Shown here: positions 1 through 64,000 of the stretch, piece after piece
Layout of the letters: each line of letters starts with the position of its first letter
Numbering within the stretch: position 1 is the stretch's first letter
Origin: Thermanaerothrix daxensis
GTDB lineage: Bacteria; Chloroflexota; Anaerolineae; Anaerolineales; Anaerolineaceae
Assembly (NCBI RefSeq): GCF_001306145.1
Contig: NZ_LGKO01000002.1
Span: 310,001 to 374,000, forward strand
Direction of reading: 5' to 3'
DNA: 64,000 nucleotides
Position numbers and translations under genes: made by a program
Notes under the pieces: model-generated
Database searches by the model: none
What the model saw: the letters and a program-made list of their open reading frames with translations, nothing else
Told to the model about the DNA's origin: nothing

Positions 1-180
1 GATGCTGCCACTGCTGGGGGTTTCAAAACCGGCAATCATCCGCAAGGTGGTGGTCTTACCGCAACCGCTGGGGCCGAGGAATGAGACAAATTCTCCCCGC
101 TCGACCTCCAGGTTGAAATCCCGGACGGCCAGGGTTTGACCGAAGCGTTTGGAGAGATTGCGAATGCTCAGATATGCCAT
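1..180 (-). CDS. ABC transporter ATP-binding protein (N-terminal part, runs off the left edge)
   Basis: The first 60 residues of an ABC ATPase are present and the rest lies beyond base 1. The start ATG is at 180. The Walker A motif GPSGCGKTT is clear, followed by the usual [15 protein letters not shown] stretch. Together with the two permeases and the binding protein just upstream it forms a four-gene importer of the PotABCD/AfuABC type, in the order binding protein, permease, permease, ATPase. It would sit on the cytoplasmic face and power uptake. The Q-loop, signature motif and Walker B are not in the window, so the substrate class cannot be refined from this fragment. Confidence 0.93.
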
Positions 181-201
181 ATCCCCTTCACCGAAAAGGA
201 T

Positions 202-1020
202 TTAACGTGCGCCAAAGGCCTGGTCGCCACCCAGGGCACGCCGGCCCACGAACTGGAAAAGCATGGTAAACGCCCAGGTGAGGGCGAAACTGATCACTGC
301 CAGCGCTGCGCCTTCGTAGGCGCGATTTTGCCCAACCTGAGACATATATGGCCCAAAGGCTCTTAACCCAACCAGGAAACTGGCCATGGTTAATTCGCCC
401 ATCACAATGGTAATGGTCAGGAAGGCGCCGCTGAGGATGGCGCTGCGCAGGTTGGGGAAGATAATCTGGGTGATGATCACCCACCAGCCGGCACCCAGGC
501 TCTGCGCGGCTTCGGTCAGGGTGCGGATGTCAATGGCTTGCAGGCCCGTATCCACAGCCCGGTAGAGATAAGGCAGCACCAGCACCACGTACCCGGCTAC
601 CAGCAAAATCTGTGTGCCGGTGAAGGAGTTGGTGAGCAGCAGAGGGGGGCGGCTAAAGACACGTATCAAGCCGAAGACCAGCACAATCGCCGGCACGACA
701 AACGGCATCAGGGTAATAAATTCCACTACCGGGCGCAGTTGGGGGAGGCGCAGGCGAATCCAATACGCAGTGGGTACCACGAGGATCACACCCACCACCA
801 CCGTTAGCAATGCCATTTCCAGCGAGAACGTAAATGCGCTGGCAAAGCGGGGATCACTGAGCACGCGCTGGTAGGCCAGGGCACTGAGCACGCCTTTGCG
901 TGCTCGCAATGAGAAATCAATGGTGGCAATGAGCGGTACAAAGAAGTAAAGACCACCTAAGAAGAGGATGAACCATGAAACCAGGCGCTGGCGCAAGGGG
1001 GCACGCTGATTTTGATCCAT
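202..1020 (-). CDS. ABC transporter permease, PotC/AfuB-like
   Basis: This 272-residue inner-membrane permease has about six hydrophobic segments and the EAA-type loop (TEAAQSLGAGWWVIITQIIFPNL) expected of a binding-protein-dependent transport component. The start at 1020 follows an AGGAGG-type ribosome site immediately upstream. It lies 20 bases after the preceding permease and 21 bases before the ATPase gene, so the set should be one operon. The length fits the second permease of polyamine or iron(III)/thiamine-type importers. The substrate is not shown by the sequence. Confidence 0.9.
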   Translation of the reverse strand: MDQNQRAPLRQRLVSWFILFLGGLYFFVPLIATIDFSLRARKGVLSALAYQRVLSDPRFASAFTFSLEMALLTVVVGVILVVPTAYWIRLRLPQLRPVVEFITLMPFVVPAIVLVFGLIRVFSRPPLLLTNSFTGTQILLVAGYVVLVLPYLYRAVDTGLQAIDIRTLTEAAQSLGAGWWVIITQIIFPNLRSAILSGAFLTITIVMGELTMASFLVGLRAFGPYMSQVGQNRAYEGAALAVISFALTWAFTMLFQFVGRRALGGDQAFGAR

Positions 1021-1040
1021 AGAAGCCTCCTAATCCCTCA

Positions 1041-1991
1041 TCAGCGGCGCAGCCAGCGCTCGCTTCGCCGACGTAAGACGTAATAAATGGCCATGTTGAT
1101 CGCCATGATCACAATCATTCCGAAGGACAACGCATAGCCCAGCCCAGGGTTGTAGAGCACATCTCCCATGATTTGCGCACCAATGAGGATGGTGATCAAG
1201 TTAATTAGACCGCCAGTCAATGAGAGGGCTGTGGCATAAGCACCAAATGCATTACCGAAGAGCAGAATGATAGCTCCAAGGATGGAGGGGGTGAGGATGG
1301 GCAGGGCGACCATACGCCAGTAATCCCAGGTGCTGGCTCCCAGGTTCTCTGCCGCTTCGCGCCATTCGCGTTTTAGCCCTTCCAGGGCAGGGGCAATGAT
1401 GAGCACCATAAGCGGAAATTGAAAGTACATGTAGGTAAGGCTTAGGCCCCAGAAGGAGTACAGATTGAAACCAATCTCATAGATATCCACTCCCAGCGTT
1501 TTGAGCAGTACGGTGACCATTCCCAGGCGGCCCAGCGTAGCCACAAACGCAAAAGCCAGGGGCACGCCGGCGAAGTTTGAAGCCACCCCGGAAAAGGTGA
1601 GCAGGGCATCACGTGCCCAACGGGGTAGCCCGCCCAGAGTAACCGCATAGGCCAGGAGAAAACCAAATAGCCCGCCCCCCAGCGCGGTAGTCAGGCTAAT
1701 GCGAATGCTGATCGAGTAGGCGCTCAAAATGGAGGGGGTGAACAGACTGCGGATGTTATCCAGGGTGAAGTGTCCCTGGGTGTCGCGGAAAGAGCCTACC
1801 AGGAGCGAGAAAGAGGGCAGTAGCATGAACAGGGCGGCGAAGATGAAGAAAGGGGCTACCCCTATCCACACCATTAGCCCGCTGCCGGGGCGGGGGCGGG
1901 GTGGAGAGAATTCTGGGGAGGGCTGCACAGTGGCAGCCCTCCCTCCGGAAGACGTTGGGACGGCAGGGGATGAAGGCGAGAGACCACTCAT
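1041..1991 (-). CDS. ABC transporter permease, PotB/AfuB-like
   Basis: This 316-residue permease has six predicted membrane segments and an EAA loop (REAAENLGASTWDYWRMVALP). The first 39 residues are Ser/Pro-rich and not part of the family fold. No good ribosome site precedes the ATG at 1991, so a start nearer the first helix (Met at about residue 40) is possible. It lies 12 bases after the binding-protein gene and 20 bases before the next permease. Role: one half of the transmembrane channel. Confidence 0.88.
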   Translation of the reverse strand: MSGLSPSSPAVPTSSGGRAATVQPSPEFSPPRPRPGSGLMVWIGVAPFFIFAALFMLLPSFSLLVGSFRDTQGHFTLDNIRSLFTPSILSAYSISIRISLTTALGGGLFGFLLAYAVTLGGLPRWARDALLTFSGVASNFAGVPLAFAFVATLGRLGMVTVLLKTLGVDIYEIGFNLYSFWGLSLTYMYFQFPLMVLIIAPALEGLKREWREAAENLGASTWDYWRMVALPILTPSILGAIILLFGNAFGAYATALSLTGGLINLITILIGAQIMGDVLYNPGLGYALSFGMIVIMAINMAIYYVLRRRSERWLRR

Positions 1992-2003
1992 GGTGGTTTA
2001 ATT

Positions 2004-3155
2004 TTACTTCACTTCGGCTCCAACGACCTTGTCCCAATTTTCAGCAATGTAGGTCTTTGCCGCATTCAGTTGCTCGATGGTGGGGAATACGGCTTTGGCA
2101 TATAACTCGGCAGGTGGGAGCTCCGCTAGAAGGTCCGCCGGGATGACATTGCGCTTGAGCATGTCGTCAAAGCGGATGGGGTGGCAGCCGCCTTTGAGCC
2201 AGATCAATTGACCCTCATCTGAGTAGAGGAACTCCATCCACAATTTCGCGGCATTCGGATGCGGGGCGTAAGCGCTGATGGCCTGGATGTAAACCCCTGC
2301 AATGACACCGCTCTGAGGAATGACGACCTCAATTTCGGGGTTGCCTTCCAGAGCTTTCTTATCGGCCAAGGCGTTGTAATCCCAGCGGAAGACCACCGGG
2401 GTCTCGCCTTTGGCGATGGTGGACTGTTTGGCAATCACCGGGACAAAGTTGCCCACCTCGTTTAACTTCTTGAAATATTCCAAACCGGGCTGAACGTTAT
2501 CCAGTGAACCCCCATTGGCCAGGGCGGCGGCATAAACGCTCATCTGCGCCTGAGCCGAGAGACGCGGATCCCCTGCCAGCGCCACCTGATTCTTGTACTC
2601 TGGCTTCAACAGGTCTGCCCAATCCTGGGGGACATTCTTGACCACATCTTTGTTGACCTCGAAAGCCATCACGCCGTAGTAATCGCCGTACCAGTAACCA
2701 TCGGGGTGCTTGAGATTCTCGGGGATGGTGTCCCAGGTTGAGACCTTGTAGGGCATGGCCAGTTGTTCGTCCACTAACTGGGGGCCGAAGGCATAACCGA
2801 CATCAATGACATCTGGGGCTTGAGGGCCTTTGCTCTCTTTATTGGCCTTAATGGCTTCAATTTCCTCGGCCGAACTGGCATCGGGGTTCAGTTCGTTTAC
2901 TTGAATGCCGTACTTGCTCTTGAAGGTTTCGATGGCTTCGCCGTAGTTGCACCAATCGTGCGGCAGGGCAATGGTGGTGAGCATGCCTTCCTTTTTCGCT
3001 GCAGCGACCAAGTCGGCCAGGGGACCGCTCTCACCACCGGTGGTTGGGGGTTGGGTTGGAGCGGCGGTCGGCGTACCCGCGCAGGCGGCCAGGAAGGCCA
3101 CCAAGACAAGCAGGCTCACCCAGCGGAAGAGACGAGACAGCATGGGGGCTTTCAT
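2004..3155 (-). CDS. ABC transporter substrate-binding lipoprotein, PotD/AfuA/ThiB-like
   Basis: This 383-residue exported protein has a basic N-terminus, a hydrophobic core and the lipobox AFLAAC, so it should be lipid-anchored outside the cell. A Thr/Pro/Gly linker follows (TPTAAPTQPP). The mature part has the two-lobe pattern of binding proteins for polyamines, ferric iron or thiamine (DVIDVGYAFGPQLVDEQL; KLWMEFLYSDEGQLIWLKGG). A strong AAGGAGG site precedes the ATG at 3155. It is the first gene of the operon that continues with two permeases and the ATPase. The substrate is undetermined, and I see no TPP riboswitch upstream. Confidence 0.9.
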   Translation of the reverse strand: MKAPMLSRLFRWVSLLVLVAFLAACAGTPTAAPTQPPTTGGESGPLADLVAAAKKEGMLTTIALPHDWCNYGEAIETFKSKYGIQVNELNPDASSAEEIEAIKANKESKGPQAPDVIDVGYAFGPQLVDEQLAMPYKVSTWDTIPENLKHPDGYWYGDYYGVMAFEVNKDVVKNVPQDWADLLKPEYKNQVALAGDPRLSAQAQMSVYAAALANGGSLDNVQPGLEYFKKLNEVGNFVPVIAKQSTIAKGETPVVFRWDYNALADKKALEGNPEIEVVIPQSGVIAGVYIQAISAYAPHPNAAKLWMEFLYSDEGQLIWLKGGCHPIRFDDMLKRNVIPADLLAELPPAELYAKAVFPTIEQLNAAKTYIAENWDKVVGAEVK

Positions 3156-3340
3156 ATTCTTTTCCTCCTTTTTGGGGGTTTGGGTATGGGGAATACATTC
3201 ATTTTATACCAGATTGTGCGGCTGGATTTTAGATATACCTGGTCAAATCTCGGTTAAGATTGGTTAAAAGAGCGGTTGTTAGGTTGTTAAAGTTCCTGAA
3301 ATCCAGGTTTGGAATAGCCTGCATACTGCCTGAGAGGCTG

Positions 3341-3349
3341 TGCTATAAT
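3341..3349 (+). promoter_or_regulatory. Extended -10 promoter for the DUF309 gene
   Basis: TGCTATAAT is a consensus extended -10 (TGn-TATAAT) with no good -35 at 16-18 bases. It lies 90 bases before the DUF309 start. The same GTGCTATAAT string recurs at 62811-62820 before the last gene of the window. Confidence 0.55.
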
Positions 3350-3438
3350 CGCCTCGATCTCAATTCTGGGATTTGGTCATGTGCTTTGACTTTTCTTCCT
3401 TCTCCCTACCCTCTGAACCCGACCCATGTCGGGGGGAC

Positions 3439-3807
3439 ATGCACCCTCAAGCCCGGTTGGGGCTAGACTACTTTGATGCGGGGCAGTACTTTGAGGCTCA
3501 TGAGGCTTTAGAGACAGCCTGGCGCGAAACGCCAGGCCCACAGCGCGCCCTTTACCAGGGAATTTTGCAGGTGGGAGTGGCTTATTACCACATCTTGAAT
3601 GGGAATTTTCCTGGAGCGCTCAAAATGCTGGCCCGCGCCCAGGAAAACCTGGAGCCTTTTAGTGGTCCCTGCCTGGGCATTGACGTGCCCCAATTACGGG
3701 AAGATGCCCGGCGGGTCGAGCAACTGGTGCGTGCCCTGGGCGAAACTCGCTTGCATGAGTTCAACCGGGCGTGGTTAAAGCCCATCCCCTATCATTCTCG
3801 TTCTTGA
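3439..3807 (+). CDS. DUF309 domain protein
   Basis: This 122-residue protein matches the DUF309 family, small helical proteins of unknown function. The hallmark motif is FDAGQYFEAHEALETAW at residues 11-27, followed by QGILQVGVAYYHILNGNFPGAL. The ATG at 3439 is preceded by a GGGGGG stretch and gives the usual family length; an upstream TTG at 3373 would add 22 unrelated residues. The stop TGA overlaps a possible ATG of the next gene (TGATG at 3805-3809), so the two are probably cotranscribed. Confidence 0.85.
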   Translation: MHPQARLGLDYFDAGQYFEAHEALETAWRETPGPQRALYQGILQVGVAYYHILNGNFPGALKMLARAQENLEPFSGPCLGIDVPQLREDARRVEQLVRALGETRLHEFNRAWLKPIPYHSRS

Positions 3808-3821
3808 TGAGGTGGCTAGCG

Positions 3822-4601
3822 ATGGTGGTACAAACGCCGTTTGAAGATAAAGTGGTTCTGGTGACCGGGGCTGGACGGGGAATTGGGCGGGCTATTGCCC
3901 TTTATTTCGCTGCCCGGGGCGCGGATGTGGTGATCAACTATGTACGCAACCAGGGTCCGGCTGAAGAGGTAGCGGCCCAGGTGGAGGCTCTGGGACGGCG
4001 AGCACTGCTCGTCCGGGCTAATGTGGGATACCTGGAAGAGATTGAAAAACTTTTTACCCGCATTGCCGAGACCTTTGGTGGTCTGGATATTTTTATAAGT
4101 AATGCTGCTACCGGCTTCAATCGGCCTGCCTTGCAGCAGAAGGTAAGCGGTTGGGACTACACAATGAATGTCAACGCCCGTGCCTTTCTTTTTGCGGCGC
4201 AGCAGGCGGTGCCCCTGATGGAAAAGCGCGGAGGCGGTCATATGGTGGCCATCACCAGCCCGGGGTCTCAGCGCGTTTTGCCGGATTACGTTGCCGTAGG
4301 CGCGAGCAAGGCTGCTTTGGAAGCCCTCACACGCTACCTGGCTGTGGAACTGGCACCCAAAAATATTATTGTCAATGCCGTGGCTCCCGGAATTGTGCTG
4401 ACAGATGCACTTAAGCATTTTTCGGCGCTCAGCGACCCGCGTGTGATCGAGCGCGCCATTGCCAATACCCCTGCCGGGCGTCTGGTGACACCCGAGGATG
4501 TGGCCGGAGTGGTGGGTTTTCTTTGTTCGCCAGAGGCGGCGATGATCCGCGGTCAGGTGATCACGGTGGATGGGGGGTACACCCTGATCACGCCTGCCTG
4601 A
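3822..4601 (+). CDS. fabL: FabL-like enoyl-[acyl-carrier-protein] reductase / SDR oxidoreductase
   Basis: This 259-residue short-chain dehydrogenase has the NAD(P) motif TGAGRGIG near residue 16, the NAA motif, and the active-site stretch YVAVGASKAALEALTRYLA. The following AVELAPKNIIVNAV and DALKHF..NTPAGR..MIRGQ closely resemble Bacillus subtilis FabL, the NADPH-dependent enoyl-ACP reductase III, rather than FabG. The ATG at 3822 follows GAGGTGG at a good distance; an earlier ATG at 3807 overlaps the DUF309 stop but lacks a site. Role: probably the last reduction of fatty-acid elongation. A general SDR is the alternative. Confidence 0.8.
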   Translation: MVVQTPFEDKVVLVTGAGRGIGRAIALYFAARGADVVINYVRNQGPAEEVAAQVEALGRRALLVRANVGYLEEIEKLFTRIAETFGGLDIFISNAATGFNRPALQQKVSGWDYTMNVNARAFLFAAQQAVPLMEKRGGGHMVAITSPGSQRVLPDYVAVGASKAALEALTRYLAVELAPKNIIVNAVAPGIVLTDALKHFSALSDPRVIERAIANTPAGRLVTPEDVAGVVGFLCSPEAAMIRGQVITVDGGYTLITPA

Positions 4602-4604
4602 GGG

Positions 4605-5087
4605 TTAAAACTGCAAACCGAAGAGACGCAACCACGGGCGCCCATGGGCAAAGAAGGGCCATGGGATGGCTGCCAGGGTGAGGAGTAGTGCCAACCCAAA
4701 TCCCAATGCAGCACGGCGGTGTTTCTGGAGCGACGTGGGCGCTTTTCGACTCAGAGTGCGTCCCATGTGGGCAATGCCGAGTGCAACCAACATAAGAAAA
4801 ATGTGCTCTAAGGCAAAGAAGCGGAGGGCGGGTTCGCGCATGGCGGCACCAAAATCACCGAGTAGTACCCCGCCCCAGCCGCGGGTCAGGTATAAGATCA
4901 GCCCAAGCAGAATCTGCACATCAAATGCAATTGTAAAGAGCGCCCCGATGCGGGCATCGGCGGGGGTGAAATCGGTTTGCTTCACCCAGCCGCGGGCAGC
5001 GCGTATTAACGCCACCCCTCCCAAAAGCAACACGACCCAGCGGGTCAGGTTGTGCAGGGTGAGTAGAACCAGATTGAAACTAGCCAT
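4605..5087 (-). CDS. Four-helix membrane protein of unknown function (often annotated as cytochrome b-like)
   Basis: This 160-residue protein has four hydrophobic segments with conserved-looking histidines (LTLHNLTRW near residue 10, FALEHIFL near 93, IAHMGR near 105) and the end motif AAIPWPFF. I recall closely similar Bacteroidota proteins carried in databases as 'cytochrome B', but no heme motif is proven here. Its start overlaps the end of the PadR gene by 8 bases, so it should be cotranscribed with and controlled by that regulator. It converges on the FabL-like gene with only 3 bases between. Confidence 0.7.
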   Translation of the reverse strand: MASFNLVLLTLHNLTRWVVLLLGGVALIRAARGWVKQTDFTPADARIGALFTIAFDVQILLGLILYLTRGWGGVLLGDFGAAMREPALRFFALEHIFLMLVALGIAHMGRTLSRKAPTSLQKHRRAALGFGLALLLTLAAIPWPFFAHGRPWLRLFGLQF

Positions 5088-5631
5088 GGGATTCCTCCGT
5101 GAGACAAAATTGGGTGGATAGGCGTTCCAGTAGATGTTCTAACCATTGTGCCTCAGCAGCCAGATGGTAGCGTTGATGCTCCAAGGCCAATGCCGCTGTG
5201 CCTGGATGCACAGGGGCATTTTGCAACGCCCGTTGCCTGGCCCTTACCTGTTCCAGGCGACTTTGGAGCAGAGAGCGCGCCTCATCCGGTGAGAGAACAT
5301 CTAGAAAACTTAAGCCCACATCACCAGCAAAGTAAACGGGCTGGTGGGTGCTCAGGTTTTTTCGCAACAGATGCCAAAAGGCTATCTCGCCTTCCGGCGT
5401 CAGGTGGTAAATGCGTCGCTGGGGGCCGCGGCTTCTTTGATCTTCATCCCAAGTAACCCAGCCCCGATGTGTCATTTTGTTTAGTAAATAGTATGCAGTG
5501 GGCTTCTTCAACGCGGTGCAGGCTTCCCAATTGTGGGCGATCCAGGTGTTCAGCGCATAACCATGCATTGGCCCATGGCGCAGGATCCCGAGTAAGAGCA
5601 ATTCATGGGCTTCATCTTCAGGCAGGGGCAT
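5080..5631 (-). CDS. PadR family transcriptional regulator
   Basis: This 183-residue regulator has an N-terminal PadR winged helix (LLLLGILRHGPMHGYAL at residues 10-26, then YYLLNKMTHRGWV and RIYHLTPEG) and a long C-terminal helical dimerization region, like subfamily s1. The ATG at 5631 is chosen over 5664 because GAGAGG sits six bases before it. The next gene, a small membrane protein, overlaps its 3' end, typical of PadR operons controlling membrane proteins or exporters. A perfect 7-2-7 palindrome lies 27 bases upstream and is the likely autoregulatory operator. Confidence 0.9.
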   Translation of the reverse strand: MPLPEDEAHELLLLGILRHGPMHGYALNTWIAHNWEACTALKKPTAYYLLNKMTHRGWVTWDEDQRSRGPQRRIYHLTPEGEIAFWHLLRKNLSTHQPVYFAGDVGLSFLDVLSPDEARSLLQSRLEQVRARQRALQNAPVHPGTAALALEHQRYHLAAEAQWLEHLLERLSTQFCLTEESHG

Positions 5632-5657
5632 GCAAGATCCTCTCACTTTTATTGGAT

Positions 5658-5673
5658 TAGTCAAAATTGACTA
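5658..5673. promoter_or_regulatory. Palindromic operator before the PadR gene
   Basis: TAGTCAA-AA-TTGACTA is a perfect 7-bp inverted repeat with a 2-bp spacer, 27 bases before the PadR start codon. Its position between promoter and start fits an autoregulatory site. That PadR binds it is inference. Confidence 0.6.
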
Positions 5674-5719
5674 TTGGAATTGTACAAGAACGAAAAAGTA
5701 TGTACCAGTATGATTCCGG

Positions 5720-5757
5720 CCTCACCCCGGATGAATGCGGGGTCATCCGGGGTGAGG
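5720..5757 (-). terminator. Strong hairpin after the MFS gene
   Basis: A perfect 14-bp stem (CCTCACCCCGGATG with CATCCGGGGTGAGG) and 10-base loop lie 40 bases past the stop of the minus-strand MFS gene and before the PadR promoter. No U-run follows on either strand, so it is a terminator or RNA-stabilizing hairpin of the U-run-less kind. Confidence 0.6.
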
Positions 5758-5796
5758 AATGGAGATACAGGGATGCGGTAATTGGTGTGTAGGGGC

Positions 5797-7086
5797 TCAA
5801 GCCGAGGAGTCGGCTGAGACCATGTGGGGAGTGGACTGTGTTTCCAGGTTGGCGGTGAGCGGCCAGCTCAGGGCAATGATACTCATCAGGACACATCCCG
5901 CGCCGCCAATAATGTACCAGGTCTGTAATCCCAACCACTCGGCGACTGGCCCGGCAATAAGCATTCCCACCGGGGTCATGGCGGCGGCCAGGCTATGGAT
6001 CACGGTGAAGACGCGTCCTTGTATCTCCGGGGCTACCCGCGATTGCACCAGAGCGAAGAGAGGCCCATTCGTTATTGGATTTGCCACACCCAACCCAAAC
6101 ATCAGTCCCAGGGCGAGAGGGTAAGCCGAGGAGGGTAATAGCCCCATACCGATAGCGCTGGTTCCCAGGAGGAATAGGCCACTCATGGAAGTCCACAATT
6201 TGCGTCGGAAACCGCCCCAGATGCTTAAAATCACCCCTCCCAGGACTACACCGATCCCGTAACCTGACTCTAGCCATCCCAGATGGAGGGCCCCTCCGTG
6301 GAAGTGGCGGGTCACCAGCAGGGGTAAGAGGGCAAAGGCAGGGTTAAGCAAGAAGTTAATCAGCGTGGCCATGAGCAGGATGGCCAGCATACCCGGCCAG
6401 CCCACCAGATAACGTAGCCCCTCATGCACATCTTGGAAAACTACCCGGGGGGTTAGTGTTGTCTGCGTATCGGTGCGCTTGGGCTGAGGAATTTGAACCA
6501 GTCCAAGCAGGCCCACTGCAATGAGGGCGGTGACAATATCAATGGCAAGGACGCTTTGGAGCGGAAGCACGTCTAAAAGGAGTGCCCCAACTGGTGGTGC
6601 TGCGATGTTGATCAAGCCATTGAGGGCTTGGTTGGCGCCTGCCACACGTGCAAGGTGGCGTTCGGGCACCAGCAAGGTAGTGGAAGCCTGCAGAGCGGGC
6701 CAGTGGAACGCGCCTCCCAGACTGCGCAGGAAGAGGATGAGATAAACGTGCCAGGGCTGTGCCAGGCCTAGCGCGAAAAGAAGCACCAGCCCCAGCGTAG
6801 CCAGCGCGATCCCGCTGTCGGACAGCATCATCACCCGGCGGCGATTCCAGCGATCTACCAGCGCACCTGCAAATGGACCCAGGACGACCTGAGGCAGAAA
6901 CCCAACCAGGGAGGCGGTTGCCAACACCACTGCCGAGCCCGTTGTTTGAGTCAGCCACCAGATGAGGGAAAAGTGGACCAGTCCACTGCCAAAAAGGGAG
7001 AAAACCTGTCCGATCCAGATGGGAGCAAAGCGACGCAACCAGCGGGGATCTTCTGCAGGGGTAAGCGGTGGGGGAGTGGGATTCAT
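5797..7086 (-). CDS. MFS transporter (drug/siderophore-exporter-like)
   Basis: This 429-residue major facilitator has about twelve membrane segments. It carries the loop 2-3 signature GPFAGALVDRWNRRRVMMLSD and the N-terminal pattern RRFAPIWIGQVFSLFGSGLVHF of the EntS/macrolide-efflux branch (MFS_3). The ATG at 7086 is preferred to 7128 because the first 14 residues of the longer form are atypical. It lies downstream of the SHOCT/DUF2089 pair on the same strand but behind a hairpin, so it is probably its own unit. Function: probable export of small hydrophobic compounds; the substrate is unknown. Confidence 0.88.
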   Translation of the reverse strand: MNPTPPPLTPAEDPRWLRRFAPIWIGQVFSLFGSGLVHFSLIWWLTQTTGSAVVLATASLVGFLPQVVLGPFAGALVDRWNRRRVMMLSDSGIALATLGLVLLFALGLAQPWHVYLILFLRSLGGAFHWPALQASTTLLVPERHLARVAGANQALNGLINIAAPPVGALLLDVLPLQSVLAIDIVTALIAVGLLGLVQIPQPKRTDTQTTLTPRVVFQDVHEGLRYLVGWPGMLAILLMATLINFLLNPAFALLPLLVTRHFHGGALHLGWLESGYGIGVVLGGVILSIWGGFRRKLWTSMSGLFLLGTSAIGMGLLPSSAYPLALGLMFGLGVANPITNGPLFALVQSRVAPEIQGRVFTVIHSLAAAMTPVGMLIAGPVAEWLGLQTWYIIGGAGCVLMSIIALSWPLTANLETQSTPHMVSADSSA

Positions 7087-7103
7087 AGGAGACCTCGAAA
7101 AGG

Positions 7104-7139
7104 CAAAAAAATCCTCTCCCAGGCTCACAATGAGCCGGG
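7104..7139 (-). terminator. Intrinsic terminator of the DUF2089/SHOCT operon
   Basis: On the minus strand the stem GGCTCA-TTG-TGAGCC, extended by a GGG/CCC pairing around one bulged base (7118-7139), is followed seven bases later by a run of seven Ts. It separates the SHOCT gene from the MFS gene. Confidence 0.65.
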
Positions 7140-7174
7140 CGTTTGTCGGAGAAGCGGATAAGGAAGATCAGGCG

Positions 7175-7570
7175 CTACTCGATAAATACTTCGACGTGTT
7201 CGCCGTCTTCTTCGTCAAAAACATCCACCAGGGTGCCGGTCTCACCGGAGCGAATGAAGTCCATCAGGCGGTTTACGTCTAACCCCTCGACCTCTGGGGT
7301 GAAGCGCATGCCCATTTTGATGCCGGCAGAGACCAGGTTCAGGGGCAGGCGGATGTTGGCGCGCACTTTTCCGGTATCGGTATCGGTGATGCGCACGCGC
7401 AACCAACGTCCGCTCCCGCCTGGCGGGGAGGTGGGTGGCGGTGGTGGGGGCGGTGTCTTAGGGCCGGGAGCAGCCTCCAGCGCTTCCAATAAACGGGCCG
7501 CTTCCTCAGCCGTTATCTTGCCCTCTTGCAGCATTTCTAAAACTTTTAGCCGTTCTTCCCGCGAGATCAT
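7175..7570 (-). CDS. SHOCT-like (YvlB/LiaX N-terminal) domain protein
   Basis: This 131-residue protein has an N-terminal helical hairpin (REERLKVLEMLQEGKITAEEAARLLEAL, residues 4-31) of the SHOCT-like type found at the N-terminus of YvlB/LiaX. A Pro-rich linker of about 15 residues follows, then a small acidic beta-rich C-terminal domain (RVRITDTDTGKVRANIRLPL; HVEVFIE). It starts 12 bases after the DUF2089 gene and is surely cotranscribed. The same 'EG.IT.EEA..LL' motif also ends the DUF2089 protein, so the two may pair through these helices. Function unknown. Confidence 0.8.
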   Translation of the reverse strand: MISREERLKVLEMLQEGKITAEEAARLLEALEAAPGPKTPPPPPPPTSPPGGSGRWLRVRITDTDTGKVRANIRLPLNLVSAGIKMGMRFTPEVEGLDVNRLMDFIRSGETGTLVDVFDEEDGEHVEVFIE

Positions 7571-7582
7571 ACAAATCTGCTC

Positions 7583-7984
7583 CTAAGTTGTTTCTTCACG
7601 TTTGCCCAACAGGCGGCGGCGCGCCTCCTCGGGTGTGATGAGCCCCTGGGCCAGTTCATCCAGGATGCGCAGGCGCTCTTCGCTTCCGGGGCGGGGTGGG
7701 GGCTCCTCGCGCCCGGGCTCAAAGCCCAGGGCTCGAATGACTTCGTTGAGGCGATTGCGCAGAGTGGGATAAGAAAGGTTGAGCTCTTCCTCCATGCGCG
7801 TGAAGCGTCCCTCACAGCGGATGAACGTAAGCAGAAATTGAATCTGCTCTGGGGTTAATGCAGCAAAGGGATTGCTGGTGGGGTAAAAGCTTCCCTCAAT
7901 GGTGGTTTGACAATTGGGACAATGTAAGCGGGTGACGACCAACTCGCTGCGACAGACCGGGCAGCGTTCCAAAGTGGGGTTCAT
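7583..7984 (-). CDS. DUF2089 domain protein (zinc-ribbon plus HTH regulator-like)
   Basis: This 133-residue protein starts with a zinc ribbon (CPVCRSELVVTRLHCPNC, residues 7-24). An HTH-like segment follows (LTFIRCEGRFTRMEEELNLSYPTLRNRLNEVIRALGF), matching DUF2089. The C-terminus carries a SHOCT-like helix pair (RILDELAQGLITPEEARRRLL). The ATG at 7984 has AGGAG six bases upstream, so the 8005 start is rejected. The architecture fits a DNA-binding regulator that may act on its own promoter and partner gene; direct TTACAA repeats overlap the promoter. Confidence 0.85.
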   Translation of the reverse strand: MNPTLERCPVCRSELVVTRLHCPNCQTTIEGSFYPTSNPFAALTPEQIQFLLTFIRCEGRFTRMEEELNLSYPTLRNRLNEVIRALGFEPGREEPPPRPGSEERLRILDELAQGLITPEEARRRLLGKREETT

Positions 7985-8050
7985 AATGCGCTCCTGCGGA
8001 CGCACATCCGAGCCATGGTGGCCAGGATGATCAGTCTATCTTGTAACTAT

Positions 8051-8078
8051 ATTGTAATAAAACTTTTAATTTTGTCAA
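8051..8078 (-). promoter_or_regulatory. Promoter of the DUF2089/SHOCT operon with direct repeats
   Basis: On the minus strand TTGACA (8078-8073) and TACAAT (8056-8051) are 16 bases apart, near consensus. The -10 lies in TTACAA-TATAG-TTACAA, two direct 6-mers one helical turn apart (about 8041-8057), a plausible operator. Confidence 0.65.
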
Positions 8079-8216
8079 GTGGTTGTTTAATAAATCAAAA
8101 GTACAATTAAGAAATATTGAAATGTCTGGCGTTGTAGAGTCGTGTAGGGCAGGTATGACAAAAAGTGCTTTGCCTCTGACTTGTGGAGTATAATGCGCAA
8201 GGTTGAGGTATTGGCG

Positions 8217-9275
8217 ATGAAGTGGATATTGCACACACAATTTCCCGAATATCTTAAAGATGCCTGGAACACGCTTCTGGAAGAAGCGATCACCAATGTG
8301 CCGTTTCTGCGCTATGAATATCTGGCTGCCTGGTGGGAGACGCGGGGAGGGGGCGAATGGCCACGGGCGCAACTGGCGTTGGTAACCGCCCACGAGCAGG
8401 AGCGTTTGATTGGGGTGGCCCCTCTGTTTTTTGTCCCCGAGCCTCAGGGACGCCCGACTTTGCTATTTTTAGGCAGTGTCGAGATCTCAGATTATCTGGA
8501 TTTCATTGTGCGGCCAGCCGATTTAGAGCGCTTTGTGGATGGACTCTGGGTTTTCTTGACGCAGGAATTGCCCTTTGAGTGGCAAGCCCTGGATCTTTAC
8601 AACCTCATTGAAACTTCGCCCACCCTTTCGGTTTTGAATACGTGGAGCCCACAACATCATTTGACCCTGCAAGTCGAGCGCCTGCAGCCTTCGCCTTATA
8701 TTCCCTTGCCAGGAGACTGGGAGGCTTACCTGGCCAGCCTGGATAAAAAGCAGCGTCACGAGATTCGTCGGAAGCTGCGCCGTGCCGAAGGACATACTTC
8801 GATGGTGTGCTGGTACTGTGCCGGGGAGAACGTGGAAGCGGAAGTAGAGGCTTTCCTGGACCTGATGGCACAGGATGAGGACAAGGCGGCTTTTCTAACT
8901 CCTGTGATGCGCCAGACGCTGCGCCGAATTGCGCTGGCCGCGGCGGCTCATGGCTACTTGCAACTGGCTTTCTTGGAGATTGGAAAAGAGAAGGCTGCCG
9001 CCTATTTCAATTTTGATTACCACGGTCGCGTTTACGTCTATAATACCGGTTTTAATCGTCGCTTCAACGATCTTTCTCCCGGTTGGGTGCTCCTCTCCTA
9101 CCTCTTGCAATGGGCAAATCAGAACGGACGGAAAGAATTTGATTTTATGCGCGGGGACGAGGCGTACAAATATCGCTTTGGGGCCATTAATCGGTATGTG
9201 GTGCGGGTAACTTTGTTGCGCCAGCCCGCTTCTGCCAGCGCCCTTGGTGCGGCTTCTACCTCTGTCCAGGAGTGA
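8217..9275 (+). CDS. FemAB/BioF2-like GNAT acyltransferase (Acetyltransf_6)
   Basis: This 352-residue protein fits the double-GNAT FemAB-like family. Marker segments are LIGVAPLFFV (about residue 65), YLASLDKKQRHEIRRKLRRAE (about 170-190), and the C-terminal run YFNFDYHGRVYVYNTGFNRRFNDLSPGWVLL with FDFMRGDEAYKYRFGA. Related proteins act in polysaccharide, cell-wall or lipid modification with acyl-CoA or aminoacyl donors. The ATG at 8217 has GAGG eight bases upstream and is preferred to 8181. TATAAT at 8189-8194 could be the -10. The Mrp gene follows after 7 bases and is probably cotranscribed. Confidence 0.82.
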   Translation: MKWILHTQFPEYLKDAWNTLLEEAITNVPFLRYEYLAAWWETRGGGEWPRAQLALVTAHEQERLIGVAPLFFVPEPQGRPTLLFLGSVEISDYLDFIVRPADLERFVDGLWVFLTQELPFEWQALDLYNLIETSPTLSVLNTWSPQHHLTLQVERLQPSPYIPLPGDWEAYLASLDKKQRHEIRRKLRRAEGHTSMVCWYCAGENVEAEVEAFLDLMAQDEDKAAFLTPVMRQTLRRIALAAAAHGYLQLAFLEIGKEKAAAYFNFDYHGRVYVYNTGFNRRFNDLSPGWVLLSYLLQWANQNGRKEFDFMRGDEAYKYRFGAINRYVVRVTLLRQPASASALGAASTSVQE

Positions 9276-9282
9276 TACCGGA

Positions 9283-10350
9283 ATGCTGAATGAAACCATT
9301 TTGCGCGAGGTTCTACGCCAGGTTATTGACCCTGAACTGGATCGCAATATTGTGGATTTGGGTATGGTGCGTGATTTAACCTGGGAGGCAGCCAGTGGGC
9401 GGGTGCGCTTTACCCTGGCCTTAACTACGGCAGCATGCCCACTGCGTCACCGCCTGGCCGATGAAGCACGCACAGCCCTTCTGCGCCTGCCGGGGGTTAG
9501 CGAGGTGGAGGTGGTGCTGGGGGTAATGAGTGACGAAGAGCGGCAGGCGATGTTGGGAGGATCTCATGCCCAGGCACCGAAACTGGCCGGATTCAACCGC
9601 ATCGGTCAGGTGATTGCAGTGGTGAGTGGTAAAGGGGGCGTGGGCAAGTCGTCGCTGACAGCCCTGTTGGCCGTTGCTCTCGGCCGCCAGGGGCAGAAAG
9701 TGGGTGTGTTGGATGCCGATATTACCGGTCCAAGCATTCCTAAGTTATTCGGACTGCCTGCGGGTGGGCTGCGCGGCAATGAGGCGGGGATTCTGCCTGC
9801 CATCACCCGCACCGGGATTCGCGTGGTCTCTGCCAACCTGATGCTTCCCGAGGAGGATGCAGCCGTTGCCTGGCGAGGGCCGCTCATCACCGGTTTGATT
9901 CAGCAATTCTGGGGGCAGGTCCTGTGGGGTAAACTGGATACCCTGTTGGTGGACCTTCCCCCCGGGACTTCTGACCCGTTATTAACGGTAGTGCGTCAAA
10001 TGCCGCTAAGAGGGGCCGTGCTGGTCACTTCTCCTCAGCAATTGGCGGCACTGGTGGTGCGTAAGGCGGTCAATTTACTGAAGACCCTGAACGTCCCCGT
10101 ATTGGGTGTGGTTGAGAATCTGGCGTATTATCCCTGTCCCCAGAGCGGAGAACACCATGAGGTGTTCGGGCCCAGCCATGCCTACGAGGTAGCAGTGGCG
10201 GCGGGGTGTGACCTGCTGGTACGTCTGCCAATTGATCCTTCCCTGACCCAATTGGGAGATGCAGGGCGGATCGAAGAGGCCGAATTGCCCGAACTGGCGC
10301 CTCTGGTCGCGCGATTATTGGGAGTTGTCACCCAGCGCGCACAGGCGTGA
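9283..10350 (+). CDS. mrp: Mrp/ApbC-type P-loop ATPase, iron-sulfur carrier family
   Basis: This 355-residue protein has an N-terminal MIP18/DUF59 domain (residues 1-90) and a Mrp/NBP35 ATPase with the deviant Walker A GKGGVGKSS near residue 118 and switch motif DLPPGTSD. Family members carry and transfer Fe-S clusters as dimers, the bridging cluster held by a C-terminal CPxC motif. Here that motif reads CPQS: Cys285 is kept and the second cysteine is Ser288, so classical cluster binding may be weakened or lost. The ATG at 9283 follows AGGAG and lies 7 bases after the preceding gene. Confidence 0.92.
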   Translation: MLNETILREVLRQVIDPELDRNIVDLGMVRDLTWEAASGRVRFTLALTTAACPLRHRLADEARTALLRLPGVSEVEVVLGVMSDEERQAMLGGSHAQAPKLAGFNRIGQVIAVVSGKGGVGKSSLTALLAVALGRQGQKVGVLDADITGPSIPKLFGLPAGGLRGNEAGILPAITRTGIRVVSANLMLPEEDAAVAWRGPLITGLIQQFWGQVLWGKLDTLLVDLPPGTSDPLLTVVRQMPLRGAVLVTSPQQLAALVVRKAVNLLKTLNVPVLGVVENLAYYPCPQSGEHHEVFGPSHAYEVAVAAGCDLLVRLPIDPSLTQLGDAGRIEEAELPELAPLVARLLGVVTQRAQA

Positions 10351-10373
10351 GATTTAGGGAAGTGTCATCATAT

Positions 10374-10712
10374 TCAACCGATTGGCCAGCCGAGGGGGAC
10401 GGGTTGGTCGGGTTGTAGCAAGACCACATCGTTGTCGGGGCCCATGGCACCCAGGACGAGCACCTCGGAGACGAAATCAGCAATTTGGCGTGGGGGGAAG
10501 TTGACCACGGCAACCACGAGGCGCCCCTCCAGGTCTTCTTTGCGGTAGCGCCGGGTCAGTTGGGCGCTGGAGGTCTTGATCCCCAGCGGTCCAAAGTCTA
10601 TCCACAACTTATAAGCGGGTTTACGGGCTTTGGGGTGGTCCTCTACGCGGATAACTTTCCCGATACGCATGTCCACTTTGGCGAAATCATCGTAGGTGAT
10701 TGAGGGGCTCAT
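10374..10712 (-). CDS. csaA: CsaA-like tRNA-binding (EMAP-II/OB fold) protein
   Basis: This 112-residue protein is a single tRNA-binding OB-fold domain. It shows KVDMRIGKVIRVEDHPKARKPAYKL, GIKTSSAQLT, VAVVNFPPRQIADFVSEVLVLG and the C-terminal VVLLQPDQPVPLG, all typical of CsaA. CsaA has been described as a chaperone-like protein linked to secretion. GGAG precedes the ATG at 10712. It begins 24 bases after the NrtR-like gene on the same strand, so the two are probably one transcript. The functional link is not obvious. Confidence 0.87.
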   Translation of the reverse strand: MSPSITYDDFAKVDMRIGKVIRVEDHPKARKPAYKLWIDFGPLGIKTSSAQLTRRYRKEDLEGRLVVAVVNFPPRQIADFVSEVLVLGAMGPDNDVVLLQPDQPVPLGWPIG

Positions 10713-10736
10713 TGCATATCTCCGTAGGGGTGGCAT

Positions 10737-11399
10737 TTAGGGAAATAAGCGGCGTGCTTTGATCTCGGCGATTGCATCCGGGCGGTAGCGGTAGAGGCGT
10801 GCAGGGCGCCCTTCGCCACTGCGCACATGTGGTGTGGGTTCAATCACGCCCGCCTGGAGCAGTCGGCGACGGAAGTTCCGTTTATCCAGGCGCTCCCCCA
10901 GGATGAGTTCGTAGGTGTGCTGTATCTCGCTGAGAGTGAATAATTCGGGCAGTAATTCGAATCCCACGGCGGTATATTCCAGTTTGTAGCGCAAGCGGCG
11001 CAGGGCATAGGCCAGGATGCTGGCATGATCCAGGATGAGCGGGGGCAAGCGGGTGAGGGGGAACCAGGCGCCAGTTGGGGTGGTGGGAGCAAGGCGGGCA
11101 ATTGCGTCCATGGCAATCAGAGCAAAGTAGGCTACCGAAATCAGACAATCATGAGGATGTCGGTCGGGCTCACCGTAGGTGTATAGTTGCTCTAAATAGG
11201 CTTCGCGCAGTCCCAAGCAGGTTTCCAGGCATTGGTAAGCGGTTTGCTCCAGCGAGCACCCGCCCTCGAACGGTTTTGCGGGTAGCGCCCACTGGCCCTC
11301 TGCATGCGCTTCATGACAGGGTTGCAGCCAGACTTGTAGAGCCTCATCTTTGAGGGTGAAGATGACCAGCAGGACTTCTAGATTGATGGTATGGCTCAT
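10737..11399 (-). CDS. NrtR-like regulator: degenerate Nudix domain plus winged helix
   Basis: This 220-residue protein has an N-terminal Nudix-fold domain (residues 5-140) and a C-terminal winged helix (LFTLSEIQHTYELILGERLDKRNFRRRLLQAGVIEPT). This is the architecture of NrtR, which senses ADP-ribose or related nucleotides and usually represses NAD metabolism. The Nudix box is not catalytic: the REUxEE core reads QCLETC, so binding without hydrolysis is expected. No NAD gene is adjacent, so its targets lie elsewhere or differ. Specific regulon unknown. Confidence 0.85.
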   Translation of the reverse strand: MSHTINLEVLLVIFTLKDEALQVWLQPCHEAHAEGQWALPAKPFEGGCSLEQTAYQCLETCLGLREAYLEQLYTYGEPDRHPHDCLISVAYFALIAMDAIARLAPTTPTGAWFPLTRLPPLILDHASILAYALRRLRYKLEYTAVGFELLPELFTLSEIQHTYELILGERLDKRNFRRRLLQAGVIEPTPHVRSGEGRPARLYRYRPDAIAEIKARRLFP

Positions 11400-11604
11400 T
11401 TGTTTGTAACCTTGCTTACCGCCTCAGGTTAGGCACCGGCATCTTATGATATTATATATTTGGAGCCTGAAGCGCGGCTTGGGACATGTGATTTGTAGGG
11501 GTTTGCCGTGGTGAGGGGGAACTTCGATGGCAAGTGCAGCGTCTATTACCCAGGCCACCTGATTGGGCTTATGCAGTGGAATTCCGAGTGAGGAGGAGAA
11601 ACCG

Positions 11605-12534
11605 ATGAACCGCAAGCGTTCCCTCTATGTGGGTTTTATCATCATTGGGTTGGTGGCATTGGCGTGTAATCTGCCCGTAGGCGGAGGGGGACCCACCGCT
11701 GTACCCACCCCCAATGCAACTTTGACCGCCCTGTTTGCACTGCTGACGCCTCAGGCCACTACGCCCCCGCCGGTGATCGCCAGTCCCACATTACCGCCCC
11801 CCACAGCCGTTCCGCCCACCCCGACGACCGCGGCGGCCTCACCCACAGCAGTGCTGCCCACACCTACTCTGACTGCCACACCCCTTTTGCGCACCGGGGG
11901 CAGTTTTAAGGCCGTCTATTTCAGCCAGCCCCCCAAACTGGATGGCATTTGGGATGAGTGGCCGGGCAGTGCATATTCCTGCGAAAACGTGGTCTTTGGC
12001 GCCAAAGAACGCAAGAATCGAGAGGACCTCGGGTGTTCATTCCGTGTGGGTTGGGATGGCAATTACCTCTACGTGGCTTATAAGATTTATGATGATGTCT
12101 ACGTGCAGAATGCCAGTGGCGCGGATCTTTATAAGGGGGACAGTGTGGAGATCCTTTTCGATGCCGATCTTTATGGCGACTGGGGTTCACAGGTGCTCAG
12201 CGGGGATGATTACCAATTGGGCATCTCGTTGGGTCGTCCTGACCCGGAAGGCGCCAAGGATGTCTATCTGTGGTTCCCGCGCAGTAAAGCCGGTGCACGG
12301 GATGATGTGAAGGTAGCCGTGGCCGCCCAGGATGGCCTTTATCGCGTTGAGGTGGCGGTACCGTGGAGCCTGTTTGGCATCAAGCCGGCTTCAGGACAGC
12401 AGTACGGGTTTGCCGTTTCTGTATCGGATAATGATAAGCCGGGGGAAAACGTCCAGCAAAGTATGGTCTCCAGCGCGCCGTTCCGCCGCCTGACCGATCC
12501 AACCACCTGGGGCATTCTGACCCTGACGCGCTAA
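11605..12534 (+). CDS. Secreted lipoprotein with CBM9-like (DOMON-type) domain
   Basis: This 309-residue lipoprotein has the lipobox LVALAC at about residues 15-20. A low-complexity Thr/Pro/Ala stretch (about 20-95) follows, of the kind that spans the wall. The beta-rich C-terminal domain starts at FSQPPKLDGIWDEWPG and includes WDGNYLYVAYKIYDDV, DSVEILFDADLYGDW and VEVAVPWSLFGI, the pattern of carbohydrate-binding module family 9-like domains. GAGGAGGAG before the ATG at 11605 fixes the start. It stands alone between the divergent NrtR gene and the convergent thioredoxin gene. A role in binding sugars or heme at the surface is inferred from the fold only. Confidence 0.83.
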   Translation: MNRKRSLYVGFIIIGLVALACNLPVGGGGPTAVPTPNATLTALFALLTPQATTPPPVIASPTLPPPTAVPPTPTTAAASPTAVLPTPTLTATPLLRTGGSFKAVYFSQPPKLDGIWDEWPGSAYSCENVVFGAKERKNREDLGCSFRVGWDGNYLYVAYKIYDDVYVQNASGADLYKGDSVEILFDADLYGDWGSQVLSGDDYQLGISLGRPDPEGAKDVYLWFPRSKAGARDDVKVAVAAQDGLYRVEVAVPWSLFGIKPASGQQYGFAVSVSDNDKPGENVQQSMVSSAPFRRLTDPTTWGILTLTR

Positions 12535-12540
12535 GTAAGT

Positions 12541-12581
12541 AAAAAAGGGCAACGGGGGCCTGGGTGCCTCCCGTTGCCCTT
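12541..12581 (-). terminator. Terminator between convergent lipoprotein and thioredoxin genes
   Basis: A perfect 12-bp stem AAGGGCAACGGG/CCCGTTGCCCTT (12545-12556 with 12570-12581) has a run of six Ts next to it when read on the minus strand. It therefore terminates the thioredoxin gene and probably also blocks the lipoprotein transcript. Confidence 0.85.
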
Positions 12582-12599
12582 GACACTCCTCTCTGACTT

Positions 12600-13442
12600 T
12601 CAGAACAGGATCAGCGCCAGTTCATTGCGGTACTGGCGGGTGAGCGGGTTTTCTTCACCCAGGATTTCCAACAGGCTTAAAACGACCTGGCGCGCCTGAT
12701 CGTCGCGGTAGCGCTTGTCCTGGCGCAAGATATCCAACAGACCATCCAGCGCAGCCAGGATGTTGCCTCGGCTGGCAAGGCGAATGGCATTCCAGTAGGC
12801 AGCGGCCAATTCGTCCTCTTCCTCATCTACACGGTGCTGGCGTAGTTCGACCAGGGCATGGGCGTAGGGCTTGAGTAGCATTGCCCGAGTAAACTCGCGG
12901 CTGGCGGGGAATGCCTCCAGGATGGCCAGGGCCTCATAGCCTTTACCCTGTGCCAGCAGAGACTTGACCAATCCCAGCAGCGCGCGCGGATCTTCGCCTT
13001 CTTCCCCCAGCACCTCACGGAAGAGGGTCTCAGCCTCTGCCCATTCGCCATCTGTCAGCAGGCTTTCAGCCTTCTCCAGTTTCAGCGCAGTAGGGCTGGG
13101 GGGTTGCAGGCGTTCCAGAAACTCGCGCAGGCGGGCTTCAGGGATGGCACCAACGAATTCTGCTACCACCTGACCATTGACAAAAGCCTTTACTGTGGGA
13201 AGGCTGCGCACTCCGTATCGCAGAGCAAGGTTGGGGTTTTCATCTACATTCACCCGTGCCAGACGAAAGCGTCCTTGTGCTTCACCCGCTAAACGCACCA
13301 ATAGGGCTCCCAGGTCGCGGCAAGGCCGGCACCACGCGGCCCAGAAGTCCACCACGACCGGAATATTCTGCGAGTAAGCCAGTACCTCGTATTCAAAATC
13401 GGCTTCACTTACATCGACAATGTAATCCGGGCTCATCATCAT
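12600..13442 (-). CDS. Thioredoxin-TPR protein, CnoX/YbbN-like
   Basis: This 280-residue protein has an N-terminal thioredoxin domain (residues 8-110) with an intact redox motif WCRPC (Cys38, Cys41), then TPR-like helices to the end (ESLLTDGEWAEAETLFREVL; the ALLGLVKSLLAQGKGYEALAIL region). Escherichia coli CnoX has this layout and acts as a chaperone handing over-oxidized clients to GroEL, but it has lost CxxC. Here both cysteines remain, so oxidoreductase activity is likely. Three ATGs in a row begin at 13442 behind GAGGAG. A hairpin terminator follows at 12545-12581. Confidence 0.88.
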   Translation of the reverse strand: MMMSPDYIVDVSEADFEYEVLAYSQNIPVVVDFWAAWCRPCRDLGALLVRLAGEAQGRFRLARVNVDENPNLALRYGVRSLPTVKAFVNGQVVAEFVGAIPEARLREFLERLQPPSPTALKLEKAESLLTDGEWAEAETLFREVLGEEGEDPRALLGLVKSLLAQGKGYEALAILEAFPASREFTRAMLLKPYAHALVELRQHRVDEEEDELAAAYWNAIRLASRGNILAALDGLLDILRQDKRYRDDQARQVVLSLLEILGEENPLTRQYRNELALILF

Positions 13443-13538
13443 TAACTCCTCATCACCCAGTGACTCAAACGCATCGTCGTTTTTACTGTATTGTACCCGT
13501 GCTTTGTTAATTTTTTGTCGGAACGCGGGGGTGTAGTC

Positions 13539-13961
13539 TCACTCTTCGTCTTCATCACTGACCACCCCCGGTTGCTCTACGCGGAGTACCTCCCCGTGCA
13601 GGTTAATCACGACCCGAAAGCCCATCATACCCAGGTAGGCACGTCCTTCTTCGGGTATACCGGTTTGCAAGAGTTGTTCAAATTGTTTATCCAGGTTGCG
13701 CAGTTGTGTGTAAATTATGGCGCGGGAGAAGGGATCTTCCTGCCCCAGCATTTTGGCGGTTTGTTCACTCAATAGGTCTTCGTGCCCTTCAATCTGCTGG
13801 CGCATGATTTCTAAGACCTGGCGATCAACCTGCTCAGAAGGAATGTGGCGTCGAAATCCCCGGTCATTGACCACATAGCAGGGTTCATCGCCCACGTAAG
13901 CCACTTCAACGGGTTGTTCATTCTCATCTACGACTAAACCAGCAAACAGAGGTTGGCGCAT
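13539..13961 (-). CDS. Conserved small protein of unknown function
   Basis: I do not recognise this 140-residue protein. It begins with a short beta segment (LFAGLVVDENEQPVEVAYVGDEPCYVVNDRGFRRHIPSEQ), followed by a long charged helix with an EDPFSRAIIYTQLRNLDKQFEQLL stretch and an acidic tail (SDEDEE). There is no signal peptide or membrane segment, so it should be cytosolic. GAGGAG precedes the ATG at 13961, which is preferred to 13976. It starts 18 bases after the LURP-one-like gene on the same strand and is probably cotranscribed. Confidence 0.75.
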   Translation of the reverse strand: MRQPLFAGLVVDENEQPVEVAYVGDEPCYVVNDRGFRRHIPSEQVDRQVLEIMRQQIEGHEDLLSEQTAKMLGQEDPFSRAIIYTQLRNLDKQFEQLLQTGIPEEGRAYLGMMGFRVVINLHGEVLRVEQPGVVSDEDEE

Positions 13962-13978
13962 TGCGAATCTCCTCACAC

Positions 13979-14560
13979 CTAACTGCTTTGTTTACCTTTG
14001 ATGATGGCGAAAAGGATGGCGGCAGCCAGCCCCAGGCGGCGATCCAATTGTCGGTTGGGGTCTGCTGAAAAGTCAATTTCCATTTCATAACGGAACAGGT
14101 GAAAACGCTGACGAAAGTCGGCCACTTTTACGGTGCCGAGAGTGGCCTCGTAGTGCTGGGGCAGCCATGCTCCCAGCAGAAAGCGGCGCAACAGAGCGCG
14201 TCCCAATGTGTCTTCCTGAATGAGGCCGATCGGTGTGTCATCTGCGGAGAGAATCTGCCACTCATCACGTGCCAGGGATTGCCATCCGCGGCGACGTAGT
14301 GCTCCTACCTTGTGACCGCTGAGGCTATCTACCACGTCATAGGCGGCTGAGAAATCCAGGACTTGCCGGGCACGAATTTGCAAGATTTCCTGGCTCATTT
14401 CTTCATCCCGATAGACGCGGATATCCTTTTTCAGGCGGAACATGCGCTGGCGGGAATAAAGCAACATTTCGCCCTGGGGATTGTAAATCCGCACAATTCC
14501 TGTCAGGGCCAGAATCTGACGTTTGAGGCGGTATTGAGAGTAACCGAAAAGCGGATTCAT
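13979..14560 (-). CDS. LURP-one/scramblase-like beta-barrel protein
   Basis: This 193-residue protein resembles the LURP-one-related/Tubby-like fold. It has repeated beta hairpins of the form IVRIYNPQGEMLLYSRQRMFRLKKDIRVY, QEILQIRARQVLDF, YDVVDSLSGHKVGALRRRG and YEATLGTVKVADF, ending in a hydrophobic helix RRLGLAAAILFAIIKG. In this fold the C-terminal helix threads the barrel or contacts membrane. AAGGAGCC before the ATG at 14560 supports the start. Function in bacteria is not established. It leads the small protein downstream. Confidence 0.72.
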   Translation of the reverse strand: MNPLFGYSQYRLKRQILALTGIVRIYNPQGEMLLYSRQRMFRLKKDIRVYRDEEMSQEILQIRARQVLDFSAAYDVVDSLSGHKVGALRRRGWQSLARDEWQILSADDTPIGLIQEDTLGRALLRRFLLGAWLPQHYEATLGTVKVADFRQRFHLFRYEMEIDFSADPNRQLDRRLGLAAAILFAIIKGKQSS

Positions 14561-14587
14561 GCGGGCTCCTTGATTTTGTCTCTACTG

Positions 14588-15655
14588 TTATTCTACAACG
14601 ATCACGAGGGTTCCGGTATCAGCAACAAAATAGGGGAAGTCTAACGGCACAGTGGGATGGGTCCAGCGGTAGATCCACAGGGCATCTTGTGGGCTCAGGT
14701 TGATGCAACCGTGGCTGCGCGGGCGCCCGAAATCGTTGTGCCAGTAGGTGCCGTGGAAGGAAATGCCGTTGTCCATCAGATAACTGACCCAGGGCACGCC
14801 GGGTAAATCATAGGAATTAGGGGCTGCGCGATCACCCGCTGCCATATGCCGCGAAGGGCGCTTTCGGTGAGTCTGGTAGCGACCTGGCGGGGTGCGGTAA
14901 TCGCCATCATGGAAGCGCGCCCCGGTTGCAGCACGCGCAGCAAACACAGGGCGTTCTCCTTCCCAGGCAATTACCACCTGATCTGCCAGGCGGACCTCAA
15001 TGCGTTTTTGCTCTGCTGGGACCTGAGGTGAAAGCGGTGCTACGGCTTCAGGCGATACGGCGCGCAGGTGAGGGGCTCGCACGAAATAAGATACGGGCCA
15101 TTTGTCGTCGGCAATGCGGTACCACCATTGCCCTTTGTCATCCTGCAGTACCTGGGTGACCCAAAATGTGCAGCCGTAGTAAAGGCGGTAGGCCAGACTC
15201 CAGGTCAGGCGAGGATTCCACAGAGCATCGGTATAGGGAACGCTGACCTCAAACAGGCGCCCCTGAGGGGGGATCTCCGTTTCTACGGGCTGGGGCATTA
15301 ACGCCACGGGCTGGACTTCTCCTGAATGCACGTAGGCTTCGTCATTAAGCAGGTACCAGATGCGATTGTGGCTGGAGGTATCATCTCCCAGGGTAACGCC
15401 CGTGATGGGAAGGACCAAGTCGCGCCAGTAGGTTTTGCGGATGTTGCCGGAGAATGAAGGTCGGTCAAACCCCTCGGTTTTTGGGGGGATGATGCGGCCA
15501 AGGGAAAGGTTGAAATCCTGGGGGGCGAAGACCTTTCCCGGATGGGCTGGCAAGCGCCACCAGGGCCAACTCACCAGTGCCAGCAGCCCTCCTGCGCACC
15601 AACGCAGGAATTCGCGACGTGTGAGTGGAGGCAAGTCGAGGCCGGGCATGAACAT
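14588..15655 (-). CDS. L,D-transpeptidase (YkuD) with Tat-like signal
   Basis: This 355-residue exported enzyme has a twin-arginine-type start (LTRREFLRWCAGGLLALVSW, residues 11-30), a middle SH3-like region and a C-terminal YkuD domain. The catalytic signature HGTYWHNDFG...SHGCINL places the nucleophile at Cys317. It would make 3-3 cross-links in peptidoglycan or attach proteins to the wall. It lies 5 bases after a second L,D-transpeptidase and shares an operon with an amidase. A second ATG at 15649 is equally plausible because no clear ribosome site is visible. Confidence 0.9.
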   Translation of the reverse strand: MFMPGLDLPPLTRREFLRWCAGGLLALVSWPWWRLPAHPGKVFAPQDFNLSLGRIIPPKTEGFDRPSFSGNIRKTYWRDLVLPITGVTLGDDTSSHNRIWYLLNDEAYVHSGEVQPVALMPQPVETEIPPQGRLFEVSVPYTDALWNPRLTWSLAYRLYYGCTFWVTQVLQDDKGQWWYRIADDKWPVSYFVRAPHLRAVSPEAVAPLSPQVPAEQKRIEVRLADQVVIAWEGERPVFAARAATGARFHDGDYRTPPGRYQTHRKRPSRHMAAGDRAAPNSYDLPGVPWVSYLMDNGISFHGTYWHNDFGRPRSHGCINLSPQDALWIYRWTHPTVPLDFPYFVADTGTLVIVVE

Positions 15656-15660
15656 AGCAG

Positions 15661-16686
15661 TTAATCATGAATGTTGACCAGTGTACCCACTGAGGCCCAG
15701 TTAAACAACCAGGCGGCGTCCTCGGTGCGCAGATTGATGCAGCCGTGGCTCATGGGCGTGCCAAAATTGTTGTGCCAGTAGGTGCCGTGCAAACCATAGC
15801 CCTTGTAAAAGTACATCACGTAGGGCACGTCGGGGAGGTAGTAACCCGGACCGCGCATATCGGCGTAGCGGTATTTGACGTAGATCCGATATTGCCCGGT
15901 CACTGTTGGGTAGCGCCAGGTGCCGGTGGAGACCAGGAATTGGTTCACCAGCGTTTGCCCCTCATAAGCGTAAACCATTTGCTCACTGAGGTCCACATCA
16001 ATCCAGCGCTCGTCACCCTCCACCTCGGGCCAGGTAAAGACATCTGCGCGAGGTGGCGTGGTGGGAGTGTGGGTTGGAAGGGGAGTGGGCGTCTCAGTCG
16101 GTGAGGGTGTCGGGCTGGGGGTGAGGGTGGGTTTGAGCAGAGCATTCGCCGGGCGCGCCAATGAGGGACTACGGGCAAAGGCAATCTGCCATTCGGGTAC
16201 CAGGAACCAGGCCGTTAGAGCCAGCCCTGCCATCAGGGAAAGCAAAATCGGCACCCAAAGCCAGGCGTGGAGCTGTGTAGTACGGCGGGCCGAAGCCGTT
16301 GTTGTGATGGATGAGGCCGTGGTCGTGGGGCGAGGCTGGCGGATTGGTACAGGCTGGGTCTGGGCTAATGCCTCAGCCCTTTGTAGGTCAAGCGCGTGTG
16401 GTGCTTTGGGAGCGGCCTGGCTCTGGCGCAAACGGCGCACAGCCCAGTGCATCCCGCGGCGGGCAGCGCGGCTCTGGGGATTGATGGCTAAAGCACGTTC
16501 CAGGTAGGCGATGCTCTGACGGGGTTCCGCTAGAGCCGCCAAAACCAACCATGGGGTTTCCTGATCAGGGTGCTCCCGAGTTGCGGCTTCGGCCAGGTGC
16601 CGCGCTTCATCAAGACGCCCTTGTTGCAGTGCCTGGCGGATGTGGCTCAACCAATTGGGGGGGAGACCCTGTACGACTGAGGTCAT
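15661..16686 (-). CDS. L,D-transpeptidase with N-terminal TPR region and membrane anchor
   Basis: This 341-residue protein has an N-terminal helical repeat region (residues 10-75: EARHLAEAATREHPDQETPWLVLAALA; YLERALAINPQSRAARRGM) on the cytoplasmic side. One membrane segment follows near 145-165 (LWVPILLSLMAGLALTAWFLV), then a Thr/Pro linker and an external YkuD domain with HGTYWHNNFG...SHGCINL (Cys316 nucleophile). Cytoplasmic TPR plus external catalysis is an uncommon layout that could link wall cross-linking to an internal partner. The start overlaps the amidase stop by 4 bases (16683-16686), so translation is coupled. Confidence 0.9.
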   Translation of the reverse strand: MTSVVQGLPPNWLSHIRQALQQGRLDEARHLAEAATREHPDQETPWLVLAALAEPRQSIAYLERALAINPQSRAARRGMHWAVRRLRQSQAAPKAPHALDLQRAEALAQTQPVPIRQPRPTTTASSITTTASARRTTQLHAWLWVPILLSLMAGLALTAWFLVPEWQIAFARSPSLARPANALLKPTLTPSPTPSPTETPTPLPTHTPTTPPRADVFTWPEVEGDERWIDVDLSEQMVYAYEGQTLVNQFLVSTGTWRYPTVTGQYRIYVKYRYADMRGPGYYLPDVPYVMYFYKGYGLHGTYWHNNFGTPMSHGCINLRTEDAAWLFNWASVGTLVNIHD

Positions 16687-17468
16687 GGTGCGTTTTCGCT
16701 TTGGCCAATAGGTTCATTACGCAAGAAGCACACAATGCCGTCGGCCACCCCTTGTGCGACGCGATCCGGTTCTTCGGTGAGAATACGGCGGTCTAAGTTT
16801 AGAAAGCCGGTTTCAATGATGGCAGCTGTGGTTTCACTATTGATCTCGCTAAATGTGTGGTATTCGGTCATGTCGCGGGTAATGGTGTTGGGGTGATAGC
16901 GCAGTCCGGTGGCTTTCGCATAACGATCTACCAGGCAGGCGGTAAGACGTTCGGCTTTTTCGGGGAAGCGGCTGGAGGAGGCGGCGGCGACTTTGAAGCC
17001 AGTAGCCTCGTCGTTGATAAAATTGCACGAGTCATTATGAATGGAAACCAGGACCTGTGCCTGATAACCCGCCAAACGTTCATCAAATTCGTTCAGTAAA
17101 TCCACCTGGTAGCCCAGCGCAAGCAGGCGCTGTTGCACTCGCAGGGCAATTTCCAGGTTGACCTGGGCTTCGGTGAGGCCGTCCGGGCAAACCGCCCCCG
17201 AGTCGTTACCGGCATGCCCTGCGACAATGCCCACCCGTGGCATGGGACGGGGCGTGGGAGTTGGGTAAGTGAGTGCCGGATTGGACTGAAGCGCTCGAAA
17301 CATGGCTTCTAGTGAGCGATTGGAAAACAGACTGGTAGGTGTGAACAGCGTCAGCAGGGTGGCCATGATCAGGCCCACGCTGATCACGGTCCAGATCATT
17401 GAAAGCGGAGCGGGCAACGGGGAAGGCGTAGAGGTTTCGGGGGTCTCGTCAAATGCGTTCTCATCCAT
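16683..17468 (-). CDS. N-acetylmuramoyl-L-alanine amidase (Amidase_3)
   Basis: This 261-residue type II membrane protein has one hydrophobic segment (IWTVISVGLIMATLLTLF, residues 25-42) and a Pro-rich linker, then an Amidase_3 domain. Zinc ligands and catalytic glutamates are visible: VAGHAGND (His), LTEAQVNLEI (Glu), SIHNDS (His) and IIETGFL (Glu). It cleaves the bond between muramic acid and the stem peptide. It is the first gene of a three-gene wall-remodelling unit with two L,D-transpeptidases, the first joined by an ATGA overlap. Confidence 0.9.
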   Translation of the reverse strand: MDENAFDETPETSTPSPLPAPLSMIWTVISVGLIMATLLTLFTPTSLFSNRSLEAMFRALQSNPALTYPTPTPRPMPRVGIVAGHAGNDSGAVCPDGLTEAQVNLEIALRVQQRLLALGYQVDLLNEFDERLAGYQAQVLVSIHNDSCNFINDEATGFKVAAASSSRFPEKAERLTACLVDRYAKATGLRYHPNTITRDMTEYHTFSEINSETTAAIIETGFLNLDRRILTEEPDRVAQGVADGIVCFLRNEPIGQSENAP

Positions 17469-17591
17469 AGAGAGCCAAGTGCCTTATCCAGAGTTAAAAA
17501 GATTATATCCGTAAAAGGGGCATTTTATCTCCTGATTGGAGAAGGAAGTTCATTCCCAGCGATTGTAGAATGCCTCAAACCGAAATCCATC

Positions 17592-17620
17592 TTGACGTCG
17601 TTTCCGCAAACAGGTATAAC
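17592..17620 (+). promoter_or_regulatory. Promoter of the flavin reductase/AMMECR1 operon
   Basis: TTGACG (17592-17597), a 17-base spacer and TATAAC (17615-17620) match sigma-70 consensus closely. The predicted start near 17627 rules out translation from the open frame's first codon at 17592. Confidence 0.75.
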
Positions 17621-17678
17621 CGGGGCTGCCAACATGGGTTGGCCTATTTTACGGGTTGGTGCGGAGGTTGCAACAAAG

Positions 17679-18164
17679 ATGCCAGTCTCAGCCGAAATGC
17701 TTCGTCAGGCCATGCGCAATTGGACCACGGGTGTGAGTGTAGTAACTAGTTGTGCTAATGGCGTGTGCCATGGGATGACGGTGAATTCCTTTACTTCAGT
17801 TTCGCTGGATCCCCCGCTGGTCACTGTGACGTTAAATCGGAATACACGCACCCAGGCGCTGGTCGCCCAATCTGGGGTGTTTGGTGTTACAATATTACGA
17901 GAAGGGCAGGAAGCCATCTCCAAGCGATTTGCCGGCCACTCTACCGAGGCGGTGGATCGGTTGGCAGGGTTGGAGACTTTTCATCTGGTAACCGGGGTGC
18001 CATTGCTTAAAGATGGGTTGGTGGCGCTGGATTGCCGGGTGGTTTATGAGTATCCTCTGCCGAATTCAGTGCTGTATATCGCCGAAGTGCTGGCCATTCA
18101 ATCGGGGGAACCAGGGCAGCCCCTGGTGTATCATAATCGGACGTATCATAAATTGGTGCGATGA
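17679..18164 (+). CDS. Flavin reductase family protein (FMN-binding split barrel)
   Basis: This 161-residue protein matches NAD(P)H:flavin oxidoreductase-like proteins such as HpaC. It has MRNWTTGVSVVTS at residues 11-23, GMTVNSFTSVSLDPPLVTVTLNRNT, FGVTILREGQEAISKRFAG and a C-terminal PLVYHNRTYHKL. It would supply reduced FMN or FAD to a partner oxygenase, none of which is adjacent. The ATG at 17679 has GGAGG eleven bases upstream and lies downstream of the predicted transcript start. Its stop overlaps the AMMECR1 start by 4 bases. Confidence 0.88.
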   Translation: MPVSAEMLRQAMRNWTTGVSVVTSCANGVCHGMTVNSFTSVSLDPPLVTVTLNRNTRTQALVAQSGVFGVTILREGQEAISKRFAGHSTEAVDRLAGLETFHLVTGVPLLKDGLVALDCRVVYEYPLPNSVLYIAEVLAIQSGEPGQPLVYHNRTYHKLVR

Positions 18165-18733
18165 CCGACGAGAGATTGAGTGAGGAAGAGAAGCGCATTC
18201 TACTGCGCCTGGCACGTGAAGCCATTGAGGCGGCAGTGAATCGCCGTCCGTTGCCTCCTCTGAATTGGGAAGCATTGCCACCGCGTTTGCGGGAGCCGGG
18301 AGCCACATTTGTCACGTTGACGCGACGGGGACAGTTGCGTGGTTGCATTGGTGCGCTGGAGGCCTATCAACCCTTAGCGGAGGATGTGCGCGAACATGCT
18401 GTGGCCGCTGCCCTAGAAGATTATCGCTTCCCACCTGTGCGCCCCGAAGAACTACCTGAATTGAAGATTGAAATCTCTTACCTGACCCCTTTGCAACCAC
18501 TGGAGTATGAAACCCCGGAGGACCTTCTGCGTAAGTTGCGCCCGGGCGTGGATGGAGTGGTCATCCGAGATGGATTCCGGCGGGCCACTTTTTTGCCCCA
18601 GGTGTGGGAGAAACTCCCCGATCCGGCGCGTTTCCTGGACAATTTGTGCATGAAGATGGGTGCGCCGCGCAATTTGTGGCGCACCAAGCCCCTGGGTGTC
18701 TTTACCTACCAAGTGGAAGAGTTTCACGAATAA
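18161..18733 (+). CDS. AMMECR1 family protein (AmmeMemoRadiSam protein A)
   Basis: This 190-residue protein is an AMMECR1 domain. The signature LRGCIGALEAYQPL lies near residues 59-72, followed by DYRFPPVRPEELPELKIEISYLTPLQPL and the end pattern FLDNLCMKMGAP. In many prokaryotes it is part of the AmmeMemoRadiSam set with a MEMO-like dioxygenase and a radical SAM protein, whose chemistry is not settled. Neither partner is next to it. It is translationally coupled (ATGA) to a flavin reductase, suggesting a redox-related role. Confidence 0.9.
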   Translation: MTDERLSEEEKRILLRLAREAIEAAVNRRPLPPLNWEALPPRLREPGATFVTLTRRGQLRGCIGALEAYQPLAEDVREHAVAAALEDYRFPPVRPEELPELKIEISYLTPLQPLEYETPEDLLRKLRPGVDGVVIRDGFRRATFLPQVWEKLPDPARFLDNLCMKMGAPRNLWRTKPLGVFTYQVEEFHE

Positions 18734-18800
18734 GGGTTATGTCCCATTGGGGGAGAACTTGAAGAAAATCCCGTAGGCGGGTAAAAAACGCTTCGGGGTG

Positions 18801-18829
18801 TTGTAATTCGCTTGTTATGTTGTTATAAT
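18801..18829 (+). promoter_or_regulatory. Promoter and possible operator of the GntR-led sugar operon
   Basis: TTGTAA (18801-18806), a 17-base spacer and perfect TATAAT (18824-18829). A direct repeat TTGTTAT occurs at 18812-18818 and 18820-18826, overlapping the -10, and could be the regulator's own site. Confidence 0.72.
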
Positions 18830-18860
18830 GATTGCAAGACTTCTTATATCGAGGGCGACG

Positions 18861-19598
18861 ATGGTCATTCCGCATCCTCAACCTTTTACTCCCCTTTATT
18901 ACCAGATCGAGCAACAAATTCTTGAGGAAATTCATCAGGGGCGGCTGAAACCGGGTGACCGTTTGCCATCGGAGCCCGAGTTATCACGTCGTTTTGGGGT
19001 GAGTCGTATCACGATTCGGCGTGCGCTCAAAGATTTAAGCCAGCAAGGGATCATTTACTCGCGCCAGGGCAAGGGTACCTTTGTGGCACAAGCCCGCATC
19101 CGTGAAATTTCGGGATTTCGCTCGTTCAGCGATGATATTCGCGCGCGCGGCCTGACCCCGAGTTCCAAGGTGGTGGAGTTCACCCGGCTGTCGGCAGATG
19201 AGGTAGTAGCGCAGCGCCTGAATGTGGAGGTGGGTGAACCGGTGTACTGTCTTCAGCGGGTGCGTCTGGCGAACGACCAGCCTGTGGCCTTTGAAATTGC
19301 CTACCTGCCGGTGCGGTTGTGCCCCGATTTGGAGCGTTTTGATTTCAACACCACCTCGCTGTATGCGGTGTTGCGCGAGCACTATCGTGTTTTCCCCACC
19401 TGGGCTGAGGCAGAGATTGAAGCCAGCGCGGCTTCACCAGAAGTTGCCCACCATTTGGGAATGAAGATTGGTGAGCCAGTGCTGACGGCTTACCGTCAGA
19501 CCTATACCGAGCGTTTCGAGGTCATTGAATTCGTAAAATCCATTTATTGCGGGAAGCGCTTCACTTTCTATGTGGGTCGCCAGTACATTGGCAATTGA
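18861..19598 (+). CDS. GntR family regulator, HutC/UTRA subfamily
   Basis: This 245-residue regulator has an N-terminal GntR winged helix (QPFTPLYYQIEQQILEEIHQG; GDRLPSEPELSRRFGVSRITIRRALKDLSQQGIIYSRQGKGTFV). A UTRA effector domain follows (FRSFSDDIRARGLTPSSKVVEF to the C-terminus). Relatives such as NagR/YvoA sense amino-sugar phosphates. It heads a run of sugar-transport and sugar-phosphate genes on the same strand, so local control of that operon is the natural inference. The ATG at 18861 follows GAGGG and sits about 25 bases after the predicted transcript start. Confidence 0.9.
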   Translation: MVIPHPQPFTPLYYQIEQQILEEIHQGRLKPGDRLPSEPELSRRFGVSRITIRRALKDLSQQGIIYSRQGKGTFVAQARIREISGFRSFSDDIRARGLTPSSKVVEFTRLSADEVVAQRLNVEVGEPVYCLQRVRLANDQPVAFEIAYLPVRLCPDLERFDFNTTSLYAVLREHYRVFPTWAEAEIEASAASPEVAHHLGMKIGEPVLTAYRQTYTERFEVIEFVKSIYCGKRFTFYVGRQYIGN

Positions 19599-19648
19599 TC
19601 TTGTGTCTCATCAACCCTATCCCAAATTTCAGTTCCTGGAGGTGTTGT

Positions 19649-20947
19649 ATGCGTGGCTTGAGTCGTCTTCTCGTATTTGTGGTGTTGGTAGCACTGCTGC
19701 TAGCGGGCTGTGGGGGGCAGGCTGCGGCGGGTCCTAAGGTAGTCAAGGTACTGGCGATGCAGCAGGCTGGCCCGACCCCCGAAGAAATGAACGCCATTGT
19801 GGCCGAATTCAACGAAAAGAATCCAAACGTCAAAGTAGAAATTGAATACGTTTCCTATGATGCGTTGCACGATAAGATCGTTACCGCCATGGCCACGACC
19901 CCGCCTTCATACGACGTGATCCTGGTGGATGACATCTGGTACGCCGAGTTTGCTAAGGCGGGTTATCTGTGGGATGTCACGGATCGGGTGGATGCCCAGA
20001 CCAAGGAGAAGGTCTTTGCAGCAGCCTGGGATATCACCACGGTCAACGGACGCATCTACGGCATGCCATGGTTGCTAGATGCCAAGTACTTCTACTATAA
20101 CGAGAAGATCCTCAAAGAGGCCGGTTTTGATCACCCGCCTGCTACCTGGGAGGAACTGGTGGAACAGGCACGTGTGATCAAGGAAAAGGGGCTGGTTGAA
20201 TACCCGATTGCCTGGTCGTGGGCACAAGCCGAAGCCGCCATCTGCGATTTCGTGGCCCTGCTGTATGGCAACGGTGGTCGCTTTGTGGATGATCAAGGCA
20301 AGCCAGCGTTCAATGACGAGAAAGGCGTCCAGGTGTTGGAGTGGATGGTCAAAACCATTGATGAGGGGATCTCCAACCCGGCTTCGGTCTCCTACGTTGA
20401 AGAGGATGTGCGGAATGTCTTCTCCCAGGGGAAGGCGGCTTTTGCACTCAACTGGCTCTACATGTATGACCTGGCCGCGCTCGATGAGAAAGAATCTCAG
20501 GTTGTGGGGCAGGTCAAGATGAGCCTGGTGCCGGTTTTCGAAGCCATGGCCAAGCAAGGGCTCAAGAGTGCGACCATCAATGGTTCGATGGGCTTCTCGG
20601 TGGTGGACAAATCACCCAATCGCGAAGCCGCCTGGGAGTACGTCAAATACCTGACGAGCGAGGACGTACAGAAACGCTATGCGGCCCACCTGTTGCCGAT
20701 CTGGAGCGCCAATTACGAGGGAGAGGCGCTGGAAGCCCTAAAGGCGCTCAACCCGGCCACGCCGGTCACGGTGCCGATGTTCAAAGAGCAGTTCCCCTAT
20801 GCGCATGTACGTCCTAAGGTGCCGTACTACCTGGAAGGCTCTAAGGCGCTTCAATTGGCTCTTCAGGAAGCCCTGACCAAGCAGAAAACGCCGGCGCAGG
20901 CTCTTAATGATGCCGCGGCCAAGTGGGTGGAACTACAGTCCAAGTGA
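19649..20947 (+). CDS. Sugar ABC transporter substrate-binding lipoprotein (family 1)
   Basis: This 432-residue exported protein has lipobox LLLAGC and a periplasmic-binding fold of the MalE/UgpB type. Markers are AIVAEFNEKNPNVKVEIEYVSYDALHDKIVTAMA, DVILVDDIWYAEFAKAGYLWD, GMPWLLDAKYFYYNEKIL and QGKAAFALNWLYM. The ATG at 19649 has TGGAGG upstream; the open frame's earlier codons lack a signal peptide. It lies 50 bases after the GntR gene and is followed by a 12-bp hairpin before the permeases. The regulator, ROK kinase and SIS isomerase around it suggest an amino-sugar or oligosaccharide. Confidence 0.92.
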   Translation: MRGLSRLLVFVVLVALLLAGCGGQAAAGPKVVKVLAMQQAGPTPEEMNAIVAEFNEKNPNVKVEIEYVSYDALHDKIVTAMATTPPSYDVILVDDIWYAEFAKAGYLWDVTDRVDAQTKEKVFAAAWDITTVNGRIYGMPWLLDAKYFYYNEKILKEAGFDHPPATWEELVEQARVIKEKGLVEYPIAWSWAQAEAAICDFVALLYGNGGRFVDDQGKPAFNDEKGVQVLEWMVKTIDEGISNPASVSYVEEDVRNVFSQGKAAFALNWLYMYDLAALDEKESQVVGQVKMSLVPVFEAMAKQGLKSATINGSMGFSVVDKSPNREAAWEYVKYLTSEDVQKRYAAHLLPIWSANYEGEALEALKALNPATPVTVPMFKEQFPYAHVRPKVPYYLEGSKALQLALQEALTKQKTPAQALNDAAAKWVELQSK

Positions 20948-20967
20948 TGGGTTTATGCTCATTTTAG

Positions 20968-20995
20968 CCTGGCAGGGGGGTCTCCCCCTGCCAGG
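20968..20995 (+). terminator. Intercistronic hairpin between binding protein and permease genes
   Basis: A perfect 12-bp stem CCTGGCAGGGGG/CCCCCTGCCAGG with a 4-base loop. No U-run follows, so it probably acts as a partial terminator or 3' stabilizer that keeps binding-protein mRNA in excess over permease mRNA, as known for malE-malF type operons. Confidence 0.7.
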
Positions 20996-21009
20996 GTTTA
21001 TAAGGTTGT

Positions 21010-21939
21010 GTGATTGCCATAACTCAAGCGACTATGCGCTCGCCCAAAACGATTTCGCTTTTACAGCATGAGATTCGCGAGGGGGTGCTATTTCTGCTAC
21101 CGGCAATGGTGCTCATCTTCGGGATCACGCTATTCCCGATCTTATTCACGTTCGTGCTCAGTTTTACCGATACGCCGCTTTCAAATCCTTCGCCACAGAA
21201 TTTTGTGGGGTTGAGCAATTATCTGAGTTTTCTGCGTAGCACGCAGTTCTGGCAAGCCATTTGGCGTACGCTTTATTTCACAGTAGTTTCGGTGGGGGTA
21301 GAACTGTTATTGGGGCTTGGAATTGCCCTGCTTATTCACGCTCGTCCGCCAGGTTGGGCTTTTTTGCGTACCAGTCTGATCATTCCCTGGGCCGTTCCGA
21401 CCATTGTCAACGGCGCGCTGTGGCGCTGGATTTATAACGCCGATTACGGGGCTTTGAATGGCTTGTTGTATAGCCTGGGGATAATAGATAAGTATCGCCC
21501 CTGGCTCACTGAACCCATGCGAGCGCTCAATTTAGTCATCGTCGCGGATATCTGGCACAGCGTTCCCTTTATTGCTTTGATTCTGCAGGCAGCTCTGGCC
21601 ACTCTACCGCTGGAACTGGATGAGGCCGCTGCGGTGGACGGGGCGAATGCCTGGCAACGCTTCTGGCTCATCCGGTTGCCATTGCTCCGTCCGGCAATCC
21701 TGGTGGCACTGGTCATCCGCACGGTGGAGGCGTTCCGCGTGTTCGATATTATCTACGTGATTACCCAGGGGGGACCGGCGTTTGGTACTGTCACCATTTC
21801 TTATCTTACCTACCTAGAGTCGTTTTCATATGGGCATCTGGGCAGCGGTGCAGCGCTTTCGTTCTTGATCACCCTCTTCACACTGGCGATGGCGCTGATT
21901 TATGTACGTTTACTTTATCGGCCGGAGGTGCAAGGATGA
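21010..21939 (+). CDS. Sugar ABC transporter permease (MalF/UgpA-like)
   Basis: This 309-residue membrane protein has about six helices and the EAA loop DEAAAVDGANAWQRFWLIRLPLLRPAI. The N-terminal GVLFLLPAMVLIFGITLFPILFTFVLSFTD is typical of the first permease of family 1 sugar importers. The start is taken as the GTG at 21010 with AAGG upstream; an ATG at 21034 is the alternative. It overlaps the next permease gene by 4 bases. Confidence 0.9.
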   Translation: MIAITQATMRSPKTISLLQHEIREGVLFLLPAMVLIFGITLFPILFTFVLSFTDTPLSNPSPQNFVGLSNYLSFLRSTQFWQAIWRTLYFTVVSVGVELLLGLGIALLIHARPPGWAFLRTSLIIPWAVPTIVNGALWRWIYNADYGALNGLLYSLGIIDKYRPWLTEPMRALNLVIVADIWHSVPFIALILQAALATLPLELDEAAAVDGANAWQRFWLIRLPLLRPAILVALVIRTVEAFRVFDIIYVITQGGPAFGTVTISYLTYLESFSYGHLGSGAALSFLITLFTLAMALIYVRLLYRPEVQG

Positions 21940-22796
21940 AGCACTGGCGGCGTCGTTTGTCCACCCTGCTGATGATGGGGTTAATGGGATTGGTGTTGCT
22001 CTTTATCTATGCACCAATTGTCTGGCTGGTCCTTTCCTCGATCTCCACGCGGGCCGAGTTGCTGGCGGTGCCTCCTCACTGGATTCCTCAGCATCCCACC
22101 TTGAAAAACTATCGCGATATCCTGGTCCCGGGTACCGCGGTTTCGGAAGTGGCGCGCACCTTCAAGGTGACCTTGCGCAACTCTTTCATCGTGGCTGCCT
22201 CGACAACACTGATTTGCCTGGTGGCCGGATCGCTGGCGGGGTATGCGCTGGCGCGCTTGCGATTACCGTTTCGCAATGCTCTCTTCATGAGCATTCTGGG
22301 GGTACGTATGGTGCCCGAGATCTCGTTGGTGGTGCCTCTGTATATCCTAGCGGCGCGACTGGCACTGCTCAACAAACCCATTGTTCTGATCATCACTTAT
22401 CTGTCTTTTGCGCTTCCCTTTGCCATCTGGATGTTAAGCACCTTCTTTGAAAGTGTGCCACGCGAATTAGAGGACGCAGCGCTGATTGATGGTAGTTCGC
22501 GCCTGGGGACGTTGTTCCGGGTGGTGCTTCCAGTAGCCGCACCGGGGATTGTATCAACGGCCCTGTTTACCTTCTTGCTGGCCTGGGACGAATTTTTCTT
22601 TGCTCTGATTTTTACCAGCACCATTGCGGCCAAGACGGTGCCGGTGGCTATTGCCGAGTTCACCGGACGTTACGCGGTGGACATTACGGCAATGATGACC
22701 GGCGGTGTGCTGGCGGCCCTGCCGCCCGTTCTTTTGGCTCTGGTGTTCCAGCGCTATATTGTCAGTGGGTTGTCAGCGGGAGCAATCAAAGGATGA
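21936..22796 (+). CDS. Sugar ABC transporter permease (MalG/UgpE-like)
   Basis: This 286-residue partner permease has helices at both ends, the motif LRNSFIVAASTTLICLVAGSLAGYALARLR and the EAA loop ELEDAALIDGSSRLGTLFRVVLPVAAPGI. It starts inside the stop of the preceding permease (ATGA) and its own stop overlaps the ROK gene start in the same way, so the three are translationally coupled. No ATPase gene follows, so energy must come from an ATPase encoded elsewhere. Confidence 0.91.
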   Translation: MKHWRRRLSTLLMMGLMGLVLLFIYAPIVWLVLSSISTRAELLAVPPHWIPQHPTLKNYRDILVPGTAVSEVARTFKVTLRNSFIVAASTTLICLVAGSLAGYALARLRLPFRNALFMSILGVRMVPEISLVVPLYILAARLALLNKPIVLIITYLSFALPFAIWMLSTFFESVPRELEDAALIDGSSRLGTLFRVVLPVAAPGIVSTALFTFLLAWDEFFFALIFTSTIAAKTVPVAIAEFTGRYAVDITAMMTGGVLAALPPVLLALVFQRYIVSGLSAGAIKG

Positions 22797-23758
22797 GCGC
22801 GAGTGTGCTGGTTGGCATTGATCTGGGGGGAACCAATGTGCGCGTAGGGGCGGTTGATTGCCAGGGGCAAGTGCTGGCCTGGGCAGAGGCCCCCATTGAA
22901 GCCTCGCGCGGTCCGCAGGCCGGATTGGAGCGTATCGTCGGGTTGATTGAGCAGGTGCTGGCAAAGACGGAGGGAAAGCCCCTCAAGGCAATTGGGATGG
23001 GAGCGACCGGACCCGTTGATCGTCAGCGGGGGAGCATTCAAAACCCCTATACCCTGCCAACTTGGGAGGATGTTCCCATTGTCCAACCTTTGCGTGAGCG
23101 GTTTGGTGTGCCAGTTGCTCTTGAAAACGATGCCGACGCGGCGGCCCTGGGAGAAGCCTGGGTGGGAGCCGGATGTGGACGTGAGCGTGTGCTCATGGTG
23201 ACGGTAGGCACGGGGATCGGGAGTGCTTTTATCTACCGGGGCGAGGTGTATCGCGGAATCGGCGGTGCGCACCCTGAGGCAGGACACCTGGTCCTCGATG
23301 TGAACGGTCCCCCATGCTACTGTGGCGCACGGGGCTGTTGGGAAAGCCTGGCAGCAGGTCCTGCGATTGCTCGGCGCGCCCAAGCCCTGGCCCAGGGAGC
23401 GCATACCCGGATGCTGGATCTGGCCCAGGGTGATTTGAGGGCCATTGACGCGCGGATCGTCGTAGCCGCTGCCCAGGCCGGTGATGCGCTAGCCCAGCAC
23501 GTGGTTGAGGAGACGGCTACTTACCTGGCTTTGGGGCTGGTGAACCTGCTCATCGCCTTTCTCCCCGATGTGGTGATCCTGGGGGGAGGAGTGATGCGAG
23601 CCTATCCGGTTTTTGCTCCTTACCTCCACGCTTTCATCCAGCAGCACAGTGTGGTGGCTCCCCTTGGCGCAGTGCCCCTGGAAGTGGCTCGTCTAGGCAC
23701 TCAAGCGGGTGTGGTGGGCGCGGCTTATGCGGCCTTAAAACTTATTGAGGGAGGATGA
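22793..23758 (+). CDS. ROK family sugar kinase
   Basis: This 321-residue protein has the N-terminal phosphate motif GIDLGGTNVRVG (residues 8-19), the ATP-site sequence VTVGTGIGSAF, and the ROK zinc motif GHLVLD..GPPCYCGARGCWESLAAGPAIARRA. There is no N-terminal DNA-binding domain, so it is a kinase (glucokinase, N-acetylglucosamine or mannosamine kinase type), not a ROK repressor. It lies between the permeases and a SIS-domain isomerase, so it should phosphorylate the imported sugar. The exact sugar cannot be read from the sequence. Confidence 0.92.
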   Translation: MSASVLVGIDLGGTNVRVGAVDCQGQVLAWAEAPIEASRGPQAGLERIVGLIEQVLAKTEGKPLKAIGMGATGPVDRQRGSIQNPYTLPTWEDVPIVQPLRERFGVPVALENDADAAALGEAWVGAGCGRERVLMVTVGTGIGSAFIYRGEVYRGIGGAHPEAGHLVLDVNGPPCYCGARGCWESLAAGPAIARRAQALAQGAHTRMLDLAQGDLRAIDARIVVAAAQAGDALAQHVVEETATYLALGLVNLLIAFLPDVVILGGGVMRAYPVFAPYLHAFIQQHSVVAPLGAVPLEVARLGTQAGVVGAAYAALKLIEGG

Positions 23759-23765
23759 TTCTCAA

Positions 23766-24803
23766 ATGCCGGTGCCATATATTGACGACATTCTTTCTCA
23801 AGCCGAGGGCCTTAAGGAGGCTCTGGAGGAATTTGATCCCCAGCCTCTGGAAACAGTTTGTCGCTTCATCGAGATGGGAAAGTATGACCGGGTGATTCTA
23901 ACTGGCATGGGAGCGTCCTTTTACGGTGCCTACCCTGCCTGGTTGAAGTTGTGCGGGCTCGGCCTGCCGGTCATTTTGTGGGATACAGCAGAACTACTTC
24001 ATTATGCCCTGCCCCAAGTCGGTTCTCGCACCTTACTCTGGGTGATCTCCCAGTCGGGAGAAAGTGCCGAAATTCACCGCCTCCTGGAACGATTAACGGC
24101 GCCCCGTCCGGGGTTGTTGCTCGGCGTTACCAACAATCCCACCAGCACCCTGGCACGCGCCGCGGAGGTCGTTTTGCCCCTCCATGCCGGAAATGAGCAC
24201 ATGGTCTCAACGCGCACTTACATCAACACGATTGCGGTGACACTGCTGGCAGCAGCAGCACTATCGGGGGAGTCCGTCTCGGCCTGGAAGGAAATCCTCT
24301 GGCAGGGTCAGGCGGGGATGGAAGCCTACCTGAACGCCTGGCCGCAGCATTTGGCGGCGTTGCGTGAACAGGCTGGAAAATTGAACCGCCTCTTTCTTCT
24401 AGGGCGCGGACCTTCCCTTGCCAGTGCGCAGGAAGGGGCGCTCGTGCTTAAGGAAGCCGCCAAGTTCCCCGCAGAGGGGATGGGGGCGGCACAGTTCCGG
24501 CATGGCCCGTTGGAGATTGTTGAACCGGGTATTGCGGTGTGGCTTTTCGGCGGCGCCCAGGCTACCTACGAGTTGAACCGTGGGCTTGGCCTGGAGATTC
24601 AGGGCTATGGTGGGCAGGTCACCTGGCTCAGCCCCACCTCTGTGGAAGGGTTGCCCTGGTTGTCGTTGCCAGCAGTACCTGAAGCCGCTCTGCCGTTAGT
24701 AGAGATTCTGCCGGTTCAAGCCCTTTCGGTTGCACTGGCGGAAGCAAGTGCGCGTGAACCGGGTCAGTTTCGGTATATAGGCAAGATCACCGACCAAGAG
24801 TGA
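23766..24803 (+). CDS. SIS domain protein (GlmS-C/FrlB-like sugar isomerase or deglycase)
   Basis: This 345-residue protein has two SIS domains as in the isomerase half of glucosamine-6-phosphate synthase: VILTGMGASFYGAYPAWLKL, LLWVISQSGESAEIHRLLERL, and later LFLLGRGPSLASAQEGALVLKEAAKFPAEGMGAAQFRHGPLEIV. The glutaminase half is absent, so it should act as an amino-sugar isomerase/deaminase or fructosamine deglycase. The ATG at 23766 has GGAGG eleven bases before it; the TTG at 23745 overlapping the ROK gene is rejected. It is the last gene of the operon. Confidence 0.88.
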   Translation: MPVPYIDDILSQAEGLKEALEEFDPQPLETVCRFIEMGKYDRVILTGMGASFYGAYPAWLKLCGLGLPVILWDTAELLHYALPQVGSRTLLWVISQSGESAEIHRLLERLTAPRPGLLLGVTNNPTSTLARAAEVVLPLHAGNEHMVSTRTYINTIAVTLLAAAALSGESVSAWKEILWQGQAGMEAYLNAWPQHLAALREQAGKLNRLFLLGRGPSLASAQEGALVLKEAAKFPAEGMGAAQFRHGPLEIVEPGIAVWLFGGAQATYELNRGLGLEIQGYGGQVTWLSPTSVEGLPWLSLPAVPEAALPLVEILPVQALSVALAEASAREPGQFRYIGKITDQE

Positions 24804-24814
24804 GAGGTAAGCGG

Positions 24815-25243
24815 TCAGAGCGTGTAGCGGTACAGGTTGGTCTCGCGGCGCACAAAGCCAATTTTCTGGTAAAGGCGGTTTGCGGCTTCACGCGAAGGGC
24901 GTGAAGTCAGATCTACTGTCTTGACGCCCAACCGGGCAGCATGGTCGAGGGCGGCGCGCGTCAGGGCTTCGCCGATGCCGCGCCCGCGTGCGGCTTCATC
25001 CACTACCACATCCTCGATCCACGCGCGGAGACCTGTGGGAATGCGAAAGACCACCAGAGTCAGAGTACCCACGATTTGTCCATCATCATCTCGCGCCAGA
25101 AAGAGAATGCTGGCATCGGAATTGACCATCTCTTGCAGTTCTTCGTGTGTGGGGGGCAGGCTGGAATTGGAAAGCTGGGGAATAAGGCGGGCAAAGGCTT
25201 CCACTATTTCCTTAGTGACAGTCCGAGCAATTTCAATCTGCAT
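24815..25243 (-). CDS. GNAT family N-acetyltransferase
   Basis: This 142-residue single GNAT domain has acetyl-CoA-binding motif A at VVVDEAARGRGIGEALTRAALDHAARLG (residues 75-102) and the C-terminal motif NRLYQKIGFVRRETNLYRYTL. The pattern resembles small amine or amino-acid acetyltransferases, but the substrate cannot be assigned. It converges on the SIS gene with 11 bases between and diverges from the his leader region. Confidence 0.9.
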   Translation of the reverse strand: MQIEIARTVTKEIVEAFARLIPQLSNSSLPPTHEELQEMVNSDASILFLARDDDGQIVGTLTLVVFRIPTGLRAWIEDVVVDEAARGRGIGEALTRAALDHAARLGVKTVDLTSRPSREAANRLYQKIGFVRRETNLYRYTL

Positions 25244-25304
25244 ATTTCTCTCCCAAGATCAGAGTGTGACTCTGCTTGAATTTTACCTCAGAGCCGTCAA
25301 AAAC

Positions 25305-25333
25305 TTGACGTTCGGAATTTGCCGTGCTAGACT
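25305..25333 (+). promoter_or_regulatory. Promoter of the hisD attenuator region
   Basis: TTGACG (25305-25310), a 17-base spacer and TAGACT (25328-25333). The predicted start falls at about 25340, on the A of the leader peptide ATG, implying a leaderless leader mRNA. The -35 lies in the inverted repeat GTCAA-AAAC-TTGAC (25296-25309). Confidence 0.65.
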
Positions 25334-25339
25334 TGGGCC

Positions 25340-25426
25340 ATGCCGTTCAAAATGTTCTTTCACCGCCATCATGCTCATCATGAACCGGCCCGTAAGTTGC
25401 GGGTGGCGGCGCCAGGCATTCTCTGA
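25340..25426 (+). CDS. His-rich leader peptide of the hisD attenuator
   Basis: This 28-residue open frame encodes MPFKMFFHRHHAHHEPA and a short tail, stopping with TGA at 25424-25426. Five of the seven codons 8-14 are His (CAC/CAT at 25361, 25367, 25370, 25376 and 25379). A run of His codons just ahead of a terminator and a histidine-biosynthesis gene is the hallmark of ribosome-mediated his attenuation. No Shine-Dalgarno is visible; the predicted transcript begins at or next to the ATG. An internal ATG at 25352 would still contain all His codons. The peptide itself probably has no other job. Confidence 0.8.
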   Translation: MPFKMFFHRHHAHHEPARKLRVAAPGIL

Positions 25427-25464
25427 CGGCAGGTGAACTTCCCCAAACTTTTAGCCCCCGCAAC
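25363..25464 (+). promoter_or_regulatory. Attenuator pairing segments (anti-antiterminator and antiterminator)
   Basis: Segment 1, CCGCCA at 25363-25368 within the His codons, can pair with TGGCGG at 25404-25409. Segment 2, GTTGCGGG at 25396-25403, can instead pair with CCCGCAAC at 25457-25464, which is the left arm and loop of the terminator. A ribosome stalled on His codons would cover segment 1 and free segment 2 to block the terminator. The base pairing is seen; the mechanism is inferred from classical attenuators. Confidence 0.72.
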
Positions 25465-25479
25465 GCGAGGGGCTTTTTA
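25453..25479 (+). terminator. Intrinsic terminator of the his attenuator
   Basis: Stem AGCCCC-CGC with GCG-(A)-GGGGCT around a 3-base AAC loop, followed directly by TTTTT. It lies 27 bases before hisD and is a strong factor-independent terminator placed ahead of, not behind, the gene. Confidence 0.88.
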
Positions 25480-25501
25480 TTAATTTTCTCTGGGAGGACC
25501 T

Positions 25502-26845
25502 ATGAATCTGCGAATTTATGACCCTGATGCGGCGCGCCAAACCCTTTTATGTCGGCAGCCCCCAGATGTGCAAACCGTTCCCCCAAGTGTGAGGGAGCGC
25601 ATTCAGGTGCTCTTTGGCGAGCCGCTGACCCCGGCGCAAGCAGTGGCACGCATCCTTGCCGAAGTGCGGGAGCGGGGAGACGCAGCATTGCGCCAGTGGA
25701 GCCAGCGGCTGGATGGATGGTCGGCTGAATCCTTTCGCCTGCCCCCAGAGGCATTGCAGAATGCGTTTGAACGCCTGCCTGTGGATCTTCGTCAGGCCCT
25801 TCAGGTGGCTGCCAGCCGCATTGAGGCTTTTCACCGGCGCCAGCCCTTGACTTCGTGGATTGCTCAGGATTTGGGCGGAACGCTTGGGCAGTTAGTGCGT
25901 CCCATTCGCAGGGTGGGGATTTATGTGCCAGGAGGCTCAGCACCACTGCCCTCGACTGTGCTGATGAGCGCGATTCCCGCGCGAGTGGCCGGGGTGCGTG
26001 AAATTGCGCTGGTGACACCACCTCAGCGCGAGAGTGCTCTCCCAGCGGATGTGATCCTGGCGGCGGCAGCCATCGCGGGCGTGGATGAGGTTTACGTTCT
26101 GGGTGGGGCTCAGGCGATCGCGGCGCTGGCATACGGCACGGAGACCATCCCACGCGTGGATAAAATTGTGGGTCCCGGTAATCTGTTTGTGACGCTGGCC
26201 AAGCAGCAGGTGTATGGGGTGGTGGGCATTGACGGATTGGCTGGCCCCACCGAAACGGTCATCATCGCAGATGACACGGCCCGACCCGAGTGGGTGGCAG
26301 CAGATTTACTGGCTCAGGCCGAGCATGATGTGCTGGCAGCCGCGATCTTGCTAACCCCCAGCCCCACCCTGGCGCACCAGGTGCAACAGGCGGTGGCCCG
26401 TCAGGCAGAAACGCTGCCACGGCGTGAGATTTTGGCGCTTTCGCTGGTTGAGCGTTCGGGCATTGTGCTGACCCGTGATCTGGAAGAAGCGATAACCCTT
26501 TCTAATGCGTATGCCCCCGAACATCTGAATCTGGTGGTGGCTGACCCGTGGCGCTGGGTAGAGAAGATCGAATCCGCTGGCGGGATTTTTGTTGGTGAGC
26601 GCTCCTACGAAGTGTTGGGGGATTACGCGGCGGGCCCCAGTCACGTCATGCCGACCGGTGGTTCAGCCCGTTTTGCTTCCCCCTTGAACGTTTGGGATTT
26701 TGTGCGCTTGATCAGTCTGGTGGCGCTGGATCCGCAGACGGCTGAGGAGGTGGGGCGAGTTTCGGCCTGCCTGGCGCGCGCCGAGGGCCTGGAAGCCCAT
26801 GCTCGGGCAGCCGATTTGCGTTCGAGCGAGGTATGTGCTGGATAA
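25502..26845 (+). CDS. hisD: Histidinol dehydrogenase
   Basis: This 447-residue enzyme catalyses the last two steps of histidine synthesis, L-histidinol to L-histidine with two NAD+. Family landmarks are VGIYVPGGSAPLPSTVLM, VDKIVGPGN, AGPTETVIIAD, the zinc-site region QAEHD, the catalytic Glu-His pair in NAYAPEHLNL, and the end motif DYAAGPSHVMPT..ARFASPLNV. GGGAGG precedes the ATG at 25502. It stands alone: no other his gene follows and the next gene is on the other strand. Expression should rise when charged His-tRNA is scarce, through the attenuator upstream. Confidence 0.95.
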   Translation: MNLRIYDPDAARQTLLCRQPPDVQTVPPSVRERIQVLFGEPLTPAQAVARILAEVRERGDAALRQWSQRLDGWSAESFRLPPEALQNAFERLPVDLRQALQVAASRIEAFHRRQPLTSWIAQDLGGTLGQLVRPIRRVGIYVPGGSAPLPSTVLMSAIPARVAGVREIALVTPPQRESALPADVILAAAAIAGVDEVYVLGGAQAIAALAYGTETIPRVDKIVGPGNLFVTLAKQQVYGVVGIDGLAGPTETVIIADDTARPEWVAADLLAQAEHDVLAAAILLTPSPTLAHQVQQAVARQAETLPRREILALSLVERSGIVLTRDLEEAITLSNAYAPEHLNLVVADPWRWVEKIESAGGIFVGERSYEVLGDYAAGPSHVMPTGGSARFASPLNVWDFVRLISLVALDPQTAEEVGRVSACLARAEGLEAHARAADLRSSEVCAG

Positions 26846-26867
26846 AAGATCGTCAGCCGCAGGATTT

Positions 26868-27827
26868 TCAGTACCAGATACGGTACCAGGTCTGAGCCTC
26901 GGCTTCCTGGCCCAGCACCTGAACCTTAACTTTCAGGGTGATGACGGTTTGGGGGGCAAAGCGCCCGGCAAAGAAAGATAAATGCGTGATCCCGTCTGTG
27001 TTTGTCTCGGTAGCGCGGTAGGTAAGGCGTAGCCCCTCAGGCCCAAGCAGGGTCACTGAGACACTGGCGTTAGAGATGGGGCGACCGTATTGATCCCGCA
27101 CGATCACATACAAGGTTTGCTGGTCACCCGATGGAATGAGCGCTTGAGCGACGAAGGCCTGGGCTTGGGGAATGATCTGAGCGATGATGGCGTTGGGTGG
27201 GACCTCAGGGCGGGTCAATTCGGGATCGCGCACGACTAGGTCAAAGTGGCGCTTGCCCAGGTCTGTCAGCACAACGCGCTCACCCGGTGGGTTTTCGGGC
27301 CACCACTCGAAGCGCGCTCGCTCAAAATACTGCACGTAGCGCCGTTCGGCTATCTCTAGATCGGAGATAGGCAGGCCAAAGTTGGTCAATCCATCATTGG
27401 CTTCGTAAAACTGACGAAAGGCGTAACAAACCGCCTTGCCATTCTCAAAGCGGCGGCAGGCCAGTGGGTCAGTAGGGACGGGCGCCAGCGGGCCAGGTCC
27501 TGGGTACAGCAGGCTGCCCAAGTTAGCGATTTCGATCCGCTCGCGCCCGCTGGGGTCAGTAACCAGATCAAAACGTGCGCGCTGGAAGTACTGCACCGTT
27601 ACCCACCCGTGTTCGGTGAGCATTTGAAATTCGCCGGTAATGGGATATCCGTACAGACGCAGGGGATCTGCCACGCTGTGATACTGTTCTAGAAAAGCAC
27701 CACGTACCCCATGGCCGTTGATATACTCAAACCCCGGAGTGGGGGCCTGGGCATACCCGCTGCTGATGAATACTGTCAGGCAGAGCAGAAAGATCAGGGC
27801 AGTGGCGTAGCGTGAAACTCCCCGCAT
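26868..27827 (-). CDS. Secreted protein with two FGxPI-type repeats and an Ig-like domain
   Basis: This 319-residue protein has a cleavable signal peptide (residues 1-26, ending SGYA-QA). The first part holds two copies of a repeat: a loop ending LYGYPITGEF or NFGLPISDLE, then VQYFQRARFDL or VQYFERARFEWWPE. A C-terminal Ig-like beta domain follows (LYVIVRDQYGRPISNASVSVTLLGPEGLRL), of the kind stacked in bacterial surface proteins. It probably works outside the cell in adhesion or wall association. It converges with hisD with 22 bases between. Specific role unknown. Confidence 0.75.
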   Translation of the reverse strand: MRGVSRYATALIFLLCLTVFISSGYAQAPTPGFEYINGHGVRGAFLEQYHSVADPLRLYGYPITGEFQMLTEHGWVTVQYFQRARFDLVTDPSGRERIEIANLGSLLYPGPGPLAPVPTDPLACRRFENGKAVCYAFRQFYEANDGLTNFGLPISDLEIAERRYVQYFERARFEWWPENPPGERVVLTDLGKRHFDLVVRDPELTRPEVPPNAIIAQIIPQAQAFVAQALIPSGDQQTLYVIVRDQYGRPISNASVSVTLLGPEGLRLTYRATETNTDGITHLSFFAGRFAPQTVITLKVKVQVLGQEAEAQTWYRIWY

Positions 27828-27925
27828 ACTTTACATTATAGTGAATTTAACGATAGGTGCAACCCCCAACCGACCGGCTTTTACGCAGTTTTTACAGCAT
27901 TTTTAGCCCCAGGTTGGCAAAAATC

Positions 27926-29038
27926 CTACCAAATTTGCCAACGGATATCGGTTATCCAGCGCAGGATTGGCTGGTAGGTCAGCGGATCGGCATTTAATGC
28001 GTTGCGAAGTTGCGTCCAGCCTGCCTCGGGTGTGTTGTTGATGCCATTGCACCCTCCCCGTTGCTGGCAGGCCTGGTACTGGGTCATTACCCCGGCAAAT
28101 TCCATGGGCCAGCCCAGGTAGAGGGCACCGTAGCGGCTGATGGCCTGCCACTGTTGGGCATTGACACCGCTGGTGGCGTAGATTTCCGGCAGCGGCCAGG
28201 CAGGCTGGACCCCATAGGAGACCCTATACACGTCATACTGTGTCCATGGGTTAGCAGAAGAATAAACCCAACCGGGATTAGGACTGGTGGGACAGCCCAC
28301 GCAGGCGCCAAAGTTGTAGTAGATGGCCTGATTGTTATCCCAATCGTTAAAGCCGTTGACCCACCCGTAGGTGACATAGGGGGTGTTCCAACCCGTTAGC
28401 TGCGCATCCCATTCAATATCAATAGCCCCCGCCACGCTGACCTGACGGCCGTAACCGTTACTCCACACCCACTGCAAAAGACGCACGACCATTTGCGCCC
28501 AGGCTTTGCCATGGGCATAAGCATAGGTACGTCGCGTGTCCTGATTGGTGGAATTTGAACCATAACTTCCATAGTTGTTGGTGCCCACGGCTACCATGAC
28601 CTGAGACGTTTGATCCTCGGCACTGCAGACCCAATACCCCTGGATATAGGCTTTGACCGCCGTTTCAATGGCGCTGATGGGCATGTAGTGCCAGTAAGGG
28701 CTAAAAGCGCCAGCGCCGGGTCGGGAAAGATCACCGCCTTCGAACCAGCCCTGGCCAAAGTTAAGCACCACCAGGCTATCTTGCGCGCCGGGGTTCTGAC
28801 GGTCGCGTGTGCCCAGGGCACACCCTAAATCATACAGGCGGGCAGGAGTCTCATCTTGAATGTAATAACTGGTGGCATACAGTGGGAGAGGTTGGTAATC
28901 GCGGTAGATCACGGGCAAAAAAAGCCGCTGCGAGGCGCTAGCGCTTTGGGCCCACGAGGGAGGTGGTTGCACCAGAATCAGAGACCCCCACCAAGCGATC
29001 AGGAATAGAAGCAGGGCCAGCCTCTGAATTCGTTTCAT
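27926..29038 (-). CDS. Secreted protein of unknown function, possibly TIM-barrel hydrolase-like
   Basis: This 370-residue protein has a signal peptide (residues 1-30, ending SWA-QS), then a short hydrophobic FLPVIYRDY motif. The mature part contains AIDIEWDAQ, a DxE pair like those on catalytic strands of glycoside hydrolase barrels, and many aromatic residues, with Cys pairs (CVGCP, CQQRGGCNG) that could form disulfides. No family is recognised. It is on the same strand as the next secreted protein, 98 bases apart. An extended -10 (TGTTATAAT on the minus strand, about 29133-29141) suggests its promoter. Confidence 0.65.
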   Translation of the reverse strand: MKRIQRLALLLFLIAWWGSLILVQPPPSWAQSASASQRLFLPVIYRDYQPLPLYATSYYIQDETPARLYDLGCALGTRDRQNPGAQDSLVVLNFGQGWFEGGDLSRPGAGAFSPYWHYMPISAIETAVKAYIQGYWVCSAEDQTSQVMVAVGTNNYGSYGSNSTNQDTRRTYAYAHGKAWAQMVVRLLQWVWSNGYGRQVSVAGAIDIEWDAQLTGWNTPYVTYGWVNGFNDWDNNQAIYYNFGACVGCPTSPNPGWVYSSANPWTQYDVYRVSYGVQPAWPLPEIYATSGVNAQQWQAISRYGALYLGWPMEFAGVMTQYQACQQRGGCNGINNTPEAGWTQLRNALNADPLTYQPILRWITDIRWQIW

Positions 29039-29318
29039 CGTGTCCTAGGAGAGAGGAAATGGCGCATTTGAAAATTTGAGGTTGCAAGAAGAAGGCCAGG
29101 GTGCTGGGCAGGGATCGCTTTGGGGTGGGAGCATTATAACACGGTTGGCTTACCATTTTGTAAACTCAAGCGGGCCTCTCAAGGGCAGAATACCTATTGC
29201 CAGAATGCCTCCTTTCACATAAGATTTAAGCAACCGGTTCAGGCACTGTGAACGGCAGGTGGGAGAGGGCGTCCACAGTGTGGTTGTGACTGGGAGCATG
29301 CACCCTTAAGGAGGCCGA

Positions 29319-30221
29319 ATGAGCAAAGCCCGTTTACTTATTGTGGAAGATGATGTGGATATTGCTAATATGCTCCGGCTCTTTTTCAAGAGCCAGGGAT
29401 ACGAGGTAGAGGTGGCCATGCGCGGGAGCGAAGCCCTGGAAAAAACGCGCCAGGGGCTGCCTCATCTGCTCGTGCTGGATATCATGCTACCGGACATTGA
29501 TGGGTATGAAGTGTGCCGTGCTTTGCGCACCAACACCCGCACCAGTCACATCCCTATTCTCTTTTTGACCCAGAAGGACGAGCGCAGTGATAAACTCAAG
29601 GGGTTGGAACTGGGGGCTGACGATTACATTACCAAGCCCTTTGATATCGAAGAACTCAAATTGCGCGTCCAAAATGCTCTGGCCCGGGCAGAGCGCGAGA
29701 GTCTGACCGATCCCCAATCTGGCCTGCCATCTGGGCGCCTGATTGAGGACCAATTACGCAAGATCATTCGCCAGTCAGACTGGGCTTTTATGGATATTCG
29801 GATAAATTATTTTGATGCCTTCCGCGATGTTTATGGGTTAATTGCGGCGAATGATGTGGTGCGGTTCACGGCCATGCTGCTGAGCGAAGTTGTGGATGAA
29901 GTTGGTACACCCTCTGATTTTATCGGGCACGCAGGCGGGGATAATTTTGTCATTTTCACTACCAGCCAGGCTGCTCCGCGTCTAAAAGAACGCCTTAAAC
30001 AACGTTTCGCTGAAGCAGTGCTCAGCCATTACAATTTCATTGACCGTCAGCAGGGCTTCATTCTGGCGCCGGGGCGCGGTGGAGAAATGATTAAAACACC
30101 GTTTATGAGTCTGGCCATCGGTTATGTCACCCCGGCCATGCAGCCCTTTACCGATATTCGGGAGATCACAGAAGTCGCGGCTGAAGAGCGTCGTCGCGAT
30201 GCTCTGCTTGCCGCCGGGTAG
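29319..30221 (+). CDS. Response regulator with degenerate GGDEF-like output domain
   Basis: This 300-residue protein has a receiver domain (residues 1-125) with Asp54 as phosphoacceptor, acidic pair Asp11/Asp12 and Lys106. A linker ends in ESLTDPQSGLPSGRLIEDQL, the usual entry of GGDEF domains. The active-site loop reads HAGGDNF rather than RYGGDEF, so the key Glu is Asn and diguanylate cyclase activity is doubtful. AAGGAGG precedes the ATG. It is 15 bases from the giant kinase gene and is its likely partner. A non-catalytic nucleotide-sensing or protein-contact role is inferred. Confidence 0.88.
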   Translation: MSKARLLIVEDDVDIANMLRLFFKSQGYEVEVAMRGSEALEKTRQGLPHLLVLDIMLPDIDGYEVCRALRTNTRTSHIPILFLTQKDERSDKLKGLELGADDYITKPFDIEELKLRVQNALARAERESLTDPQSGLPSGRLIEDQLRKIIRQSDWAFMDIRINYFDAFRDVYGLIAANDVVRFTAMLLSEVVDEVGTPSDFIGHAGGDNFVIFTTSQAAPRLKERLKQRFAEAVLSHYNFIDRQQGFILAPGRGGEMIKTPFMSLAIGYVTPAMQPFTDIREITEVAAEERRRDALLAAG

Positions 30222-30236
30222 GCGGTTAGGCGGGTT

Positions 30237-33200
30237 ATGTCGCTTGTGCCTTTCGTGTGGGGTTTGCTCTTTATCCTCCTGGGTGGTGTCGCCTGGATAG
30301 CGGCGCGCTGGTTGTTACGAGCCTTTCCGCGCACCCGCGTGGCGGAAGTTTCGATGTGGGCGCCGGAAAACGGCCCCATGCACTCTGAGGCTGTTCTCGT
30401 CATCCACCCGGGCGGACGTGTAGTCTGGTTGAATGAGCGCGCGCGGGCGCTTTTTGAACTCCCACGCGAGGCTACCGCGAATCTTGAGGCTTTGGCGCGC
30501 AAAGTGCGTCCTTCCGAGCTCTTCCTGGGGCTGTGTGCCAGCGGTGGGCAGGATTTGCTGACCCTGGGGGGGCGTACAGTGGAGGTACGCGTATTTCCGA
30601 CGCCTTTGGATGGCCAGGTGTACCGTTTGCTCTGGCTGCGCGAAGCCAACCTGGCTGGGGAACTGACCCATGAGGCGGCCATGCCAGCCCAAACCCTGCA
30701 GACATTCTTGCAACTTACCCAGGCAATAGCCGCCAGCCTGGACCTCAATGAGACGCTCCAGGCTGTGCTGGATAGCCTGGAGCGTTTATTGCCTGCGGAT
30801 ATCTGGGAAGTGACGATTTGGGATGCCGAAGCCGGGGTGCTGTGGCCTTATCGGCGATTGGCGGGGCACCGCCTAGAACGGGTCCCGCGGGGGTATGCGC
30901 TGGATGAAGGTTATTCGGGCTATCTGGCACGCACGCGGCGGCCTCTCCTGCTCGCGCGTGTGGAAGAGCGCTCGGATCTCCATCAGGCTATTGACCGCCA
31001 GACGTATCCCCTGCGCTCATACATGGGGGTGCCGTTAATGGTTGGGAAGGAATTGATTGGAACGCTGGAAGTGGGTTCGCTGACGGCGGATCATTTCCAG
31101 GCTTCTGATTTGGAACTCTTGCGCCTGATTTCGGGGCAGGCGGCCATTGCCATTCATCATGCCCTGCTTTATCGCCAGGAACAGCGACGAGCCATGGAAC
31201 TGGCCGGCCTGGCGCAACTGGCGCAGGCGTTCAGTTCGGTGCGTGATTCGCGGGAGCTTTATGATCGTCTGGTCAACAGCATTTTGCCCTTGGTCCAGGT
31301 CAATGTGCTGGGGTTCCTGATTTTCAACGAGAACACGCGCCGACTGGAGGCTCAGGCTCCATTTATCGGATTGCCTCCTGAATTTTTGGAGATGTATCGC
31401 GTGCCAGTGGGAGCGAATTCCCCTCTGGAACGCGCACTGCTGGAACAGGATGTGTTAATCACCGAAAACGCTGCCGAGGATGTCCGTTGGCGTGAATTGG
31501 GCTTGCATAATCTGGCTGTTGCAGCCGGCCTTCGCGAGACCGTACTGGTGCCACTGGCTTCGGTCGGGCGGGTGCTGGGTTACATGCAGGTTTCCAATCG
31601 GATTAACGGGGGGACGTTCACCCAGGACGAAATTCGCCTGCTAATGATCATTGCTAATCAGGCAGCGCCGATCATTGAGAATGCAACCCTGGTGCAGCAA
31701 ACCCGACAGCGTGCTCAACGAGCCGAGGCCTTGCGCCGCATTGCCAGCCTGGCCGGTTCGGCGGCCACACTGGATGAGATCCTGAAGTATTCATTGCAGG
31801 AATTGGTACGGCTTCTACATGCCGATTGTGCGGCCGTTTTTCTGCTGAATTCCAGCCGTACCGCTCTGGAGCTTCATCCCCCCTCTTATTTTGGCGAGAA
31901 AATCCAGGAAACCGGCTTTACCCCACGTTTGCTGGTGGATGATCCCCAATTTCCTTTTACCGTAACGGGCGGCCAGGATGCTTTATACAGTGGTCAGTTA
32001 TCGCTTGAAACTGCACTGATTCCCTTTTACCAGCAATTACGGCAAGCCTGGGGGGTGGAGTCGGCCATTGCAGTGCCTCTGGTGGTGCGCAATGAGGGAA
32101 TTGGCGAGATTTGGGTGGGAAGCCGGCGCAGCGATCAGTTTGATCATGCCGACTTACAACTGATGTTCACGGCTGCCGGACAGCTGGCCGGAGTCGTTGA
32201 GCAGGCCTCTCTGGCTGCTCAAACCGATGAAACGTTGCGCCAGAGGCTGGAACAATTGACGGCGCTCAACCGAATCACGCGTGAACTGAGCGCCTCTCTT
32301 GATCTTGAACATTTGATGGAAATTGTGTATGAGGAGGCGTTGCGCATTACACGCGCGGAGTGTGGCAGCCTGTTGCTCTTTGATTTGCAGCACATGTCCC
32401 GTCCTGGCACGGCGCCGGTGCGACTGATTTTGGGCGAGCCGATGCCCACCGAATTGAATGCGCTTGAGCAACGGGTGCTGCAGAGCGGTGTGCCTGCAAA
32501 TATTGCCGAAGTACCTCCAGATCTTGCGACTACGCTTCACGAAGGGGTGGGCTCGCTCCTGATCGTGCCAATATTCTATCGCCAGTATCCGGCGGGACTG
32601 ATCCACCTACATGCACGTCACCCCAATCACTTTGGGCCAACGGTTGTTGAAATCGTGCAGTCCCTGGCGGCGCAGGCCAGTGTGGTGCTGGGCAATGCAT
32701 TACAGTACGAGGAACAGGTCCAGCGCAGTGAATTGGTGCGGCGGCAACTGGAAACTTTTGCCGAGCTTTATCGGGTTTCGTCCTTCCTGTGGCCCGATCA
32801 GTCCCTCGAAGAGGCGCTGGCAGCCATTGCCCGTGCAATTACTCAGGCGACCCCGTTCCGGGCTGTGTTGATCAGCGTGTATGATCCCCAAACGGAGTGT
32901 CTGATTCGCACTGTGAGCCGTGGCTTGACGCCGGAGCAATGGGAAGAGTTGCGTCAGCGCTCACTCCCCTGGTCAGCGCTGGAGACCTTGCTGCGGCCCG
33001 AGTTTCGTCTGGATTCTCTTTATTACATTCCGGCAGATCGCACACCGGTGTTGCCTGAGTCCCTGCACTCGGTCAACGTATTGCATTCTGAGGATGAATT
33101 ACCCGCCGAAGGAGACCTCTGGCACCCTGATGATTTGCTGCTGGCGCCCCTTTATGATGCTTCGGGGCGTCCGTTGGGGCTGATTAGTGTGGATGATCCG

Positions 33201-36200
33201 AGCGATGGTCGGCGCCCGGATCGGGCTACCCTGGATTCCTTGGGACTTTTTGCATCTCAGGCTGCGCTGGCGATAGCCCGTCATCGCTACCTGCAATCTC
33301 TGCAACAGCGTTTGGCTCACTTTGAATCTTTGCAGAGTGAAGCGAATCGTCAGCGCGAGGCCTTGCGGTGGCAACGTGTGCGCGAGGGTTTTGCTATTGT
33401 GGAGCAGGCTTCGCAACAGCAGGATGTCATGGGGGTATTGCGAAGTGTAGCCACGCAATGGTTGGAGCGGTTAGGTGGACGGGCGGCGCTAATTGCAGAG
33501 CAGAGTCCGCAGGGGCCTCGCCTGTTGGAGATTGTTGGTGTGCTCCCTTCGGATCTCAACCCACAAGCGTTGCTGGGACAACGGAATCCCCTGCTGCAGG
33601 CTCTTAATGAAGGTGCGCCCCTCGCGGTTGCGGATCTTCGAGAGACACCTGTTTGGCAGAATAATCCGCTTTTGCAGGGCTGGGAGGCGCAAGCATTCAT
33701 GGCTCTGGTGTTTGAGCGCGCCGCCGGGCAGCGGGTTGGAGTATTGGTCCTGGTGGATCATCCTCTACCACCTTTTGATGCTGAAGATCTGGTTTTCTAC
33801 GCTCAGCTCTCGCGGCAGATCAGTATTAGCCTGCAAAACCTCGATCTGTTGGAGACAACGCGTCGCCGCTTGCGAGAGGTCAACCTGCTCCTGGAGTACA
33901 GCCGCAAGTTGGGCAGCCTGAGTGAAGTGGATTTGTTGCGTGCCTTATGTGAGACCGTCCTTGAGGTCATTCCAGAAGCAGAAGCCGCCTGGGTCGCACT
34001 TTTGGATCCGCGCGAAGGAAAGTTGGTACCCCGTGCTGCGCGGGGATACTCCGATTGGGCGTCTCTGGTTGCGGTGCGCTTTGCCGTTGACCCGGAGGTT
34101 CAGTCCATTCCAGCGCGGGTTTTCCACCAGGGGCAGGTGGTGAATATAGCCGAGGTCAACTTCGTGCGGGATTATGCCCTGATGGGTGAGGATTTGCTTC
34201 ACTATCGCCGCGCGCAGCAAGGGCGACTGCCATTAGCGGCACTGGCTGTGCCGCTGGGAGGCGGCGAGCGAATCTCGGGAGTCTTGGTGGTTGAAAATTT
34301 CAGCCAGAGCGGTGTCTTCGGTCCTGAGCATCAGCGTCTGGCTCATTCGCTGGCTCAGCAGACGGTACTGGCTCTGGAGAATGCGCGCTTGTTCCATGCT
34401 GCTGGTCAACGGTTGGCGCAACTGCAGGCACTCACGCAAGCATCCGCACGTTTGGCGGCAGGTCTAACACGTGAGGACGTTCTCTCAACGCTGATGCATG
34501 CATTAGGCGAGGTCATTTCATTTGATACTGCCGTGCTTTGGTTGCGTGACGGCGAAACGTTGCGCCTGACAGCCGCCCAGGGGTTTGCGGATAGCGATCA
34601 GCGGGTGGGCCTGGAGGTTCACCTGGAGGATAGTCGCCTCTTCCAGGCCATGCGTGAGCATGGGCAGCCCATTCTGGTTGCGGATGTGCGCCAGGATGAG
34701 CGCTTCCCTACCTTCATAGAACCGGAACGCTTGTGCTGGTTAGGCTTACCGCTGATGGTGCAGGCGGACTTAATCGGCGTGCTGGCGCTGGAGAAAACCG
34801 AAGCAGGCTATTACACCTCAGAGGATGTACAGGTGGCGGCAACATTTGCCAGCCAGGCAGCCCTGGCGCTGGAGAAGGCTCGCCTCCTGGAAGATAGTCA
34901 ACAACGCGCGGTTGAACTTGACCAGCGCTCGGAGCGCCTGGCTTTGCTCTATAACCTCTCCAATGAGTTAGGAGCCTCGTTAGATACCCAATATATTCTG
35001 GATCTTACCTTGCGGCGTTTACAAGAAGCGCTGAAGGGCAATGCAGTTGCCCTGCTGATGTGGGAGGAGGGCCAAGCAAGATTGGCACGGGTTTCACCAG
35101 AAGGGGAGGCGACCTTACCTCAGGCGTTGCCGGACTTCCCCCTTTTGGATCGCTTGCAGGAAACGCAGGGCGTCTATATTGCCGGGGATCTCCGGGGCGA
35201 TGCAGAGATGGCCCCACTGGTTCAGGTCTGGCCGTTTTTGATAACGATGCGCTCGCTCTTGTTGGTTCCGCTGGCCAGCGCACAGACACTGCATGGATGG
35301 ATAGCCCTGGCATACGCCGATGAGCGCCGCCTGGCATCTGCCGAGATTGAACTGGCCCGGACGATCTGTAACCAGGCTGCTACGGCGCTTCAGAATGCGC
35401 GCTTGTATGCCGAAACACATGCGCTAAAGGAAGACCTCGAGCAACGTGTGGCCTTGCGCACGGCTGAATTGCGTCAGGCCAACCTGGAGACGCAAACGCT
35501 TTTGCGGGTGATCACGGAACTCTCGGCTAGCCTGGATCTCCATCAGGTGTTAACCCGGGCACTTGAGGTGCTCAACCAAGCGCTTGATGTGGAAGCCAGT
35601 CTGGTGCTTTTGACCCAGGGAGAGAGTTACCTGCGCACGGTTTCCGGTTTTGAGGTGGACGCGAAAGCATTAATCGAAGCGGCTGTACCGCTTCACCGTC
35701 AGGTCATGGCGCAACGTGCTCCGGTCGTGGTCGGGATGAATGCACAGGATGCGGGTAAAGAGACAGAGGCCTTGCTTGCCCATGGGGTCAGAACAATTCT
35801 GGCGGTGCCGCTTATCCTTGGGGAGGAAGTCCTGGGCTCGCTCGTATTGCTGCATCGTCAACCCGGGCATTTCCAATCCACCCATGTCAACCTGGCCCAG
35901 GCCGTTGCCCGTCAAATGAGCATAACCCTGAGCAATGCCGAGTTCTTTGGATTGATTCGCGATCAGGCTGAGAGCCTGGGGCAGATGGTGCGTGAACAGC
36001 AGATCGAAGCCAGTCGCTCGCGGGCCATCCTCGAGGCAGTTGCCGAAGGGGTTATGGTAACGGATGCGGATCTCCGCATCACCCTGTTCAATGCCTCAGC
36101 AGAGCGAATTTTGGGTCTGCGGGCTGATTTGGTGCTTAATCAATCCCTGGAGCGTTTCAGCGGCCTCTTCGGTGAGGCTGGCCATGCCTGGGTGCAAACC

Positions 36201-37082
36201 ATCCAACGCTGGTCGGAGCAGGCTGAGGCGGCGGATGCCAGTGAGACCTTTGCGGGTCAGATGGTCTTAGAGGATCAGCGGGTTGTGGCCATCCATGTGG
36301 CACCTGTATTCTGGCGCGATCACTTCCTGGGCACGGTCTCGATCTTCCGAGATGTGACCTATCAGGTGCAGGTGGATCGTTTAAAATCGGAATTCCTGGC
36401 GAACGTCAGTCATGAACTGCGAACCCCTCTCACGGCGATCAAAGGTTATGTAGACGTGATACTGATGGGCGCCGCCGGCACGATCACCGAATCTCAGCAG
36501 CGCTTCTTGCGCATCGTTAAGGAAAATGCCGAACGTCTGATTCGCCTGGTGAATGACTTACTGGATGTCTCGCGCATTGAGGCCGGACGAGTGGAACTCA
36601 ATCGTGTAGCGTTCGATCTCGCCGAGGTGGCACGCGAAGGCATGAAGGACCTGCAGACGCGCGCACGCGAGGAGGCTCGTAGTTTGGAGTTTCGGCTTGA
36701 TCTTGTGCCGGATCTACCCTTGGTTTACGGGGATCGTGAACGTGTACGGCAAATTGTGGATAGTCTGCTCTCGAACAGTTATCATTACACACCCGATCAA
36801 GGGTGCATCACTCTGAGCGTGCATCCCTCAGGCGAAGGTGAGGTGCAGGTGGATGTTCGGGACACAGGGATTGGTATTCCCCTGGAAGATCAGCCACGCA
36901 TTTTTGAGCGTTTTTATCGCGGGAACAATCCCCTGGTCATGGCAAAGGCTGGCACGGGGTTGGGGCTGGCGCTGGCCAAGATTTTGGTGGAGATGCAGGG
37001 CGGTCGCATCTGGTTCCAGAGCAGTGGCATCCCTGGGGAAGGAAGCGTTTTCTCGTTCACATTACCTATTGCGGAGCGTTGA
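30237..37082 (+). CDS. Giant sensor histidine kinase with ten GAF domains
   Basis: This 2281-residue protein has one N-terminal membrane helix (residues 4-28) and a PAS-like segment (about 50-135). Ten consecutive GAF domains end near residues 310, 475, 655, 820, 1012, 1200, 1380, 1545, 1720 and 1900, each closing with a helix of the form QAALALENARL. A PAS domain (about 1925-2040), HisKA with phosphoacceptor His2059 (VSHELRTPL) and HATPase_c (DTGIGIP, GTGLGLALAKILVEMQGG) follow. Several GAFs open with 'ELSASLDL', so they look like tandem duplications. The array could integrate many ligands or form a long signalling rod. Cotranscribed with a receiver-GGDEF protein, a lone receiver and a hydrolase-like protein. 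Confidence 0.93.
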   Translation: MSLVPFVWGLLFILLGGVAWIAARWLLRAFPRTRVAEVSMWAPENGPMHSEAVLVIHPGGRVVWLNERARALFELPREATANLEALARKVRPSELFLGLCASGGQDLLTLGGRTVEVRVFPTPLDGQVYRLLWLREANLAGELTHEAAMPAQTLQTFLQLTQAIAASLDLNETLQAVLDSLERLLPADIWEVTIWDAEAGVLWPYRRLAGHRLERVPRGYALDEGYSGYLARTRRPLLLARVEERSDLHQAIDRQTYPLRSYMGVPLMVGKELIGTLEVGSLTADHFQASDLELLRLISGQAAIAIHHALLYRQEQRRAMELAGLAQLAQAFSSVRDSRELYDRLVNSILPLVQVNVLGFLIFNENTRRLEAQAPFIGLPPEFLEMYRVPVGANSPLERALLEQDVLITENAAEDVRWRELGLHNLAVAAGLRETVLVPLASVGRVLGYMQVSNRINGGTFTQDEIRLLMIIANQAAPIIENATLVQQTRQRAQRAEALRRIASLAGSAATLDEILKYSLQELVRLLHADCAAVFLLNSSRTALELHPPSYFGEKIQETGFTPRLLVDDPQFPFTVTGGQDALYSGQLSLETALIPFYQQLRQAWGVESAIAVPLVVRNEGIGEIWVGSRRSDQFDHADLQLMFTAAGQLAGVVEQASLAAQTDETLRQRLEQLTALNRITRELSASLDLEHLMEIVYEEALRITRAECGSLLLFDLQHMSRPGTAPVRLILGEPMPTELNALEQRVLQSGVPANIAEVPPDLATTLHEGVGSLLIVPIFYRQYPAGLIHLHARHPNHFGPTVVEIVQSLAAQASVVLGNALQYEEQVQRSELVRRQLETFAELYRVSSFLWPDQSLEEALAAIARAITQATPFRAVLISVYDPQTECLIRTVSRGLTPEQWEELRQRSLPWSALETLLRPEFRLDSLYYIPADRTPVLPESLHSVNVLHSEDELPAEGDLWHPDDLLLAPLYDASGRPLGLISVDDPSDGRRPDRATLDSLGLFASQAALAIARHRYLQSLQQRLAHFESLQSEANRQREALRWQRVREGFAIVEQASQQQDVMGVLRSVATQWLERLGGRAALIAEQSPQGPRLLEIVGVLPSDLNPQALLGQRNPLLQALNEGAPLAVADLRETPVWQNNPLLQGWEAQAFMALVFERAAGQRVGVLVLVDHPLPPFDAEDLVFYAQLSRQISISLQNLDLLETTRRRLREVNLLLEYSRKLGSLSEVDLLRALCETVLEVIPEAEAAWVALLDPREGKLVPRAARGYSDWASLVAVRFAVDPEVQSIPARVFHQGQVVNIAEVNFVRDYALMGEDLLHYRRAQQGRLPLAALAVPLGGGERISGVLVVENFSQSGVFGPEHQRLAHSLAQQTVLALENARLFHAAGQRLAQLQALTQASARLAAGLTREDVLSTLMHALGEVISFDTAVLWLRDGETLRLTAAQGFADSDQRVGLEVHLEDSRLFQAMREHGQPILVADVRQDERFPTFIEPERLCWLGLPLMVQADLIGVLALEKTEAGYYTSEDVQVAATFASQAALALEKARLLEDSQQRAVELDQRSERLALLYNLSNELGASLDTQYILDLTLRRLQEALKGNAVALLMWEEGQARLARVSPEGEATLPQALPDFPLLDRLQETQGVYIAGDLRGDAEMAPLVQVWPFLITMRSLLLVPLASAQTLHGWIALAYADERRLASAEIELARTICNQAATALQNARLYAETHALKEDLEQRVALRTAELRQANLETQTLLRVITELSASLDLHQVLTRALEVLNQALDVEASLVLLTQGESYLRTVSGFEVDAKALIEAAVPLHRQVMAQRAPVVVGMNAQDAGKETEALLAHGVRTILAVPLILGEEVLGSLVLLHRQPGHFQSTHVNLAQAVARQMSITLSNAEFFGLIRDQAESLGQMVREQQIEASRSRAILEAVAEGVMVTDADLRITLFNASAERILGLRADLVLNQSLERFSGLFGEAGHAWVQTIQRWSEQAEAADASETFAGQMVLEDQRVVAIHVAPVFWRDHFLGTVSIFRDVTYQVQVDRLKSEFLANVSHELRTPLTAIKGYVDVILMGAAGTITESQQRFLRIVKENAERLIRLVNDLLDVSRIEAGRVELNRVAFDLAEVAREGMKDLQTRAREEARSLEFRLDLVPDLPLVYGDRERVRQIVDSLLSNSYHYTPDQGCITLSVHPSGEGEVQVDVRDTGIGIPLEDQPRIFERFYRGNNPLVMAKAGTGLGLALAKILVEMQGGRIWFQSSGIPGEGSVFSFTLPIAER

Positions 37083-37088
37083 AAGCCC

Positions 37089-37475
37089 ATGACTCATATC
37101 CTGATCGCTGAAGATGAACGTGATATTCGTGAGTTGATTGCTTTTACCCTGCGTTTTGCGGGTTACGAGGTTACGATGGTTAGCAACGGTGAGGAGGCGG
37201 TTCAAGTGGCTTCGCAGATTCGCCCCGCGCTGATCCTGATGGACGTACGCATGCCGCGCATGGATGGCTATCAGGCTTGCCAGGCTCTCAAAGCGAACCC
37301 TGATCTGAAGGACATCCCGGTTGTTTTCCTATCGGCAAAGGGGCAGGAATCTGAAATTCAGGCTGGTTTGGCGGCGGGAGCCACGGATTATCTGCTTAAG
37401 CCGTTTGCACCGGATGAACTTACCCGGCGAGTGCGCGAACTTCTGGAGAAACATTCTTCAGCGCCTGAGACATGA
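37089..37475 (+). CDS. Single-domain response regulator
   Basis: This 128-residue protein is a bare receiver domain: acidic residues AEDERD, phosphoacceptor Asp52 (LILMDVRMPRMDGY) and Lys104 (YLLKPF). With no output domain it would act by protein contact or as a phosphate relay for the kinase 6 bases upstream. The end of the gene overlaps the alpha/beta-hydrolase-like gene by 4 bases. Confidence 0.93.
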   Translation: MTHILIAEDERDIRELIAFTLRFAGYEVTMVSNGEEAVQVASQIRPALILMDVRMPRMDGYQACQALKANPDLKDIPVVFLSAKGQESEIQAGLAAGATDYLLKPFAPDELTRRVRELLEKHSSAPET

Positions 37476-38257
37476 GTGCCGTTTTACTGGAAGATGCCAT
37501 TGTTCATTATGAGGTACTGGGGAGGGGCCGCCCGGTAATCTTCTTGCATGGCTGGGTGGGCTCATGGCGCTATTGGATTCCGATGATGCAGGCGATTTCC
37601 TTGAATTACCGTGCCTATGCATTGGATTTGTGGGGATTTGGAGATACGGCAAAGAACCGGCGCTACCGCCTGGATGACCAGGTGGCCCTGTTGGCTGCCT
37701 TTATAGAAAAGATTGGTATTCTCAAAATGGCGCTCATTGGGCACGGACTGGGCGCGCTGGTTGGCTTGCGCTTTGCCACCCGTTACCCAGAGGCGGTAGA
37801 TCGGTTGATGGCAGTGAGCCTACCGCTTGGCCGCGATCAGGTTAGCGGTCGTCTGCGCACCGCCAGCCCCGATGACCTGGCACATGGGTTACTTAGCGGC
37901 TCGCCACTCACCGAGCCAGTGCTAACAGATGCCATTAAAACCGATCCTCAGGCCGTGTTGGCCTCACTGGAGGATCTGCGAGAGCTAAATTTGACGGCTT
38001 TGTGGCAAGTATTCAATTTGCCTTGCTTGCTGGTCTATGGTCTGGATGACCCTCTGATTGAACCGGCTTCTGCCGAGCAGGTCTCCAACATGCCTGAGAG
38101 CATGCACCTAATTTACTTTGAGGAGGCAGGGCACTTTCCAATGCTGGATGACAGCAGCAAATTCAATCGCCTGATGCACGATTTTCTAGCGCTCCCGTCC
38201 GGGGAGAGCCCACGTCAGTTACAACTTAAGGAGGAGTGGAAGCGCCGGGTGCGCTGA
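37472..38257 (+). CDS. Alpha/beta-hydrolase fold protein lacking the catalytic serine
   Basis: This 261-residue protein has the alpha/beta-hydrolase fold: oxyanion segment FLHGWVGSWRYW (residues 24-35), DLWGFGDT, the acid region YGLDDPLIEP (Asp192/193) and His221 in EEAGHFPML. The nucleophile elbow, normally GxSxG, reads GHGLG with Gly92 in place of Ser, so ordinary esterase chemistry should be impossible. Its start overlaps the receiver gene, tying it to the kinase operon. By analogy with RsbQ, which serves the PAS phosphatase RsbP, it may bind a small ligand and signal rather than hydrolyse. That role is inference. Confidence 0.88.
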   Translation: MSAVLLEDAIVHYEVLGRGRPVIFLHGWVGSWRYWIPMMQAISLNYRAYALDLWGFGDTAKNRRYRLDDQVALLAAFIEKIGILKMALIGHGLGALVGLRFATRYPEAVDRLMAVSLPLGRDQVSGRLRTASPDDLAHGLLSGSPLTEPVLTDAIKTDPQAVLASLEDLRELNLTALWQVFNLPCLLVYGLDDPLIEPASAEQVSNMPESMHLIYFEEAGHFPMLDDSSKFNRLMHDFLALPSGESPRQLQLKEEWKRRVR

Positions 38258-38328
38258 AGCCGAATTTTTTGTTGATGGGTGGGTCATCCTATAATCCGCA
38301 AGCATGTCATCACAAGTAGGAAGCCACC

Positions 38329-39654
38329 ATGTCCATTACGGCTTTGCAAGGGCGCAAGTATTTGAGGTGGTTTCTTAATCGCACTTTCCGGGCATTACGC
38401 CATCGAAACTATCGCCTCTGGTTCGTGGGCCAATCCATCTCCCTGATCGGTACCTGGATGCAGGCGGTGGCTCAGCAGGTCCTGGTCTACCGGCTGACTG
38501 GCTCGGCGGCTGCATTGGGGATGGTCAATTTTGTGGCACTGATCCCGCTGATGCCGTTTTCTCTGTGGGGTGGAGCCGTTGCGGATCGTTTGCCCAAGCG
38601 TCAGGTGGTGTTGATGGCTCAGGTGGTCATGATGGTTCAGGCGTTTGTGCTGGCCGGATTGACCTGGAGTGGCCAGGTGCGCATAGGGCATATCTATGTA
38701 CTCGCTTTTATCCTGGGGGCTGCCAATGCAGTGGATATGCCCGCACGTCAGGCCATGACGGTTGAACTGGTAGAGGGCAAAGAGGATCTGACTAATGCCA
38801 TTGGGTTGAATTCTGCCATGTTCAACCTGGCGCGGGCTGTTGGGCCTGCGGTGGCTGGTGGGTTGGTGGCAACGGTGGGTGAGGCTGTGGCTTTTTTCAT
38901 CAATGCGCTGACCTTTCTGGCTGTCATTGCCAGCCTGCTGGCCATGCGTAATCTGCCTTATGTTTATAACGGCTCGATAGAAACCCGGGATGGCGCTTAT
39001 CTTTGGCAAGGATTACGCTTTGCTCTGGGGCAGGAAATCCCGCGGCTTCTTGTTGCTCTGGTGGCTTTGAGCGCTTTGTTATCTATGCCCTATTCCACCT
39101 TGATGCCGGTATTTGCACAGGATATTTTGCTGAAGAGCGCACGTCCGGTTGTGGCAGCATTGTGTGAAGGCCCTTTGGAGGTGTTCTCTTGCCGTGCGCC
39201 AGAAGCCCTTCCGCTCGGATTGCTCTTGACTGCTGTCGGGGTGGGTGCGGTGCTGGCCGCCCTGACGGTTTCGTCTTTCTCTTCCCGTACACAGCGGGGT
39301 GCCTGGCTCACGTTAGGTAGCCTGGGGTTTCCGGCCACACTGATCGCTTTTGCGTTTTCGCGCTCGTTTCTACTTTCGCTGGGTTTGATGTTCTTGGTGG
39401 GGTGGTTCTTTGTGTTGCAGAATGCCCTGGCAAACACGCTCTTGCAGTTGCACACCCCGGATGCATTTCGGGGGCGCGTCATGGCGGTCTACACAATGAC
39501 CGTTCAGGGGATGATGCGTTTAGGCGGCTTGCAGGCCGGACTGATGGCAGATTGGCTGGGAGCCCCGCTGGCCATTGGATTGGGGGCTTTGGTATCGTTG
39601 ACTTTTAGTGCACTTGTTGCGTTCCGACGCCCTGTTCTGCGGTCTTTAGGGTGA
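38329..39654 (+). CDS. MFS transporter (EntS/MFS_3-like exporter)
   Basis: This 441-residue major facilitator has about twelve helices. It starts with RTFRALRHRNYRLWFVGQSISLIGTWMQAVAQQVLVYRLTGSAAALG and has the loop WGGAVADRLPKRQVVLMAQ, both typical of the enterobactin-exporter-like MFS_3 branch. A loop between helices 7 and 8 holds an unusual Cys-containing insert (ALCEGPLEVFSCRAPEALP). TATAAT at 38290-38295 could be its -10. The substrate is unknown; the second MFS of this branch in the window is at 5797-7086. Confidence 0.88.
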   Translation: MSITALQGRKYLRWFLNRTFRALRHRNYRLWFVGQSISLIGTWMQAVAQQVLVYRLTGSAAALGMVNFVALIPLMPFSLWGGAVADRLPKRQVVLMAQVVMMVQAFVLAGLTWSGQVRIGHIYVLAFILGAANAVDMPARQAMTVELVEGKEDLTNAIGLNSAMFNLARAVGPAVAGGLVATVGEAVAFFINALTFLAVIASLLAMRNLPYVYNGSIETRDGAYLWQGLRFALGQEIPRLLVALVALSALLSMPYSTLMPVFAQDILLKSARPVVAALCEGPLEVFSCRAPEALPLGLLLTAVGVGAVLAALTVSSFSSRTQRGAWLTLGSLGFPATLIAFAFSRSFLLSLGLMFLVGWFFVLQNALANTLLQLHTPDAFRGRVMAVYTMTVQGMMRLGGLQAGLMADWLGAPLAIGLGALVSLTFSALVAFRRPVLRSLG

Positions 39655-39656
39655 TC

Positions 39657-40559
39657 CTACGGGCTTCCCAGGATTTCACGTGCCAGCATGTAGGTCTGAA
39701 GATGGGCTTCTACCGTGAGTTCAATGGGTTTGGCGTAACCGCCGGCCATGACCAGCACGATGGGAATATCATGGGCGGCGCAGGCTTTCAGCACCATGCG
39801 GTCGCGTTGCTCCAGGCCCGCCAGGCTTAGGTCCAGGCGTCCCAGGCGATCGGCTGCCAGAGGATCGGCTCCGGCAAGATAAAGCACCATCTGCGGGCGG
39901 AAGGCCAGGACGGCGGTCAGGGCCTCTCTCAGGGCCGCCAGATAGGTTTCGTCGTCGCAGTGATCGGGCAGGCCAATATCAAGGGTGGAAGGAACTTTAC
40001 GGAATGGGTAATTCTTCTCACCGTGCAGGCTAAGGGTGAAGACTTCGGGGCGTGCCGCCAGGATCGCGGCTGTGCCATTTCCCTGGTGTACGTCCAAATC
40101 CACAATGGCGAGGCGTTGCACCCACCCAGCTTCAAGCAAGGCGAGCGCAGTCACTGCAACATCGTTAAAAATGCAAAACCCCATTCCCTGATCGGCTAAG
40201 GCATGATGCGTTCCGCCGGCCAGATTGCCGCCAATGCCCTCACGCAGAGCCACCTGGGCGGCCTGCCAGGTGCCCCCTACACTCAACAGAGAACGCCGGG
40301 CTAATTCTGGGCTCCACGGCAATCCGATCTGCCGTTCGATCTGAGGGGGGAGATGCCCATCCAGAACGGCTTGTATATAAGCACGTGTGTGGGCCAGGGC
40401 AAGCACTTCCAGAGGCACAGGATCGGCCGGGTGGAGTTCATAAGGGGCAAGCACTCCACGATGCAACAATGCCTCGCGCAGGAGGCGGTATTTCTCCGCT
40501 GGAAAGCGATGCCCTGGAGGCAGAGGAAAGGGACAGTGATCGGAGTAGAAAACTTGCAT
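39657..40559 (-). CDS. Histone deacetylase family protein (acetoin-utilization/polyamine deacetylase-like)
   Basis: This 300-residue zinc hydrolase has the HDAC signatures HRFPAEKY, GGTHHA (catalytic His pair), GFCIFNDVAVTALAL, the metal ligands DLDVHQGNGT (Asp and His), LAGADPLAADRLG (Asp) and the end motif VMAGGYA. Bacterial members remove acetyl groups from acetylpolyamines or acetyl-lysine. The ATG at 40559 gives the normal N-terminus; the 40574 start adds five residues. It is single and converges with the MFS gene with 2 bases between. Substrate not assigned. Confidence 0.9.
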   Translation of the reverse strand: MQVFYSDHCPFPLPPGHRFPAEKYRLLREALLHRGVLAPYELHPADPVPLEVLALAHTRAYIQAVLDGHLPPQIERQIGLPWSPELARRSLLSVGGTWQAAQVALREGIGGNLAGGTHHALADQGMGFCIFNDVAVTALALLEAGWVQRLAIVDLDVHQGNGTAAILAARPEVFTLSLHGEKNYPFRKVPSTLDIGLPDHCDDETYLAALREALTAVLAFRPQMVLYLAGADPLAADRLGRLDLSLAGLEQRDRMVLKACAAHDIPIVLVMAGGYAKPIELTVEAHLQTYMLAREILGSP

Positions 40560-40643
40560 CGGGACTCTTGGCAAATTGGGCTGAGAAGGATTATAGTTAA
40601 TCCCGGAAAGCCTGTCTATCCCTAAAATGGAGGTGTAAAACCC

Positions 40644-40961
40644 TTGGAAAAGCGCTTTGGGGCTTTACGCGTAATTGGCATCATCTTCAAAGTTTTGGGA
40701 GTCATTGTGTTCTTTGGTGCGCTGATTGTGGCCGTAGCCATGTTTGTGGGGGGAGCAGCGCGAATGTTCGGTCCGGGAGAGTGGCGCTTTATGATGCGTG
40801 GTTTGGGGGTGCTCAGTGGCTTATGGGTGCTCCTATGGGGAGCGATTAGCGCTGTTTTTCTTTACGGCGCAGGGGAAGTTTTAGATCTCTTGATTGCTGT
40901 GGAAGAGAATACCCGCGCCACTCGTCTATTGCTGGAACGCGAACGTGGGGATAGGTCATAA
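40644..40961 (+). CDS. Small two-helix membrane protein
   Basis: This 105-residue protein has two hydrophobic segments (VIGIIFKVLGVIVFFGALIVAVAMFV and GLGVLSGLWVLLWGAISAVFLYG) and a short charged C-terminal tail (LLIAVEENTRATRLLLERERGD). The start is a TTG at 40644, supported by GGAGG nine bases upstream. I recognise no family. It is monocistronic and ends at a bidirectional terminator shared with the bacteriohemerythrin gene. Confidence 0.72.
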   Translation: MEKRFGALRVIGIIFKVLGVIVFFGALIVAVAMFVGGAARMFGPGEWRFMMRGLGVLSGLWVLLWGAISAVFLYGAGEVLDLLIAVEENTRATRLLLERERGDRS

Positions 40962-40995
40962 TCCCTGTCGGGTGAGTTGAAAAGGAGGGAAAAAT

Positions 40996-41027
40996 AAAGG
41001 TGTGCGTTTCTTACCGCACACCTTTTT
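40996..41027. terminator. Bidirectional terminator overlapping the hemerythrin 3' end
   Basis: A perfect 11-bp stem AAAGGTGTGCG/CGCACACCTTT (40996-41006 with 41015-41025). TTTTT follows on the plus strand and ATTTTT on the minus strand. The right arm encodes the last codons of the bacteriohemerythrin gene. Confidence 0.88.
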
Positions 41028-41412
41028 GATTTAAGTATTGGCCGTAACGTTTATCGCTCTCGTAAATGTGGTTGCGCAGCCAGTCTTTGAGAAAATTCAT
41101 GACCGGGATGGATAGAGCAATTTGCCCATTGTGGTACTTATCACGTAACTCGAGGACTTGCCGGGTCAGGTCCTCATGCTGTAAACGATGAGCCTCGTAA
41201 TCCGGGTAGGCATAGCGCACCATGAGTGCTTCCTCGGAAGCAAAATGGGTGCGGGTGTATTCAATCAGTTCGTCAAAAATTTCGTTCAGTACCGCCCGTC
41301 CCTGGCCAGCACTCATGGCATCGTAGAGTTTCTGGGCAATGGCAAATAGGCGCTTATGTTGCTCATCGTATTGTTCTACACCGATGCTATAGATGGGACT
41401 CCACGCAAACAC
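41011..41412 (-). CDS. Bacteriohemerythrin
   Basis: This 133-residue single-domain hemerythrin retains all seven di-iron ligands: His19, His56, Glu60, His75, His79, His115 and Asp120. Such proteins bind oxygen or nitric oxide at a non-heme di-iron site in the cytosol. The start is a GTG at 41412 with AGGGGTG upstream. It is monocistronic; the terminator hairpin lies within its last codons. Roles in oxygen delivery or sensing are known for the family; none is shown here. Confidence 0.93.
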   Translation of the reverse strand: MFAWSPIYSIGVEQYDEQHKRLFAIAQKLYDAMSAGQGRAVLNEIFDELIEYTRTHFASEEALMVRYAYPDYEAHRLQHEDLTRQVLELRDKYHNGQIALSIPVMNFLKDWLRNHIYESDKRYGQYLNQKGVR

Positions 41413-41495
41413 GGGAACACCCCTGGCTCAGAATTTCTATAATAGAGTGTGCCACAGAAAGCCTTCCCGTGCTATAAAACGGGCGTTAATTTGGC

Positions 41496-42974
41496 TCATT
41501 CGTCGCTCAACCACCAGGCAGCGCCCAAAACACCCGGCCCGGCATGGGCACCGATGACGGGGGTCAGTTCGGTTAAGTAGTGTTCACGGGGTTGAAGCAA
41601 CTCCACCAGGCGCTGATAAAGGGCTTGACCTTCTTCAGGGGCGTCGGCGTGGAAGCAAATCAGAGCGGTGATCTTCCCGCCCAGGTGTTTTTGCAGCCAC
41701 TCAACCATACGCTCAACGGCTTTCCTGCGTGTCCGTTCGACGCCTTCCAGGCGGATATGGCCCTGGTGGAGCGAGAGAACAGGGTGCAGACGTAGCGCAG
41801 ACCCCAGGAGTGAATTGATGGCATTGACGCGTCCGCTATGAGCAATGAAACTTAGGGTGTCCAACACCCCCACAATTCCAATACGAGGAATCAGTGCCGG
41901 AAGTGCCTCAATGATTTGCTCAGCACTGGCACCGCCTGCCGCCAGACGAGCCACCGCCAATGCCAGCAATCCCTGGGCTGGTCCGGCCAGACGCGTATCT
42001 ACTACGCGGGCCTGGAGACCCTCTTCGGCTGCCATTTGAGCGGCCAGGTTGGCGCTGAAGAAGCACTGGGTCAGTTCCGCCGGGGGGGTTAGAATAAGTG
42101 CTACCTGGTCGGGTGCCACCAATCGGCGAATGGCTTGCAGGTATTCGCCTGGTGCGGGAGCGGAGGTTTTGGGCAATAATCCATCGCTGCGCAAGCGTTG
42201 ATAGTACTCGCGGGTGTCAATGCCCATCCCATCCTGCACCACGCCTTGGGGCAGAATCAGGGCCATGGGGAGCAAGTGAATACCTTCGCGCTGGCACAGT
42301 TCTGGGGGCAAGGAGGCAACGCTGTCGGTTATGACCACGGTGGTCACCTTGGGTACGGCGGTCACCCGGGGGTGAAGCAGATCAAAGAGCAAGCGCCGGG
42401 CATCGCGCGTTTTCTGCCAGCGCGCCAAAACTTCGGGTAGGGAGCATACAGCGGTGGTGAACGCCAGAATGAGCGGTGCGGCGACAATCCAGGCATCGTA
42501 GCCATCCCAGTAGATGAGTAGCATCAACACCGGAAAGGCGAGCAGAGTGGCCAGGATGCCACTTCCCCCGCTCCCCAGGTAGATCATTCCGTACAAGGGT
42601 AAGGCCATGAGCATCTGCCGTGGGACCAGGGCCAGCAGAGCCCCCAAGGTTGTGGCCAGCCCCCGTCCTCCGCGGAAGCGGAAGTAAAGGGGGAAGCGGT
42701 GTCCCAGCATCGCCGCCATGCCGGCCAGCACCATGCAGGCTTCGGGGGCTGAGAGTGCGCGGGCAACCAGAATGGCGATCCCGCCTTTGGCGATATCTAC
42801 AATGGCTACCAGAGCCGCTGGTTTGATGCCCAGGTGGCGGGCCACATTTGCAGTGCCGGCGTTCGCGTCTCCCAACGTGCGGATATCGCGTCCGCTCCAC
42901 CAACGGCTGATCGGGATAGCAGCAGAAAGCGAGCCGATCAGATAACCAGCAAGGATTACCCACACGCAGGTCAT
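41496..42974 (-). CDS. PlsY-like acyltransferase fused to a DegV/FakB fatty-acid-binding domain
   Basis: This 492-residue fusion has an N-terminal PlsY membrane domain (residues 1-200, about seven helices). It shows a diverged motif 1 (GDANAGTANV, residues 36-45) and motif 2 (GHRFPLYFRFRGGRGLAT, 91-108). The PlsY motif 3 (HRxNI) is not evident. From residue 211 a complete DegV domain follows: TDSVASLPPEL, KTSAPAPGEY (Thr270), DTLSFIAHSGRVNAINSLLG (Arg382) and VIGAHAGPGVLG (His477). The Ser-containing SGT loop reads ELTQCF. FakB proteins present fatty acids for phosphorylation and PlsY uses acyl-phosphate, so the fusion joins two ends of one route. It overlaps the VOC gene by 4 bases. Confidence 0.9.
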   Translation of the reverse strand: MTCVWVILAGYLIGSLSAAIPISRWWSGRDIRTLGDANAGTANVARHLGIKPAALVAIVDIAKGGIAILVARALSAPEACMVLAGMAAMLGHRFPLYFRFRGGRGLATTLGALLALVPRQMLMALPLYGMIYLGSGGSGILATLLAFPVLMLLIYWDGYDAWIVAAPLILAFTTAVCSLPEVLARWQKTRDARRLLFDLLHPRVTAVPKVTTVVITDSVASLPPELCQREGIHLLPMALILPQGVVQDGMGIDTREYYQRLRSDGLLPKTSAPAPGEYLQAIRRLVAPDQVALILTPPAELTQCFFSANLAAQMAAEEGLQARVVDTRLAGPAQGLLALAVARLAAGGASAEQIIEALPALIPRIGIVGVLDTLSFIAHSGRVNAINSLLGSALRLHPVLSLHQGHIRLEGVERTRRKAVERMVEWLQKHLGGKITALICFHADAPEEGQALYQRLVELLQPREHYLTELTPVIGAHAGPGVLGAAWWLSDE

Positions 42975-43405
42975 GGCCCCTCTCCTTCTGATGCAGGTGG
43001 GATGGAACCAGGCTTTAGCCGCACTCCAATTCTACTGCGGGGGTGATACCACAGATCGCCTCCCGCATCCCTTTCTAAATTATAGCCGTTGAGGCGCAAG
43101 TGCGATTGAACCCGTGCCAGGTCAGTCACCTCAAAGGTTAATTCTATTTCTGGGAATGATGGATTAGGCTCAGAAAGACTGGCTTCTTGTAAGGTAAGGT
43201 ACAGATTATCACCAAGACAAAAGGTGACTTGCTTCTCCTTAAGTGGGGGTAGCAAGGGTAGTCCCAGGGCTTCGTGAAAGAGGGCGCGTTGCAACGGCAG
43301 GTTTTCCACCCGCAGGCAGATTTGGCGCAACTGCCCACGGGTGGGGTTTGCCGAATTTCCGAGTAAGCGACGCAACCAACGGTAGCCCAGAAAACCGGGT
43401 GTCAT
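42971..43405 (-). CDS. VOC (glyoxalase/dioxygenase-like) domain protein
   Basis: This 144-residue protein has one VOC fold: QICLRVENLPLQRALFHEALGLPLLP in the first beta-alpha unit, FCLGDNLYLTLQEAS, and IELTFEVTDLARVQSHLRLNGYNL with IGVRLKPG at the end. The usual metal-binding His/Glu positions are not clear, so it may only bind a ligand. Both ends overlap neighbours by 4 bases (radical SAM upstream, PlsY-DegV downstream), so the three proteins are made together. Function unknown. Confidence 0.75.
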   Translation of the reverse strand: MTPGFLGYRWLRRLLGNSANPTRGQLRQICLRVENLPLQRALFHEALGLPLLPPLKEKQVTFCLGDNLYLTLQEASLSEPNPSFPEIELTFEVTDLARVQSHLRLNGYNLERDAGGDLWYHPRSRIGVRLKPGSIPPASEGEGP

Positions 43406-44931
43406 GGGGCCGATTTCACCTCCGATGAGGCGAATTCAGGGGTCAGGTTGTCTGAAACCTCGGCAGGACCCCCTTCCACGTAGGTGCGCTGCCAGACGAC
43501 ATCTGCCAGGCGTTGGAAGGACTGGGCGTAGTTTATCAATCCCTCGGCGTAGGAAGGGTCCAGCAACGCAGCGCGGGCGTTTTCGTCACTGGGTTCGGGC
43601 TCGTGCTCCTTGATGAGTGTGCGTAGCACATCGTGGTGGTCACGGATCAGACACGGGGCGAGCAGGTTCTGATGCTGATAACTCGTTTGCCAGCGCCGGA
43701 TTCCCGCGAAGAAAGGCTCGCGATAGACATCGTTGAGATTGCCCCCGCGGGCATAGACCTCTTTGATGTTGATGGCGGTGTAGGGCACAAACACACAAGG
43801 ACTGACGTTTCCATTCCAGTCAATGTAGAAATAACCTCCCTTGCCATAACCGCCCGCCGAGATACATCCGCCTACCAGCGTTCCGTGGTTCCAGAAGTCG
43901 GCCAGAATGATCCGCTTCTGGCGAATGAGGTACCATGACTGTCGCCACATCCACAGGCGCTGTTGAGGCGTGGGCATCAGATCCAGGGTGAAGGCACGCC
44001 CGATGGGCATGTACTGGAAAATCCAACCATACAGGGCATGTCGTTCAAAGAACAGAAAGTCAATGAATTCCTCTGAGAGAATGGTCTGGACGTTATGACG
44101 CGTGGCGGTGAGGGAAACGCCAAAAGGTACACCTGCCTGATAAAGGCGATCCATGGCCGCCATCACCTTGTCAAAGACTCCAGGGCCGCGGCGCTGATCG
44201 GTCTGCTCGCGCCATCCTTCCAGGGAGATGGCTGGCGTGAGGTTGCCCAATTCGCTTAAGCGTTGGGCCACAGCCTCTGTGATCAGGGTGCCGTTGGTGT
44301 ACATCAGGAAGAATGTATTGGGATGATTGGCCGCCAGATCCAGGATGGTCTTGCCCTGGGAACGATAGGCCAGGGGTTCACCACCGCTGATCACCATGAA
44401 CTGAGCGCCCCATAAAGTTTCTGCCTCAGTGACCAGGCGATCTACAATGTCCCAATCCAGTTTCTGGGTATTGGCTCCGGAGTCGGCGTAGCACCCAATG
44501 CAGCGCAGGTTGCACCCTTTGAAGGGACTGATGGTGAGAAAAGAGGGTTGATCGTATCCGTATTGGGCGCGAAAGGTTTCGGCGGCTTCGCGACGACGTT
44601 TCTTTTCGATAAACAGGTCGCGCATTAGAATGGAAAACAACCCGCGCAGCCAGGGTTTGGACAGATGATATTCGGTTAGGGCGCGTTCACCCACGCGGAG
44701 CAGGGCCAGGGCAAAAGCCTCTTGATCGGCGATTAGACCGGGGAGTTCCTGGCCTGCTTTACGCTGTAATTCAGCCTGCTCGTGGATGCGATGTTCCAGA
44801 GTATGCACAATCCAGCGGCGCGTGTTCTGGCTGCGGGCCAGGAGCGGGGCCAGTTCGACCATGCGTTCCACCAACAGTGTCAAATAGCGTGGGGAATTTG
44901 CTGGCAAAGCCGGTTGGGCGTTGGTTATCAT
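43402..44931 (-). CDS. Radical SAM protein with C-terminal extra-cluster region
   Basis: This 509-residue radical SAM enzyme has the cluster motif CNLRCIGC (Cys140, Cys144, Cys147) and the SAM-binding GGEPLA. The C-terminal half holds further cysteines (GGCISAGGYG, SPCVFVPY, APCLIRDHH) resembling a SPASM-like auxiliary cluster site. The N-terminal 130 residues are helical. GGAGGTG precedes the ATG at 44931. It leads a coupled operon with a VOC protein and the PlsY-DegV fusion, which hints at lipid chemistry, but the substrate is unknown. Confidence 0.88.
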   Translation of the reverse strand: MITNAQPALPANSPRYLTLLVERMVELAPLLARSQNTRRWIVHTLEHRIHEQAELQRKAGQELPGLIADQEAFALALLRVGERALTEYHLSKPWLRGLFSILMRDLFIEKKRRREAAETFRAQYGYDQPSFLTISPFKGCNLRCIGCYADSGANTQKLDWDIVDRLVTEAETLWGAQFMVISGGEPLAYRSQGKTILDLAANHPNTFFLMYTNGTLITEAVAQRLSELGNLTPAISLEGWREQTDQRRGPGVFDKVMAAMDRLYQAGVPFGVSLTATRHNVQTILSEEFIDFLFFERHALYGWIFQYMPIGRAFTLDLMPTPQQRLWMWRQSWYLIRQKRIILADFWNHGTLVGGCISAGGYGKGGYFYIDWNGNVSPCVFVPYTAINIKEVYARGGNLNDVYREPFFAGIRRWQTSYQHQNLLAPCLIRDHHDVLRTLIKEHEPEPSDENARAALLDPSYAEGLINYAQSFQRLADVVWQRTYVEGGPAEVSDNLTPEFASSEVKSAP

Positions 44932-45135
44932 AGAGCACCTCCAAGGCTGAGTAGAATGGCAACGGTTGTGTAATCTGCTACATAAAAAGATACTCTTGAT
45001 GAAGTGAGGCGTCTTGCATCGAAAGTGTTATTTGGGTGTTAAGTCGGACTGACCTTGGAAGGCTGAATTTATTAGCCAAGGAAGTTGTTGGAGAGGAGCG
45101 CGGATACCCAACGTAAAGATTCATCAGAAGGGGGC

Positions 45136-45181
45136 TTGACAATCTTCCCGATTTGTTTAAAATGATTACAAGGTAATAATT
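45136..45181 (+). promoter_or_regulatory. Promoter and Fur/PerR-type box of the metal-efflux operon
   Basis: TTGACA (45136-45141), a 16-base spacer and TAAAAT (45158-45163). Overlapping the -10 and start region (45161-45181) is the dyad AATGATTAC-AAG-GTAATAATT, mirror-symmetric except at one position. AATGATTACA recurs at 45194-45203. Such a dyad suits a Fur-family dimer and autoregulation. Confidence 0.72.
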
Positions 45182-45213
45182 GATATAAAATTAGAATGAT
45201 TACAGGGAAGAAG

Positions 45214-45690
45214 ATGACCGAGAAAGCAATTTTGTTAGATTCGTTACGCAAGGCAGGCCTGCGACTCACACCACAGCGACAGGCCATTTGTGAATTGTTG
45301 GCAGAGAGTCGTGAGCATCCCACCGCAGCGATGATTTATGAAACTCTAAAGCCGCGCTTCCCATCATTGAGCCTGGCTACGGTGTATAACACACTCGAAG
45401 TGCTGGTGCGCTTAGGAGCGGTTAACGTTTTGGGTAATGCCGGGGATGGGATGGCCCATTATGACGCCGATACCGATCCTCACATTAACCTGGCCTGCGT
45501 TTCGTGTCATAAAATTGTAGATTTTCCCAGCCAGTACGTGCAGTTCCTGGATGAGGAAATCAGCGCTACCTCAGGGTACCGCGTCTTGGGAGCGCGGGTG
45601 TTGTATTACGGGTTATGCCCCGAATGTCAGCAGAAGACATCCATTGCACGGAAGGAGCCTGATTATGACCACCGCGGAAACAACGCCTGA
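45214..45690 (+). CDS. Fur family regulator, PerR-like
   Basis: This 158-residue Fur-fold repressor has an N-terminal winged helix (LRLTPQRQAICELL; LSLATVYNTLEVLVRLGAV) and two structural-zinc CxxC motifs (CVSCHK and CPECQQ). The KIVDF motif and the residues matching PerR His37, Asp85, His91 and Asp104 are present; the PerR His93 position is Asn (DPHINL). GGGAAG precedes the ATG at 45214. The gene overlaps the P-type ATPase gene by 26 bases and has a palindromic box in its promoter, so it probably represses both until metal or peroxide signals relieve it. Confidence 0.88.
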   Translation: MTEKAILLDSLRKAGLRLTPQRQAICELLAESREHPTAAMIYETLKPRFPSLSLATVYNTLEVLVRLGAVNVLGNAGDGMAHYDADTDPHINLACVSCHKIVDFPSQYVQFLDEEISATSGYRVLGARVLYYGLCPECQQKTSIARKEPDYDHRGNNA

Positions 45691-48067
45691 ACGATCCTTT
45701 CCCAATCTGCCTGTTTCGGGCTTACGATGCACCGATGTCTTTGCCGATACCCTGCAAGGGTATGCCGGAATTAAAGCCGTTCACTACGATTATCATGCAG
45801 AACGCCTGCGCCTGGTGTACGATCCTGAGATCATTTCCCCCGAACGGGCTCTTCTGCTTGTGAACGAAGCGGGCAAAGTGGCGGCTGGACGAAGCGCACA
45901 ATGTGCAGCCCGCCGTGAAATGGGAGGCGCTGCCTGTGCAATTTGCGCGCTGCAATTGGGCCAGGCTTTGGGGCTGGATCCCTCACGGGTGACCTTTCAG
46001 GGAGACGCTCTTGAAATAGGATGGGGTGAGGTTACGCGGCCCGCTGCTGATGTCGAGGAAGTTTCGGCACCTCCTGCCGGTCTTGAATCTCCAACTTCTC
46101 CTCGATACGATGAGCAAAAGGTTCAAATTCTCTTTACCATTCTCACGGCTTTCTTCACACTGGCAGCGTTGTTGCTCGAACGCTTAGGGGCTGCACCGAT
46201 GGTGAGCGCGGGGTTGTTTGCTCTGGCGTATGTTACCGGTGGATGGTTTGGGGTGCAAGCCAGTCTGGAAGCATTACGCGAGAAAACCCTCAATGTGGAT
46301 TTGTTGATGATCCTGGCGGCGCTGGGAGCGGCCGTCATTGGTTCGCCCGCAGAAGGGGCGGCCTTGCTTTTCCTGTTTTCTCTTTCGAACACGCTCCAAG
46401 CCTACGCCATGGATCGTAGCCGTAAAGCCATTGAAAAATTGCTAGACCTGCGCCCCAAGGTGGCCACAGTGCGACGGGGATCGCGTCTGGTGACCGTGCC
46501 GGTGGAAAAGTTGATCCCGGGGGATATCATCGTGGTGCGTCCGGGGGAGCGTTTCCCCATTGATGGGGAGGTGATCAGCGGAACCTCGGAGGTCAATCAG
46601 GCCACAATCACTGGGGAGTCCATGCCGGTAAGCAAACAAGTGGGTGATGCGGTTTTTGCGGGCACCGTCAACGGCAATGGCAGTTTGGAAGTACGGGTGA
46701 CGCGCCTGGCAAAGGACACTACCCTGGCACGCATTGTTCAAATGGTGGAGGAAGCCCAGGCCAGTAAAGCGAAAACCCAGCGTATGCTGGATACATTTGA
46801 GCAGTATTATGCCTTTTTTGTCCTGGGGATGGCGGTTTTGCTCATCCTTATCCCCTATTTTGTCTTGGGTCAGCCTTTCTATCCCACCTTTTATCGTGCG
46901 ATGACGTGGCTGGTGGTGGCTTCTCCATGTGCTCTGGTCATTTCAACCCCTGCCAGCATTCTCTCGGCGATCGCAAATGGAGCGCGTAATGGCGTGCTTT
47001 TTAAGGGTGGGGTGCACCTTGAGAAAGCCGCTGCGCTCAAGGTGGTGGCTTTTGATAAGACCGGTACTTTAACCCATGGCGTGCCTCAATTAACTGGCAT
47101 TTACCCCCTGGCCGATCTGGATGAGACCACCCTCCTGCAACAAGTGGCGGCTGTGGAAGCGCGTTCTGAGCATCCGATTGGGGCGGCCATTGTGCGCGCG
47201 GCTCAGGAACGTGGCCTGGTTCTGCCAAGTGCGCGGGAATTCCGGGCCTACCCGGGGCATGGGATTGAGGCGCAAGTAGATGGATACCGTTGGCTGGTTG
47301 GGAATGTGCGCCTGTTCGCCGAGCGAAATATGGCTCTCCCCGAGTCGCTCCAGGTGCGGATTCGGCAATTGGAAGATGAGGGCCAGACTGTGATGCTGGC
47401 CTACGCTGAGCCACTGGATGGTCATGAGGCGGGGCAGGGGCATTTTGTGGGCTTGCTGGCGGTGGCGGATGCTCTGCGGCCTGAAGCCGCTCTTGTAGTT
47501 AAGGCGCTCAAGCGAGTTGGGGTTGAGCGTGTGGTCATGCTAACCGGCGATAACGAGCGTGTAGCAGCGCGCATTGCTGCCCACACGGGTGTGGACGCGT
47601 ACTATGCCAATCTGCTGCCCCAGGACAAGGTTCGTGTTTTGCGTGAGTTGCGTGAAACTTACGGGGCGGTTGCTATGGTAGGCGATGGAGTTAACGATGC
47701 GCCCTCTCTGGCCGCGGCCGACCTGGGGATTGCGATGGGAGGCGCCGGTACCGATGTGGCCATTGAAACAGCGGACGTAATTTTGATGTCGGATGATTTG
47801 CAAAAAATTCCTTTTGCGTTGGGTTTGGCGCGACAAGCGCGTCGGGTCGTATGGCAGAATCTAACCTTTGCCCTGGCGATGATTGTTGTGCTGGTTGTTA
47901 CAACCTTTGGGGCAACTCTCCCCCTGCCATTGGGAGTATTGGGACATGAGGGGAGCACCGTCATTGTTGTGCTGAATGGACTGCGCTTGTTGGGATATCG
48001 TGGGTTTTCCGGGGTGGCGCTTCACCCCAAGGTTCCTTCGCGGTTACTTCGTCAATTTTCTTCCTGA
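45665..48067 (+). CDS. P1B-4 type metal-exporting ATPase (PfeT/CtpD-like)
   Basis: This 800-residue P-type ATPase has the phosphorylation motif DKTGTLTHG (Asp464), TGES, and GDGVNDAPSLAAADLGIAMG. The membrane metal site is SPC (Ser420-Cys422) with HEGS at 761-764 in the penultimate helix, the diagnostic pair for subgroup P1B-4, which exports Fe2+ or Co2+. The N-terminal 150 residues lack a standard metal-binding ferredoxin fold but hold a Cys-rich stretch (CAARREMGGAACAIC). GGAAGGAG precedes the ATG at 45665, inside the regulator gene. With a PerR-like partner, iron efflux as in Bacillus PfeT is the best inference. Confidence 0.92.
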   Translation: MTTAETTPERSFPNLPVSGLRCTDVFADTLQGYAGIKAVHYDYHAERLRLVYDPEIISPERALLLVNEAGKVAAGRSAQCAARREMGGAACAICALQLGQALGLDPSRVTFQGDALEIGWGEVTRPAADVEEVSAPPAGLESPTSPRYDEQKVQILFTILTAFFTLAALLLERLGAAPMVSAGLFALAYVTGGWFGVQASLEALREKTLNVDLLMILAALGAAVIGSPAEGAALLFLFSLSNTLQAYAMDRSRKAIEKLLDLRPKVATVRRGSRLVTVPVEKLIPGDIIVVRPGERFPIDGEVISGTSEVNQATITGESMPVSKQVGDAVFAGTVNGNGSLEVRVTRLAKDTTLARIVQMVEEAQASKAKTQRMLDTFEQYYAFFVLGMAVLLILIPYFVLGQPFYPTFYRAMTWLVVASPCALVISTPASILSAIANGARNGVLFKGGVHLEKAAALKVVAFDKTGTLTHGVPQLTGIYPLADLDETTLLQQVAAVEARSEHPIGAAIVRAAQERGLVLPSAREFRAYPGHGIEAQVDGYRWLVGNVRLFAERNMALPESLQVRIRQLEDEGQTVMLAYAEPLDGHEAGQGHFVGLLAVADALRPEAALVVKALKRVGVERVVMLTGDNERVAARIAAHTGVDAYYANLLPQDKVRVLRELRETYGAVAMVGDGVNDAPSLAAADLGIAMGGAGTDVAIETADVILMSDDLQKIPFALGLARQARRVVWQNLTFALAMIVVLVVTTFGATLPLPLGVLGHEGSTVIVVLNGLRLLGYRGFSGVALHPKVPSRLLRQFSS

Positions 48068-48091
48068 TCCACAACCAGTTTCTCCCGGGGT

Positions 48092-48133
48092 AATCAATCG
48101 CCTGCCGAATTGATGAATGGCAGGCGATTGATT
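48092..48133. terminator. Long perfect hairpin after the ATPase gene
   Basis: A 15-bp perfect stem, AATCAATCGCCTGCC with its reverse complement, around a 12-base loop. It starts 24 bases after the ATPase stop. No U-run follows on either strand. Most likely a U-run-less terminator separating the efflux operon from the next importer. Confidence 0.65.
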
Positions 48134-48229
48134 CTGCCATGGGGGTTATAATCTTGCCATTCTTCCTTGTTCACCTGCGTTATACTTACACCATACTCAA
48201 CCCAGTTTCGTTTTTTGGAGATGCGACTG

Positions 48230-49174
48230 ATGAAAAAACATCTCGCTTTTTGGTGGCTTGCTTTGATTCTCGTTACTGGTTGTACACTGGCAACCCCCGC
48301 CGAGAAAATAACCATTCGGGTGGCGCTGCTTCCCATTCTGGATGGTTTGCCTATTGTGGTGGCTCAGCAGGAGGGCTTGTTTAAGAAGTACAATGTGCAG
48401 GTGGAGTTGATCCCGGTGGGCTCAGCCCCAGAGCGCGATCAGTTAATTGCCGCCGGCCAGGCAGATGCAATGATTAATGAATTGACTTCCGTCATGTTTC
48501 TCAATAAGGAGACTCCTCAGGTGCAGGCGGTGCGTTTTGCGAGAACGGCTACGACGGATCAGGCGCTTTTTCGGATTTTGGCTGCTAAAGGAGCGGGCAT
48601 TCAGGGGGTCAGTGATTTGAAAGGTATCGCCGTCGGTGTTTCTCAGGCTACGGTGATTGAATACCTGACCCAACGTCTATTGGAGCAACAGGGCTTCCAG
48701 GCGGGGGAGATCCAGATGGTCTCAGTTCCCAAGATCCCTGACCGCATGGCCCTGTTGGCAAGTGGGGAACTCAAAGCCGCCATGCTTCCGGAGCCATTTT
48801 CCACCCTGGCGGAACAACAGGGCGCCATTCCGATTCTGGATGACACTGTAGCACCGGAATATTCTTTCAGCCTCATCTCTTTTCGTAAAGCCGTGATTGA
48901 TCAGCACCCCCAGGTGGTCAAGGGCTTTCTGGCGGCGGTAGAAGAGGCTACCCAGCGAATTAATGCCGACCCCCAAAAATACAGCACACTGATGGTGGAT
49001 CAGAAAATGGTTCCCGCGCCACTGGCGGAGAGTTTTCGTGTACCCACTTACCCCTTGAAGGGTGTGCCTACTGCCGACCAGTTTGCCGATGCTCTGGCGT
49101 GGGCCCAATCTAAAGGGTACTTAAAAGTGGACCTGGTTTATAGTGATTGCGTAAACCCCAATCTGCTGCCCTGA
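48230..49174 (+). CDS. ABC transporter substrate-binding lipoprotein (NMT1/SsuA-like)
   Basis: This 314-residue lipoprotein (lipobox LVTGC, Cys18) has the NMT1/SsuA fold: IRVALLPILDGLPIVVAQQEGLFKKYNVQVELIPVGSAPERDQLIAAGQADAMINELTSVMF and ALLASGELKAAMLPEPFSTLA. The family binds sulfonates, nitrate, bicarbonate or thiamine precursors such as formylaminopyrimidine. TTGGAG lies nine bases before the ATG at 48230. TATAAT at 48147-48152 is a likely -10. It starts a three-gene importer operon with complete ATPase and permease. I see no TPP riboswitch. Confidence 0.9.
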   Translation: MKKHLAFWWLALILVTGCTLATPAEKITIRVALLPILDGLPIVVAQQEGLFKKYNVQVELIPVGSAPERDQLIAAGQADAMINELTSVMFLNKETPQVQAVRFARTATTDQALFRILAAKGAGIQGVSDLKGIAVGVSQATVIEYLTQRLLEQQGFQAGEIQMVSVPKIPDRMALLASGELKAAMLPEPFSTLAEQQGAIPILDDTVAPEYSFSLISFRKAVIDQHPQVVKGFLAAVEEATQRINADPQKYSTLMVDQKMVPAPLAESFRVPTYPLKGVPTADQFADALAWAQSKGYLKVDLVYSDCVNPNLLP

Positions 49175-49176
49175 GG

Positions 49177-49941
49177 ATGATGATTGAGGTTGAGGGGATC
49201 ACCTTTGCTTATACGCCCGGCAAGCCCATTTTTGAGGATTTTACCTGGACCGCCGGGCGCAACGAAGCCTGGGTTATCTTGGGGCCCTCGGGCTGTGGCA
49301 AAAGCACCTTGCTCTCGCTTCTGGCGGGGTTGGTGCGCCCCCAGCGCGGGGTGATTCGGGTTGACGGCCAGCTTCTGACGCGCCCCCGCCCGCAGACGGG
49401 ATTGATCATTCAGGATTATGGACTGCTACCCTGGGCCACAGTGCGCGAGAACGTGCGTCTGGGCTTGCGCATCCGCAATTTCTATGGTGCAGATGGCATC
49501 CATGCTCCGCGTGACTATCAGCCCACGTTGGAGGTCGAGCCCTGGCTTGAGCGTTTGGGCTTGTTATCAGTAGCCGAGCACTTCCCAGGGCAAATCTCCG
49601 GCGGCCAGCGTCAACGCACAGCCATTGCCCGCACGCTGGTTTTGAACCCGGATATTTTGCTCATGGATGAGCCGTTTGCTTCGTTAGATGCGCCTACCCG
49701 CGATAGCCTGCAACGTCTGGTGCTGGATTTGTGGGTGGAACGGGGGCTGACCCTGATTATCGTCACACATGTCATTGAAGAGGCGGCCCTGCTGGGGCAA
49801 AAGATCCTGCTCTTGGGGCATCCACCTAATCAGACGGCCCATGTCATTGAAAATCCTGATTTTTTGCACCCTGAGTACCGGGATTCACCGGCCTACCGGG
49901 ACTTGTGCCGTGAGTTGCGTTCGCGCCTGGAGGCGTTATGA
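49177..49941 (+). CDS. ABC transporter ATP-binding protein (SsuB/TauB/ThiZ-like)
   Basis: This 254-residue ATPase has Walker A GPSGCGKST (about residue 34), Q-loop IIQDYGLLPWATV, signature ISGGQRQRTAIARTL and Walker B ILLMDEPFASLD, then a His-switch VTHVIEEA. It belongs to the nitrate/sulfonate/taurine class. The start is at 49177 or the adjacent ATG at 49180; either lies next to the stop of the binding protein. Its own stop overlaps the permease start by 4 bases. Confidence 0.93.
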   Translation: MMIEVEGITFAYTPGKPIFEDFTWTAGRNEAWVILGPSGCGKSTLLSLLAGLVRPQRGVIRVDGQLLTRPRPQTGLIIQDYGLLPWATVRENVRLGLRIRNFYGADGIHAPRDYQPTLEVEPWLERLGLLSVAEHFPGQISGGQRQRTAIARTLVLNPDILLMDEPFASLDAPTRDSLQRLVLDLWVERGLTLIIVTHVIEEAALLGQKILLLGHPPNQTAHVIENPDFLHPEYRDSPAYRDLCRELRSRLEAL

Positions 49942-50681
49942 GTCGCCGAAACCTGCTTCTGGCCGGATTGGCGTTATTACTCTTCTGGCAGGGCATTGCT
50001 ATGATAATCCGGCAGCCCATTCTGCCCCCGCCCTCAAGAGTGGGAGTGGTATTGTGGGAGGAGATCACGCGGGGGGCGCTGGGGGTGCATTTTCTGGCCA
50101 GCCTGTGGCGGGTGGTGGCGAGCACGCTGTTGGCCATTTTAACCGCCGCACCGGCTGGTTTGGTGCTGGGTCAATCCAAGCGCTTAAACGCCCTTTTCTC
50201 TCCGCTGATTTACCTGCTCTACCCCATTCCCAAGGTGGTTTTTGTGCCGGTTGTGTTGCTGTTTCTCGGCATCGGCGACCTTTCGAAAATCACCGTGATC
50301 TTCTTGATCCTCTTTTTCCAGATTCTGGTCCTGGTACGGGATCAGGCCATGGGGCTTCGCCCTGAATTGGTGCTCAGTGTGCGCAGTTTAGGGGCCGGAC
50401 GTCTGGCATTATTTCGTTTTGTGTATCTCCCGGCGAGTTTGCCGGCTGTTCTCACCGCTCTGCGTCAGTCCATCGGGACGGCTGTGGCAGTGCTTTATGT
50501 GGCTGAGCTCTTTGCAACGCAGAAGGGGCTGGGATATTACATCTACCTCAATGGGAGCGCGTTGTTTAACTACCCCGCCATGTACGCAGGTGTTGTGGCG
50601 ATGAGCCTGCTGGGACTTGGGCTGTATTTTCTGGTGGATGGGTTGGAAAAGCGGTGGTGCCGTTGGCAGATAGTTTCTTGA
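49938..50681 (+). CDS. ABC transporter permease (SsuC/TauC-like)
   Basis: This 247-residue permease has about six helices and the EAA-like loop ELVLSVRSLGAGRLALFRFVYLPASLPAVLTALR typical of SsuC/TauC and of thiamine-precursor permeases. It begins inside the stop of the ATPase gene, so translation is coupled. The operon ends here, facing the convergent menA gene 29 bases away. Confidence 0.91.
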   Translation: MSRRNLLLAGLALLLFWQGIAMIIRQPILPPPSRVGVVLWEEITRGALGVHFLASLWRVVASTLLAILTAAPAGLVLGQSKRLNALFSPLIYLLYPIPKVVFVPVVLLFLGIGDLSKITVIFLILFFQILVLVRDQAMGLRPELVLSVRSLGAGRLALFRFVYLPASLPAVLTALRQSIGTAVAVLYVAELFATQKGLGYYIYLNGSALFNYPAMYAGVVAMSLLGLGLYFLVDGLEKRWCRWQIVS

Positions 50682-50710
50682 GGCAATGTCGAGTTGGACC
50701 GGAACGAGGC

Positions 50711-51628
50711 TCACCCGAACAGCCACTTTTCGATCACGATCCCAAGTGAGAACAACAGGCTGAAGGCCAGCGCCAGTTGGGCGCTGCCTGCTAAGCAGCG
50801 ATTCAACGCACGGCCTTGGAGGTGCCAGATCTCCTGGGTTAATCGAATGGCCAGAGGCAAGGAGAGCATAGATAAAAGCCCTCCTTTAGGTAACCAGCCA
50901 AGGAGAACCGTCCCCAGAGTGATCAAGTAGGTCAGGACTGCAAGGACCAGGTACTCGCGCCGCGCCCAGGCTTCGCCAAAGCGGGCAGCCAGAGTGTACT
51001 TGCCGGAAGCACGGTCGGTGGGAATATCTCGCAAATTGTTGACTACCAGGATGTTGACGATCAGCAGACCAATGGGGATGGCAGTGACCACCGCTGAGAG
51101 GCTGATCTGCCGGGCCTGAACGTAATATGTGCCAACCACTGCCGCCAGGCCAAAGAACAGGAACACGGCTACCTCGCCCCATCCGCGGTAGCCATAGGGG
51201 CGCGGTCCCCCGGTGTAGGCGAGCGCTGCGAGGATGGAAGCCAGGCCGATTAGCGCTACCGGCCAGCCGGCAATGGTTAACAGGTAGAATCCCAGCAAGC
51301 CGGCCAGGCCGAAGACAACCCCCGCGCCAGTAAGCACCTGGCGCGGGGTCAACAATCCGGCCTGAGTGACCCGCAAAGGCCCCAAGCGCTCAGGGGTATC
51401 GGCTCCCTTTTGATAGTCAAAGTAATCATTGGCTAGGTTAGCGCCAATTTGCAGCAGAAGGGCGCCCAGCAGAGCCGCCAGCGCAGCATCTAAACGGAAC
51501 ACCCTTTCGGCCCAGGCCAGCGCAGTTGCCATGATAACTGGCGAAGCGGCGGCTGGAAGCGTCCTTGGACGTGCGGCCAGCACCCAGGCCTGCCAGGTGG
51601 AAACTTGTGGGGGGTGATTGCCTTCCAT
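50711..51628 (-). CDS. menA: 1,4-dihydroxy-2-naphthoate polyprenyltransferase
   Basis: This 305-residue UbiA-family membrane enzyme has about nine helices and the two Asp motifs NDYFDYQKGADTPERLGP (residues 67-84) and NNLRDIPTDRASGKYTLAARFG (around 190-211). These match MenA, which prenylates 1,4-dihydroxy-2-naphthoate to demethylmenaquinone. The N-terminal WVLAARPRTLPAAASPVIM is typical of it. The start at 51628 is preferred; the longer frame to 51814 overlaps the glycosyltransferase gene and adds about 60 unrelated residues. It implies menaquinone-based respiration. Confidence 0.93.
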   Translation of the reverse strand: MEGNHPPQVSTWQAWVLAARPRTLPAAASPVIMATALAWAERVFRLDAALAALLGALLLQIGANLANDYFDYQKGADTPERLGPLRVTQAGLLTPRQVLTGAGVVFGLAGLLGFYLLTIAGWPVALIGLASILAALAYTGGPRPYGYRGWGEVAVFLFFGLAAVVGTYYVQARQISLSAVVTAIPIGLLIVNILVVNNLRDIPTDRASGKYTLAARFGEAWARREYLVLAVLTYLITLGTVLLGWLPKGGLLSMLSLPLAIRLTQEIWHLQGRALNRCLAGSAQLALAFSLLFSLGIVIEKWLFG

Positions 51629-51701
51629 CGTAAATCGGGCTGAATTATAACCCGATCGTTTCTCCCGTTGCCAGTGTTGTGCTGGATATAGAAGGCCAGC
51701 T

Positions 51702-53642
51702 TCATGGAGCTTCTTTTGAGGAGGCGGCCATGTTTTGCAAGGGTACGCCGGAAACCGCCTGCGGGGCTGATTGGAGAAGCATGTTGGCGAAAATTTCTCC
51801 CGGGCGGTATACAAACAAGTATTCTAAAAGTCGGTCGCGCTCGGCCAATTCTAACTCATCAAAGGCAGCCCCTCCCTCCAGCCAGCCTTTTGCGTCGGCG
51901 CGCCGGAACACAATGGACTTGAGGGGCACCCGAATGCAAGGATGATAAGGGGTGCTGAAAGTCAACCAACTGCCTGTGAGTCTGGTGTTCGCTTGCAGAG
52001 AGATGGGTGCCCGTAAACCCGCTCCACTGAGGGAGAGATTTTCAATTTGGACCGGGAAGGTCTGTTCACCTGTTGCCAAGTAACCGCTGAGATTCACCGG
52101 GAAGCGGTAATGACGGCGCTCATGGCGGCGGCTGAGTACTTCCCGCACACCCATGTAGATCACACTGGCGTTATACAGCCCCCAGAACAAAACAATCCAG
52201 AAGGCTTCGCGGCTTAAACCGGCCGCTCCCCATACCAGGAGGCGAAAACTACCGAACAACAGCGCCCCGATCATTGCACCCAGCAGAGCAAAATGCAGAC
52301 GCAAAGCACTACGTTCTTTCTCGTAAACCGAGCGATCCACAGACTTGGGGGTGACCCGGAATTTGAGAGGCTTGTTGATCGCCAGCACCAGCAGGGATTG
52401 GATGAAGACCACCATGCGCAGGAAAGCGTAGATCTCGCTTTTGAAGTAGCGAAAGTACCCACGCCCTCCAAACTGGTTGGCCAGGATATTCAAGATAAAG
52501 TAGGGGGTCCAGAAGAACAGGAAGCGTGGCAGCTCAACCCGCATGGGTAATACATTCAGCAGAAGTATCGCTACCGGCATCATCAGAAAGATGAATTTCT
52601 GCACCGACTCTATGTAGGCCAGAAAACTCGCCAAGTAAGAAAGCCGCTGAGAGAGAGTCAGCCCCCGAATCCAGAGCGGGCTTTCCTTACTGCGATAGAG
52701 TTGCATGGTTCCCTGGGCCCAACGCAGACGCTGCAATAAATATGCGGTGATGGTCTGGGGGGCAATGCCAAAAGCCAGGGATTCATTGACAAAGAGCGAT
52801 TTCCACCCCCGGCTATGCAAACGCACCGAGGTGTGGATGTCCTCAGTGATCGTTTCGGTGGCGACACCTCCCACTTCTTCCAGGGCTTTACGTCGTATCA
52901 CGGAGGGACTTCCACACCAGAAAGCGCTGTTGCTGTAATTTTTACCCGGCTGAATAACGTGGAAGAAAAGAGATTGCTCGTGCCAGGTGGGTTTGCTCTG
53001 GTCGTGTTGCACAGAATCCAGGTTGTAAAATTCTTGGGGTAATTGAACGAAAGCCAGCCGCTCATCTTCGAAATAGCCCAGCGTGCGCTCCAGGAAATTG
53101 GGCTGGGGAACCATGTCGGCATCCAGGACCACAATAAACTCTCCGTTGGTCTGCTTCAGTGCGTGGTTGAGGTTACCGGCCTTGGCATGACGGTTATTCG
53201 GGCGGGTGATATAGCCTACCCCAAAACGCTCGGCCAGTTTGCGTACTTCTTCGCGTCGCCCATCGTCCAGCAAGTAGGTGCGGTGCGGGTAGGTCATTAA
53301 GCGGCAGCCGGTCAGCGTGGCTTCCAGAATCTCAATGTCTTCGTTATAGGTCGGGATGAAAACATCTACATTCAGCCCGGGGCGCGGTGGTCGGTAGGGT
53401 ACGGGTGGATCAATGCGGCGGGTCATCCACGAGAAAAGGAGGTAATTGACCACGCTGAAGGCTTCGGCTCCCCACAGCAGCCAGGAGAGGACGGGCACCT
53501 GTGGGTTAATGGTCTCAAGCGCGCGCCAGATCAGATAGAACACCATGTAGGCGCTGACCAGCGAGGGGATCCACACATGCCAGTCAATCCGTTGTGCAAA
53601 GCGTCTTAGGTGCGTAAGCCATTCACTAGAAAAGCCCAACAT
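51702..53642 (-). CDS. Cellulose-synthase-like glycosyltransferase with PilZ domain
   Basis: This 646-residue membrane protein has two N-terminal helices and a GT2 domain with all BcsA catalytic motifs: DVFIPTYNED, LLDDGRR, VVLDADM, TEDIHTS and QRLRWAQG. Further helices follow, then a PilZ domain from about residue 515 with the c-di-GMP-binding signature (RRHERRHYR; NLSLSGAGL). It should polymerize and export a beta-glucan or similar polysaccharide when c-di-GMP is high. No bcsB-like or cellulase gene is next to it. The promoter is clear at 53728-53756. The ribosome site is weak and distant. Confidence 0.92.
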   Translation of the reverse strand: MLGFSSEWLTHLRRFAQRIDWHVWIPSLVSAYMVFYLIWRALETINPQVPVLSWLLWGAEAFSVVNYLLFSWMTRRIDPPVPYRPPRPGLNVDVFIPTYNEDIEILEATLTGCRLMTYPHRTYLLDDGRREEVRKLAERFGVGYITRPNNRHAKAGNLNHALKQTNGEFIVVLDADMVPQPNFLERTLGYFEDERLAFVQLPQEFYNLDSVQHDQSKPTWHEQSLFFHVIQPGKNYSNSAFWCGSPSVIRRKALEEVGGVATETITEDIHTSVRLHSRGWKSLFVNESLAFGIAPQTITAYLLQRLRWAQGTMQLYRSKESPLWIRGLTLSQRLSYLASFLAYIESVQKFIFLMMPVAILLLNVLPMRVELPRFLFFWTPYFILNILANQFGGRGYFRYFKSEIYAFLRMVVFIQSLLVLAINKPLKFRVTPKSVDRSVYEKERSALRLHFALLGAMIGALLFGSFRLLVWGAAGLSREAFWIVLFWGLYNASVIYMGVREVLSRRHERRHYRFPVNLSGYLATGEQTFPVQIENLSLSGAGLRAPISLQANTRLTGSWLTFSTPYHPCIRVPLKSIVFRRADAKGWLEGGAAFDELELAERDRLLEYLFVYRPGEIFANMLLQSAPQAVSGVPLQNMAASSKEAP

Positions 53643-53727
53643 AACTTGATACTTATCTCCCGCTGAATTTAACTGTAAATGTAATAGTTGAGGCTCATAA
53701 TAAAAAAGGAGTTAGAGAGTTATAAAT

Positions 53728-53756
53728 ATAATATAAAATTTTCGAATTACGGTCAA
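53728..53756 (-). promoter_or_regulatory. Promoter of the PilZ-glycosyltransferase gene
   Basis: On the minus strand TTGACC (53756-53751), a 17-base spacer and TATTAT (53733-53728) in a strongly AT-rich stretch. The predicted 5' untranslated region is about 80 bases. Confidence 0.7.
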
Positions 53757-53960
53757 AATACGGTATTGAACTGGTTGTTGATTAGTGTGCCCTTTGAGTC
53801 GTTGGTTGGGCTATATTTTTCAATTGAGGGGCAAACCCGGTAGAATCCCTTGGTCATACATGCGCTGAAACAATGGGCCGTTCACGGATGGTGGGTCAGG
53901 GTGGATTGAGGTGACACCTTGGTGGGTTTTGCGCTTTCGTTAGAATGTAATGTTGTAAAA

Positions 53961-54041
53961 GGGTGCGCCGGCTTTTTTAGTAACGAGCCATCCCACGCCC
54001 CGGACATATGTGGGACCTGGTAGTCTGTGGACGGCGCACCT
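53961..54041 (+). ncRNA. Candidate structured RNA before the DinG-like gene
   Basis: A 9-bp closing stem, GGTGCGCCG (53962-53970) with CGGCGCACC (54032-54040), encloses two inner hairpins: GCT/AGC around a U-rich loop (53971-53988) and TCCCAC/GTGGGA (53991-53996 with 54010-54015) with a 13-base loop, plus a 16-base single strand CCTGGTAGTCTGTGGA. TTGGTG-16-TAGAAT (53919-53946) lies just upstream as a promoter. It matches no riboswitch, ribozyme or 4.5S RNA motif I know. Strand assumed plus; a small inverted-repeat element is the alternative. Confidence 0.45.
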
Positions 54042-54052
54042 ATTCTCTCGCC

Positions 54053-54080
54053 CTGATCAAGGAGCCCAAGATGGTATAAT
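54053..54080 (+). promoter_or_regulatory. Near-leaderless promoter of the DinG-like gene
   Basis: TATAAT (54075-54080) ends five bases before the first ATG at 54086, with a weak -35 (CTGATC, 54053-54058, 16-base spacer). Transcription would begin at or next to the start codon. No ribosome site is present. Confidence 0.6.
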
Positions 54081-54085
54081 CATCA

Positions 54086-56893
54086 ATGATGACCTCGCTT
54101 GTTGCTCTTGATCTGGAGACTACCGGAACTGATCCAACGCGCGACGCAATCATAGAGATTGGCGTCGTGCGTTTTAATGGTCCTCGGGTGGAGGAAACGT
54201 GGAGCACGTTGGTCAATCCGGGGCGTCCCATTCCGCCTGCGATTACCCAGTTGACCGGGATTAACGATTTAATGGTGCGCGATGCGCCTCCCATTCATGC
54301 GGTCTTGCCGCGCCTGGAAAGTTTTGTGGGGGACTCTGTGGTCGTCGGCCACAACATTGGCTTTGATCTCGGCTTCCTGCGTCGTCAGCGGGCACTGACC
54401 CTGGTAGAAGCCGTGGATACCTACGAACTGGCGGCAATCCTGATGCCCTCGGCCAGCCGTTATAACCTGGGATCGTTGGGACAATTGTTGGGTATTCCTT
54501 TGCCCAATTCCCATCGCGCCTTAGATGACGCTCGTCTGACGCATGCGGTTTATCACCGGCTTTACGAGAAAGCCCTGAGTCTGCCTATTGAAATTGTTCA
54601 GGAACTGGTGGGCTTGAGCGAGTCTTTGGATTGGATGGGGTATTGGTTTTTCAGCGAGGTCCTCCGTCAGCGGGCTCGGGAAGGCATCCAGGCTCGTCAA
54701 GTCCCCCGCCCATCACGCGGGTGGTTTCAGACCGCGGACTCGGAATGGATGGCCCGCCCGTTGGAGCTACGCACTCCTGCGCCCGTGGCACTGGATATTG
54801 ACGAGGCGGCGGCGTTGTTGGAACCCGGTGGCGTCTTCTCGCAGTACATGAGCGGCTTTGAATATCGTTCTGAGCAAGTGGCGATGCTTCGCGCCGTGGC
54901 ACAGGCCCTTTCAGAGGGTTACCACCTGTTGGTTGAGGCAGGCACCGGCACAGGGAAGTCTTTTGCCTACCTAATCCCCGCGGCCTTGTGGGCATGGAAG
55001 AATGGTCGTCGTGTGGTAATCTCGACGAACACGATTACCCTGCAGGAACAGTTGATCAAAAAAGACATTCCCGATCTGCTGGCGGCGCTGGGTTTGGAGA
55101 TTCGCGCTACGGTAATGAAAGGGCGAGGTAATTATTTGTGCCCACGCCGTCTGGAGGCTCTGCGTCAACGTGGACCTCAGAGTGTGGAAGAGTTGCGCAT
55201 TTTGGGCAAGATTTTAGTCTGGCTGTGGGAAGGGGGGAGCGGTGACCGCAACGAGATCACTTTGCACGGACCAGTGGAACGTGAGGTGTGGCAGCGGCTT
55301 TCCGCAGAAGACGAGGAGTGCAAAGCGGAAACCTGTCTCAAACGAACCGGAGGTGCTTGTCCTTTTTATCGTTCTCGTCAGGCTGCTCTGGCTTCGCATT
55401 TAGTGGTGGTCAATCATGCTCTGCTCCTGGCCGATGTCGTTGCTGGGAATCGGGTGATTCCCGATTACGAGGCTTTGATTGTGGATGAGGCGCATCACCT
55501 GGAAGAAGCTACCACCAATGCCCTCAGTTATCGGGTTACACGCGAGGACCTGGCGCGTATGCTGCGGGAATTGGGAGGGACATCCAGCGGAATTTTGGGG
55601 CATTTGCTGGTGCAGTTGCGCGGCATATTGCGCCCTTCCGATTTTGCGGCAGTGAATCGAGAAATGCAAGTGCTCACCGACCTGGCGTTTCAGGTTGAGC
55701 AGGGGTTGGTACAGTTTTTCAATGCCCTGGAAATGTTCCTAGAATATGAACGGGAAGGGCAGCCGGTGGGGATGTACGGACAGCAGGTGCGTTTGTTGCC
55801 GGCCAATCGCCATCAACCTGCCTGGGAGGCGGTCGAACTGGCCTGGGGAGCCGTGCATGAACGACTGGTCGCCTTGCTGGCGCGGAGCGAGCAACTTACC
55901 CGGGCACTGGGTGAGGTGTTGGGGTTAACCCCCGAAGAACTGGAAGATGCGCTGGGAACACTCAATGGCGTATTGCGGCGTTTAAATGAGGCTGATCATT
56001 ACCTCACCACCCTGGTTAGTCAGCCCGACCCCGCCTACGTCTATTGGGTAGAGACTACGGGGAGCAATATTAGCCGTGTAGCCCTACAGATTGCCCCAAT
56101 TCATATTGGGACGTTGATGGAGAAATATTTGTGGAATGAGAAGCGCAGTGTGGTGCTCACCTCTGCAACGCTGACCACGCAGGGTAATTTTGACTATCTG
56201 CGCAGTCGTTTGAATGCCTACACCGCGGATGAACTGGCGCTCGATTCGCCCTTTGATTACCAGAACTCGACTTTACTCTATGTGGTTAATGATATTCCCG
56301 AACCCAACGGGGGTGGGGATTATCAGCGCAAGGTGGAGCAAACCCTGGTGCGATTGGCCAAGGCCACGGGTGGGCGTATGCTGGTGCTTTTCACATCCTA
56401 CGCTCAGTTGCGCCGCACCTCCGAAGCCATCACCGCGCGCCTGCTAGAAGCCGATATTCAGGTTTATGAGCAGGGAGAGGGTGCTTCGTCCAACCTGCTC
56501 TTAGAATCGTTCCGCGAGAGCGAGCGTGCGGTTTTACTGGGCACACGAGCCTTTTGGGAAGGAGTGGACATCCCCGGGGAAGCGCTCTCGGTATTGGTGA
56601 TCGTGCGCCTGCCTTTTGATGTTCCTTCCGACCCTATCGTGGCGGCGCGGGCAGAAACGTTTGATGATCCCTTTAACGAGTATCAACTGCCCGAGGCTAT
56701 CCTGCGCTTTCGGCAGGGATTTGGCCGGCTAATCCGGACCCAAACGGATCGCGGGGCGGTAGTCATTTTGGATCGGCGCGTTATCACGAAAGGGTATGGA
56801 AAGGCATTCCTGGATTCCTTGCCGCAATGCACCATGCGGATAGCGTCCATGCAGGAACTGCCGGCGGCAGTAGTGCGCTGGTTGAATTTGTAA
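54086..56893 (+). CDS. dinG: DinG-family helicase with N-terminal DEDDh exonuclease domain
   Basis: This 935-residue protein has an N-terminal exonuclease of the DNA polymerase III epsilon type (LDLETTG with Asp9/Glu11; HNIGFDLGFL; HRALDDARLTHAVY, residues 1-170). An XPD/DinG-type superfamily 2 helicase follows: Walker A EAGTGTGKSF near 280, DEAHH near 466, and the late motif GFGRLIRTQTDRG. Four cysteines (NYLCP, EECKAETC and GGACPFY, about 350-425) should hold a 4Fe-4S cluster. It probably unwinds and trims DNA structures in repair. Translation starts at 54086 or the next ATG at 54089, apparently leaderless. A terminator separates it from the NYN gene. Confidence 0.93.
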   Translation: MMTSLVALDLETTGTDPTRDAIIEIGVVRFNGPRVEETWSTLVNPGRPIPPAITQLTGINDLMVRDAPPIHAVLPRLESFVGDSVVVGHNIGFDLGFLRRQRALTLVEAVDTYELAAILMPSASRYNLGSLGQLLGIPLPNSHRALDDARLTHAVYHRLYEKALSLPIEIVQELVGLSESLDWMGYWFFSEVLRQRAREGIQARQVPRPSRGWFQTADSEWMARPLELRTPAPVALDIDEAAALLEPGGVFSQYMSGFEYRSEQVAMLRAVAQALSEGYHLLVEAGTGTGKSFAYLIPAALWAWKNGRRVVISTNTITLQEQLIKKDIPDLLAALGLEIRATVMKGRGNYLCPRRLEALRQRGPQSVEELRILGKILVWLWEGGSGDRNEITLHGPVEREVWQRLSAEDEECKAETCLKRTGGACPFYRSRQAALASHLVVVNHALLLADVVAGNRVIPDYEALIVDEAHHLEEATTNALSYRVTREDLARMLRELGGTSSGILGHLLVQLRGILRPSDFAAVNREMQVLTDLAFQVEQGLVQFFNALEMFLEYEREGQPVGMYGQQVRLLPANRHQPAWEAVELAWGAVHERLVALLARSEQLTRALGEVLGLTPEELEDALGTLNGVLRRLNEADHYLTTLVSQPDPAYVYWVETTGSNISRVALQIAPIHIGTLMEKYLWNEKRSVVLTSATLTTQGNFDYLRSRLNAYTADELALDSPFDYQNSTLLYVVNDIPEPNGGGDYQRKVEQTLVRLAKATGGRMLVLFTSYAQLRRTSEAITARLLEADIQVYEQGEGASSNLLLESFRESERAVLLGTRAFWEGVDIPGEALSVLVIVRLPFDVPSDPIVAARAETFDDPFNEYQLPEAILRFRQGFGRLIRTQTDRGAVVILDRRVITKGYGKAFLDSLPQCTMRIASMQELPAAVVRWLNL

Positions 56894-56903
56894 AAATGAA
56901 GGG

Positions 56904-56935
56904 GGCTTGAGCACAAGATGTGCTTTTGCCTTTTT
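56904..56935 (+). terminator. Intrinsic terminator after the DinG-like gene
   Basis: AGCACA-AGA-TGTGCT hairpin, extended by an outer GGC/GCC pairing, followed by TTTTT at 56931-56935. It ends the helicase transcript 20 bases before the NYN gene. Confidence 0.8.
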
Positions 56936-56955
56936 CGAAGTGATTGGAGGATTTT

Positions 56956-58281
56956 GTGAACAACATGGGGTTTAATACGGCCGTTTTTTACGACATTGAA
57001 AATCTGCTTAAGGGGTATAGCTTCTCTCAGCAGATGGTGGCGAACCTGTCTCTGAAGGATATTTTGGAGACTGTACGCCAAACTGGCAAAATTGGGCAGA
57101 TAGCCTTGCAACGGGCTTATGCAAATTGGAGTGATCCACGCCTGGCGATCATGCGTGGCGAGATTAATGAACTGGGGATTGATCCGATTCAGGTCTTTGG
57201 TTTCTCGCGAGATCAGAAAAAGAATGCGGCTGACATTCAACTGGCGATTGATGCTATTGATCTGGCTCACGTGCGCCCTTCTCTGGAGGTCTTTGTGATT
57301 GTTTCCGGGGATGGGGGATTTGCAGCCCTGGCGAAGAAACTCCATGAGTATGGTAAAGTGGTAGTGGGGTGCGCGTATCGCACAGCCACAAACAAGACTT
57401 TTCAGGCGGTGTGTGACGCCTTTGTCTGGATTAATGACCCGGACGAGGGTGAAGAGGAACGGCCGCAACGGGCAGCCGCCTCCGCTCCCTCTGGGGTTTC
57501 TTCTATGGTAGAAGTCTATGACCCCCGTAATGTACGGCTGGCCCAGCGGATCAAGCCGCTAAAGACGCTTACACCGGATGGAATTGTGGCCAAGACCCGT
57601 GAAATCCTGGAGTGGTACGCGCGCGATCCTACCTCACAGACGGATCTGACGCGAAGCGGGATTTACCTTTCGGTCATCCAGGAAGCGATCAAATACGCGG
57701 TGCCCGGCTTTCAGCCAATTCGCCTGGGCTTCGCCAAGTTCATCGAGTACATGCAGTATGTCTGCAAGGGGACCGATTTTTGCATAGCGCGTCCTCTGAA
57801 TTCGCAGGCCGTGCTTGCCCTGCGCAGTGCAGTGCAGAAGGGCGTGGAAATCCTGCCTGATGTGGACAGGCGTGAGGTTCACACTCCGGAGACCTATCGC
57901 AGTATCTTGGCCACGGGGAGCCCCATCTTTCGACTGCCGTCGGCAAGTGACTTTTACGCCGTCGTTTCCTGGCTGGCCCAGCATCCTGTGCAGCAGAGTG
58001 ATATTGGTTCGGCCATTGAAGCCATTGTGGCAGGCCTGGATGGTGAGATTTCTTCAGAGGCGGTTAAACTCGCCTTGCTAAGCCTGGTTTCGGCTAACGT
58101 GTTCCTGCGCGAGCCGGAGGGAGTTTCTCTCTCCGAGCAACGGCTGTCTCTGCCGTTGGAGAATCGCTCGGCTGCCGTCATCCTGGATAAGGTGCGCAAA
58201 GCGGCGCGTCAAAAATTGACCGGTGTGCTGGGCGAGGTTCGGGAGGAGGTTCTACAAGGCCTTATTCCTGAAATAGGTTGA
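56956..58281 (+). CDS. NYN nuclease-like domain protein with OST-HTH/LOTUS-like domain
   Basis: This 441-residue protein starts with a NYN/PIN-like domain (residues 1-155): acidic residues in AVFYDIENLL, KKNAADIQLAIDAIDLA and VSGDGGFAALAKKLHEYGK, as in putative metal-dependent RNases. The central part (about 195-270: IVAKTREILEWYARDP; YLSVIQEAIKYAVPGFQPIRLGFAKFIEYMQYV) fits an OST-HTH/LOTUS domain, a fold tied to RNA or G-quadruplex binding. A helical C-terminus follows. The GTG at 56956 has GGAGG five bases upstream and is preferred to the TTG at 56944. Likely an RNA-processing enzyme; substrate unknown. Confidence 0.85.
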   Translation: MNNMGFNTAVFYDIENLLKGYSFSQQMVANLSLKDILETVRQTGKIGQIALQRAYANWSDPRLAIMRGEINELGIDPIQVFGFSRDQKKNAADIQLAIDAIDLAHVRPSLEVFVIVSGDGGFAALAKKLHEYGKVVVGCAYRTATNKTFQAVCDAFVWINDPDEGEEERPQRAAASAPSGVSSMVEVYDPRNVRLAQRIKPLKTLTPDGIVAKTREILEWYARDPTSQTDLTRSGIYLSVIQEAIKYAVPGFQPIRLGFAKFIEYMQYVCKGTDFCIARPLNSQAVLALRSAVQKGVEILPDVDRREVHTPETYRSILATGSPIFRLPSASDFYAVVSWLAQHPVQQSDIGSAIEAIVAGLDGEISSEAVKLALLSLVSANVFLREPEGVSLSEQRLSLPLENRSAAVILDKVRKAARQKLTGVLGEVREEVLQGLIPEIG

Positions 58282-58388
58282 GATTGGGGGGAGTTTCGGG
58301 CGATACTTACCTCCCTTATATGATATGATAAAGACAAAAGGGGGATCATTCTTTCATCCCTGGAGCGAATCCTAGAAAAGGAGAACCT

Positions 58389-58787
58389 ATGTTCGCCACA
58401 ACCCTAATGGACCAAATTGCTGCCCACCTAGACTTCTTGGGCTACGAAACGTCGTGGGGTGAGGACCGGGTGCTTTTCGCTCGCCATCCTCGTCACTTTA
58501 ACCTGATTGTGAAAGATTATGCGTTTGGGGTGTTGTTTACTACGTTCTTCAAGGTCAATGACAAGGGATTTACACATCGCAATGAGGTTCATCAGGCCGT
58601 CAACACCTATAACCGGCTGGCCCGAGTTTGTCGGGGGTATCTGGATAAGGACTTTGATTTGGTAGTGGAGGCGTACTTTCCCAATTACTACGATAAGGGT
58701 GTTTTCGGCTCATTCATGGATACTTTGAATGAGGATCTACGTGCGCTGGCTGATGAAGGGGTGGGATTGCGTCAGTTTGTGCTTTAA
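58389..58787 (+). CDS. YbjN-like domain protein
   Basis: This 132-residue cytosolic protein has an alternating helix-sheet pattern (MDQIAAHLDFLGYETSWGEDRVLFARHPRHFNLIVKDYAFGVLF; FDLVVEAYFPNYYDKGVFGSFMDTLNEDLRAL) resembling the YbjN/type III secretion-chaperone-like fold. That assignment rests on pattern and not on a firm motif. AAAAGGAGAA precedes the ATG at 58389. It stands 107 bases after the NYN gene, on the same strand, possibly with its own promoter (TATGATATGATAA region). Function unknown. Confidence 0.68.
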   Translation: MFATTLMDQIAAHLDFLGYETSWGEDRVLFARHPRHFNLIVKDYAFGVLFTTFFKVNDKGFTHRNEVHQAVNTYNRLARVCRGYLDKDFDLVVEAYFPNYYDKGVFGSFMDTLNEDLRALADEGVGLRQFVL

Positions 58788-58877
58788 CTCCTTGGAAAAT
58801 TTTGTAGCCTCTTGGGCAACCCCCGAAGATTTTGGTGATTAGGATTGGACTGGAGGCAGAACAAAGGTACAGCGCGG

Positions 58878-59651
58878 TTACTGGACCAGGTTGGGTGCTA
58901 TCTCAGCCTCGCCCAGGATTCTTCTCAGAGCGAGTGCGTTATAAGGAGCAAATGCCTCGAAATCGTTATTGAAGAACACATAGACGGTTTGTGCTCCCTG
59001 CTGGATGGCGCGACGGATCCAGTCAGCGATTTCGCTTAATTCCTCTTGCGTATAGTTGTGGTAGTACCAGTGACTGCGTCCGTGGAGGCGGAAGTAAGCC
59101 ACAGGGGCTGTTACCCAGCCCAGAGGACGGCTCTTGGGTGAATCTGCCTCACAAAATGCAGCCCCCAGGTCGGCGAGTAGAGCCCGTGTCTCCTCGGTGA
59201 GCCAGCGGGGATGGCGAAACTCAACGGCAACCCGGGAAGGATTGCCAAACGCCAGCAAGGCGCGGTGCAGGCGGGGCGGATCGTAGGGGGTGCCGGGAGC
59301 CAGCTGAAGCAGGATAACTCCCAGTTTATCTTCGAGATGCCTGGCGGAAGCACAGAATGCCCGAATATCTTCTTCTACGTCTTCAAGGTATTTGCGGTGG
59401 GTGATGGTTTTAGGGGCTTTGACCACATAGCGAAAGCCCCCAGGGGCTTGGGCGGCCCATTTCATATAAGTTGGCTCTTTAAATGCGCGGTAGAATGTGG
59501 CGTTGATCTCCACCGCGTTGAAGTGCCGGGCATAAAAGGCAAAGCGCTGGCTGGAAGGCAAGTCGGGAGGGTAAAAACGTCCTCGCCAGTGGGGGTAGGC
59601 CCAGCCAGAAGTGCCGATATAAAATTGAGGTGCACACGCAGGCAAGGTCAT
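58878..59651 (-). CDS. DUF72 (YecE) family protein
   Basis: This 257-residue TIM-barrel-like protein has all DUF72 landmarks: YIGTSGWAYPHWRGRFYP at residues 10-27, FNAVEINATFYRAF, FRYVVKAPKTITH, LGVILLQLAPGTPYDPPRL, VAVEFRHPRW, YFRLHGR and VYVFFNNDFEAFAPYNAL. The biochemical role of DUF72 is not settled. It is monocistronic and converges on the YbjN-like gene. Confidence 0.92.
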   Translation of the reverse strand: MTLPACAPQFYIGTSGWAYPHWRGRFYPPDLPSSQRFAFYARHFNAVEINATFYRAFKEPTYMKWAAQAPGGFRYVVKAPKTITHRKYLEDVEEDIRAFCASARHLEDKLGVILLQLAPGTPYDPPRLHRALLAFGNPSRVAVEFRHPRWLTEETRALLADLGAAFCEADSPKSRPLGWVTAPVAYFRLHGRSHWYYHNYTQEELSEIADWIRRAIQQGAQTVYVFFNNDFEAFAPYNALALRRILGEAEIAPNLVQ

Positions 59652-59741
59652 CTGAGGATTCAGGGAACCAGACGGTTAAACTTAGTATAGCCCTTAACCG
59701 GTCTTTATGTACATGGTCATGTCGCGATGTCGCGCGAACGC

Positions 59742-59770
59742 TTGACGAACCGACAAGTCCTCATTATAAT
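59742..59770 (+). promoter_or_regulatory. Promoter of the initiator tRNA gene
   Basis: TTGACG (59742-59747), a 17-base spacer and perfect TATAAT (59765-59770), the strongest promoter match in the window. The predicted start is about 5-7 bases before the tRNA. Confidence 0.88.
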
Positions 59771-59781
59771 AATGGTCGCGC

Positions 59782-59853
59782 TGCGGGGTAGAGCAGTGGC
59801 AGCTCGTCGGGCTCATAACCCGGAGGTCGGTGGTTCGAATCCACCCCCCGCTA
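59782..59853 (+). tRNA. Initiator tRNA-fMet (anticodon CAT)
   Basis: The cloverleaf is complete: D arm GAGC/GCTC with a 7-base loop, anticodon arm TCGGG-CTCATAA-CCCGG, T arm GGTGG-TTCGAAT-CCACC, and acceptor GCGGGG/CCCCGC. Initiator marks are the three consecutive G:C pairs under the anticodon loop, the A11:U24 pair and an unpaired 1:72 position. Here position 1 is T (59782) and position 72 is T (59852), an inferred U-U mismatch instead of the common C-A. A73 follows; CCA is not encoded (ACCT), so it must be added. Confidence 0.93.
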
Positions 59854-59863
59854 CCTGAACAAA

Positions 59864-59897
59864 AAAGAACCAGGGTGTTGAGATGCCCTGGTTCTTT
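59864..59897. terminator. Hairpin serving the tRNA and the convergent HAD gene
   Basis: A perfect 12-bp stem AAAGAACCAGGG/CCCTGGTTCTTT (59864-59875 with 59886-59897) with a 10-base loop. On the minus strand it runs straight into a T tract, so it terminates the HAD gene. On the plus strand it closes the tRNA transcript 10 bases downstream. Confidence 0.82.
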
Positions 59898-59922
59898 GGC
59901 TTAATTCGGTGAGAGGATTGTT

Positions 59923-60552
59923 TCATTCTAACCCTATGCCCATCCGACGCAGGGTTTTCTTCAACTGTTCGGGTGACCTGAAAAGGACGACCCGGAAACC
60001 CAATCCTCTGGCCACGGCGATATTCTCTTCGTTATCATCAATATACACACACTCTTGGGCAGGACGTCCGATCCGCTTCAATAGCAATTCAAAGATGGCG
60101 TGCTCGGGTTTGATCAATCTCACCTCTCCGGAAATGACCAGATCGTCGAACCAGGCAAAAAACGGATATATTTGGCGTACAATTGCAAATTTCTCCGCCG
60201 GCCAGTTGCTCAGTCCGTAGAGCGGATAGCCCTGCTCCTTCAGCGCTCGCAGAATCTCCACCACCGGCTGTATAGGCCCACCGATGGTCTCCAGGTAGCG
60301 TTGGTCATAAGCCAGGATCAAATCACGGTATTCTGGGAAGCGGTTTGCCAGTTCGGCTGTGCCCTGTGCCAGCGTGCGCCCCCGGTCGTTTTCCCGATTC
60401 CACTCGGCAAAATTCACTGCCTGCAAGAACCGTCGGGTTGCCTCCGGATCTTCTCCCAGAAAGTGGCGGTAAAGATAATACGGATTCCAGTCTATTAACA
60501 CCCCACCAAAGTCAAAAACAATGGCTGGTTTTTTGCTTTCGTTTGTGTTCAT
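59923..60552 (-). CDS. HAD family hydrolase (YihX-like)
   Basis: This 209-residue haloacid-dehalogenase-fold protein has motif I VFDFGGVLIDWNP (nucleophile Asp; the usual second Asp is Gly, as normal in the 'DFGGVL' branch), motif II GLSNWP, motif III Lys in RLIKPEHAIF, and motif IV VYIDDNEENIAVARGLG. Relatives such as YihX act on sugar phosphates. It is monocistronic and ends at the hairpin it shares with the tRNA. Substrate unassigned. Confidence 0.9.
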   Translation of the reverse strand: MNTNESKKPAIVFDFGGVLIDWNPYYLYRHFLGEDPEATRRFLQAVNFAEWNRENDRGRTLAQGTAELANRFPEYRDLILAYDQRYLETIGGPIQPVVEILRALKEQGYPLYGLSNWPAEKFAIVRQIYPFFAWFDDLVISGEVRLIKPEHAIFELLLKRIGRPAQECVYIDDNEENIAVARGLGFRVVLFRSPEQLKKTLRRMGIGLE

Positions 60553-60746
60553 AAGCCCGTCTGAATTTTTGGGTAGTTTTTACATGCCGGGAGGCATTTT
60601 ATCATAAACGGGCGTTTGCCATTGGATTCTGGGGGCATAGCGTGGAAGGGACTTCTCAATGGTTCCCACTGGCCCATTTCTCCGTGCTGGGGGAAGAAAT
60701 GGGTAAGGTGTTGGCTGAATCGAGGATACAAGTAGTGCGGAGTAAA

Positions 60747-60779
60747 TTGACATCTCTTGTGTTGTTTGTAATATATAAT
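60747..60779 (+). promoter_or_regulatory. Promoter of the KstD-like gene
   Basis: TTGACA (60747-60752) is followed after 16 bases by TAATAT (60769-60774), with an alternative TATAAT at 60774-60779 at a longer distance. Confidence 0.6.
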
Positions 60780-60811
60780 CAGTTGTACAAAACCCAGACA
60801 CAGGTGAAACC

Positions 60812-62458
60812 ATGATAAGCGATTCCTCAAAAACTGTGGTCGTTGTAGGTTCCGGGGCTGCTGGGTTGACCGCTGCACTGGCGGCCAAAGAAGCGGGCCT
60901 GGAACCGCTGGTGGTAGAGAGCATGGACCGGGTAGGGGGCTCCTCGGGCATGTCGGGTGGGGGCATGTGGATCCCCAATAACCCGCTAATGCTCAGGGCG
61001 GGTGTGCATGATTCCTTCGAAGAAGCGCGCCTCTACATGGATACTGTGATTGGGGATGTCGGGCCGGCCAGTTCACCAGAGAGGCGGGAGACTTATCTTC
61101 GTGAAGGCCCCCGCATGGTTGAATGGTTGGCGCATCTCGGTTTTCGCTTTTACTACGCTCCGGGCTATGCGGATTATTATCCTGAACTTCCTGGGGGAAG
61201 CGTGCAGGGACGTTGCGTCGAACCGGACTTCTTCGATCTCAACAAATTGGGCACATGGAAAGACCGGGTGAACGGAGCTCTTCCCCTTGCCATGCACACC
61301 CTGGATGGTGCGCGGATTGCTCTCTCCATGCGCACCTTGCCCACTTTTCTCCACACGGCCAACTTGATCGGCATCCGGAGTATCGGAAGCCGGTTGCTCG
61401 GAAAATCGCTCACGGGTCTGGGAGGCGCACTGATTGGTCAGTTACTTCTGCTGGTTTTGCAGCGCGCCATCCCCATATGGCTCGACAGCCCGATGGTTGA
61501 ACTCATTTACAATGCGGGCAAGGTCCAGGGGGTAGTGGTTGAGAAAGAGGGTCGGCGGACTGTGGTTGCGGCCAAAGCAGTCATCCTGGCGGCGGGGGGT
61601 TTTGCCCATAACCATGAGATGCGGCAAAAGTATCATCCTCACCCCATCACAACCGATTGGACGGTGGCCAGTCCCGGTGATTTGGGTGGTGCCATCCAGG
61701 CGGGAATGGCAATTGGAGCAGCAACGGCGCTTATGGATGACGCCTGGTGGGGACCGGTGTTCATTGATCATCAGGGAAGATCGCGGTTCATGCTCTGGGA
61801 GCGTTCGTTCCCATTCGGGTTCATCGTGGATAGTTCGGGCAAGCGCTTTATGAACGAGTCCGCCTCCTATGTGGATTGTGGGCACTGGCAATACGAGCGC
61901 AATAAAGTGGTGCCCGCGATCCCGGCTTTTCTCATCATTGATGCACGCCACCGCAAATATTACCCATTTGGGACCTTGTTGCCAGGTGTTACCCCCAAAG
62001 CAGTCTTTGAGTCGGGAATGATGGTTAGGGCAAACTCCTTGCCGGAACTGGCCCGTGCTTGTGGCATAGACGCCGAGAATCTGGTGGAAACTGCCCGACG
62101 ATTCAACCACTTTGCACAGACCGGCAAGGACCTGGATTTTCACCGCGGCGAAAGTGCGTACGATCGGGTTTACAGCGACCCAAAGGTTAAGCCAAATCCG
62201 AATCTCGGCCCAGTTGAGCAACCGCCGTTTTATGCTGTCCGTGTGTGGCCGGGTGACCTGGGGACCAAAGGTGGTCTATTAACGGATCAGTTTGCCCGTG
62301 TTTTGCGAGAAAATGGCGAGCCAATTGAAGGGCTGTACGCGGCTGGAAATACCACGGCTTCGGTGATGGGGCGCACGTACCCGGGTCCAGGCTCTACCCT
62401 TGGCCCTGCGATGGTATTTGGAATGATTGCCGGGCGCCATGCTGCTACTCTGGGATGA
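60812..62458 (+). CDS. FAD-dependent 3-ketosteroid-dehydrogenase-like flavoprotein
   Basis: This 548-residue flavoprotein has an N-terminal FAD site (VVVVGSGAAGLTAALAAKEAG; VESMDRVGGSSGMSGGGMWIP) and the C-terminal set GDLGTKGGLLTDQFARVL, GLYAAGNTTASVMGRTYPGPGSTLGPAMVFGMIAGRHAA. These match the KstD/fumarate-reductase-flavoprotein superfamily, closest to ketosteroid Delta-1- or Delta-4-dehydrogenases. No other steroid-pathway gene is nearby, so the substrate may be another cyclic ketone or enone. It stands alone with its own promoter. Confidence 0.85.
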   Translation: MISDSSKTVVVVGSGAAGLTAALAAKEAGLEPLVVESMDRVGGSSGMSGGGMWIPNNPLMLRAGVHDSFEEARLYMDTVIGDVGPASSPERRETYLREGPRMVEWLAHLGFRFYYAPGYADYYPELPGGSVQGRCVEPDFFDLNKLGTWKDRVNGALPLAMHTLDGARIALSMRTLPTFLHTANLIGIRSIGSRLLGKSLTGLGGALIGQLLLLVLQRAIPIWLDSPMVELIYNAGKVQGVVVEKEGRRTVVAAKAVILAAGGFAHNHEMRQKYHPHPITTDWTVASPGDLGGAIQAGMAIGAATALMDDAWWGPVFIDHQGRSRFMLWERSFPFGFIVDSSGKRFMNESASYVDCGHWQYERNKVVPAIPAFLIIDARHRKYYPFGTLLPGVTPKAVFESGMMVRANSLPELARACGIDAENLVETARRFNHFAQTGKDLDFHRGESAYDRVYSDPKVKPNPNLGPVEQPPFYAVRVWPGDLGTKGGLLTDQFARVLRENGEPIEGLYAAGNTTASVMGRTYPGPGSTLGPAMVFGMIAGRHAATLG

Positions 62459-62832
62459 ACCTTTCTGTGGTGCTCAAATCCATTGAGATTGAAAGGAATT
62501 CAGAAATTGGTGAGAGAGATTGAAGCGCGAAGAAAGTGTCTCCTCATAATGGCGCGTGATGAAAGTTGAATCGGGTAAACCGGGCGCGAAAGATGGGTCC
62601 TAATCGCCTGTACGGTGGCTTTGCCAGGCCCCTCAGTTGGGTCTCGCTCATACCCAGAGGTGCTTAGAGACTACTTGGGCGGGTCTGGTCAGGGTTTTCA
62701 GGTAAGGGCCCTTGCGTTGGCGTGGATTCAGACGCAGGTAAAGACGTTTTGGTGAGCATGGGCTGGTGGTGGTCACCTGTGGTGTGGCATTGTGTTCATC
62801 GTCCAGCCCCGTGCTATAATCAGCCCAGAGCC
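62459..62832. other. Intergenic stretch without a recognised gene
   Basis: These 374 bases hold no convincing open frame on either strand. The only signal is GTGCTATAAT at 62811-62820, which ends 12 bases before the next start codon and is probably its -10. The -35 is weak. Nothing else is seen. Confidence 0.6.
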
Positions 62833-64000
62833 ATGGCTGACACCGAACCTCTGCCTGAGGCTTCTCCATCTTTACGGGGGCGCTCGACCCTGCGTGAGGT
62901 CAATCTGCGCCTGGTTCTTCGCCCGGGTGAGCACTATTATCTTCACATCACAACCCTCACTCCGGAAGGCGAGCCCCTTGAGACGCGAACTCTCTCGCTG
63001 AGCAACCCGCCCGCAGAAGCAGAGGCGCTTCCCCTTCCAACCTGGCTGGAAGAAACCGAGCCCCGGCCGCTCATCCGTTTCTGGCAGCGCCTGAGAGTGC
63101 GCTGGCAAACTTACCCCTGGGTCGGGATCTTGACCGCCCTGGCTCTTCTGTTTTACGCCCTGACCCGCCTGATCGGGTTGGCGCAGTTCCCTATTTATTT
63201 TTTCAGTGATGAAGCAGTCCAAACGCTTTTGGCGGCTGACTTTCTGCGCGATGGTTTGCGGAACTACGATGGGGAGTTCCTGCCCACATACTTTGAGAAC
63301 GGTGGCCAATATAACCTGAGCCTCTCCGTGTACCTCCAGGTGGTGCCTTACTTGCTCTTTGGTCGCTCGGTAGTGGTGACCCGGGCAACTTCGGTGTTAA
63401 TCACCAGTCTGTCGGCCTTGTGGGTTGCCCTACTTCTACGCCGCGCTTTCGGGAGTCGCTTTCCCTGGCTGGCTACGCTTGTCCTGATGGTCACCCCTAC
63501 CTGGTTTCTGCATTCTCGAACCGCGTTCGAAACGGCTTTGGCAACCAGTTTCTATGCGGGTTTTCTCTACTACTACCTGCGTTATCGCTTGGAGCAACCC
63601 CACTATTTGTTTCATGCGGTCTTGTTAGCCGCGTTCACTTTTTACAGTTATAGCCCGGCCCAAATGATCATTGCGGTGAGTGTTATTCTTTTGGCAGCGG
63701 TAGATGCTCCTTACCACTGGCAACAGCGTCGTACGGTGATGCGCGCTTTAGGATTGGGGCTCCTGTGTCTCTTACCGTATATCCGCTTTCAACTCACTTA
63801 TCCGGGGGAAACGCTACGCCATCTGGAGATCTTGCGTTCGTACTGGCTGCAGCCCATGCCGCTGAGTGAAAAACTCGGCTTGTTTTTCCAGGAGTACCTG
63901 CGCGGTCTCAATCTCCTTTATTGGTTCCGCCCTGATCCCCCCGATTTGATTCGACATGTGATGAAGAATTACGGGCATCTCTGGCGCCCCGGCCTTTTGT
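62833..64000 (+). CDS. Membrane glycosyltransferase, GT-C/PMT-ArnT-like (runs off the right edge)
   Basis: The frame is open from the ATG at 62833 to the window end, 389 codons without a stop. The first 90 residues are soluble and look beta-rich (LRLVLRPGEHYYLHITTLTPEGEPLETRTLSL). A first helix follows (WVGILTALALLFYALTRLIGL), then YFFSDEAVQTLLAADFL, with the Asp/Glu expected in the first external loop of GT-C enzymes. Several helices and the motif HSRTAFETALATSFYAGFLYYYLRY come next. Such enzymes move sugars from polyprenyl-phosphate donors outside the membrane. A TATAAT ends 12 bases before the start, so the leader is very short. Confidence 0.82.
   Translation, partial: MADTEPLPEASPSLRGRSTLREVNLRLVLRPGEHYYLHITTLTPEGEPLETRTLSLSNPPAEAEALPLPTWLEETEPRPLIRFWQRLRVRWQTYPWVGILTALALLFYALTRLIGLAQFPIYFFSDEAVQTLLAADFLRDGLRNYDGEFLPTYFENGGQYNLSLSVYLQVVPYLLFGRSVVVTRATSVLITSLSALWVALLLRRAFGSRFPWLATLVLMVTPTWFLHSRTAFETALATSFYAGFLYYYLRYRLEQPHYLFHAVLLAAFTFYSYSPAQMIIAVSVILLAAVDAPYHWQQRRTVMRALGLGLLCLLPYIRFQLTYPGETLRHLEILRSYWLQPMPLSEKLGLFFQEYLRGLNLLYWFRPDPPDLIRHVMKNYGHLWRPGLL

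Follow-up and report, generated by a model that had tools for sequence, protein, structure and literature searches.

Thermanaerothrix daxensis, a heat-loving bacterium of the Chloroflexota, encodes in a single polypeptide a PlsY-fold membrane domain followed by a DegV/FakB domain, and the PlsY half carries replacements at its acceptor site that recur throughout a small family of homologous fusions. PlsY is the enzyme that starts phospholipid synthesis, an acyl-phosphate:glycerol-3-phosphate (G3P) acyltransferase. We read the fusion as a membrane-tethered FakB that would pass acyl-phosphate on to a PlsY-like domain whose acceptor site is altered, and we put the probability of this reading at roughly one half. 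Every biochemical step in it we infer from the fusion itself, its conservation, its predicted fold and residue pattern, the selection acting on both halves, and the pairing of degV with plsY in relatives. The gene lies in a stretch of 64,000 nucleotides, the whole of which is referred to here as the window. Its parts are as follows.

41496..42974, minus strand: PlsY-like/DegV fusion gene of 492 codons plus stop, recognised from its open reading frame, its Pfam and NCBIfam matches and 11 further fusion homologues
42375..42974, minus strand: PlsY-fold membrane half, residues 1-200 (PF02660, Aquifex PlsY match, predicted fold)
41499..42344, minus strand: DegV/FakB half, residues 211-492 (PF02645, TIGR00762, predicted fold)

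The 492-codon frame described in the earlier note is real and sits on the minus strand, running from 42974 down to 41496; the plus-strand frame beginning at 41496 contains many stops. The joint between a PlsY-like domain and a full DegV domain, also proposed there, is borne out by Pfam matches and by predicted folds resembling 5xj7 and 5uto_A. PF02660 (G3P_acyltransf) matches residues 10-169 (E 1.4e-36, 126.5 bits against a cut-off of 24.1), PF02645 (DegV) matches residues 213-487 (E 4.4e-56, 190.7 bits, above cut-off), and the NCBIfam family TIGR00762 is found in the DegV half, also above cut-off, with 208.7 bits. Two equivalog families are missed: the fusion scores 117.8 bits against the 137.2 required for TIGR00023 (PlsY) and 113.3 against the 350 required for NF038249 (FakB1). 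Sequence comparison pairs the first half with Aquifex PlsY 5xj5 (E 9.7e-20) and the second with Bacillus subtilis DegV and staphylococcal FakB1. An AlphaFold2 model built with 38 sequences from the window and the loci has a mean pLDDT of 93.1 and a pTM of only 0.67, so that the model does not fix how the two halves sit relative to each other. Residues 1-204 are predicted to form the seven-helix PlsY fold (against 5xj7, Z 21.4, rmsd 3.3, 191 residues aligned), and residues 210-491 resemble FakB1 5uto_A (Z 34.0, rmsd 2.2, 280 aligned); the predicted DegV half also matches 3nyi_A with Z 35.8.

The architecture itself is not new and has been in print since 2017. Li et al. (PMC5700162) report the PlsY-DegV fusions A0A0P6X7I7 and A0A0P6XUK7 from Bellilinea caldifistulae and Thermanaerothrix daxensis, with the same domain order as the window protein and, for the second, from the same genus. 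The window protein is probably one of these two entries. Their paper poses as an open question how the unstable acyl-phosphate travels from the enzyme that produces it to PlsY, and proposes for such fusions a channelling from FakB to PlsY, the idea being that passage in cis protects acyl-phosphate from heat. They also raise the idea that such fusions are confined to thermophiles. The suggestion of an uncharacterised architecture in the earlier note does not stand, since PMC5700162 already describes it together with the same idea of an acyl-phosphate handover. In its account of the fusions, that paper gives the identities of the DegV part to FakB1 and FakB2, without an active-site comparison, further members or gene pairs. 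Among the matches listed in our literature search by titles and abstracts, PMC5700162 is the only paper to describe the fusion, and none deals with its biochemistry. What is added here is a wider family, fixed acceptor-site replacements with FakB residues retained, and a repeated pairing of degV with divergent plsY.

Homologous fusions, on whose presence in related genomes the earlier proposal depended, occur in 12 of the 400 genomes of our order draw, in 5 of the 147 genomes of the family and, among the matches listed, in at least 4 of the 61 genomes of the relatives draw, the own genome being included each time. The carriers are G000 (own), G001, G452, G004, G461, G737, G728, G600, G056, G597, G671 and G626, the last with a fusion that ends at a contig end and covers query residues 3-377. 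The ten other full-length fusions are 44-90% identical to the window protein in the search alignments, and all eleven others are 43-90% identical in the MAFFT alignment; the closest named relative, at 90%, comes from an uncultured Thermanaerothrix. The class draw (396 genomes) and the phylum draw (400 genomes) return the fusion only in G000 and G004, which both belong to the own family, at thresholds of E 1e-45 and 1e-60 and with three candidates scored per genome, settings that make misses possible. The fusion occurs patchily in four families of the order, which may reflect loss, transfer or incomplete genomes. With only 12 carriers among 400 genomes, the order evidently does not depend on it.

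We constructed trees from 86 DegV rows, leaving out the truncated G626, and from 55 PlsY rows, dropping near-copies and frames shorter than 150 amino acids. Each half of the fusion forms one clade among the rows sampled (support 100/100 and 100/99), which fits a single fusion event. The dN/dS ratios of five fusion pairs are 0.044, 0.043, 0.071, 0.070 and 0.080 for the PlsY half and 0.036, 0.109, 0.137, 0.087 and 0.203 for the DegV half; the PlsY half has the lower value in four of the five pairs, and all ratios are rough because every pair has a dS of at least 0.61. These low values indicate that the altered PlsY half is being maintained and is not decaying. The chance that a frameshift or misassembly merged two adjacent genes is negligible: relatives do have plsY and degV as separate adjoining genes, but an identical in-frame joint across 12 genomes, a single clade and low dN/dS rule such an artefact out.

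The PlsY half combines retained and replaced pocket residues, the principal ones being these.

42867..42869, minus strand: Asp36, in place of Aquifex PlsY Ser35 (G3P phosphate clamp); Asp in 4 and Asn in 8 of the 12 fusions
42849..42851, minus strand: Ala42, in place of Aquifex PlsY Thr41 (acyl-phosphate carbonyl); Ala in 12 of 12
42837..42839, minus strand: Arg46, equivalent to Aquifex PlsY Arg45; kept in 12 of 12
42699..42701, minus strand: His92, equivalent to Aquifex PlsY His92 (phosphate hole); kept in 12 of 12
42660..42671, minus strand: G102-G103-R104-G105 loop (phosphate hole); G102, G103 and G105 kept in 12 of 12

In Aquifex numbering, the fusion shares with Aquifex aeolicus PlsY (5xj5-5xj9) a common fold over residues 1-204, N37 (kept in all 12 fusions), R45, H92 and the GGxG loop, and differs from it in the changes of S35 to D, T41 to A and K104 to R, in having no His177, and in its C-terminal DegV domain. 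At the position of K104 the family has R in five members (the own protein included), K in five and Q in two. The H-x-x-N motif is absent from residues 151-215 of all 12 fusions. Two alignments place motif 3 differently, neither setting a His at 177, and Asn stands at 180 in 3 of 11 fusions by one alignment and in 0 of 12 by the other, the own protein having D by the first. The diverged motif 1 seen by the earlier reader thus corresponds to the replacements of S35 and T41, its lack of a clear motif 3 to the missing H-x-x-N, and its altered PlsY half to a pattern (S35 and T41 replaced, no H177) that all 12 fusions share. From the G3P clamp (Ser35, Arg45, Lys104 and Asn180) together with His177, the own protein keeps only Arg45. 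The acyl-phosphate pocket retains His92 and the GGxG glycines in every fusion; of the two Aquifex PlsY side chains that bind acyl-phosphate, one, Thr41, is replaced by Ala in every fusion, which weakens any claim of an intact pocket.

Changes at these positions are costly in Aquifex PlsY. According to Table 2 of PMC5700162, the activity left is 4.8% for S35A, 4.4% for S35C and 17% for S35T; 4.75% for T41A and 45% for T41S; 25% for K104R; 3.7% for H177K and 1.0% for H177Q; and 3.3% for N180D. S35A, T41A and every H177 mutant remain below 7%. S35D and S35N are not among the Aquifex mutants that the paper presents, and Asp occurs naturally at S35 in 2.7% of 7,288 homologues. If the Aquifex rules apply, the PlsY half should be a poor G3P acyltransferase, and its residues make it look less like a working one than would be expected from the published proposal.

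In these genomes, however, the Aquifex mutants may be a poor guide to activity, because many of their PlsYs depart from the Aquifex pattern. We found 46 PlsY places in 14 genomes, comprising the 12 fusions and 34 non-fused homologues. None of the 21 non-fused PlsYs that were aligned (out of the 34 places, with one a fragment and one aligning poorly) keeps all of S35, N37, T41, R45, K104, H177 and N180. The own genome has three stand-alone PlsY homologues, at L085:2466-3086, L085:10720-11430 and L086:2207-2815, with TIGR00023 scores of 119.9, 105.4 and 115.0, all below 137.2. All four PlsY homologues of the own genome deviate from the Aquifex pattern, and none has the full Aquifex active site. 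Either these bacteria may use other contacts to G3P, or a true G3P acyltransferase may sit among the divergent forms.

In FakB1, Thr62, Ser95, Ser171 and His270 surround the carboxylate of the fatty acid, Arg173 serves in catalysis and as a latch, and Arg205 serves in docking to FakA (PMC8892158). The equivalent positions of the DegV half are listed below, one of the fusions being truncated before the last three.

42165..42167, minus strand: Thr270, equivalent to FakB1 Thr62 (fatty-acid carboxylate network); kept in 12 of 12
42069..42071, minus strand: Thr302, equivalent to FakB1 Ser95 (carboxylate network), Ser to Thr; Thr in 12 of 12
41829..41831, minus strand: Arg382, equivalent to FakB1 Arg173; kept in the 11 of 11 rows that reach the position
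41733..41735, minus strand: Arg414, equivalent to FakB1 Arg205 (FakA docking); kept in 11 of 11
41544..41546, minus strand: His477, equivalent to FakB1 His270; kept in 11 of 11

The fusion and Staphylococcus aureus FakB1 (5uto) therefore have in common their fold, the equivalents of T62, R173, R205 and H270, and S95 in the form of Thr; unlike FakB1, the DegV half is tethered to a membrane domain. Thr270, Arg382 and His477 had been picked out correctly from the letters alone, as they match T62, R173 and H270. The loss of the SGT loop, claimed at the same time, holds literally, as the SGT/SGS position reads T-Q/R/H-x in the fusions and TQC in the own sequence, but not functionally in its hydroxyl, which the change of Ser95 to Thr retains in 12 of 12 fusions. 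At the position of FakB1 Ser171 the own protein has Ser (S380), and 7 of 11 fusion rows have Gly. Judged by these residues, the DegV half looks like a working one, more intact than the earlier note assumed.

A homologue of the partner kinase is also encoded elsewhere in the own genome, where that note had proposed to look for fakA. The genome has two Dak2 places, one of them within a FakA homologue (YloV/FakA) at L088:3402-5075 that scores 546.1 bits with TIGR03599, above the cut-off of 396.1, and 436.2 of the 975 required by the FakA equivalog NF038248, below cut-off. A DegV gene directly follows this homologue, six further DegV genes lie elsewhere, and PlsX is encoded as well. FakA is present in 13 of the 14 genomes searched, the one in which it was not found being G597, a genome that is 83% complete.

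Coupling of the two families extends beyond the fusion. A PlsY frame is also present at 26 of 63 loci with a stand-alone DegV (L010-L084), loci that were chosen as the best matches to the fusion, of which eight come from one genus and three from another, and in four of which (L014, L015, L080 and L081) the match spans both genes. Of the 68 DegV frames, 24 lie no more than 300 bases from a PlsY and 28 no more than 1,500 bases, against a chance expectation of about 0.25 PlsY genes in 241,884 bases, a figure based on how densely PlsY genes occur in the 14 genomes. The 28 tabulated pairs, made up of the 26 loci plus L125 and L126, which were fetched by a PlsY search, come from 13 families and always lie on the same strand, with plsY first in 15 and degV first in 13. 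The genes of the L028 pair are separated by 1,151 bases, and some of the overlaps within pairs arise from start codons set too far upstream.

The DegV tree provides an internal control. In one clade of 23 stand-alone DegVs, none has a PlsY neighbour; in the clade that holds the fusions, 22 of 37 non-fused members do (20 of 35 without L125 and L126). Paired PlsYs fall into at least three lineages in the tree: a large one with 22 of 25, that of L014 and L015, which keeps S35, T41 and R45, and L041. Of the 28 paired PlsY rows, 22 have another residue in place of R45, 5 keep it and 1 is masked there. This repeated linkage of degV with PlsYs of several lineages argues for a functional link. Like the fusion, the Anaerolineae pairs couple the same two families, and the fusion DegV half lies within the clade holding 22 of the 25 paired DegVs (100/99). 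Unlike the fusion, the pairs are separate genes in both orders, and 22 of the 25 paired PlsYs belong to another lineage: the fusion PlsY half lies outside the main paired clade, and its weakly supported neighbours (97/70) are two stand-alone PlsYs and the paired L041. An origin of the fusion by simple joining of the common degV-plsY pairs is thus unsupported for the PlsY half. Both trees have long branches, about whose meeting the tree tool warned, and their deep placings are unsure.

Some of these loci are more elaborate. At L091 (G014:C11), positions 5930-10845 form one cluster in which a 4HBT thioesterase separates two degV-plsY pairs and which HlyD/ABC exporter genes flank; G047 (L090) holds a comparable cluster that includes a thioesterase and a PlsC-like acyltransferase. 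HlyD and ABC exporter genes are found close to the fusion in G600 and G597, and in G014 and G047 they occur close to the split degV/plsY genes; one HlyD gene (G014) and one ABC gene (G597) were tested and the rest were called by eye, too few for an argument.

Two genes lie directly upstream of the fusion in the window.

42971..43405, minus strand: open reading frame of 144 amino acids, with no Pfam or NCBIfam match, overlapping the start of the fusion by 4 bases
43402..44931, minus strand: radical SAM protein of 509 amino acids (Pfam radical SAM; SPASM match below cut-off)

These two genes overlap each other head to tail by 4 bases. In the sister genome G001, which is of the same genus, neither of them precedes the fusion, and we rejected a conserved operon on that ground. 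A lipid role for the radical SAM protein was likewise set aside, as it matches Pfam radical SAM and, among the 25 matches listed, no specific family above cut-off; its PDB matches are weak. Elsewhere in the window, on the plus strand, a 2281-amino-acid frame at 30237-37082 appears by eye to carry repeated GAF-like sensor segments and a terminal histidine kinase, followed by a response regulator. Also on the plus strand, 45551-48067 looks by eye like a heavy-metal P-type ATPase; if the frame is taken to begin at its first start codon, it shares bases with the end of a Fur-family regulator at 45196-45690.

In the mechanism that we favour, the C-terminal DegV half would bind a fatty acid, and a separately encoded FakA would dock on it and phosphorylate the fatty acid in place. 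With the DegV half attached to the last helix of the PlsY-fold domain, the labile acyl-phosphate, short-lived in heat, could pass in cis into the acyl-phosphate pocket of that domain. The phosphate-holding parts (His92 and the GGxG loop) are kept there, and together with the fold they suggest that the pocket is used. In PlsY the clamp opens to the cytoplasm, and motif 3, near the C terminus, belongs to the clamp (PMC5700162); a C-terminal DegV domain would accordingly be expected at the cytoplasmic mouth of the pocket. Since the acceptor side is fixedly changed (S35 to D or N, T41 to A, no H177), the PlsY half may acylate something other than G3P, or may acylate G3P in an altered, slower or regulated way.

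The same replacements could instead mean that the PlsY half is a non-catalytic anchor, which only holds FakB at the membrane or docks to a true PlsY or PlsX, with fatty acids loaded and acyl-phosphate released at the bilayer. S35, T41 and H177 are replaced in all 12 fusions, the own protein has also lost K104 (to R) and, in one alignment, N180 (to D), and T41A, K104R, H177K and N180D singly leave little of the Aquifex activity in the table of PMC5700162 (4.75, 25, 3.7 and 3.3%). Three other PlsY homologues in the own genome and the loss of R45 from 22 of 28 paired PlsY rows point the same way. Yet the PlsY half is under strong purifying selection (dN/dS 0.04-0.08), and its N37, R45, H92 and GGxG loop, retained in 12 of 12, are more than an anchor needs; we regard an anchor as possible but doubtful. 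Retention of R45, N37 and H92 in a matching fold would suit the proposal of Li et al. (2017) that an ordinary PlsY with full G3P acyltransferase activity is fused to FakB and channels acyl-phosphate in cis against heat. The architecture and genus are those of the fusions in PMC5700162, and, as all four PlsYs of the own genome deviate from the Aquifex pattern and miss TIGR00023, the lineage may simply use different contacts to G3P. This proposal has to accommodate, however, the replaced S35 and T41 and the missing His177 of all 12 fusions, positions at which, with N180, the Aquifex mutants S35A, T41A, H177K and N180D leave 4.8, 4.75, 3.7 and 3.3% of activity in that study, and we hold it to be improbable. 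A regulatory sensor, in which the DegV half would read free fatty acid and gate the PlsY half without FakA-dependent phosphorylation, would account for the changed SGT loop and for Gly at the FakB1 Ser171 position in 7 of 11 rows, but it is very improbable given that R173 and R205, used in catalysis and FakA docking, are kept in 11 of 11 rows and that FakA was found in 13 of the 14 genomes searched.

More broadly, and only tentatively, the Anaerolineae may possess a membrane-bound branch of the Fak system, with DegVs coupled repeatedly and independently, by fusion and in gene pairs of two or more kinds, to PlsY homologues with a re-tooled acceptor site, so that scavenged or recycled fatty acids would be activated and placed on an acceptor other than G3P. 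A natural fusion of carrier and PlsY fold allows acyl-phosphate channelling to be tested directly within a single polypeptide, and the residue pattern reported here makes that test sharper. Should the fusion prove not to be a G3P acyltransferase, then PlsY-fold proteins use acyl-phosphate in other ways as well, and the annotation of the divergent PlsY paralogues of these Chloroflexota would change.
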